From NCBI RefSeq assembly GCF_000485595.1, contig NW_014577246.1, positions 340,184-381,277 of the forward strand: 41,094 nucleotides of DNA. Direction: 5' to 3'. The notes below the pieces were generated by a model that did no database searches, was not told the origin of the DNA, and saw only the letters and a program-made list of their open reading frames with translations. The stretch comes from Priapulus caudatus (lineage: Eukaryota > Priapulida > Priapulimorpha > Priapulimorphida > Priapulidae). The position numbers and the translations under genes are program-made. Positions 1 to 41,094 of this stretch are shown in pieces. Numbering within the stretch: position 1 is the first letter of the stretch; each line of letters starts with the position of its first letter.

Positions 1-1365
1 TCTGGTGAGATATTGCGCATGCGCTAAAACAGTAACGTAGCCAGGTTATGTACTGACTGGTATATGCAGCGGGGACCTTACATGCAAGGCCTGCTTCCTA
101 TTTCTGAAGTGAAGTCTACTGATAAAACTTTATTATAGAAATCTATACTAGGATAACCCCTCTTCATTATTAATTCATAATCTTTGCAAAATATTATTCT
201 TTTGGGGGGATATTGCGCATGCGCGAGCACCGTTTAAGGCGTGCAGTACAGCCTAAAGACAAAAAAGTAATATAATTGGCGGAGGAAGAGAGGGGTGGTA
301 GACTGAAGGAAGGCGGCAGGGAAGATAGCTGAGGGGCGGTGGAAGAAGGAGGAGGCTGACCGTGCGACAATGGAGACAAGGGAAATGGCGGGCGGGGATG
401 AAGTAGGAGTTTTGAACACTACAGGCTAGGCCGCTCTCCAAATTATAAACACAGGTCTACTGATACGAATTTATTTCAGAAACCTCTGCCGAGATACCCC
501 CTGACCATACTAAATGCATTTTAATCACAAAATCTAACTCCTCCGGTGAGATATTGCGCATGCGCTAAAACAGTAACGTAGCCAGGTAATGTACTTAATG
601 GTATATGCAGCGGTGACCTTACATGCAAGGTGTACTTCTTATTTCTGAAGTGAGATCTACTGATATAATTTTATCATAGAAATCTATGCTAGGATAACCC
701 CTCTTCAATTAAAATTCATAATGTTTGCAAAATATTATTGTTCTCTGGCGATATTGCGCATGCGCGAGCACCGTTTCAGACGTGCAGTACGGCCAAAGGA
801 AAAGTACGTAAATATAGCTTGCTGAGGGAGAGAGGGGTGGGAAACTGAGGGAAGGTGGCAGGGAAGACAGTCGAGGGGCGGTGAAAAGAGCAGGAGGCCG
901 AGCGTGTGACAAGGAAGACAAGGGAAAGGGCGGGCGGGGATGAAGTAAGAGTTTTGCACCCTACAGGCTAGGGCGCTCTCCTTATTATAAACACAGGTCT
1001 ACTGATAAGAATTTATTACAGAAATCGATGCTGAGAGACCACCTGACCATACTAAATGCGTTTTCATCACAAAATAAAGCTCCTCTGGTGAGATATTGCA
1101 CATGCGCTAAAACAGTTGTGTATTCAGGTTATATATACTGACTAGTATATGCAGCTCGGGGACTTTACATACAAGGTCTGCTTCCTATTTCTGAATTGAG
1201 ATATACTGATGGAATTTTGTCATATCAATCTATATGCTAGGATGACCCCTCTGCACTTTAAATTCTCAATTTTTGCAAAATATTATAATCTTCTCAGGAG
1301 ATAGTGCGCATGCGCGAGCACCGTTTCAGGCGTGCAGTACGACCTAAATAATAGTACGGTAATAT
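1..1365. repeat. 541-bp tandem repeat, about 2.5 units, with TGCGCATGCGC cores
   Basis: Units begin near 1, 541 and 1083. Each unit holds two related blocks about 200 bases apart, each opening with GATATTGCGCATGCGC. The cores are at 14-24, 214-224, 555-565, 755-765, 1097-1107 (one mismatch) and 1305-1315. Between them lie shared segments such as GTGCAGTAC, and an internal G/A-rich stretch that yields proline/serine-rich minus-strand ORF shadows. Confidence 0.85.
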
Positions 1366-1499
1366 TATACGATATGTATAATAGATATACGAATGATAAT
1401 GTGCGAGTGTCACTGCGCGGTATAGTTAAATTGTCGTGCTAAAGTACGTAGGTAAAGTTACTTTGCCGGTATAATTCCCCAGTTTTTATGTATTCTTAC

Positions 1500-1593
1500 C
1501 GGCAAGATTTAGTTTCTTCACTGTAGTATTGATCAACAACATTTCAGCGATGGCCTGGGCTCCCTTACTGCAGATTCGGTTGTCCGCCAGACT
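1500..1593 (-). CDS. LRRC74-like leucine-rich repeat protein, internal exon
   Basis: 94 nt on the minus strand encoding SLADNRICSKGAQAIAEMLL and INTTVKKLNLAG, the next leucine-rich repeat. Acceptor ttacag, donor GCCG|GTAAGA (phase 1). The 541-bp tandem repeat begins within 150 bases, and I see no further exon before the window edge, so the gene is partial here. Confidence 0.75.
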
Positions 1594-1759
1594 CTGTAAC
1601 ATATGGTAGTGCGTAACATTGACACAAAAGTTGTACCTAATTATTACGCTCATTATAACATTTGGCATCGTTGTATTGGTATTCTATTATCTGGCACACA
1701 TTGGCGGTAAAACTTGCTACATCACTTTACGATATATATCAAAGACAAAATCTTCATAC

Positions 1760-1867
1760 CAAATCGGCTATGTAGCAGTTCTCTTTGAGCATCTCACTGA
1801 TGTAAACTACACCATCGGCTCCTAACCAATTGTCGTCGAGGTTTAGGACAAGGACAGATGTGTTACC
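1760..1867 (-). CDS. LRRC74-like leucine-rich repeat protein, internal exon
   Basis: 36 codons on the minus strand: GNTSVLVLNLDDNWLGADGV and VYISEMLKENCYIADL, one full ribonuclease-inhibitor-type repeat (L..L.L..N.LG..G...I). Acceptor tgtaag, donor TTG|GTATGA, phase 0 at both ends. Joined to 2589-2753 it gives the ALV.NTSV junction usual for this family. Confidence 0.75.
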
Positions 1868-2588
1868 CTTACATGCAGAAAAGAAAAGCACATGTTACGC
1901 ATACATTTACAATATCATTGTCCATCATGCTAATTCGATATTTATGTAAGAACGAGGAAGTCAATTATGTAAGACCACAACAGTTACTATAGTGAGAAGC
2001 TCTCATCAAATAGGTATCGCGTATATTCGACAAACTGCGAAAGGCACTGCGCGCGGCAATCTTTAAGTTTCTGTGATTCTTCACTTATATATGGAATTAA
2101 TAGACCTTGAATTAGTATATTATTTCAATTAATTTGTTGCCGGTTAACTGTTACCACATTGGTTTATTCAACGGTATCGTCAAATCCGCACCGCACCGTT
2201 GGTGTTTACAATGAATCCAGATTTATGAATCACGCGCTGCCTCGGCGCTTCGCGCATCTGCAGCTATAGGCGAAGCGCTAGGCGCCTCGGCATCCGGTAA
2301 GAAAATGCCCCGTTTGGAAAGAGCCGAGACAGGGACACTTTGAAACCATGAAAACTGCGCGGTATTACGGTGCACTCAACATAACGGACGCAATCCTTAG
2401 CAACGATGCTAAACAGCTATAAAATTACCAGAAGATGAAGCCACGATGTCGTAAGATGTGTAAACATGCTGTAAATGCTGTAACATCATAATATAACATG
2501 TGTGTACGCGGGCGAGCAAGTGCATCGCAGTAGCAGTAGCAGCAGTAAGACAGACATGCGCCAAATATATCAATTGAAGCTAGCCTAC

Positions 2589-2753
2589 CACCAAGGGTAG
2601 AGACATCGCCTTAGCACCGTGCGGACCGAGCCCGTGGTGCCGTAAGTTCACCACTTCATCTTCAATGTGACGCATGAAGTATGACACCGGTACTACGCCG
2701 AGCATCTCACACGCATTCACATATGTCTTTCGGCCACTCGCGTCGAACGCATT
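2589..2753 (-). CDS. LRRC74-like leucine-rich repeat protein, internal exon
   Basis: On the minus strand, after acceptor aaacag, 55 codons read NAFDASGRKTYVNACEMLGV, then VPVSYFMRHI and HHGLGPHGAKAMSLPLV, followed by donor GTG|GTAGGC. The G(R)..Y..AC..LGV.PVSYF.RH and HHGLGP.GAKA patterns are what I recognise from LRRC74A/B-type proteins, which carry ribonuclease-inhibitor-like leucine-rich repeats and have poorly known function. It is followed in frame (phase 0) by the exon at 1760-1867. The gene runs away from alpha-actinin and leaves the window on the left. Confidence 0.75.
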
Positions 2754-2825
2754 CTGTTTATCTGTTATAATAATTACAAGCACGTTATATTTCTATAATC
2801 ATAACGTGTTCATATGTGAGTATTG

Positions 2826-3090
2826 CAGGGACGGATCCATGATTTTTTAAAGGGGACCTGTATTCAGTTTAGGCTATCAATCGGGAGTCATTTTTTATAC
2901 TTTCTATTTTTTTCATTTATAGGAGACAAGCACAAAATAATAATATTATAGAAGGGGCTCATGCAGAAGCACATGTTCAAAAACCTGGGGGGGACAATTG
3001 ATATTGTGTCCCCCACCCTTCGAAAAGTGTGGGGGAGGTGCCCCCTGTCACCTGTGTCCCGATGGCATTTGCGCCCATCATAGCTGCATG
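2826..3090. repeat. hairpin-rich, transposon-like segment between the divergent genes
   Basis: Begins CAGGGACGGATCCATGATTT, a form often seen at ends of invertebrate repeats, and contains G-run/C-run hairpins (GGGGGGGACAATTG against TGTGTCCCCCAC near 2986-3015, and GTGGGGGAGGTGCCCCC). I cannot define both ends. It lies in the presumed shared upstream region of the actinin and LRR genes. Confidence 0.35.
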
Positions 3091-3327
3091 TGCTATATAC
3101 ACCATATGACTGTAGCACCGTTATATATTTAGGACAATAATTATGCACTACAGGATTTTGCAGCCCGCCCGCTAGGCACGAGCGCCACCTGCTGACACAG
3201 CCTGCTGATGATCGAGATATGGTGCGGCAGCAGGATGTCCGGATCGCCATCACGTGACGTTTGAACGCATATCTGATTATTTTTGTGTCCCTACAGAACA
3301 AAAGTAGGGGGCGGAAAGTCCACAAAC

Positions 3328-3432
3328 ATGTCTCGTGTCAGCCCTAGAAACGGTGGTGACTATATGCAACAAGAAGATGAATGGGAGAGAGATCTGCTGC
3401 TAGACCCTGCCTGGGAGAAACAACAGAGAAAG
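3328..3432 (+). CDS. ACTN: alpha-actinin exon 1 (residues 1-35)
   Basis: The ATG at 3328 opens a leader of about 20 residues, then [19 protein letters not shown], the segment that precedes CH1 throughout the family. The donor is AAG|GTAAGA in phase 0. A possible acceptor (ctacag, ending at 3296) lies 31 bases upstream of the ATG, so the 5' UTR may itself be spliced; that part is inference. Intron 1, which follows, is about 11.8 kb. Confidence 0.95.
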
Positions 3433-6400
3433 GTAAGAACTATTGTTGTCGCGAGTCGCGTGTATAGCACTGTCAGTCTGTCACTGTCAGTGACGTGTAG
3501 TCTGCATTTAGTGTGTTTGAGTTTGTTGTGTGCTGTTCGTTGCACCGTACGTCCGTAGGGTACAATCTTGGATCCCCGTGTCACTAACAGGTCTGTCATG
3601 TCGTAGTCTACGTTTACTCAGACGCAGTCGGCCACAGTTTGCATTGACACTGTGTACACTGCTTGCGTACAATGAGTAATGTTATATCTTCACGTTTCAT
3701 GGAACTGGAACAATCTACTACTACTAGTACTATTACTACTACTAGTAGTACTACTAGTACTAGTACTAGTATACTAGTACTAGTACTAGTTACTAGTACT
3801 ACTACTACTACTAGGGCCTAGTAGTAGTACTACTACTACTCGGTACTACTAGAAATAATATCATAAAGCACGGCACTGTAGTGTAATTTCAGATGGCTAC
3901 CGTACCAGCACTCCTAACCATGCACTGCAGGCTTATATCATGCCGGGAACGTTATAGAATATAGGCACATACATCACATGTGACAAGCAACATAATTGTA
4001 TAACCTGCGATCATTGTATGGAAAGACATACTATATATACATGTAATATTGGCAACTACTCGCATGCAAGTGTGCGTAAAATTCGAGGGCATACTAGCAC
4101 TTCCAGCAACTAATACCTACCTTTGAAATTTTAGTAAGATTCAAGATGTTTATTTTGTGCATAAGTCTACAGTGTATATACAGTGTACAGCGGCAAATAG
4201 GAAATATACAAGTCAAGGTAATCTAGTTTACAAAAGAAGCACAGGAGTGGCGAAAGAACCCGCAGGTTATCAACGTCTGCCACCCCTCAAAATAAAATGT
4301 CATAGTACTAATAGTAGGCAGATGGGTCATTATTATAATATACTTGGTTGCCACAGTAGTGTATGGTGAGCATGTGAAACCGCAAAAACATGACAGCGAA
4401 AATGATCAAAACATATGAACAATAAAACTGAATAACGGTGAACAAGAAACTAAACAAAAATGAACAACGGAATGAGCAGAACAAAACAGGCAGAGCTCTA
4501 ATTTAAGGGGCAAACAATTATAATGATTCAGAATTTAACGAGTTAAAGTATGGTAGCTTCAACTAGCTATGATATCTTCATGTATCTCTTAAATTTACCT
4601 CAAAACAAAATTTACTTGACACTTTTCACATGTAGTGGAATTACAACCATTCACTGAGTGAAACACGTTTCTTTTTATGGATACTGAAGTCTGAGATTAA
4701 AAAAAGGACTGGAATCCCCTTTTCCTTTAAAGGTAGTAGCCATCATTTGCAAAGCATCGTGGGAGGGCTCGAACAAATTTATGCTCATTGTAACTTAAAA
4801 TGAGGACTCATCAAAGTACACATCACAGCGTTGGATTTATGGTTATAATGTGACATTTAAATGAGAAATTAAACGTTTTCCTCTTAATGTGACTAGAAGA
4901 CGCCCTAAGAACTCAAAGAAAACATCCTGATGCCATCTACAAATGAAATTTTATGGAAATTGGGAGGTTGTGCAAATGAGGGCTACTACCTTTAATGTAA
5001 ACAATGTATCTAAAGTAATAGACTTTTGTTTACACTGTATCTAAAATGAAAGATACTACGAATACCGTCTTGACTCTGTATCTCCTAACCCGTAAACTGC
5101 TGAAGGTTGTTTTCATTTTGGAGACTTTTTACGTACACTCCTAAAAATGTTCGGAAATTCAGGTTTGATCGGTGATATCTCTCATGTACCTGCATTATTT
5201 TAATTGCATTTGGTAACATTGGAAAGCCTGTTCATTTTCCTTCACAATGATGTCCCATTTGCAATGATGCAAATGGGGGATGTGCTTTACAGCTATATAT
5301 GCAGTGCAGCTCGAAACAAGAGTAAATATAAACGAGAATACACTTTTGACAACAGCAATGCATTCTGCAACATTTCACTTCGGACCCACCCCCATATTCA
5401 GGTCTAACGATAAGAATTTATTACAGAAATCGATGCTACAGGCTTCAAACATGATTCAGAAATGTTTTATTCACACTATTGAGCTGAATGACCACACACT
5501 ATTTTGTTCATATCCTGTGTATCACAACTGTTCAAATATCAACAGTCATATCAACAATAATTGCCGTTTCTGTGTGTCTAAATATCTAACTAACACTGTC
5601 ACTCGCGGGTATATCTCACTCTCTCACGCGCGCTCTCTCTCTCTACCTCTATCTCCCCCCTCTCTCTCCCCTTTCTCTCTTTCGCTCTCTCTCGCTTTCT
5701 CTCTCCCCCTCTCTCTCACTCGCTCACGCGCGCCCCCTCTCTCTCTCTCACACTCTCACGCGTGCGCGCTCTCTCTCTACCTCTATCTCCCTCTCTCTCT
5801 CTCCTCACGCGCGCGCTCTCTCTCTCTCTCTCTCTCTCTACCTCTATCCCCCCTCTCTCTCACACACTCACGCGCGCGCGCGCTCTCTCTCTCTTTCTCT
5901 ACCTCTATCCCCCTCTCTCTCTGTCTCTCTCACACACTCTCACGCGCGCTCTCTCTCTCTCTCTCTCTACCTCTATTCCCCCTCTCTCTCACTCTCTCTC
6001 TCACGTGCGCGCGCTCTCTCTACCTCTATCCGCCTCCTCCTCTCACTGTATCACTACCCTCCTCTATCTCTCTCACGCGCGCTCTTTCTTTACCTCTATC
6101 CCCCTCTCTCTCTCTCTCTCACTCACGCACGCGCGCGCGCGCGCTCTCTCTCTCTACCTCTATTCCCCCCTCTCTCTCTCTCACACACACACACTCTCTC
6201 ACGCGCTCGCGCTCTCTCTCTACCTCTATCCGCTTCCTCCTCTCTCTCTCGCCTTCTCTCTCTCTTGCGCTCCTCCTCTCACTATATCACTACCTTCCTC
6301 TATCTCTCTCTCTCCTCTCATCTCCAATATAACATATATCAGGGGTTAATAATGACAAATTTGTCATTTGTCGTTATTAACCCCTGCATATATGTATGGG

Positions 6401-7428
6401 ACCTAAAGTTTCCGTCGGTTTGCGTTAGTGACAGAGGAATGGGTCGTCGCGTGGTTTCATCAAGTTCCCAACCACAACCGGTGTCAAGCAAGGCGTTAAC
6501 CCCTTGTCAAGCAAGACGTCGGCCTTCAACAACTAAAACGTCACTCGTGTCAATCACGGCCTTGCTCCTCGTCAACCGCGACGCTCTCCTTTGTCAACAA
6601 CGACGTTGCCCCTTGTCAACCAGGACCCTACACCTTCTTCACCACGACATCACTGTTTGTGAACTACGACGTCCCATTTGTCAATTACGACGATGCCTCT
6701 TGTCAACCACGATGCTGTCCCTTGTCAATCACTACGTCATCACGCATAGGGCTTCTTAACCGCATCTTTTAATATATCTTGAAACTAATATTATTAATTA
6801 GTACAAAAACGTATTTTCTAACCATTAAATTCAAACCTGCACTTCGAGATATTTTCGTCCGATTCTTCATCATCTACCTTTAATAACAGTTCGTTATCAT
6901 CATGCGGGTCATCTTCACCCAACGTTTCGCTGTCGTCAATTCCCGTCGCCCCATTCACATTCGGTTGTGCACTAACACATTTAGGTGGTTGCTCGTCCTC
7001 GTGATTTTCACTATATTCTTGTGACATGGTTTTGCTGTTCTATTTCTCATACATATGCGATATTATGATGCTGTAATCGTGATTAAATGTATTTTAGAGA
7101 CTTTTTTTTAGCGCACGTAGTTCTAAATTTGGACAATACCATGGACAAAGGTAAGATTAAATAATAGTATAGACAATCAATTTATAGAATTGTAGATACA
7201 ACACGCATGATGCAACAAGTGTCTATCACGTATGTGCGTATGTGTCTCAATTCTGTTTTAAGAACACGGAGTATGTGATCGGAAAAATACACAATGCAAA
7301 TGGCTAGCCTCATATCTATATACACAATATGTAAAGGCAGTATATATAATATATAGGTAAATCACACACGCGCGCGCACGGACGTAGGTACGCCACACGC
7401 ACGTAGGCATACAGCCCTTACGCACACA

Positions 7429-7496
<68 letters not shown>

Positions 7497-7888
7497 CACA
7501 TACCGAGCAACTCTCATACCGCACGCACAGACGCGACGAACCTAGACGAAGAAAACGCTACTCTGTCGCTGCGCGCCGTACAATAATTAGAAGACACCTG
7601 AGCTGCCACCGCCTCCGTTGCCTCCTCCGCTGACGGCAATTAGACCGCCGTTGAAAAGAGTCCGGCGCTACAGCAATGTAGAGAGCGCTGGCTGGGATGC
7701 ACGGTTCTACCTTAAAGTTGAATTTAATTCAATCGCGAGCACACATCTGCCGGTAACTGGAACTCCCGCGGGTCGCTCTGACGGCTCGAGAATTTGTTCG
7801 CCGCGAATGCTGCACGACGAGCACAACAGATTGACGCGGTTTTGTGCGCAGACGCCTTGCCGATGGCGCTTCTTCTTCGTCTTCTTCT

Positions 7889-7920
<32 letters not shown>

Positions 7921-10900
7921 TTCTTCGTCGTCGTCTTCTTCTTCTTCTTCCCCTTCTTCTTCTAAATAGATTATTACTATTGTTACTATAAATAGATTAT
8001 TACTATTGTTACTATAAATAGATTAAAGTAAGATAACATAGTAACATACATTTATTACAAAGATGTCATGAAAAGCTGGGCGTTTAGCCACTTTGTTCGT
8101 AATCCCTTCAGGCTTCACAGCAATTGAAGCCTGGATAATTTTAGATTAGTATTCATGCTTATCAATGTTATATATAGAAATTACAATTACAATACAGATG
8201 GCATATGATACTGCACATTTTGTTAAGTACATTTTAGGACAACTGGACTGCAATCATGTGGTTTGGTTATGGTTAAAGGGTTATTGTTAGGTGGCTGATG
8301 ATGCGCATATCATTGACCCCCCCCCCCCAACTATAGTAAGGTCCTAAAGTAGACAAGTACTGTTTACACCTGCATCTGTAATTCAATAAGTTTTATGTGC
8401 TATATGTCATATAAGAAAAAAATGCAGAGTATGTGTAAACAATAATATCATAAGTTATAACTGCACATAACTGATGAGCATTATTGTATGTTAGAAATGA
8501 TAATACATGTATTTACTCTAGGTTATTATATTAATACATTTTACATTATACATGTAGTGACGTATTGAAAATTCTTATCATCATGATCGCGATTGTCAGG
8601 GTGTTTACGGCAATTAATTGCTAGTTATGACCCTATAAGGAATGGAAGGGTGGGGTATGGCAAATATTCATGAAACGTAATTTAAATTTGTGCATGTTGT
8701 ATTATATGATATCATCTGCCTAAAATTTTGATTGGTATTAACGTTTTCCATTTTCCTGAGTTTGTATACTGGATTATCTACGATGGGTCTTTTTTGACAG
8801 ATGTTCTTTTATATTCAACCTTGCATAGATGTGTTTTTCTGAATGCAAATCTTTTGTAAACTGCTCTACTTTTACTACCAATCACTCTAGTATGGAAGGA
8901 TATTTGTATACATGTGCATATAGGCATAGCTATATCCTGCATACTTTTGCACTTTCAGTTTGTACATTGTGATTGTGCAATAACTAGTTTTCGGGTTCGT
9001 GATAAATTCCAAGGCACTCCCATTTTTGCAGGTGAAAAACCATCCCAAGCTTGTGATTACTAGTAGTTCACCAGCTGATCATCAGCCAATGGTTTGCTGA
9101 CATGAGAAAAGATGGAATAAAAAACGAACAAAACTATGTAAAAATGTTCACGAACAAACTACTAATTGATTTATAATGTAATTTCGATAGGCAAAAGTTA
9201 ACTTAATGTAGAATGCTTTTACATGTAGTGTAGTGTGTACATGTGCGCTGTAAGTTTTTACATGTGAAGTATATATCTGCAATTTGCAGGATATTTTACA
9301 CTTTTTTTATAGTTCACTTGTTCTACTCACTCATGCATCTCTAAATTTCTTCTATTTGGTAATTATGTAATCACATAATCATTATATTGATCGTTCAAAT
9401 GGTAGTTTGTGAAGTAGGTATTGTAGCTATACCAACACCATAGATTAGCTTGTCATCTAAGAAAGGACGAATAGGGTAAATTAATGTATAAATGTCCATA
9501 GCAGTCTGGAGAATGTGTCACAGAAAAATCACAGACTGAGATTACAATCGTCATTAATTTACATAGGAAATGTGTCAAAAGTTGGTTTTAAATCAGAAAC
9601 AAATTCATCAGTATATATTAGAATAGGGATGGGGCGATTCAATGATATATTGATATTTGCGATACAAACCTCTACGAATATTCACAATTCATGTATCGTT
9701 ACTCTATGGTATGAAATCCATATCATTTGGTAGCAGTTTTTGTCAGAAAACAAAAGAAGCATGACTCAATTCGTGGTTTAATAGCAGCTGTTTACTAAGC
9801 GCTCCAGGATACTGATTCATAAGCATTCACAAAGTACTGGTTAAGTGTAGCCTATAGGTTGCCAGGTAGTTTCTCTTGAAATTATTGTGATACATATCGT
9901 ATAATTGCCACATCGTATCGTATCGTGATCGTGATCGTGATACAGATCGTGATCGTGTATCGTGATAGTTATCCATATCGTCACAGCCCTATATGTGTGC
10001 GCGCGTGCGTGCGTTCGTGCGTGCGTGTGTGTGTGCGCGTGCGTGTGCGTGCGCGTGTGCGTGTGTGTATATATATATGGAGTTTACTAAACATTGTTTT
10101 TAAAGTACATGACCCATGAGTAAAAGAAGAAGAGATAAGAAGTAGCCAAAACAAACGGCTACAGGCTGATTCATGAACAACAAGACATACAATCCAAACT
10201 ACGCGGCTGAATTCACCGTACGCCATACGTGTGCGTGCGTGCGTGCTTGCATGCGTGCGTGCGTGCGTATGTGTTTAGTATTTCTGTCTGCTGTTGCACG
10301 GAGATGGTGGCATCTAAACATGAAAATGTATATATATATATCTGTCTGAAGCATGTAAATCTCTACACGTTTGTGACCCTACCATTGAGATCTGTGTGAC
10401 AACAGACAGCTCGGCTATATGGTAAATGCAGTGGGTGGTTTGAGTTCAGCTCATTTGCACGCCTATTTCCCCACCAAGCGCTAAAGTGTATGCAATCACT
10501 TGTCAGTAGATGTAATTGCGGTTTACAGCAGACAAAAGCCACCAGTAATGTCCTTGGCAGCTCAGGTGACCCTTCTCTCTGCTCGCTGAGCTAGCTGAAT
10601 ACCACGCGTTCTAATACCACCTAATCAGCTTTAGAAGGAAGCATTGTGTTTATCATATGTATTATATAGCGCTGTTGCGGCCAGTACGCATCGAAATTAT
10701 ACCTATCGTGAAATATCTGGAGCATTTACTCGCACTTACAATAGTATTAATGTTCTGGTATCTACTCGGTACCACAGGCGACTATGCTGAAAGTATGAAC
10801 ATCAAGTTGGATATGGTGTCAGACATCAGAAGCAGTAGTTATGAACTTATGACACCAGAAGTCCAAAATGTCATTACTGTTGAAGTTAGGTGTCATGTAA

Positions 10901-11274
10901 AAGTTGTGACATTTGCAGCTTTATAATTGTTTATGATGTTTTAGACAACAGGCCCTCTGAATTCTGCGGATTCTAGTGCAAGGCCTTTCGAGTCAAAATG
11001 TCTGGCTACCTTTTCCCGAACTTGGGAACGAACAACAAAGTCCCCCATTGGTGTTTGTTTATGAAAGTTGAATGTGTATGAATATTTAATCATGAAATTT
11101 GAATATTTAGGAACGTGAGCTACGAACCAAGCGATCCGCATGCACGAACCAAATCATGAACCTAGCCATGTTTTCTGGGCAGTTGAGTTTCGAACAGTCG
11201 TTTTGCCAGCTAAATTTTGGAAGCGAAAATTATCATATGAATCGTAAATAAAGCGACATGCGCACCTGCGTGTC

Positions 11275-11324
<50 letters not shown>

Positions 11325-14300
11325 CGTGGCGTGCGATCCGTCCGTGCGTGCGTGCGTGCGTGCTGTGTAATAAATGTGAATGTGTGTGCATGCGTGCGTG
11401 CGTGCGGTAGCTCAGAAATCCACGTAGCCCTAGCAAGCATGTTCTCGCATGATAATGACCTTTTGCACCGCCTGCCACCAAATACTTGGTCTCTCCTGCC
11501 GCCTGTACAGAGGCCGAGCAGCTCCTTGTTTGTAAAAAACCGTGCGAAACTAATTCATCGCGTTATCACAGTAATCTGCTTGGCGATGGGCTCTGTGTGA
11601 TGATAGCTGCGTACGAGCGCATACCCGCCATATGTTACGTGGAAGAAATTTCTGTCGTGCCCGTTGCAAAAAAAAATACGCGTGACAAAGCGCGCTAAAA
11701 AAGAAACCACAAGAACAGGCGACGCTGTTGATTGAGCTGCGCGTCATGAATGCGCCTAAGGCTAAGAGAAGGTGTTCTGTGGTTCGATAAAGACGTTGCG
11801 GACCTCACACAAGTAAGTGTGCATAGGCACGTACCCTGGCCGGACGCTGTGTTGCGGTGTGTTTCTGAGGCGCTGTGACCAGACTCGAAGACCTAGGTAA
11901 AGTCCAGTAGGGTTAGGCGGGTGGGTGTGGTGGGGGCAGCTTACTGGCGCTTCGCACGAGCGTTGCCGCCGAACAAGTGTGCAGCGAATGCCCTAGCTCC
12001 TGCATTGCGAACTGATGTACGCTGAGTATTAAAGCATCGTACTGCGTACCACTCGAGTGTATTAATACGAGAACAATGCGAAAGTATTAGGGTGCCNNNN
12101 NNNNNNNNNNNNNNNNNNNNNNNNNNNNNNNNNNNNNNNNNNNNNNNNNNNNNNNNNNNNNNNNNNNNNNNNNNNNNNNNNNNNNNNNNNNNNNNNNNNN
12201 NNNNNNNNNNNNNNNNNNNNNNNNNNNNNNNNNNNNNNNNNNNNNNNNNNNNNNNNNNNNNNNNNNNNNNNNNNNNNNNNNNNNNNNNNNNNNNNNNNNN
12301 NNNNNNNNNNNNNNNNNNNNNNNNNNNNNNNNNNNNNNNNNNNNNNNNNNNNNNNNNNNNNNNNNNNNNNNNNNNNNNNNNNNNNNNNNNNNNNNNNNNN
12401 NNNNNNNNNNNNNNNNNNNNNNNNNNNNNNNNNNNNNNNNNNNNNNNNNNNNNNNNNNNNNNNNNNNNNNNNNNNNNNNNNNNNNNNNNNNNNNNNNNNN
12501 NNNNNNNNNNNNNNNNNNNNNNNNNNNNNNNNNNNNNNNNNNNNNNNNNNNNNNNNNNNNNNNNNNNNNNNNNNNNNNNNNNNNNNNNNNNNNNNNNNNN
12601 NNNNNNNNNNNNNNNNNNNNNNNNNNNNNNNNNNNNNNNNNNNNNNNNNNNNNNNNNNNNNNNNNNNNNNNNNNNNNNNNNNNNNNNNNNNNNNNNNNNN
12701 NNNNNNNNNNNNNNNNNNNNNNNNNNNNNNNNNNNNNNNNNNNNNNNNNNNNNNNNNNNNNNNNNNNNNNNNNNNNNNNNNNNNNNNNNNNNCTAGTTGA
12801 CTATCTAGAGTTTAGTGTCATTGATTAAAAAATGTCATTAGTACACCTGGCCGGACAAGTTGTTTCTGCATTGCTGTGGTTGCTGTGAGGGCGGATCGGT
12901 GATTGTTTGTAGTGAGTTTTGCTCCCTACCTGAGTCCACAATTAAAAAAAATATTTGTTTACCCTCATCTGACTCAGGCTGAAAAGTTTGGCTAGGTAGG
13001 TAGGCTTTTTTGAGGGAGTCTTTTTACAAATTCAGCATGGTGTCTACATGCTCAGGTGTGCTTGTGTGGAGATACCTTTTATGTTGAATGTTTGTTTTGC
13101 TTGCTACATGTAATGTATTGTCTACAGATTTATATAATGTACAGTGATACAATTTGTAAAAAAAAAGAATGGGAACCGAAGGATCAATAATTTTTTTAAT
13201 TCTTGGCTCCTTTTTGGCGGGTCGGTCGGGTGAGGGCAAACAAACAATATTTTTATTATGGCCTGAGTGGGACCATGTAATACATTTAATTATCCATGAT
13301 CTCATGTAGCGTTTCCCCTGGCCAAAAAGGCCGGCCCACCTCGCTCGTGTCAATGCAGGGGGAACACATGTATTGCATTTCGTTACATTACTATTCTGGA
13401 AGCACTGTAGGCATTATAGTCTTACGCGGTGATAGGTCATGGTTTGTTACATGTTTATCATTCAGATCATACATAGACCCAAGCTCATCTGTGTGATTGA
13501 TGGGCAAGGATGTGTCATGCAGTACTTCGTTAGATGTCATTAATTCAAACATTAAAAAAACGAAGCACGTGCACACGTTTCTCGCAGTATACCTTTTGGT
13601 ATTTCGGGTAAGAATGCAGTATTTTTTCCTGTGAAATGTTTTATGTGTAGATTGTCATTGTTTGGAAGCTGAAATGACTCTCAGTGTTGCTTGTTGTTCG
13701 GGCAACATTTCATCCTGCTATTTCTTTGTTCATGTTCTGCGTGATTAAATCTGACAACCATGTACAGTATACTGAGAGAGATAGGTGCAAATAAAAAATC
13801 ACAGCTCCAATTAAAACCGCAGGAAACGGGTATAGAGTGGTGTACCAATGACCTCCCCATATATAATCTGTTGTCTCTCTCCAAAGCACGTATCACTGGT
13901 AAAACTTTATAATGCCTCTTTTATGACAGACCAGCGCTTTATTACTTGTGGGCTGGAGCTACTTGGGGAAATGTTTTAGTTGGTTTATGAATGTGCTATG
14001 CTCTGTGCTGCCAGTCATATATAGTGTCAGGTGTTCTATGATATATATATATAGCATCAAGAGCTAATAATACCTCTTAGGTATTATTAGCTCTTGATAG
14101 CATAATATAGGTGTGCAGTATAAATTTGTGGAACACATTCCTATATTAACATTATACCTGTTTTTTGTCATCGTCATGTATAGTTTTGCGGAAAAAAAAA
14201 TTCAAGGGACAGAAAACTCATATTTGGGCCATTTGTAACGATTGCGTCTTTCAATGTTCGTAGCACGAGTAGTCGTGTACTGTTTCAGCTGTGTGATATA

Positions 14301-17300
14301 CGGGAGGGAGAGAGGCGACAGTTCAACAAGTTTGTGTGTATATTATAGTAGCACTTCTGTGTGTTTCCAATCTTTGCAATATGGCATTCTTGTTTTTTAT
14401 CCGTCATGTAAACTGCTGGCTACTCGTAAAAACACTGGTTCTTTGATGAAAAGTCGTAGGCAAGTTTGAGTGACTGTTACCAAACAACAGTTCCATGATT
14501 TGTTTAGCATTTATACATGTATACAATAAGTACCTGTTTTTTTGTGCCTAGTTGACATATATGCAACAAATTCTAAAATATAAATGAGCAATTTTGACAT
14601 CAATAATTGAATTAATGTTGACTTTTGGAAAGGGAGAATGGTTTATTGTTCAACAGCTTTCATTTTGCATGCCTGTGGGTCTGAGTAGACTTGCAGTAAT
14701 TGTTTACATAACTACTGCTGTGCCTGTGACACGCGTTCGCGGTGTCAGTCACCCCTCTTGTACAACAAGAATAACATGACTGCAACAAAGATTGCACACA
14801 GTGGAAGGCAACAACTTAGAATGGTTTTAATGAGAGCAAATAATCATGGTGACACGTTAATTTGGTTAAATTGTGTGCGCCTGTTTGTTCTACGATCTTG
14901 TGTAAATTGTGATCGCTTGTTTACTTATAAAGTTATAATATATATTAGTATCTGCTTAGTAAACATGTATCTCTTCTGACCCCTCTTCCTCCTGCATTCA
15001 TCCCTCCATGCCCTGCCACCCGTGCTGCCTCCCTCCCTTGCTTCCCTCCCTCCCTACCTTCTTCCCACTCTATAATACTTGCATAAAAATATATACAAGT
15101 AAGCAGCCTCATGTTCTGTACACATTATTGGATGGTGGAAGCTTGATCTCCATGTGTGCGGACAACATCTAACTAACTGCTTGTTCTGTATCGTTGCAGA
15201 CGTTCACAGCATGGTGCAACTCACACCTGCGGAAAACTGGCACGAGCATCGAAGATATCGGCCAGGACTTCTGCAATGGTCTGAAGCTGATGCTGCTGCT
15301 GGAGGTGATATCAGGTGTGAAGCGATTGCTCACGGAGACCATCAATATTTTACTCCTCCCCCCCCCCTGAGAGAGAGGGGAGAGGTCCTGCAAGCTACGG
15401 TCATTGCCTACGTTATTTATTTACTAGGCAAGATGGTGGCCGCTGTCCGGCCAGGTCAAGGCTTCGACTAAGTGTAGCTACGTGCCTTTCATATTTCTCT
15501 TATTTTATGTGTACCTAATCCAATTTAATACGAGTGGAAATACGAGTTCTAGTAATAGTGGGATAAAGCATAATATACCTAATTACGGGACTATAATTTA
15601 ATCGCTGGCCAGTTAACCATGATGTTAAGGTTTCTCAAACACACGAGTAGGGCTGGGACATCATTGAAATGGATAGCTGGTGACTAATTCTTAAAGTCAC
15701 TGAACTGTTACAGTTACACAGGCAATGGCATGTTCACCTACATGATAAGAATGTATGGGTTAGACTATATGGCCTTAGATTGCCATTTATTAAAATATAC
15801 AGTACGTATGTGCACTGAGATGATAGTTATCTATGTAGACTTTAGATAATAACTTTAAATACTTATTTCTGCTGCATTCATCAGTACAATTTGTGACCTA
15901 AAATGTTTAGTTGCAATGAATTGCCGTTTGTGTTTATCACATTGTTTTGATCTCTTTGTGCCTAGGTGAACAGTTGCCCAAACCAGAAAAAGGAAAGATG
16001 AGATTTCATAAGATTGCGAATGTTAATAAAGCCTTACATTTCATCGCAAGTAAAGGAGTAAAGTTGGTCTCCATAGGTGCAGAAGGTCAGTGGCATTTCT
16101 GTGGAGCAGTATTGCTATTGTGTTGAAAACACCCTTTACTCAGAACATTATCATGCATTTTGTTGTACACTTATCCAGGGTCCTCTTCATAACTTTAACG
16201 CATGCCGGATTCGGCGTGCCCTCAAAACTGAAGCTAATTTGTGACATCCCATAATTCCTCTGACAATTAAACTTCAATTGGAAAATTTATGGCTAATGCA
16301 CATGCCGTAATTTATATATGTTTTTATTTTTTTTCCTTTTCATATTTTTTCTGTTTATTAGGTGAAAATAAATGGGCAAAAAATGACATGTAGAAGGTTA
16401 TTAATTTTTTGAATCGATGTGTTCATATCCAGACCCTTCCCTGTTTCGTCCATAAACAACACGCCTTCTGAAATTCTCTTAGGGAGAACCTTATTTAACA
16501 ACTACAGTATTACTCTAATCATAAGGAAACTAATAAAGAACATATAATATCCACGAGTAAGGTTATGTAATAGCGATTAATTCCAAGAAATCTAGTTGCT
16601 TTAAAGGGTTCATTACTATTCCTCATGAGTATTAAGAGAAGCTGTATGTCGGTTAATACATTATTTATTCATGCTTTCCGAAGTTATGGTGATGTGAAGA
16701 AAGCATTCTGCATGACCTCTTTATTGCTTCATAATATTTTCAGAAATTGTGGATGGCAATGTTAAGATGACGCTGGGCCTCATCTGGACAATTATACTCA
16801 GGTTTACTATCCAGGATATTAGCATTGAAGGTAAGCCCACTCACAACCTCACATGGAAGCTGCTATGTTATACTATGTTTTGTAGAGAATCTATACATGT
16901 CAGAAGATTTCCACTGCAGTAACTTGTGCTTTTACACCCTTTGGCACGTGCAATGTTCCGTTTAGTATATATCTATCTTGCCGTGAAAGGAAAAACAAGT
17001 AGTTATGGTTTTGGACCAATTTTAGGGGTGTAACTGTAAGCGCTGTAGGAGTTATCACATACCCTTGGCTGAAGTTGTTTTTTTAGCAGTAAAAGTGAAA
17101 AGTAACGATTGACAGAGATGATTGCCAGCAGTCTGAACTAATCTGTTAAAATCTATTTATATAACGCATTTAGTTTCATTGAGTTTGACATAAGTCACCC
17201 TCTCCGTTAATAACCGCGTTGGGGGAGTGGTAGTAGCTTACCCGGGCATTACCACGTTTCTGGTTATGAGCATCTTCATTTTGACTCTGTACTTGAATTT

Positions 17301-17587
17301 TACAGAGTCGACGGCAAAAGAGGGGTTGTTGTTGTGGTGTCAGAGGAAAACAGCACCTTACAAGAATGTAAATGTGCAAAACTTTCACATGAGGTGAGCA
17401 GTGAGGTCGGCTATGGTCTGGTATTTCCGGCCATACTGAATGCCTGTACACATCATCACGGAATGTAAAACAATTGAAATTCCTTCCTCAATTGTTTATG
17501 AAAGTTATTATTTTGTGTGGTATACTGTTAATGTAAATCGTACCAGCATATGCTGTACAGTGCAGTGTGTGTGTGTGTGTGTCTGTG

Positions 17588-17631
<44 letters not shown>

Positions 17632-20600
17632 TACATGTGTGTGCGTGTATGAAGGTGTGTCTGCGTGCGTGCATGTCAGCATGTGTGTGCGCGGATGTGT
17701 ATCAGTGGTCATGTTTTACTTATGTACAGTAGTAATATTTACAGAGATAAGTGTCATTACTGCTGCTTATATGGAGAAATGAGTGTTTAAACATTTTTGT
17801 CTGTGCTCTGACAGTTTCAAGGATGGATTGGCATTCTGTGCCCTAATACATCGGCATAGGCCAGATCTCATTGAGTACCAAGAGCTGAGAAAGGTATTGT
17901 GGTATCTTGTGCACAGGTTGACCCTCCCAGATTTCCCCATTATGCTCATTCTGCTCTGTTTCCTACTCTTGGTGCAGGCTTATTAACAGTCCTAACATTT
18001 ATTTATATATTTTTTTCAGTCTGTGGATGCACACTTCGCCTCTGGTCACAATCTTACTTGTCCTTCCCGTTTAGTTCTGCCATTTATTTTATTTTGATTT
18101 GATTTGTTTTTATAGTTGGAGGAATGGCCTGGCTCTCTGTGCACTTATCCACAGACACCGGCCTGAGCTCATTGACTATGGTTCTCTGTCTCGGGTACGC
18201 TGTCCTTGCATGATTGTTTTTAGTGGTTGACTAATAACGTCGCGGTGGTGGGAAGTAACACATTTACGCACTGTCATTACCACTAACCTGTCTAAAAAAA
18301 TGGTTAGCTTTCATGTTTTGGTTTATATTATATAGTAAGGTGAAGCTTGCAGAATGATAGCACCTTTTATGGAACCATCAGCAATAGTGCTGCAAATCTT
18401 TGGGTGCTGCAAATGCAATGGGTTTGGTACTGATTTTCATATTCACAATATGATAATATATATATATATATATGAAAATTATAAATACAAAGCTTCATCA
18501 TCATGCCAAGACTGCAATATCAAATATCAGGGGCCAGAGGGTTAAAACGTCATTTTCCTTAAGTTCAGTGGACTAGCTCATACAAAAATGGCACTTCGGA
18601 TTTATGGCCATGATAAGACTAAGAAGAGCCATCTTCTTGTAGGGTCAGTGCACAGACTAAATTTTGTAGACTTGCCAGGATATCTAATAATAATTGGTGT
18701 CAGCATTTTTTATCACATCGAAAGAAACGAGAAATGCCCATTCTTAGAACGAACAAACAGTGGAGCTCTGGTGTAGGTCATAGAAGAACTGTTCAAGAAT
18801 GGAACAACAGTCTCTTCTAATCCTACTACCTCTCTTAATGCTACCTTTGTAGTGTTCACCCTGTGTTTATAGGCACTGTCATATGATGTGTGTCTATACA
18901 AAAAAGCTCCCCAATTATGGGAAAAACACGTGACAGTTGTTTGTCATTTGACCATATTAAGAGGCCGTGGGAAATGAGCTGTCATGATTGGTATTCAGTC
19001 TTCAGTTCTATTTCATGGAATGAAGACTCTTATAAGATTGGCATTGTTATAATATCTAAACAAGGAAAGGTCGTTAATATTAGGTATATAATAGGTCCAG
19101 GAAATACTCCAGCTGAGTTTAAACATATAAGAGTATCACACGACAGATTTCCGATATGTTAAAGGAATGGTTGGTATAGCTATTAAGAAATTTGTGGGTC
19201 TTTTGCTTGAAGGGAAATGTATATTTAACATATATGCACAATAGCGTTACCATTATATTTTGTACACTCAAACCGGGTAAAAAAATTCTAATCACTTGAT
19301 TACTTTCGTTCTTCTATTTAATTATATCAATTGCCAATGATAGAAGAAGCACAATCAATGGCACATCTATAATCTCTCTGCACCCCTTCTTTATGCAATT
19401 AACCATTTTCTAGAGTCCCTGAACAACCCAGTCAATGTTGAACCATTATTTGTTGTATTGTAGACGAACCAAAATTTCACAGAATGGACTCGACTACATT
19501 AACAGGCATATTATCAAAGTACATCGGTCTATTTGAAGCTATTCTAGAATTGGTTATGCTTGCTTTGCTACCATTTATATATAAAACGATGATATCAAAC
19601 AATACTTAAATAATAGGAATCTGCTAGTTAACACTGGTAGAAAGGAAGCGGCAGATTTCCTCATGTTATTATGTGTGGTCTCTAGTAATGTGTTCACCTT
19701 TCATCCACCGGCGTGGACATAAATCGACTTTGGCGGAGTGAGTATTCCGACATTACGTGCCAAACACATGCAGCACCAATTAGCTCTCTGCATTTTCCTA
19801 CTGTCACATTTTACGATCTTACGATGGAATTACCTGAGTAGACTCACTGCGTGAATCAAAGTACAGTGTAGCACGAGGCCAGCACCTATATCAGTACTAA
19901 AGAGATATGTGTTTTGATGATGGCACAGTATATTGTGTACTCAGTTGGGTCATTATCGCGAATATGCATGTCATTGGCCAGATATGTATGGTGTTTTTAA
20001 ATCGCATGCTTAGCAAGTCATACTGCACTTAATGCCGATATAATATTTGTATATGCGCAATTGTTGAGATACTGTACATGCAATAAGCAGCTTCGTGATA
20101 GTTAGACATGTTTTCATTAATTTGTACAGGGTTGAAAATTCGTGTACATTTCATTACTCGAGTCTTACGTATTGTTAGCGATGTTTTCTATATTTTTTTG
20201 ACCAACAGGATCAGCCTTATGAAAATCTAAACCTGGCATTCGATATTGCTGATGAGCATTTGGACATTCCGAAAATGTTAGATGCCGAAGGTATGTGCAT
20301 TTATTTGGGATTCTGTCAGTATAAGCTATAATAAAGTCATGCTTACCTATGTTTTATAACACTTTATATTGGAAAAAATAATTCTGCATTTTTTAAAGAG
20401 AGATTACCACTTATATCACTCCGGAGAATATATAGGCATATGATACAGTGAAACTGGCAGGTGTTCAAAATACAGCTCTTACAAATCTGTGTATTACTCA
20501 TATCAGCGTGGTTCAATATTGCATAGAAGCAATGTATAACAGATAATGATAGTGATAACGGATAATGATATGAAAAAGAATTACAACTAGTGGCACCTGT

Positions 20601-23600
20601 AGGTAGGTCTAAATAACTGACTATTGCTTATGCACCAGCATAAAGAAGGGAGTGGTAGATAACCTGCGCTTTATCACACCGTTAGGTAGGGGGGAAGGGT
20701 GCGTCTTTAGAATGCATATTTGTCATGTCTTATTAACTCATTTAGGTGCCTAATAGGAGTTATTCTTCCACCTAAAGCAATGATTTCACTTGTTCTAATT
20801 GTTCTTACATTTTCTCGACCGTTCTGAGACATGCCAGTACTCCTTGTGTAATACCAAGTTTATATAGTAAGGCATATATAGTAAGTATAGTAGTAGTTTA
20901 TGTAGAATGCTCGCACATCATTCTTTTCACAAAGACGTGTGCCGATCTGCATTTCAAATTAGATTTGTTGAAATATGTCAACATTAGCGTGTGATACTCG
21001 CTCACACAAGATGTCATTGACCGAACCCTGTCTTTACATTAGGTTACCTTTGCCTTCATGTCAGGATAGGTACCAGTCTAGAAAAATTTACATCACATAA
21101 ATACATGCACTGTTTTGTGACAGCGTTTGCATATCTTGTTTTCGCGGAAATCAAGAAAGCAGGTGCAAGTTTGCTGTTTATTTACTGTTTTACAGCTTAC
21201 AACAGCACGGATTTGTAGTAATTTTTATGTTGAAGTAATCAGTAATAATATATACGCTGACAGATGAGTATAAGTTTGTTTACATTTATTAATTTATCAG
21301 TTTATTCGGGAAATGACCAATTGAAGAGTAGTTAGTAACGCATTCTATTTGGTGTGTGCATTTGAGTTACAGTAGATATAATAGATGGCCAGTGAAACGC
21401 ACGTGATAGCAGTTGTGCGATATGTGTTTCGTTTTCACAGACATGGTTAACACGGTGAAGCCAGATGAGAGAGCTGTCATGACGTACGTCTCCTGCTACT
21501 ACCACGCATTCGCCGGTGCGCAGAAGGTACGTCCATCTGTCTTACATGACTTGCGACTAGCATGCTGCCCTAGCTTATGTTGAGTTAATGTTAGGACTAA
21601 TGTTAAGACTAATCTTGTTTCTGGCAAGGGGCCCGTGGTTTCAATGTTTAACTGTCAGTCGAGGTTAAAGGCGAAATTGCCCATTATCGGGCATGAGAAT
21701 TTCCCGCGATTTCGCGGATTTCCGGGTTTTGGTTTTAATTTTGGTCATTATTGAGATCGATGCAAAAAACTAATAATGCTGCTCTAGTTCAGTATTGCGA
21801 TGTTTTTTTTCAATTAACGGTCTTCGAGTCGAAGTCAATGTTAAGACTAATGTTAACTGGCATAAGTATAATTTTGTTTCTGGCAATGGGCCCGTGGTTT
21901 CAGTGTTTAACTGTCAGTTGAGGTTAAAGATGAAATTTCCCTTTATGGACAGGTGTCTGTTCTATAGAGTGCACCGCTAACACAGACAGGCTGACTGTAT
22001 GAATTTGTTGTGGTAAAAGCATCTGGCTAGTTAACTGTGTGTGGATTGGTGCGTGTAGGCAGAGCAAGCAGCCAGCAGAATCTGCAGGGTTATGGATATC
22101 AACCGTGGCAACGAAGAACGGATGAAGGAATACGAACAACTCACAAGCGAGGTGAGTCTATTATTCATGAGCCATTATTCATTATTTATTATAGCGGTTC
22201 ACCCACTTTACGTGCGTGTTTCCTGTGTTGTAAGACATCCTTTGCATTCTTCCACTTTTCTTGCGATCTCTCTTGCTGTCTCTCTCTCTTTTTCTCCCTC
22301 TCCCTCTCCCTCTCCCTTTCCTCCCTCTCCCTCTCCCTTTCCTCCTTCTCCCTCTCCCTCTCCGTCTCTCTCCTCCTTCCTTCTCTCCCCTCCTCCCTAT
22401 TCCCCTCTCTTGCTCTCAGACTCTTTCCTTCTCCCCATCTTGCCCAACTCTCTCTTGCTCCCTTTCTATTTCCCCATATTTTTTTTTTTTTTTCTTCTAC
22501 TAATTTCCCTTCAAAATGCCACAAACCAATGGTAACTTCTAACAATTATGTTTTAGCTACTGGAGTGGATAAGACAAACAAAGCCTTGGCTGGAGGATAG
22601 GACCATGGATAATACGATGATGGAGTTACAGGCTAAACAAGCAGAGTTTCGTAACTACAGATGGCAGCACAAACCACCCAAACTGGAAGAGAAGGCACAT
22701 CTGGAAACAATGTTCAACAATATTCAGACAAAGCTACGTGTAACCAACCGGCCGGCGTTTATGCCAACCTCAGGAAAACTGCTGAGCGTAAGCTAACACA
22801 TGTGCAAGAGAAATTATCTGCAATACAATTCTCTGCTCTATGCAGCAAGCCAACCTTTTGTGTGTCAAAGTGTTTGTAATGTCTGGTTGTAAAAGAGGGG
22901 CACTGCAAAAATAATTTTGCTAATGATATATTGATAACACATTCATTGATAAAACACCATATTGTACTCACTTATTTACGTGTTCGGGTAGATTGAGAGA
23001 AATAACCCAGACATTCGCTCGGAGTTTCGTTTCATGCTCTACTGGTGCATGCAAACCGTCTAGTGCCCAAAACTAATGTTTTTATTATGGTTTCGATTTG
23101 CTACATTAAAACTCGATCTATGCTCAATCAATAAATGATGCTTTAGTACGTAATAGAAAAAATTATCCTGGATTTTATTTATGTCTTGACCGATCTCCGA
23201 ACATGACTATGGATATTTCATTGCTATCAAGTTTTTCATTTCAAAATAACTTGGAGATCAATTGCGTGACCAAACTGATCTCTATTTCTATTAAATCCCA
23301 ACTGCAGTATTTTTTGTTGATGTAGGACATAAATATTGCTTGGAAAGAACTGGAGAAGGCAGAGAAAGGTTTTGAGGAATGGCTGCTGTCAGAAATAATG
23401 AGGTATGACAGTGCACTAATACACATAGTATCTAAAATAATAATTCTATCTATAGTTTTACTATCTGTTTGACAAGACGAGAAATAGTCTATTAGGTTTT
23501 GTTTCAGGGTTTTTATTAATAACTCCCTAAAAACTACTGAAAATAGAGCACCCCATCTGTGTACTGACTAACAAATGCAGTCATTATCTGAATGCACAAT

Positions 23601-26465
23601 CTCAATGTTATTAAAACTCAAGTATGTGACTTTTAGATAACAATGTGTATGTATATATGTATATATATATCAAGAGCTAATAATACCTAGAGTGTACAAC
23701 GGAAAAACGGGAAAATAGTGCTATTTCACGACATGATTATTCTACTTTGCCTGCGAGTCTAGAATAATTTTATGGTATTGCATTAAGCAGAATTCTTTGC
23801 TCTCTAAAACAAGACCAACCGCTTGTCAATAAGAGTAGCTGGAAACCGCGCTAAGCGCGGGCTAGATTAAGCCGCGTTCACACGCCTGGCATCCAGCTTA
23901 TTCCGTAACCTAAACGCCTCTAAGGTTGCTTCGTGAGAGTTTCGTTTTCCGCCATAATTTTATGAATGATTTTCGGGTGCAGTGCAGGTGGAGGTACTTT
24001 CGGGGGCATCGCGCCTATGCCCTTATCTCCATTATCTTTCCTAGCACGGCTAATGCCCGTCATGATGGAGCCGGCAATGTTGTTTTTTATTAAGTCTACA
24101 ACGCAGCTAGTAAGAGTACCAAATTTGGGCATGTGACATCAATTATCAGCGCTCCAAGCCGGTGACGGAAACCGATAGCCGAAATGCTTAGACGCGTGAA
24201 GGATCGGACAGAAGTGGATTCGAGCGGCGTTTGCATGTGGGAGGGAGGTTTAGGAGCCGCATATCTCCGCCTAGGAGTATCGTATTGACAAGGCGGTTGG
24301 TCTTGTTTTAGAGAGCAAAAGAATTCTGCTTAATGCTAATACATGAAATTATTATAGACTCGCAGGCAAAGTAGAATAATGTGTCGTGAAATAGCACTAT
24401 TTTCCCGTTTTTCGTTGTACACTCTAGGTATTATAAGCCGTTGAATATATATATATATATATAATATATATATGTATATGCACACATATACATATTGTTA
24501 TCTAAAAGTCACGCGAGTAGGATTTTTCTGAAAGCACTATATTTCTATTCCTTTTTTTCAGTAAGATTTTATTTTCGATAATTTATACAAATGAATGACG
24601 GAGACGCGCCTTTATGGTTAATGATGATCTGGATTATTGATGGTTTCAGAAATGCACAATGCCACCTGAATAGGTGGGAAATACAGGTAAGCATTCTGTT
24701 TTACTGCTATAATCTTGTTGTTTGCTTGCAGGCTAGAGCGGATGGACCATTTGGCTAAAAAGTTCAAACAGAAATGTGAGAGCCATGACCGATGGACGGA
24801 TGCAAAGCTTCTCTACCTGCGAAACGAAGAGTTCAGAAATTCAAAACTCATGGATTTGAAGGTGCGGGTAACTTTTGGAAACCGGATGCACATATAGCAG
24901 AGTGACTGAGACATGGGTTAGCCGTATATTGCTCTCTTTTATAGTTGTACTGATGTAGCTGAACTAGCCTGAATGAAAAGCCTGAAAAATAACTCCTGAA
25001 TATGATGCAATTCTTAAACTGTGATCCATGTAGCAGTGCTGCATCACCGACGTTAAAATGAACTTTTCTATCGAGTGCACATTGGTGCACCTACATTTTA
25101 AAACTGGACATAGTCACAATTTGTGTGTGCACTGCAAGAGCATTCCATAACCATGTTATTATTACTTGCTATTGCTACTTATTTACTCTATAACATTGTG
25201 TTCGAGTGATTCCACCACACATTCTTTAGGTGCACTAGTGGTGCACTGACAGGGTCTCCAACCATTCCTCATTCTGCGGAATCATTACGATTTCTTGGTT
25301 TAATTTCCACATTCTGCAGCGGCAAGGTTATATTCCTCATTTCAGTTGCACTGTGCAAAATTTTCACTGATTGTTCGCATTGTTCGCTTGGACACATTGG
25401 TTTTTTTTCAGCTGGTGCCTGAGCACTGGCCACGCATGGTGCAGTGGAGATGCAGCAAGTTTATTAATAGCCCTCATATCACTGCCCAAGTCGTTTCCTG
25501 GAAATACACACTCATAGTGCTCTCTGCCATTACTTTAGCTTTGCACCCGCCCCCCCCTCTACCATCGCTCAGTGTTATAATGTGTTTCTATGCATTTTAT
25601 ATCTGGCATGTCTACGGTAAATGGAACAGCCTAGTCAGACAGGCGCTGTCTGCAAGGTGTCGCGTAGTTTGTCTGCTAATCAGATTAACACGTGGGGAGA
25701 ATGGCGTCCACATTGCCAATCAAAAAACCCCGAATTTTACAGAAATTCAGGAACGAATATACACAAATGTGTCCTGTACTTGTGAAGTCAAAACTCAGTG
25801 TTAATCATGGCTATTGCATGGTATGTAAGACAGACTGCAAATGGGGCACGGAGGAATGAAAAGTGTTTTGAATCCTAACTTGTAGGGTTGAGTCTAGGGT
25901 TGAGATAGTGTCATCAGACATGAGAATATGGCCCACAATATGCTGCAGATTGCAGGAAAATGGCTTAAATAATTCAAAATTTTCTGGGGGGGGGCATGCC
26001 CTCAGACCCCCCTAGCACTGGCATACCTATGGCACGTGGGCCTGCCTGCAGCAGCCAAGGTACATTTCGCCCCCCTCCCCCCTGTCCATCAATTTCTGAA
26101 TACGCCACTAGTCACCACCCTACCACTACTCACTACCGCTACTCATCACCGCCGTATTCCGTATTTGGAGTTCACAGGGTTGGAGACCCTGCACTGATGT
26201 AGTGCTACTGGGTGTACGGCTAAATGTTTAGGGCCTTGGTGCGTCCTTGCACCTGTTAATTTCGAATCCTAGTTATGATGTGTGCAGACACTGTGGTTGC
26301 AATGTCTGGTTCTTGTTTACAGGCACACAAGAAAAAACACGAGGCATTTGAAAGCGAGGTTGGGGCGCATCAGGAGCGGGTTGAACAAATCACTGCTATC
26401 GCCAATGAACTGAAGTGGGTTAATTATCTTTTATATTCTAGGCCATACACAGATGTGTGTATGTA

Positions 26466-26499
<34 letters not shown>

Positions 26500-26508
26500 T
26501 GTGTGTGC

Positions 26509-26555
<47 letters not shown>

Positions 26556-29500
26556 TTTGTCTGTATCAGAGTGTGTATTGATGAAATGATGATGATTTTT
26601 TGCTATATTGCTTTCTCTGTGATAACAAGTCTTGTAACACTAACATTTAAGAGTAGGCAACACATTTTTCTTCGTAAATTAGTTGACAGAAAGAAACATT
26701 CGGTCGGTGAAAATGGTAAACATCTGCGTAACTGGCCTAGCATAGATTAGTAGACATTTGAGGTGCATCATATATCATGAATGTTGATACATCAGCACAT
26801 GCATGCATGCAAGCACGCGCATCCACGCACGCGCACGCATGCACGCGCACGCACACACGCACGCACACATCTTTGTCATGCTATGTCTTACTATTTTATT
26901 TTGTTTGCTCAGTTCTCTAGGTTACTATGATGCTCCAGCGATTAATGATCGGTGTAAGGTAAGAATATGAAGTCGCATAAATTTGTAAATAAATACACCA
27001 GTAGTGAGTAGAAGAATTTAATGTTTGCTAGTCTCTTATTCAGTCTTTCCATTAAAAAATCAAAAAATGCGTGATTGTGAAAAGGAGGTTAAATATCTAA
27101 CTTCAAAATGTGATTGTGGAGTACTGATATTTTATACAAGCTGATGTTAATTGCTGATCAGATTAAGTTAATTGCTGCTTCCGGGGAAGTGCTCATAATA
27201 TAACTTTTTAATTTAGGAAATATGTGATGGCTGGGTAGACTTGGGAGCACAGTCACAGGAGAGAAGACAAGCTCTGGAGGTATGTCACTCTGTAATGCTC
27301 GATAGTAATATAACACTGTAAATGAGTAACTGTAATAAATCTTTCCACAAGTGGTCCTTGAGCTTTTTAAAATATAGTAAACAACGTAACATGTGGTTTC
27401 CAGCAGAAATTGTTCTATTTTTAGCTCATCTGACATAGTCAGATGCAGCTTGTAGAATCGCATGATCGTCCGTGCGTCCGTCCGTCCGTCCGTCCGGGCG
27501 TCAACAGTTGGGCACAAATCTTAACCGCTCGACGTACGTCACGATATTCGGAAGTGGGGGGTAATCCGAAAACGAGTTGGGATGTCGAAGCTGGGGGTCA
27601 AAGGTCAAAGTCAAGAGGTGTAAAAGAAGGGGAACATTCACTCCTTAAGTTAAAGGCTCACAATGCGCATCCAAACGCTAATTTCTCCAGTACTAGAACT
27701 AGCAAATACTTCTTGTCATGCATAATCATACTACCTTATTAGACGAGCAGATTTGGACTTTTCAGTCAAACAAATATGCAAAGTTTGTTTTATTATTGAT
27801 TCTTGTTTATTAGGTACTTCTTTGATGACATATCCAAAATGGGACACAAGTTTCAACTCATAAGTTACCTAATTTGCATATTTAAAAATGGCCGTCATTT
27901 TCAGATTGGAGGTCAATTATTCTCTCAAACTATTCATTTTCAGCCTAATAACGCTATTATAGGTGAATAGAAACATGGCCAATGAATTTAAAATACATAT
28001 TTAAAAGCCCAAATAACCTTTCTGAACAGCTAGGTTCAAATATGTCAAAAGTATGTCAATAGACACATTTTTTAAACCAAAACAAGGAAAATTACAAGCA
28101 TTTAATGAAGTATGAAAACCACCGTTCAATTGCAAATAATTATATAGCACACACTGATATATTTACATTAATCTTTTGGATACATACTGTGCATTATAGT
28201 ACTCATACATATCCAATGGTATGTTTGTACAAAGTCCGTCTTGACACTTTCCACAGGCTTCATTACAGAACATCCCGTTCTTCTTGCACAAACATATCAT
28301 TGTGTCACAATACTCCTTACATTTGCAACGTATTATCTTCAATAGCGCATCAGGAGCTGGGTTGTTGTCCATTCTCTCGGGCATCAAACTTTCACATTGG
28401 CTATTCCAACCCCAATCTTTCGGTTTTATTGCTATGTTTCCTATCCATACTTGAGTCTGTAGGAAAACTCTATAAGAATAGACTTGGCAGATCTTTCTGT
28501 CGGTGGCAACCCTTTTATGTCGACACTCTAGAGGCTCTTCACAACTTTGTCACCAAACATCTTTCTACGTAGACTATTCAAAGTGGTACCTTGTCCACCA
28601 TGCACACATACTAATGCTTTGGCCCCAGCATCTCTGATTTCATTCATGGCTAGATGAACTTGACATGAAGCATGTCACCTATCTGCATTAGTTCGTCCGA
28701 TTTCTTAGCCCCTAGCACACAAACCTTTGCCGATCCCATGGAGTCCAGATGTGGTATTGGCACCCACATAGAGCATGTAAGAAATGTAGGTATGTGCATA
28801 GCCGGCTTCCTAAAATTGCACATGTCGTCTGGATGTTCCACCAGTGGTCTCTTAATTGCACTCTTCTCTGACTTCATGAACAAGCTCGGTACCTGGTTTA
28901 TGGTGGTGGCACAAGAGCACAAGGATGTCAGTATCCTCTGCAATGACAAATGTCGTCTTGTACACGGCCATGTTCACGGCTGTCTGGACAATCAACAAAT
29001 CGGCGTCGTCTTCTGCATGAATGGTTTCGATGTCCTGTTTCCTCATCTCATCAGATAGCATGTTGATTAACTCTTGTTTGTTTGATTTGTTCATCAGGAA
29101 TGTCTTCTTGTCTATCTTCAATGGTAAGTCAAGCGCTAGTTTTACTTTTGCTGACGATTGACCACGCTGCACGTCGTTGGTGTGTCACTGTCTTGATTGT
29201 TTCCTGTGAGTAGCCATCATACACAACTATTGGGTGGCATACTTTGCACCACACGTATATATGGGTTGATTATTTGTCTATACATATCCCCTTTGACCAT
29301 GGCAAACGCTGTTAGAAGAGAACCACCATCTAGAACATTGCATTCTGCTTCTAGAATATTAAAGTCTTGTGTGTCTCTGCAGAGTTTAGAAATAGCATCT
29401 AGTCCGCAAGCTAGCTAGATCTAATCCGCAAGTTTTGGTTTTTGTAAGAGCGTTTATGGTAGGCCATGCTTTGTAAAGAGGGATGGTGGATAAAGCGACA

Positions 29501-32500
29501 GCTCGTATCTGAAAAACCTCATTTAGATCGATATCAGTGTTATATGCTGATGATCAGGAGTCTCTGAAAGAGCAGCTGCGGATCGACAACCAATTCCTCT
29601 CCATCGGAAATCACCCTTCGCTCCATCACTTTGACTTGGTTCTTTTTTCTGAAGACATATTTTGTAACCTGCTCGCTTTCCATGCTGGTAATGATGGACT
29701 TGCCTATTTTTCAGCCATGTGAGCGTTGGACACACTTGAGGCAATGCCTGTTGATATGTCATACAAGTAATCGCTCTTTTTGACAGGGTCATGGCTTTCA
29801 AGGTATTCAAAAATGATTGCCGTATCTGCCATATCTCGCCTTTATATTGCACTTGACTGAGTTCACTGGTCGTGTTCTTGTACCTACTAAGCTTCTCCAT
29901 CTCGGTTGTTATCTGTGCATAATCAGGCATCGTCAGCAGCCACCTTGTCCGTTGCGTCTCGTCATCCCTCGTCCACGCGTGATTCCACCTTGCTCTTTAG
30001 AGACTTCATTAAAACCTGCTCAAATGATCAGATCCGTTGCCAAAGCACCCCAGATCTGAAGCTACGTCTGAAAACCTATTTCCACCCATGATCCCTTGAA
30101 AAACACCAGGTTTCTTTCCTCTAGGTTCAGCATGTCCTGCAGGAACAGATGGACGGACTTAGCATAACTGTTGTGCCCACTTGCTGCAAAGTATTGGTAG
30201 CATTTCCTTCAAGGACTTCAGGTGAAATATGAAGTTGCCAGTGCGTTAGCTTCAGGTCAGATCTCAGAAGATCAATTGTTTTTATATACTGCAGCCATAA
30301 CTTCCCTGTTGTGTTGCAGATATGCCAAGCTTCGCTTTCTGGAAAAGCGTATTGAGTGCTTGAGTATACATCATCATTTGTTGCAGATACATGTGTTTCA
30401 TCGCCGAAAACCTCATCAACATCTGCAGAGCATGGGCCACTACTGTTCGTTGGCTTCTTCTGTTGATATCTTTTTCAAAAGAACTGCGTTAAAAGCGCCA
30501 TCACCAAAAAGTGGCCCCTGACTGCTCTTGCATATCGCCTTCCCGCTAGGCATATGTGTTGACTGTGATGACAATATTCAGAAAAATTGTCCCGTTGAGT
30601 CAAACAATTTGCATCAGTTTGTTTCATTGTTGTTTCTTGTAATTAAGTAGTTCTTGATGATGTCTTGGTTTAAAAAATGTCATTTTGACGTATTTTCGAC
30701 ATCTGGACCTTCGACCTAGTTATCAGAGAGGTCATGTGGGCTTCTAATATGCTTCTTAGTTTCATTGGGTCATATATCTATTAACCTCTAATACAGTTAC
30801 TGAACTCAAAATGAATATTTTTAGAGATAATTTAACCTCAAAATTTGAGAATAGCAGCCATTTTTAAATATGCAAATTAGGCAACTTCTGAGTTGAAACC
30901 TGTGTTCCATTTTTGGATATGTCACGAAGAACTACCTAATAAACAATAATCAACAATAAAACAAACTTTGCAATTTGTTTGACTCAACATAGAATATTTT
31001 TCTAAATCCTGCCTCGTCTATATGGCAAAATAAACTCTAGTTCCTCCCATTTCACTGTGCGGTTGTCTTATAAAAGGTATTTTGAAAATACCTCCAATGT
31101 TGTTGATTCTCCGATGTTGTTGACAGTTTCCCCAATCCCCAAGCAACCGTGCAGCGGTGCTGCGGTACAGCGGTACGGCGCGCAGCAAAGATAAAAACAT
31201 GTGACGTCACGTCACCACTTCGAGGCTATTTTGTTTGCAAAACAGTCGGCGTTTGCGGCCAGAATGCCAGTTTTCTCACCTCTTTCTTGTGGGTTTTAAG
31301 CAAACGCGCAGTGAAATGGGAGCAACTAGAGTTTATTTGTCATAAGGTAGTGTGATTATGCATGACACGAAGTATTGCTAGTCTAGTACTGGAGAAATTA
31401 GCGTTTGGATGCGCATTGTGAGCCTTTAAGGTATAGGAGGAAATGCAGAATTGCGGCACAAATCTAAACGGCTCGACCTAGGCTCGTGATAGTCGTGTGT
31501 ATAGCATCATGTAGGAAAAGCCATCACTGCTGCCGAAATTGAGGTCATAGGTCAAAGGTCAGTGGGCACAGGGCAGATTTTAGACATTTTCTGAGGACAT
31601 GGTCTGACGGAGCGATTGAAAAACTTTTTTTGTTTCAGCGGTGACCTAGTATTTTTATGGTCTTTATTGAAAGACATGAAATGTCCCTTCTGCTGACATG
31701 CGAAGAGTAAGTGTCGGATAACCTTTTGACCCTCAAGAGGAGGGTTTAAACTTGGATTTGTTGACTGTCTGTTAGAAAGAATTTGACTGCCGGGTTTGCT
31801 AGTAGAATCTATACATGCCTGGATGTATGAGGCTACAATGTCACAGTGAAATTTCAAAAGCTAAATTTGGTTAAAGAAGGTGTATGTTCCTTAAATCGTA
31901 TAATTTCTATGTCATTCTTGTACTGTCAGTATGTTACATGTAACGTATGCCACTGCCAGTGCGCTGCTGCCAGTGCATGTGTTGTGTGCAGTTTTTGCCT
32001 GCGTTAATTGCTTACAGGTGGCAGCTCTCTATTGCAATTTGCAGCCTGTAGGCTTGCGTAGGTAAATGATGAGTGCTTACCTATCTCTGTCTTGCAAATA
32101 GTTGTTGCTACTACGTATGATGGGAGCTTCCATCTTTAATCTGAAGACACTTAAACGTACGCGCCATCTCGTGGCAACTTTCATAACGATCCCAACGAAC
32201 ATTCTTTTGAGAAGGTTCCTGATACCATCCCTGTGCATTCCACTGTTTCGGCGTGTATGTGAACACATTTGGGACTAACAGGGTTTACTGAATCCCACCA
32301 CTCCACCACAGAGTCACCGCAGTAGACGTTAGATGAGCGCTGTCGCTCTGCGGCACTTGTTGATTATACTGAGGTTCTTCAATCCCTGGAGGGGTAATAG
32401 GCTTAGATACAAATATCCGGATATTTTTGGAGATATTTAGAAGTTTTTGGGATATTTAGAAAAATCTGGATATTTAGAAAATTCCTTAATATTTAGAAGA

Positions 32501-35500
32501 TAAAACACAATCTTCTCAAATATTAAGGATTTGTAAGGATGCGTTTGTCCTTTTCTGTTAAGAAAAACCAATCCAGCGGTGGCAAACTGCATGCAGTGCC
32601 CCTTCGTACACTCAGGATACCACTGCCACAATGCTAGCACTATTTTTAAGTGGCGGACTCTGGGGAAATCCAGCGAATGGAGATTCGTAAACAGCGTATG
32701 ATTTTTTCGCACACAATAAATATGTTTAAAAGACATTACGTTGAAATAACTGAGATATTTAAAAAAAATCTTTGGGATATTTAGAAAAAAAATTGAAATA
32801 TTTAGAGATTTTTTGGAGAATTCCCGAAAACATTTAGGCCATTTTTTCGAGATATTTGTATCTAAGCCTAAGGGGTAACATGACGTGCTAGTGTAATCTA
32901 TGAAGTCGTAATGGGATCTGTGAGATCGTCATAAGCGCGTTCTTCGATGCTGATCTACTAAAATATGTGCACAATGCTCTGTCACGCTGCAGACACCTAC
33001 CTATAAGCCTTGAGAATGTGGTAACCCACAACCTTTTCCTGGTTGGGCATCTACACCGTGTGCTACCCGGGATAGAACTATGGGGTGTCATTCCACTGGA
33101 TTGTTTTTGTGGGCTTCACAATAGAAGTTTGCTAATGCCTGATTTGCAGGAAGCTGAACAGATGCTGGAGGCCGTGGACCAGCTGCATCTGGAGTTTGCG
33201 AAGCGCGCAGCACCATTCAACAACTGGATGGACGGTGCTCGTGATGACCTTAATGACGTCTTCATCGTCCACAACATCGGAGAGATTCAGGTGATTCGAT
33301 GTCTGTTCCATGTTATCAGAAGTAGATAGTAGGGAAGGAGTGTGACTTCAATAAACAAGGGAAATTCGTCATTTACTAGCCTTAGAATACCTACGATTTA
33401 CTACGCGTAACTCAACCAACTTGAGCTCAAATCGTACACAGTACATTCGCCTAGCATCGTGCAAAATCGTTTCCTCATATACACCCACAATCCGGAGATA
33501 CAGACTAAAACGTACAACACGATTTTCCATTCTGTTGCCAGCAAACTCGATGTGTTATCCGCCTAACTTGAAACAAAAGGCAGCTACTAACGACTTGCGC
33601 CCTCGGCAATGCGGTGTGGCTCGCTGAGCTAACCTTTGACCTATTTACAGCTGCCTTTTGTTTCAAGCTAGGCGATCAACACATCGAATTTGCTGGCAAC
33701 AGAATAAAAAATCGTGTCGTACCGTTTAGTCTGTAACTCCGGATTGCGGGTGTATATGAAGAAACGATTTCGCATGATGCTAGGCGAATGTACTGTGTAC
33801 AATTTGAGCTCAAGTGGTTAAGTTACGCCGTAGTAAATCGTAGGTATTCTAGGCTAGTAAATGACGAATTTCCTTTGTTTATTGAAGTCACACTCCTTTC
33901 CTATTATCTACGCTGATGTTATGGTATTTCTAAATAATTAAAGGATAAAAGGATATGTATATATATATATATAAAGGTAAAGGATTAAACAGATTAAGAT
34001 TTTCCAACATGGAAAACTGACTCCCCCGGAAACTTTGTTTCATTACTTCCTTTCTCGATAGGTGGGAGGCAAAATACAGTATCCTAAACATATAAGCTGA
34101 TCTGATTCCTATGCTGATATTGCGATATAGCAAATACATTACAGTATTCACATTGTCACTGCACATGCTTGGCATGCTTGGCAGTTTCAGTTTGTATCCG
34201 CTGTTCGATCCTGCCTACTGTAATAAGTAATGCGGTGGCGTTTGTAGGTGAGGGTGTTGTTCTGTGTAGTTGCAGCTGCATGACAACTATGGAGGTTATA
34301 GTGTTGCATTGTTCGTCACGCAAAAATGACGAAACTGAAGAAGATGTGGAACTTTGTTTAGCTGTACTTGCTGTTGTATGCTGACGTGAATTGTTGGAAA
34401 TTTGTTTGGAAATTGTTGGAATGTAGCAACCTGAAATCTTTCCCACAGGATCTGATAGATGCCCATGGTCAGTTCAAGATGACGTTGGGGGAGGCTGACA
34501 AAGAGTACAGCTCACTTCTAGGATTATCCGACCAAGTTGAAGAATTGGTACAGCAGTACAATATTCCAGGTGCAACAGAGAACCCATACACGAACATTAG
34601 TCCTGAGGTAGGAACCTTCCGGCATTAGGAATTTATACTGAGAACAATAGAAATGTTTTTTGTAGCATGCTCGGTTTATATAACCTGATGGTTAACTACA
34701 TTAGTTTAACCACAAAATCACTGTGAGTGTACATGTCTATGCGTGAATGCGTGCGTATATATTGTTATGATTGTGTGTGCATGCGTGCGTGTGTGTACAC
34801 GTGTGTATAATTACCTATGTGTATCATAGCATGTGTGCACCAATTTACAAGGTAGTGGTAATGAGAATAGTGCTTTCTTGATTTCAGCACCTAGGTGCAC
34901 TTTGGGATATGGTAAAGAAGCAAATACCAGAGAGGGATGCAGTGCTGCATGAAGAACTTGAAAAGCAACAGTGTATCCTTTTCAAGTACTGGTTGTGTGT
35001 GGCTGCCCTCATCTTAAGTGCCTGTGATTCATGTTGGTGTTATACATGTTATATGGAAGGGTATGCTAGTACCATGGACAGATGGATGGTGCAGGTAGTA
35101 CAGGCAGCAAGATCTGTGTTCCTTATTTGACAATGCTCTGTCACGCTGCAGACACTTACCTATAAACTGTGCAAGTGTATTAACCCACAATCTTTTCCTG
35201 GTTGGGCATCTACACCGTATGCTGCCTTGGATAGAACTAGGGGGTGTCATTCCACTGGATTATTCTTGTGGGATTCAGAATAGCAGTTTATGCCATGTTA
35301 GCAATGAGCTACTATTTTGCGACTTGGTCGTTGTTAGTATCGTAACGTAACTATAACTTTAGCTATGTTTCAAAAGACAATGCACCACCACTTTAGACGT
35401 AGATGTGGCTGCTGCCTGACTTCGAGTTCGTTATATGGAAACAAATAACACACACGATAAGCTGCGCGCAGTAGCGACCTTTGATGACCTTGACCGCGAG

Positions 35501-38165
35501 GGTTGCAGGCAACGAGCAGCTGCGGCGGAGTTTTGCCGAGAAAGCGAACACGGTCGGACGCTGGATCGAGAGCCAGATGGACGCGGTGGCGAACATGGGA
35601 CTAGAGTGCAACGCGACGCTCGAGCAGCAGATGACCAAGGTGAAGTCATACGGCACGTCCATACAGGAGTACAAGCCGCAGTTCGACGAGCTGGAGCAGA
35701 TGAACCAAGTAAGCGAAAACACCGAGTATCGTACTAAGCAAGCGAGAATCAAGTATATCAAGTAGGCGTGTGAACACCTATATATAAATCATTATATTTT
35801 AGTATTTAATGAAAGTTGTATACAAAATAATTGTTAATGCAATCCTCGGGTTCAGTGTCAGTAAGCTATATATCAGTGATCTAATAGCTAACATCAAAGT
35901 GGTCGTGGTAATGATGAGAGTATCATTATAATTTAAACTTATAAACTTATAATTTTTAATTTGTATCGATTAGCGCATATATCTTGTGTAAAATATCGAG
36001 TTGTAGTGCCCAAATACCAAGTATATAACCAAGTAGGCGGGAACACAGTTTTTTAGGGAGTTATTAGTAAAAACCCTGGAACAAAACCTCATAGACTAAT
36101 TTTTAGATTGAATGTGCATCAGTATACTAACATACCTCGTGTTGTAAAGGCGTGCATTGATTAGCACATATAATGTGTGGAAAATGTCAAGTGGTGCCCG
36201 AATATTATACCTCTAGGTTTCGTTGAATAGTACTATAGAGGCAGATTTCTATATGGAGGCCGGGCAACATTTTGTGACCCCTGTGAGTAAAGACTTAGAC
36301 AGACTATTTTGTCAGTTTCAAGAAATAAACACCCATGCATACACCTGCACGTGCATGCAGGCATGAACACACGCACGCACGCATGCACGCACACACACTG
36401 TATATAATGTTAAGTGTAATTTATAGTTGTATAATTAATGTAATACTAGAAAGACCTACTGTAATGTCGTATTAGCTATCAAGATTTATTTCTCCATTTC
36501 TTGACTTGTGTAATTTTATTTTTTAGGAAGTACAGGAAGCACTTATCTTTGAAAATACATACACAGAATATACAATGGAGGTATGTCTTAGTTAACCTAA
36601 GCACTAATGCCAAGTTCTACATCCAAGCGCTGTGTCACGCAATAATGTTGGAATACGTATTGGTGCAATAGAATAACATGAGGATACGATCTCTAGTGCA
36701 TTCATGGTATATAAACTCTCAGCCGATGATTTATTGTGAATTTATCTACATTCAGGTCATCTTATACCTATCTGAATCAGACACCTGAATAAATATAATA
36801 CAGTACTAAACACGTAATGCTACCGTCTTGCCTGGGAATAGTACTCTGCTGTTTTGAATCCGAAATTATTAGGATCGAATAGAAACAGACATGCCTCTCA
36901 GACTGTGCTTAACACCAGCAGGGGTATGGGTGACTCGTTTAATACTGTGATAGCACTTGAACACGTGTGGACAGTGTATGCGCTACTGCTTATGATCATG
37001 CTAGCTGTACAACTATTAATGCCAAGGGCACCTCTCGTTCACAGTGCAGTTATTGCATGTATAATCCCAGCACTCGCAGCTGTAGTCTGTTATATATGTC
37101 GTGTACTGCGTATGTCCAGCTGTCTAAAGCCAATGACAGTGTTAATAATTTCAGCACAATTGAGTACTATTTTTAGCATCTGCAGTATAATATAGCATTG
37201 TAATTTGTACTCATTTTACAAGTAGATTTTTAGTTTATTCCGAAACGATTCTTTATTTCCGTAATCTTCAAGTTCCTACAATCTTTTGGGGGCAAAGCTT
37301 GGCAAGAAAAGGGCCAAGCTGGACCAGACCAGCCCACCACCAACGTCTGTGCCCTCCACCTACCAGGACTCCCACCTCCCCACCACAACCCCACTAACAC
37401 ACTACCCCATTCACGTTTATAACCCCACTCCCATCACCACGAGCAGGGCTTTGATATGGCATAGCCGGGGAGGTTTAGAGATGTATACAATTGTTTAATT
37501 TTCATGCAAATATTATCGGTGTCGTGAAATCATTTGGTTTCACACGTAGTTTTCTCATGCAGAACTTCTCTTGCAGACACTACGCGTTGGGTGGGAACAG
37601 CTGATGACATCCGTTCCCAAAAGCATAAGTGAAATTGAAAACCAGGTACGGCAAAATCGTTACCCCCATCTATCAGCAGCATTTACCACAAGCAAAAATC
37701 AAGATAGCCATTGCAGTGACCACGATAGTTAGCAAACATTGCCATGGAGTGAGGTTTTCATTATTATGAACATATTCATGTTTGATGATGAAATAAACAG
37801 TTTGTCCTATTAGATGATGAAATAAACAGTTTGTCCTATTAGATATTAATATTGGCTGCCTCTATTGCTCTGTTGTCTCTATTATCTCGCTCTTTCCTTC
37901 TCTCTTTCTCGCTCTCTCGCTCTCTATCTATCTATTTACATATCTCTCTCGCGCTCTCTCTCTCTCGCGCTCTCTCTCTCTCGCTCTCTCTCTCTCTCGC
38001 TCTCTCGCGCTCTCTCGCGCGCTCTCTCTCTCTCTCTTTCTAGAGCATCAGCTAAGCTGTTCGAACGCTCGCCTGAGGATGTGTGCTAGGCGCTAACGAG
38101 CGTGTAGACTTAGGGGCAGCAGCGGCAGCAGCAGCAGCAGCGGCAGCAACTGCAGTAGCAATAGC

Positions 38166-38217
<52 letters not shown>

Positions 38218-38399
38218 GCACCAGCACCAGCACCAACACTACCACGAGCAACAGTAGAAGCAGCAGCACCACAACCACCACCAGCAGCACCATCACCACC
38301 ACCAGCAGCAGCACCATCGCCACCACCAGGAGAAACAGTAGCATCCCCACCACAACCATAACCAACAGCAGCAGCAGCAGCACCAGCACCTGCACGAGC

Positions 38400-38443
<44 letters not shown>

Positions 38444-40260
38444 TAGCAGTAGCAGTAGCACCACCATTACCACCACCGCCATCACCACCACAACCACCAC
38501 CATCAGCACCACCACAACCACCACCAGCAGCAGCAGCGGTGGCAGTAGCAGCACCAACACCAGCAGCAGCAGCCGCAGCAGCCGCAGCAGCAGCACCACC
38601 ACCACCACCATTACCACCACAACCACCACCACCACCACCACCAGCAACAGCAACAGCAGCAGCAGCTGTAGTCGTCACACCCACGCGTCCCTCATTCATC
38701 TCGTGTCTGCTTGCGCGATAAATCCGCTATAGTCTTTCTCAGACCATCGCCGCGTGACGGCCTCAATTTGCCTCCGCCCCCCCCCCCGCAGCCGCCGTAC
38801 GCCGCCAGGCGCGAGCAGTGAGGTCGCACTAGTCGAGAATGTTAAGAGTTTGCGAGTAAGGGGCTGGATGGGAAACGCGTGGCGAGGCGGAAGCACACTT
38901 GTTTCGAAAAACAGAAACCGACTATACAGCCAGCGATGCGGGAGACAACGGGAGAGGGAAAGAGGGAGAAGGAGATAAGACGAGGGAGAGAGGGGGAGAG
39001 GTAGAAAGAGAGGGGGTAAAAGCGATTGATAGAGAGGAAGAGGGGACGAGATGGGGAAAACTATTAGATAAGAGCAAAATTATTGTGTGTTCCTCACTAG
39101 ACCAATTGTGGTTAGCTGAATATATGTATGAAACTAGGATTTTTTCTAAGCTAATCACTTGAACATGTCCTGCTTGTGTAGATCCTTCTGCGTGACTCCA
39201 AGGGCATTAGTGAGGAACAGATGAAAGAGTATCGCATCTCGTTCAACCACTTTGACAAGAACAAGTCACAGCGGCTTGAACCGAACGAGTTCAAGGCCTG
39301 CCTGCTCAGTCTAGGCTACAATCTACGTGAGGATGCGCAGGTAGGGGCGGCATGCTTCTCTTAACACAGCAGGCCGTTATCGGCGAAATAGTTGAGCTAA
39401 AACCATTTGTAGGACTACGGTAAAACCTGTAACTCGTGTTACGATACGAAAATTGTATTGAAAATAAATAAATAAAATAATAAAAATTAAAAAAATGAAA
39501 TTAAAGCTGCTACAATATTCCAAGCTCGTACATCTGGTGCCGGGCCTAGACGCTACATGTGTTTTCACACTTCCTGCAGGGAGATGCTGACTTCAGAAGG
39601 ATCATGTCGATAGTTGACCCAAGCTGCACCGGCTACGTAATGTACGATGCCTTCTTGGACTACATGACACGAGAGAACCAGGACAAGGACACGGCTGACC
39701 AAATCATTGAGTCGTTCAGAGTGCTAGCAGGAGATCGGGTGAGCAGCATAAAAATGAAACTAGACGGGTTTATATGGTACTAGGTTGCTGTTCTGATGTG
39801 GCTGCTTTATCACACTGTACTGAGAAAGGCATTGATGAAGTCAGGATGATTTTAACCACACAGAACTATAGCAGAATCAGAAATGTGGAAGTGGTGGGCA
39901 GTGTAGGAAGACTCGATGGTGGAGACATCTGTGTTGAGGCCGCCTTGCAAAACTCATCATGTTGACCTAGCAACATGCCATGTGCCTAGTGTGGTCTGCC
40001 AGTCACACAAGGCAGATATGTCGATTCTGCATTAGTATAATCGTCTGTGTTTCTATGTTCCTATTGCTGACCACACGTTTGCGTTGTCTGCACAGCCCTA
40101 TATCACGGAAGAGGAGCTGCGTCTGGAGATCCAGCCTGAGCAAGCTGATTACATTCTCGAGCGCATGCTTCCCTACCAGGGTCCGGAGCCGGATGTACCA
40201 CCAGGAGCCCTCGACTACAAATCCTTCAGTATGGCCCTCTATGGCCAGAGCGACCTGTAG
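3328..40260 (+). CDS. ACTN: alpha-actinin, complete spliced gene (24 exons plus one alternative exon)
   Basis: This gene encodes alpha-actinin, the antiparallel-dimeric spectrin-family protein that crosslinks actin filaments in stress fibres, adhesions and Z-disc-like structures. The joined exons give 894 residues, close to the usual 890-910. The layout is: N-terminal leader 1-35, CH1 about 36-142, CH2 about 148-254, linker and spectrin repeats about 255-734, EF-hand region 735-894. Family hallmarks seen include [12 protein letters not shown] before CH1, [47 protein letters not shown] and a C-terminal GQSDL, a PDZ-ligand-like tail. Each intron is GT-AG and every junction keeps frame. Exon lengths 115, 120, 87, 88, 79, 82, 86, 93 and 231 fit the conserved animal actinin gene structure as I remember it. 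Exon 6 is duplicated (17815-17893 and 18116-18194). The start is the only ATG that opens the conserved leader. Confidence 0.97.
3714..3853. repeat. ACTAGT / CTA palindromic simple repeat
   Basis: Imperfect (CTA)n, (TAG)n and tandem ACTAGT palindromes, with a near-symmetric centre around CTACTAGGGCCTAGTAG. It can form hairpin or cruciform structures. Confidence 0.8.
3860..4726. other. intron 1 stretch without recognised features
   Basis: AT-rich intronic sequence. Short ORFs here (for example 4157-4369) have no recognisable domain, and I see no splice-bounded exon. Confidence 0.5.
4731..4991. mobile_element. 261-bp MITE with TTAA target duplication
   Basis: Terminal inverted repeats AGGTAGTAGCC.TCATTTGCA at the left and its complement at the right (TGCAAATGAGGGCTACTACCT), flanked by TTAA at 4727-4730 and 4992-4995. 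TTAA duplications are typical of piggyBac-type elements and some others. There is no coding capacity. Confidence 0.75.
5399..5439 (+). repeat. stray fragment of the 541-bp repeat
   Basis: About 40 bases (GGTCTAACGATAAGAATTTATTACAG and on to ATCGATGCT) match 994-1031 with two or three differences, so the repeat family is dispersed and not only tandem. Confidence 0.6.
5610..6325. repeat. CT-rich minisatellite with alternating CG blocks
   Basis: About 700 bases of CTCTCT tracts in irregular 55-70 base units, each with CACGCGCGC followed later by TACCTCTATCCCCC. Long serine/leucine-rich plus-strand ORFs here are translations of the repeat. Confidence 0.9.
6335..6394. repeat. 60-bp hairpin, MITE-end-like palindrome
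   Basis: TATATCAGGGGTTAATAATG is followed within 60 bases by its near-perfect complement, with the inner perfect palindrome AATGACAAATTTGTCATT at 6351-6368. The arm start (TATCAGGGGTTAATAAT) resembles that of the elements at 14056 and 23669. Confidence 0.7.
6480..6745. repeat. degenerate ~27-base minisatellite
   Basis: Repeated, degraded units around CCCTTGTCAACCACGACG (TTGTCAA...ACGACG) occur about ten times. The open plus-strand frame over it has no recognisable domain. Confidence 0.7.
6835..7027 (-). CDS. acidic exon candidate, possible 5' coding exon of the LRRC74-like gene
   Basis: On the minus strand an ATG at 7025-7027 opens about 64 acidic residues ([39 protein letters not shown]), followed by TGCAG|GTTTGA, a possible donor at about 6834. 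Acidic N-termini are common in LRRC74-type proteins, and the next known exon on this strand is 4 kb downstream. The phase (2) does not fit that exon directly, so a further exon would be needed. It could also be a chance ORF. Confidence 0.35.
7421..7500. repeat. (CA)n microsatellite
   Basis: About 80 bases of CA dinucleotide repeats, source of a false Cys-Val minus-strand ORF. Confidence 0.95.
7867..7962. repeat. (CTT)n microsatellite
   Basis: CTT/CTC/CGT trinucleotides, pyrimidine-only over most of the tract. Confidence 0.9.
7963..8025. repeat. 26-bp tandem duplication
   Basis: The unit TAAATAGATTATTACTATTG (plus TTACTA) occurs twice exactly at 7963-7988 and 7989-8014, then a partial third copy. 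Confidence 0.9.
8030..9620. other. intron 1 stretch without recognised features
   Basis: AT-rich intronic sequence with a short C run near 8320. No exon, RNA gene or defined transposon was recognised. Confidence 0.5.
9624..9991. mobile_element. MITE-like element with imperfect TIRs (TAGGG..TGGGGCGAT)
   Basis: Starts TAGGGATGGGGCGATTCAAT and ends ATATCGTCACAGCCCTA, whose complement (TAGGGCTGTGACGATAT) matches it imperfectly. Inside the right end is a (CGTATCGTGAT)n-like tract. A similar end (TAGGGCTGGGACATCATTGA) occurs at 15647, so this is a dispersed family. The target duplication is unclear. Confidence 0.55.
9992..10272. repeat. GT/GCGT simple repeats
   Basis: Alternating purine-pyrimidine tracts at 9992-10078 and 10226-10272 (TGTGCGTGCG type). 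Confidence 0.85.
10280..11275. other. intron 1 stretch without recognised features
   Basis: Contains an 89-codon plus-strand ORF at 10657-10926 with hydrophobic segments, but no family I recognise and no clear flanking splice signals. I do not call it a gene. Confidence 0.4.
11277..11408. repeat. GT/GCGT simple repeat
   Basis: (TG)n followed by CGCGCG and (CGTG)n tracts, source of Cys-Val and His-Thr ORF shadows on the two strands. Confidence 0.9.
12097..12792. other. assembly gap (696 N)
   Basis: A run of 696 undetermined bases within intron 1. Any exon or alternative promoter inside it cannot be seen. Confidence 1.
12915..13285. mobile_element. foldback/MITE-like inverted repeat
   Basis: The stretch from TCCCTACCTGAGTCC through TTTGTTTACCCTCATC on the left (about 12924-12970) pairs with the complement of 13227-13275 (GGGTGAGGGCAAACAAACAA to CCTGAGTGGGA). 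The inverted arms are about 50-60 bases, around a centre of about 250. The exact ends are unresolved. Confidence 0.5.
14056..14098. repeat. perfect 20-bp palindrome with 3-base loop
   Basis: ATCAAGAGCTAATAATACCT at 14056-14075 is exactly complemented by 14079-14098. The same 20 bases form the left terminus of the foldback element at 23669, so this looks like an end-to-end deletion product of that family. Confidence 0.85.
14110..15190. other. intron 1 end, no recognised genes
   Basis: AT-rich intronic sequence with a pyrimidine-rich (CCTCCCTT) tract around 14980-15070. The open frames here lack family features. Confidence 0.5.
15200..15314 (+). CDS. ACTN: alpha-actinin exon 2 (residues 36-74, CH1)
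   Basis: Encodes the start of CH1 ([10 protein letters not shown], then [11 protein letters not shown]), including the first actin-binding surface helix of the family. It is 115 nt long, with acceptor ttgcag and donor TCAG|GTGTGA, and ends in phase 1 (split Gly). Confidence 0.96.
15966..16085 (+). CDS. ACTN: alpha-actinin exon 3 (residues 74-114, CH1)
   Basis: Encodes [20 protein letters not shown] and the following [18 protein letters not shown], the central CH1 helices with the second actin-binding surface. 120 nt, acceptor cctag, donor GAAG|GTCAGT. Confidence 0.96.
16744..16830 (+). CDS. ACTN: alpha-actinin exon 4 (residues 114-143, end of CH1)
   Basis: Encodes [20 protein letters not shown] followed by FTIQDISIE, the last CH1 helix and the start of the CH1-CH2 linker. 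87 nt, acceptor tttcag, donor GAAG|GTAAGC. Confidence 0.97.
17306..17393 (+). CDS. ACTN: alpha-actinin exon 5 (residues 143-172, start of CH2)
   Basis: Encodes [20 protein letters not shown] and VNVQNFHM, the first CH2 helix. The [13 protein letters not shown] segment corresponds to the phosphoinositide-binding stretch reported for vertebrate actinins. 88 nt; it ends inside a serine codon (AG|T) that either copy of exon 6 completes. Confidence 0.97.
17567..17700. repeat. GT/GCGT simple repeat just upstream of exon 6a
   Basis: (GT)n then (GCGT)n and related tracts, ending about 115 bases before exon 6a. As RNA this is a UGUGUG/GCGU-rich stretch of the kind bound by CELF-type proteins (inference). 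Confidence 0.85.
17670..17675 (+). promoter_or_regulatory. TGCATG (RBFOX-type) motif upstream of exon 6a
   Basis: An exact TGCATG about 140 bases upstream of exon 6a, with a further GCATG at 17679-17683. It sits at the end of a GT/GCGT-rich tract. RBFOX proteins bind UGCAUG and typically repress an exon when bound upstream. A functional role here is inference, and the hexamer may partly reflect the simple repeat. Confidence 0.4.
17815..17893 (+). CDS. ACTN: alpha-actinin exon 6a (alternative CH2 exon, residues 172-198)
   Basis: Encodes [20 protein letters not shown] and YQELRK, the core CH2 helix. It is 79 nt, with acceptor ctgacag and donor AAG|GTATTG. Phe stands where the family usually has Trp before the K/R-D-G turn. 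It is paired with exon 6b 222 bases downstream, which has the same length and phases. Both copies join exon 5 and exon 7 in frame, but the two together (158 nt) or neither would shift the frame. Confidence 0.93.
18116..18194 (+). CDS. ACTN: alpha-actinin exon 6b (alternative CH2 exon, residues 172-198)
   Basis: Encodes [20 protein letters not shown] and YGSLSR. It is 79 nt, with a strong T-rich acceptor (tttttatag) and donor CGG|GTACGC. It keeps the usual Trp but replaces the usual D-G with N-G and the basic end (LRK) with LSR. It shares 17 of 27 residues with exon 6a, and 12 of those 17 use a different codon. That points to an old duplication held by purifying selection, not an assembly duplicate. 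It should be spliced in place of 6a. Confidence 0.92.
18195..20208. other. intron after exon 6b, no recognised genes
   Basis: Two plus-strand ORFs (18588-18776 and 18890-19162) have no recognisable family. A (TA)n tract lies near 18455. I searched by eye for a third copy of exon 6 and found none. Confidence 0.5.
18207..18212 (+). promoter_or_regulatory. TGCATG (RBFOX-type) motif downstream of exon 6b
   Basis: An exact TGCATG 12 bases after the end of exon 6b, outside any simple repeat. Downstream UGCAUG typically enhances inclusion of the preceding exon, so with the upstream copy this arrangement would favour 6b over 6a in RBFOX-expressing cells. The motif is seen; its function is inferred. 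Confidence 0.45.
20209..20290 (+). CDS. ACTN: alpha-actinin exon 7 (residues 199-226, CH2)
   Basis: Encodes [20 protein letters not shown] and PKMLDAE, conserved CH2 sequence. 82 nt, acceptor aacag, donor GAAG|GTATGT; it starts in phase 0 after either exon 6. Confidence 0.97.
20291..21440. other. intron 7, nothing recognised
   Basis: AT-rich intronic sequence without a clear repeat or exon. Confidence 0.5.
21441..21526 (+). CDS. ACTN: alpha-actinin exon 8 (residues 226-254, end of CH2)
   Basis: Encodes [20 protein letters not shown] followed by YHAFAGAQK, the last CH2 helix. The Arg in PDERAVMTY sits where human ACTN4 has Lys255, a residue at the CH1-CH2 interface. 86 nt, acceptor cacag, donor AAG|GTACGT. 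Confidence 0.97.
21601..21944 (+). repeat. direct duplication in intron 8
   Basis: Copies at 21601-21682 and 21839-21944 share TTGTTTCTGGCAA, GGGCCCGTGGTTTCA, GTTTAACTGTCAGT and GAGGTTAAAG in the same order, separated by about 155 bases. Confidence 0.8.
22059..22151 (+). CDS. ACTN: alpha-actinin exon 9 (residues 255-285, neck)
   Basis: Encodes [20 protein letters not shown] and [11 protein letters not shown], the neck helix joining the actin-binding domain to spectrin repeat 1. 93 nt, acceptor tgtag, donor GAG|GTGAGT. Confidence 0.97.
22262..22460. repeat. CT/CCCTCT pyrimidine tract in intron 9
   Basis: About 200 bases of CTCTC, CCCTCT and CCTCC repeats followed by a T run, producing false Ser/Pro/Leu and Arg/Glu ORFs. 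Confidence 0.9.
22557..22787 (+). CDS. ACTN: alpha-actinin exon 10 (residues 286-362, spectrin repeat 1)
   Basis: Encodes [20 protein letters not shown] and onward to [15 protein letters not shown]. The PWLEDR and NRPAFMP motifs are diagnostic of spectrin repeat 1. At 231 nt it is the longest exon. Acceptor ttttag, donor AGC|GTAAGC. Confidence 0.97.
23326..23402 (+). CDS. ACTN: alpha-actinin exon 11 (residues 363-388, spectrin repeat 1)
   Basis: Encodes [20 protein letters not shown] and LSEIM. 77 nt, acceptor tgtag, donor AG|GTATGA. It splits an Arg codon completed by exon 12. The following intron contains a 776-bp foldback element. Confidence 0.95.
23669..24444. mobile_element. 776-bp foldback element with ~165-bp inverted arms
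   Basis: The left arm 23669-23835 and right arm about 24290-24444 are inverted copies: AGAGTGTACAACG, CGGGAAAATAGTGCTATTTC, GCAGAATTC and CTCTAAAACAAGACCAACCG all recur in complement. It lies in actinin intron 11, between TA-rich flanks. The centre (23836-24289) is GC-richer and unrelated to the arms. Confidence 0.85.
23920..24132 (-). other. coding-like ORF inside the foldback element (70 aa)
   Basis: A minus-strand open frame starting [18 protein letters not shown], with Pro/Lys-rich middle ([12 protein letters not shown]). I recognise no family. It could be cargo captured between the inverted arms or a chance ORF. Confidence 0.25.
24732..24861 (+). CDS. ACTN: alpha-actinin exon 12 (residues 388-431, repeats 1-2)
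   Basis: Encodes [20 protein letters not shown] and onward to NSKLMDLK. 130 nt, acceptor cttgcag, donor AAG|GTGCGG, ending in phase 0. Confidence 0.95.
25250..26189 (+). mobile_element. hAT-like non-autonomous element, 940 bp, with 8-bp target duplication
   Basis: Begins CAGGGTCTCCAACC and ends with the complement GGTTGGAGACCC, flanked by exact 8-base duplications TGCACTGA at 25242-25249 and 26190-26197. CAGGG termini and 8-bp duplications are typical of hAT elements. It sits in actinin intron 12. G/C-run sequence near 25985-26110 looks like a second repeat nested in it. Confidence 0.75.
25701..25859 (+). pseudogene. hAT-transposase-like N-terminal remnant (52 codons)
   Basis: An ATG-initiated frame reads [20 protein letters not shown] and ends in a C..C pair ([15 protein letters not shown]) before TGA. 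The pattern K.R..QKFR.EY....P.L..S....YC.VC resembles the start of zinc-finger hAT-type transposases of invertebrates, truncated before the second half of the finger. It lies inside the hAT-like element. Confidence 0.5.
26323..26414 (+). CDS. ACTN: alpha-actinin exon 13 (residues 432-462, spectrin repeat 2)
   Basis: Encodes [20 protein letters not shown] and [10 protein letters not shown]. 92 nt, acceptor tttacag, donor CTGAA|GTGGGT; the frame requires ending in phase 2 so that exon 14 completes Asn. Confidence 0.94.
26466..26875. repeat. GT/GCGT and CACGCA simple repeats in intron 13
   Basis: (GT)n and (GCGT)n at 26466-26562, and the complementary type (GCACGCAC) at 26797-26875. Confidence 0.9.
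26913..26958 (+). CDS. ACTN: alpha-actinin exon 14 (residues 462-477, spectrin repeat 2)
   Basis: A short 46-nt exon encoding [15 protein letters not shown], aligning with the LDYYDS..VN.RCQ segment of other actinins. Acceptor gctcag, donor AAG|GTAAGA. Confidence 0.93.
27217..27279 (+). CDS. ACTN: alpha-actinin exon 15 (residues 478-498, spectrin repeat 2)
   Basis: Encodes [21 protein letters not shown] (63 nt), matching the KICDQW.NLG..TQ.RR.ALE segment. Acceptor atttag, donor GAG|GTATGT. A 5.9-kb transposon-filled intron follows. Confidence 0.95.
27421..27649 (+). repeat. TCCGTCCG-containing dispersed repeat, left flank of the intron-15 element
   Basis: Contains AGCTCATCTGACATAGTCAG, (TCCG)n, GGCACAAATCT.AACCGCTCGAC and GTCAAAGGTCA. 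Related sequence in the same orientation occurs at about 31450-31565 (GGCACAAATCTAAACGGCTCGAC, GTCAAAGGTCA), on the other side of the long-TIR element. Confidence 0.6.
28163..30553 (-). pseudogene. broken gene for a PIN/asteroid-like protein with Cys-rich C-terminus
   Basis: Minus-strand pieces in collinear order: [20 protein letters not shown] (from 30553), [20 protein letters not shown] (about 30130-30199), [18 protein letters not shown] (about 29175-29250), then [16 protein letters not shown] and [16 protein letters not shown] (28852-29172), and a tail [20 protein letters not shown] with further C..C pairs (28163-28387). The DGD-type acidic clusters ([20 protein letters not shown]) resemble FEN1/asteroid-like PIN folds. 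I recognise this combination as a large uncharacterised family repeated in invertebrate genomes. Stops and frame changes between pieces mark it as degenerate. Function is unknown. Confidence 0.6.
31023..31342. mobile_element. nested ~320-bp MITE in the right arm of the long-TIR element
   Basis: Ends TGGCAAAATAAACTCTAGTT and AACTAGAGTTTATTTGTCA are inverted repeats, flanked by TA on both sides. The left arm of the host element (around 27735-27745) is uninterrupted at the same point, giving an internal empty site. TA duplication suggests Tc1/mariner-type mobilisation. Confidence 0.7.
32398..32870. mobile_element. 473-bp TIR element with 8-bp target duplication
   Basis: Starts TAGGCTTAGATACAAATATC and ends with its exact complement GATATTTGTATCTAAGCCTA, flanked by AGGGGTAA at 32390-32397 and 32871-32878. 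The interior repeats GATATTTAGAA several times near both ends. An 8-bp duplication fits a hAT-type element. It has no convincing coding region. Confidence 0.85.
32967..33135. repeat. dispersed repeat copy 1, abutting exon 16
   Basis: About 170 bases (ACAATGCTCTGTCACGCTGC, CCTGGTTGGGCATCTACACC, GGGTGTCATTCCACTGGATT) recur at 35130-35300 in the same orientation at roughly 85% identity. The copy stops about 15 bases before the exon 16 acceptor. Confidence 0.8.
33150..33290 (+). CDS. ACTN: alpha-actinin exon 16 (residues 499-545, spectrin repeat 3)
   Basis: Encodes [20 protein letters not shown] followed by [20 protein letters not shown] and HNIGEIQ. 141 nt, acceptor tttgcag, donor CAG|GTGATT. 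A dispersed repeat ends just before its acceptor. Confidence 0.97.
33316..33917. mobile_element. ~600-bp foldback element: ~270-bp arms, 62-base loop
   Basis: The left arm 33316-33586 and right arm 33649-33917 are nearly complementary over their whole length (for example GGAGTGTGACTTCAATAAAC against GTTTATTGAAGTCACACTCC). It fills much of actinin intron 16, has no coding region, and would form a long double-stranded hairpin when transcribed. Confidence 0.9.
34449..34607 (+). CDS. ACTN: alpha-actinin exon 17 (residues 546-598, repeats 3-4)
   Basis: Encodes [20 protein letters not shown] and onward to NPYTNISPE, aligning with the AHEQFKATLPDADKE and NPYTTITP segments of the family. 159 nt, acceptor cccacag, donor GAG|GTAGGA. 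Confidence 0.95.
34888..34972 (+). CDS. ACTN: alpha-actinin exon 18 (residues 599-627, spectrin repeat 4)
   Basis: Encodes [20 protein letters not shown] and HEELEKQQ. 85 nt. The frame into exon 19 forces the donor CAGT|GTATCC, which is weak; the competing GTGTAT two bases upstream would break frame. The split codon becomes Cys627. Confidence 0.88.
35130..35300. repeat. dispersed repeat copy 2, intron 18
   Basis: Same-orientation copy of 32967-33135, lying in the intron between exons 18 and 19. The family is not recognised; it could be a SINE-like unit. Confidence 0.8.
35509..35708 (+). CDS. ACTN: alpha-actinin exon 19 (residues 627-693, spectrin repeat 4)
   Basis: Encodes [20 protein letters not shown] and onward to [13 protein letters not shown], aligning with the NERLRKQF.AQAN..GPWIQ segment. 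200 nt, acceptor gttgcag, donor CAA|GTAAGC. It is GC-richer than its surroundings. Confidence 0.95.
36527..36580 (+). CDS. ACTN: alpha-actinin exon 20 (residues 694-711)
   Basis: Encodes [18 protein letters not shown] (54 nt), the conserved QEALIFDN.HT.YTME segment near the end of spectrin repeat 4. Acceptor ttttag, donor GAG|GTATGT. Confidence 0.96.
37577..37645 (+). CDS. ACTN: alpha-actinin exon 21 (residues 712-734)
   Basis: Encodes [23 protein letters not shown] (69 nt), the helix leading into the EF-hand region. Acceptor ttgcag, donor CAG|GTACGG. Confidence 0.96.
37784..37841 (+). repeat. 29-bp tandem duplication
   Basis: GATGATGAAATAAACAGTTT (plus GTCCTATTA) occurs twice exactly in intron 21. 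Confidence 0.95.
37866..38040. repeat. CT / CTCGCG microsatellite
   Basis: CTCTCT tracts with interspersed CGCG in intron 21. Open frames over it are repeat translations. Confidence 0.95.
38112..38666. repeat. ~555-bp CAN (CAG/CAA/CAC) trinucleotide array
   Basis: Almost every triplet is CAG, CAA, CAC or CAT, with runs of about 14 CAA and about 15 CAG. The CAN frame carries stops (for example CAGTAG). Long Ala/Gly/Thr and Leu/Val frames on the two strands are artefacts of the array. It lies in actinin intron 21. Confidence 0.95.
38935..39060. repeat. purine-rich GAGA/GGGAGA tract
   Basis: About 125 bases of GA-rich sequence about 120 bases upstream of exon 22. Not coding by any recognisable feature. 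Confidence 0.8.
39182..39340 (+). CDS. ACTN: alpha-actinin exon 22 (residues 735-787, EF-hand 1)
   Basis: Encodes EF-hand 1. The loop at residues 759-770 reads [12 protein letters not shown], with Asp, Asn and Ser at positions 1, 3 and 5 and Glu at 12. These are the ligands expected of a calcium-binding loop, though the usual Gly6 is Gln. Then comes [10 protein letters not shown]. 159 nt, acceptor gtgtag, donor CAG|GTAGGG. Confidence 0.97.
39580..39738 (+). CDS. ACTN: alpha-actinin exon 23 (residues 788-840, EF-hand 2)
   Basis: Encodes [20 protein letters not shown] and onward to LAGDR. The EF-hand 2 loop ([12 protein letters not shown], residues 800-811) ends in Ala instead of Glu, so it probably does not bind calcium, as is usual for this hand. 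159 nt, acceptor tgcag, donor CGG|GTGAGC. Confidence 0.97.
40096..40260 (+). CDS. ACTN: alpha-actinin exon 24 (residues 841-894 and stop)
   Basis: Encodes the last EF-hand pair, which in vertebrates contacts titin- and palladin-type ligands and the neck of the partner subunit: [20 protein letters not shown] to YGQSDL, then TAG at 40258-40260. The C-terminal SDL resembles the PDZ-binding tail of vertebrate actinins. Confidence 0.97.
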
Positions 40261-40323
40261 GGTAGTGGTGAGAGATCAGTGTACACAGCAGGTGTGTGTA
40301 CAAGTGTAGTATCCAACTATATA

Positions 40324-40336
40324 AATAAATAATAAA
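40324..40336 (+). terminator. polyadenylation signals of alpha-actinin
   Basis: Two AATAAA hexamers (40324-40329 and 40331-40336) lie about 65-75 bases after the stop codon, consistent with a short 3' UTR. The cleavage site itself is inferred. Confidence 0.7.
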
Positions 40337-40419
40337 CGATACAAAATAATGAAGTAAAATGTGAATAGAAGTAGAGGTGCGTAAAAAACGACAAAATATA
40401 CGAGTGAGATATTGACTTA

Positions 40420-40460
40420 ATTAATTAGATTAATGAGATTAATGAGATTAATGAGATAAT
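40420..40460. repeat. short ATTAATGAG tandem repeat downstream of the gene
   Basis: Three to four copies of a 9-base unit in the 3' flank. Confidence 0.8.
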
Positions 40461-41037
40461 GACTTAAGCTGAGATGATGGCAGACGGGAGACATTGTCTG
40501 CTAACAATCACATAAACAAACATTTCAGCACGCGTCATCTAATAGTCATCTGCATATTTATGAAAATGCTATGAATATACGAATGACAATTATAAATGTG
40601 CGTGTTTTCACGTGAACAACGCGCACAAGGAGACACCCCCCACCCCCCGGAAGTGTCTTATACACCACAAACAACATACCAGTTTACAAGAAAAACACAG
40701 ACAGTAGTCAGACACGCGTTCTTCACTGTAATCTACATCGTACATACATTGTAATTTACATTGAAATTGACATTGTTCGAGGGGGTCACGAAGGACAAAA
40801 TCGCTTCTAAGTTAAAGGCTGGTGACCGCAAACCTAAAATACAGAGCTCTCGTCGCTACAATTTGCCCGCGGTTTGAAATATTTCTCGTTCTTAAAGCGG
40901 TTTTCAGTCTCGGGATGTAATAAGAACTTCCGAGAATTGATTATTCATGAGTATATTTTCCCGGAACCGATACGACTCGGGCTTCATCACTGATCACGCT
41001 TCCTTATCCAGTTACAACAACATGTCTTGTCAGCGTT

Positions 41038-41039
<2 letters not shown>
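40461..41039. other. 3' flank, nothing recognised
   Basis: Intergenic sequence after alpha-actinin with no ORF or RNA gene that I can support. Confidence 0.5.

Positions 41040-41094
<55 letters not shown>
41040..41094. repeat. (CT)n microsatellite at the window end
   Basis: Perfect CT repeat running off the right edge. Confidence 0.98.

What the first reader, a model, noticed from the sequence alone, without database searches (positions are those of the whole stretch)
17815..18194. Mutually exclusive duplicated exon in the CH2 domain of alpha-actinin
Exons 6a and 6b are both 79 nt, share phases, and both encode the CH2 core helix. 17 of 27 residues are identical and 12 of those use different codons, so the pair is old and selected, not an assembly error. 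Either one joins exons 5 and 7 in frame; both or neither shifts frame. The swap changes F/W, D/N, F/L and the end of the segment (basic LRK against LSR). It begins right at the end of the phosphoinositide-binding stretch seen in vertebrate actinins, so the isoforms could differ in actin affinity or lipid control. Known alternative exons in vertebrate actinins include the EF-hand NM/SM pair; I do not know of a described duplication of this exon.
Basis: partly seen in the sequence, partly recalled or inferred. Interest (0 to 1): 0.88.

Follow-up and report, generated by a model that had tools for sequence, protein, structure and literature searches.

The report
Swappable actin-binding exon in alpha-actinin
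A marine worm's alpha-actinin gene carries two alternative versions of one small exon in the actin-binding head, the same exon that oysters and clams also swap in their annotated proteins, so one gene can probably make two crosslinkers with slightly different grips on actin.

Summary
The window is Priapulus caudatus (phylum Priapulida): 24 coding exons, with 6a and without 6b, spell its annotated alpha-actinin exactly (P0002, 894 aa). Exons 6a (17815-17893) and 6b (18116-18194) are each 79 nt with AG/GT sites and the same phases. They share 48/79 nt and 17/27 residues, 12 of these with different codons. Either joins exon 5 to 7 in frame; both, or neither, gives a stop. None of the 22 other exons tested has a second copy in the window.

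Two things go beyond the finding. Priapulus has a sister actinin gene that also carries two copies of exon 6, 25/27 residues alike at saturated synonymous divergence. And in two bivalves, annotated isoforms X1 and X2 differ only in this exon: W...R against F...K, the contrast of 6b against 6a.

So this is a recurrent protostome exon swap, not a priapulid oddity. It differs in place from the vertebrate (exon 8) and, by primer position, the fly alternative exons. Common origin between phyla is unresolved: copy order is opposite in two molluscs and the paralog lacks W/R. No RNA was available, so use of 6b in Priapulus and strict exclusivity are inferred. Likely role: tuning CH2 contacts with actin, CH1 and lipid.

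The parts
3328..3432 (+). exon 1 coding part ([10 protein letters not shown]...WEKQQRK)
   Evidence: exact match to the N terminus of P0002, GT donor after it
15200..15314 (+). exon 2, start of CH1
15966..16085 (+). exon 3, CH1
16744..16830 (+). exon 4, end of CH1
17306..17393 (+). exon 5, start of CH2 and most of the lipid-binding peptide; leaves the split codon AG|
17815..17893 (+). exon 6a, 79 nt, [27 protein letters not shown] (F...K form)
   Evidence: present in annotated isoform X1 P0002
17894..18115 (+). 222-nt intron between 6a and 6b, the shortest of 23 introns listed (intron 1 not listed)
18116..18194 (+). exon 6b, 79 nt, [27 protein letters not shown] (W...R form)
   Evidence: CH domains still recognised with 6b in place
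20209..20290 (+). exon 7, CH2
21441..21526 (+). exon 8, end of CH2; place of the vertebrate alternative exon 8; no second copy in the window
22059..40260 (+). exons 9-24: spectrin repeats, EF hands, C terminus QSDL-stop

Best explanation
Exons 6a and 6b are a functional pair of tandemly duplicated, mutually exclusive exons. One or the other is spliced between exons 5 and 7, giving two alpha-actinins that differ only in residues 172-198, inside CH2. Shown: homologous copies, equal length and phase, intact splice sites, open frame with one copy, stop with two or none, the same arrangement in the sister gene, and bivalve isoforms differing only in this exon. Inferred: transcripts with both or neither are removed as nonsense messages, since the 222-nt (here) and 1004-nt (paralog) introns look too long for steric blocking to enforce exclusivity. 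Inferred: the swap tunes actin binding. The exon carries the two arginines that match the CH2 positive patch of human ACTN4 (R204/R206), kept in both copies, while charge around them changes (K/R 5 and D/E 4 in 6a; 4 and 2 in 6b); it also changes the last residues of the lipid-binding peptide (SFK against SWR). The likely result is a shift in weak CH2-actin contact or CH1-CH2 opening between cell types.
For: Pair anatomy and reading frames. Only duplicated exon among 24 exon peptides tried. Synonymous change is saturated or near it while replacement change is limited: 6a-6b pS 0.81, pN 0.27; paralog pair pS 0.96, pN 0.07, 25/27 residues, with the same both-or-neither stops. Ostrea edulis X1/X2 (P0151/P0219, listed with the same longest contig length) differ at 4 residues and Ruditapes philippinarum X1/X2 (P0200/P0263, likewise) at 7, all in exon 6. 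Gene models of Tegillarca (P0027) and Nucella (P0031) carry both copies. The actin-binding domain with 6b still scores 180.5 bits for its two CH domains. The window gene is labelled 'isoform X1' and its cluster has two member sequences, so a second annotated isoform may exist; I could not see it. ACTN4 R204E/R206E weakens F-actin binding (PMC13001351, a preprint, passages); PIP2 peptide TAPYRNVNIQNFHLSWK (PMC1523333, passage); the ACTN4 exon-8 swap lies near mutations K255E and T259I (PMC4539665, passages).
Against: No RNA reads: use of 6b in Priapulus is not shown, and the two Priapulus proteins I could read carry 6a (P0002) or the first paralog copy (P0100). 6b has N where D stands in 77 of 77 distinct exon-6 segments of the 299 proteins listed (pattern-free check; 79 of 79 by the pattern, which allowed D or N), and two rare residues (R3 and L8, each in 2 segments), which could mean relaxed constraint. 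The functional step rests on vertebrate proteins; the patch arginines themselves do not differ between 6a and 6b, and the structure model is of low confidence over this stretch.
Confidence: 0.8

Rival explanations
1. 6b is a decaying or unused second copy: only 6a is spliced in and the pair is a remnant.
For: Only 6a is in the annotated product I could read; 6b alone of the segments compared lacks D at position 4.
Against: 6b is open, keeps 10 of the 11 residues that are invariant in 77 distinct segments and 17/27 identity at high synonymous divergence; scored against the gene's own sites its acceptor is the second strongest of 24, that of 6a the 4th weakest, and its donor ranks above that of 6a; two bivalves have both forms annotated; the paralog keeps two nearly identical copies.
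Confidence: 0.1
2. The exon-6 pairs of Priapulus and of molluscs are independent duplications that converged on the same two states (W...R and F...K).
For: Copy order is opposite: W...R first in Tegillarca and Nucella, F...K first in Priapulus. Both paralog copies are F...K. Tandem exon duplication recurs by convergence in orthologous genes, actinins among the families named (PMC9741552, passages). Positions 2, 18 and 27 are among the few that vary much at all.
Against: The 2 or 3 informative residues in each of five mollusc pairs all group 6a with F...K and 6b with W...R, none the other ways; the same exon was hit each time.
Confidence: 0.5
3. Each Priapulus gene duplicated its exon 6 separately, after the gene duplication.
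For: Quartet sites do not decide: 5 favour pairing by position across genes, 4 pairing within genes, 2 neither (P 0.29).
Against: Needs two like events; codons at R14 (AGA), H15, P17, Y22 and S26 are shared by the second copies of the two genes.
Confidence: 0.25
4. Assembly artefact or allelic variants of one exon.
For: Draft assembly (2952 contigs).
Against: 31 of 79 nucleotides differ between the copies, and the same arrangement occurs in a second gene and in molluscs.
Confidence: 0.01

Closest known systems
Bivalve alpha-actinin isoforms X1/X2 (Ostrea edulis, Ruditapes philippinarum), annotation only
   Same: Isoforms differ only in the segment coded by exon 6; W...R against F...K contrast
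   Different: In the two mollusc models holding both copies (other species) the W...R copy comes first; no paper on them seen in the listings searched
ACTN4 exon 8 / SpEx8 variant (vertebrates)
   Same: Swap of an exon for an alternative inside CH2 of alpha-actinin (PMC4539665, passages)
   Different: Codes the end of CH2 around K255, two exons downstream; exon 8 has no second copy in this window
Drosophila Actn larval, adult and non-muscle isoforms, regulated by Muscleblind
   Same: Tissue-specific alternative exons in the region coding the actin-binding domain (PMC4550062, passages; PMC3315501, passages)
   Different: The fly forward primer codes KDNPLEN, translated by hand, downstream of the segment of exon 6, so the fly alternatives amplified are later exons
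Vertebrate exon 19a/19b EF-hand swap
   Same: Alternative exon variants in the same gene family (PMC4550062, passages)
   Different: Calcium switch in the EF hands, not the actin-binding domain

Membership tests
alpha-actinin | tandem CH domains, four spectrin repeats, C-terminal EF hands | tested here: met
   Pfam: 2 CH, 4 spectrin, EFhand_Ca_insen stretches
alpha-actinin | closest to alpha-actinins of other animals, not spectrin or filamin | tested here: met
   best PDB matches are alpha-actinins 1-4, ahead of spectrins and filamins; the 120 rows listed are named alpha-actinin, F-actin cross-linking or CH-domain protein, or are hypothetical or unnamed
mutually exclusive tandem exon pair | adjacent homologous exons of equal length and phase with splice sites | tested here: met
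mutually exclusive tandem exon pair | both or neither breaks the frame | tested here: met
   paralog
mutually exclusive tandem exon pair | each copy used, never both in one transcript | not testable with these tools
   no RNA data; bivalve annotation is indirect, and two mollusc gene models join both copies, probably as prediction errors
vertebrate exon-8 ABD swap | duplicated exon is the one around K255 (exon 8) | tested here: not met
   exon 8 (21441-21526) has no second copy in the window
Drosophila Actn ABD alternative exons | alternative exons lie after KDNPLEN | tested here: not met
   exon 6 lies before that point; no second copy of exons 7-24 in the window
mollusc exon-6 pair | same exon, W...R and F...K forms | tested here: met
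mollusc exon-6 pair | same order of copies | tested here: not met
   W...R first in 2 of 2 mollusc models with both copies, second in Priapulus

The most novel reading that the evidence does not exclude
The exon-6 swap is a protostome-wide switch, older than the split between priapulids and molluscs, giving alpha-actinin a W...R and an F...K form of CH2 that differ in catch-bond or weak actin binding; arthropods and others kept a single copy.
Probability: 0.3. Interest if true: 0.65.

Novelty: new variant of a known kind. Interest (0 to 1): 0.5.

Why it matters
Actinin actin-binding domains have gained swappable exons in several animal lineages, at different exons. A pair at the exon that carries the CH2 positive patch, present in both actinin genes seen in a priapulid and annotated in bivalves, offers natural matched pairs for testing how CH2 sets actin affinity, catch bonding and lipid control, and asks whether evolution reached the same two forms once or repeatedly.

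Tried and rejected
Steric blocking as the cause of exclusivity: the 222-nt intron is the shortest of the 23 listed (intron 1 not listed), but the nearest AG upstream of 6b is 43 nt away, so a branch point is likely far from the 6a donor; the paralog intron is 1004 nt. Rejected as sufficient, not excluded as a helper. RNA structure between the introns was not tested.

Muscleblind sites (YGCY, 200-nt flanks): upstream 3 (6a) and 4 (6b), downstream 4 and 2, within the range of the other exons. A pyrimidine-G tract at 17584-17631 upstream of 6a could bind CELF proteins (an idea, not tested), but five further such tracts occur in the window.

Dating exon against gene duplication from four 79-nt exons: 5:4:2 informative sites, not decisive.

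A structure model (mean pLDDT 75.8, pTM 0.38) puts residues 173-186 in a helix but at low confidence there (block means 56 and 62), so no structural claim rests on it. It was not searched against fold libraries.

Lek et al. 2010 and Roulier et al. 1992 are not held, so whether Lek et al. already list this exon is unknown. I recall that their abstract reports exon duplication in the actin-binding domain of several phyla; that is recall only.

Full report
What is there. The window lies on contig C186 of a 385-Mb genome. Splicing exons found by eye gives an open frame. With exon 1 (3328-3432) the 24 joined exons, using 6a, equal P0002, 'alpha-actinin, sarcomeric-like isoform X1 [Priapulus caudatus]', over all 894 residues. 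Priapulus is a priapulid, an ecdysozoan outside the arthropods. Pfam finds two CH domains, four spectrin repeats and EF hands.

The pair. Exon 6a is 17815-17893 and 6b 18116-18194, each 79 nt, both entered after the AG that ends exon 5. They agree at 48 of 79 nucleotides and 17 of 27 residues; 12 of the 17 use different codons. One copy keeps the frame; both give a stop inside 6b, neither gives a stop in exon 7. tblastn of 24 exon peptides (exon 1 not included) against the window finds only this pair duplicated (E 1e-9 and 2e-9; other off-target hits E 0.27 to 0.46). Scored leave-one-out against the gene's own sites, 6a has the 5th and 6b the 7th weakest donor of 23; 6a has the 4th weakest acceptor and 6b the second strongest of 24.

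Second gene. A search of the same genome with P0100, another annotated Priapulus actinin, found two exon-6 matches on contig C320. They are 79 nt each, at C320:128467-128389 and 127384-127306 (minus strand), with AG/GT sites and a 1004-nt intron between. They share 58 of 79 nucleotides and 25 of 27 residues; pS is 0.96 and pN 0.07, so both have long been held by selection. Both or neither again gives stops. A tree of 26 actinins, chosen from the 299 proteins listed, with exon 6 removed, joins the two Priapulus genes at 100/98; a tree that puts the paralog with seven arthropods instead is rejected (AU p 0.0005), with the caution that the window gene is a long branch. The gene duplication is therefore probably on the priapulid line. 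That the exon duplicated before it is simplest but not shown: 5, 4 and 2 sites support the three quartets.

Other phyla. Three protein searches matched 5320, 811 and 3541 proteins; the best 120 rows of each are listed, in all 299 proteins, and only these were examined. In them 302 exon-6 segments, 79 distinct, were read. Ostrea edulis X1 and X2 differ at four residues (W170F, L188I, Y191H, R195K) and Ruditapes philippinarum X1 and X2 at seven (W172F, E188D, L190I, F192Y, Y193H, K194A, R197K); all lie in the exon-6 segment. Each pair is listed with one contig length. Of four proteins with two exon-6-like segments, two (Tubulanus P0001, Acipenser P0003) repeat identical segments within longer stretches; the other two, Tegillarca P0027 and Nucella P0031, hold a W...R copy followed by an F...K copy. 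Priapulus 6a is F...K and 6b W...R. In five mollusc pairs (one of them made of two Haliotis species), every informative position (2 or 3 each: 2 and 27, sometimes 18) groups 6a with the F form and 6b with the W form. Against one origin: the order of copies is opposite, both paralog copies are F...K, and these are among the few positions that vary much at all. Many other listed proteins, arthropods among them, show only one form; absence of a second exon was not tested in their genomes, which the tools do not hold. I leave the origin open.

How it probably works. Exon 6 codes residues 172-198. Counting back from K255 and T259 of ACTN4 (by hand, the ACTN4 letters partly recalled), its HRHR motif holds the equivalents of ACTN4 R204 and R206 (P0002 R185, R187). 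Reversing these charges weakens wild-type ACTN4 binding to F-actin, assigned to a weak state with both CH domains on the filament (PMC13001351, a preprint, passages only). Both copies keep these arginines but differ around them (K/R 5, D/E 4 against 4 and 2). The lipid-binding peptide mapped in striated-muscle actinin ends in SWK (PMC1523333, passages); here its last residues are SFK or SWR. CH2 mutations raise actin affinity, explained by loosened CH1-CH2 closure (PMC5676748, PMC4756369, passages). Hence the proposal that the swap tunes weak actin contact, closure or lipid response. This is inference. One warning sign in 6b is N at position 4, where D stands in 77 of 77 distinct segments in a pattern-free check.

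What is known. Fly Actn is alternatively spliced in the region coding the actin-binding domain, with non-muscle, larval and adult forms (PMC4550062, passages). The published fly primer codes KDNPLEN (translated by hand), so the exons it amplifies lie after this one (PMC3315501, passages). ACTN4 swaps exon 8 (PMC4539665, passages). Actinins are named among families with tandem exon swaps in vertebrates, flies and worms (PMC9741552, passages); which exon is affected in the worm I could not see. I saw no description of an exon-6 pair in the listings (most capped), but Lek et al. 2010, the obvious place, is not held.

Verdict. Real, well conserved and wider than reported; a new variant of a known kind, already implicit in bivalve annotation. 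Use of 6b in Priapulus and function remain to be shown.

Noticed in passing
L021 (G000:C320:125600-131500), copies at C320:128467-128389 and 127384-127306: The second Priapulus actinin gene also has two exon-6 copies, 25/27 residues alike; the one P0100 record seen carries only the first copy.
   Followed up: yes
window 27650-31429: Intron 15 (5870 nt) holds a run of long inverted repeats (for example arms of 48 nt at 100% and 72 nt at 88%, 3.7 and 2.9 kb apart), like a DNA transposon; three open stretches between them match no Pfam family.
   Followed up: partly
P0059 (Branchiostoma lanceolatum): The amphioxus actinin model seems to hold two versions of the next exon (exon 7 segment), a further CH2 exon duplicated in this family (by eye).
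   Followed up: no
P0005 and P0030 (mites): Mite actinin models hold two versions of the exon-8 segment (MTYVS...YYH.F), by eye.
   Followed up: no
P0131 against P0134 (Haliotis rufescens): Isoforms X2 and X4 differ only by six residues (DESPME, 596-601), another alternative insert.
   Followed up: no
window 12097-12792: One run of N in intron 1, the only one in the window.
   Followed up: no
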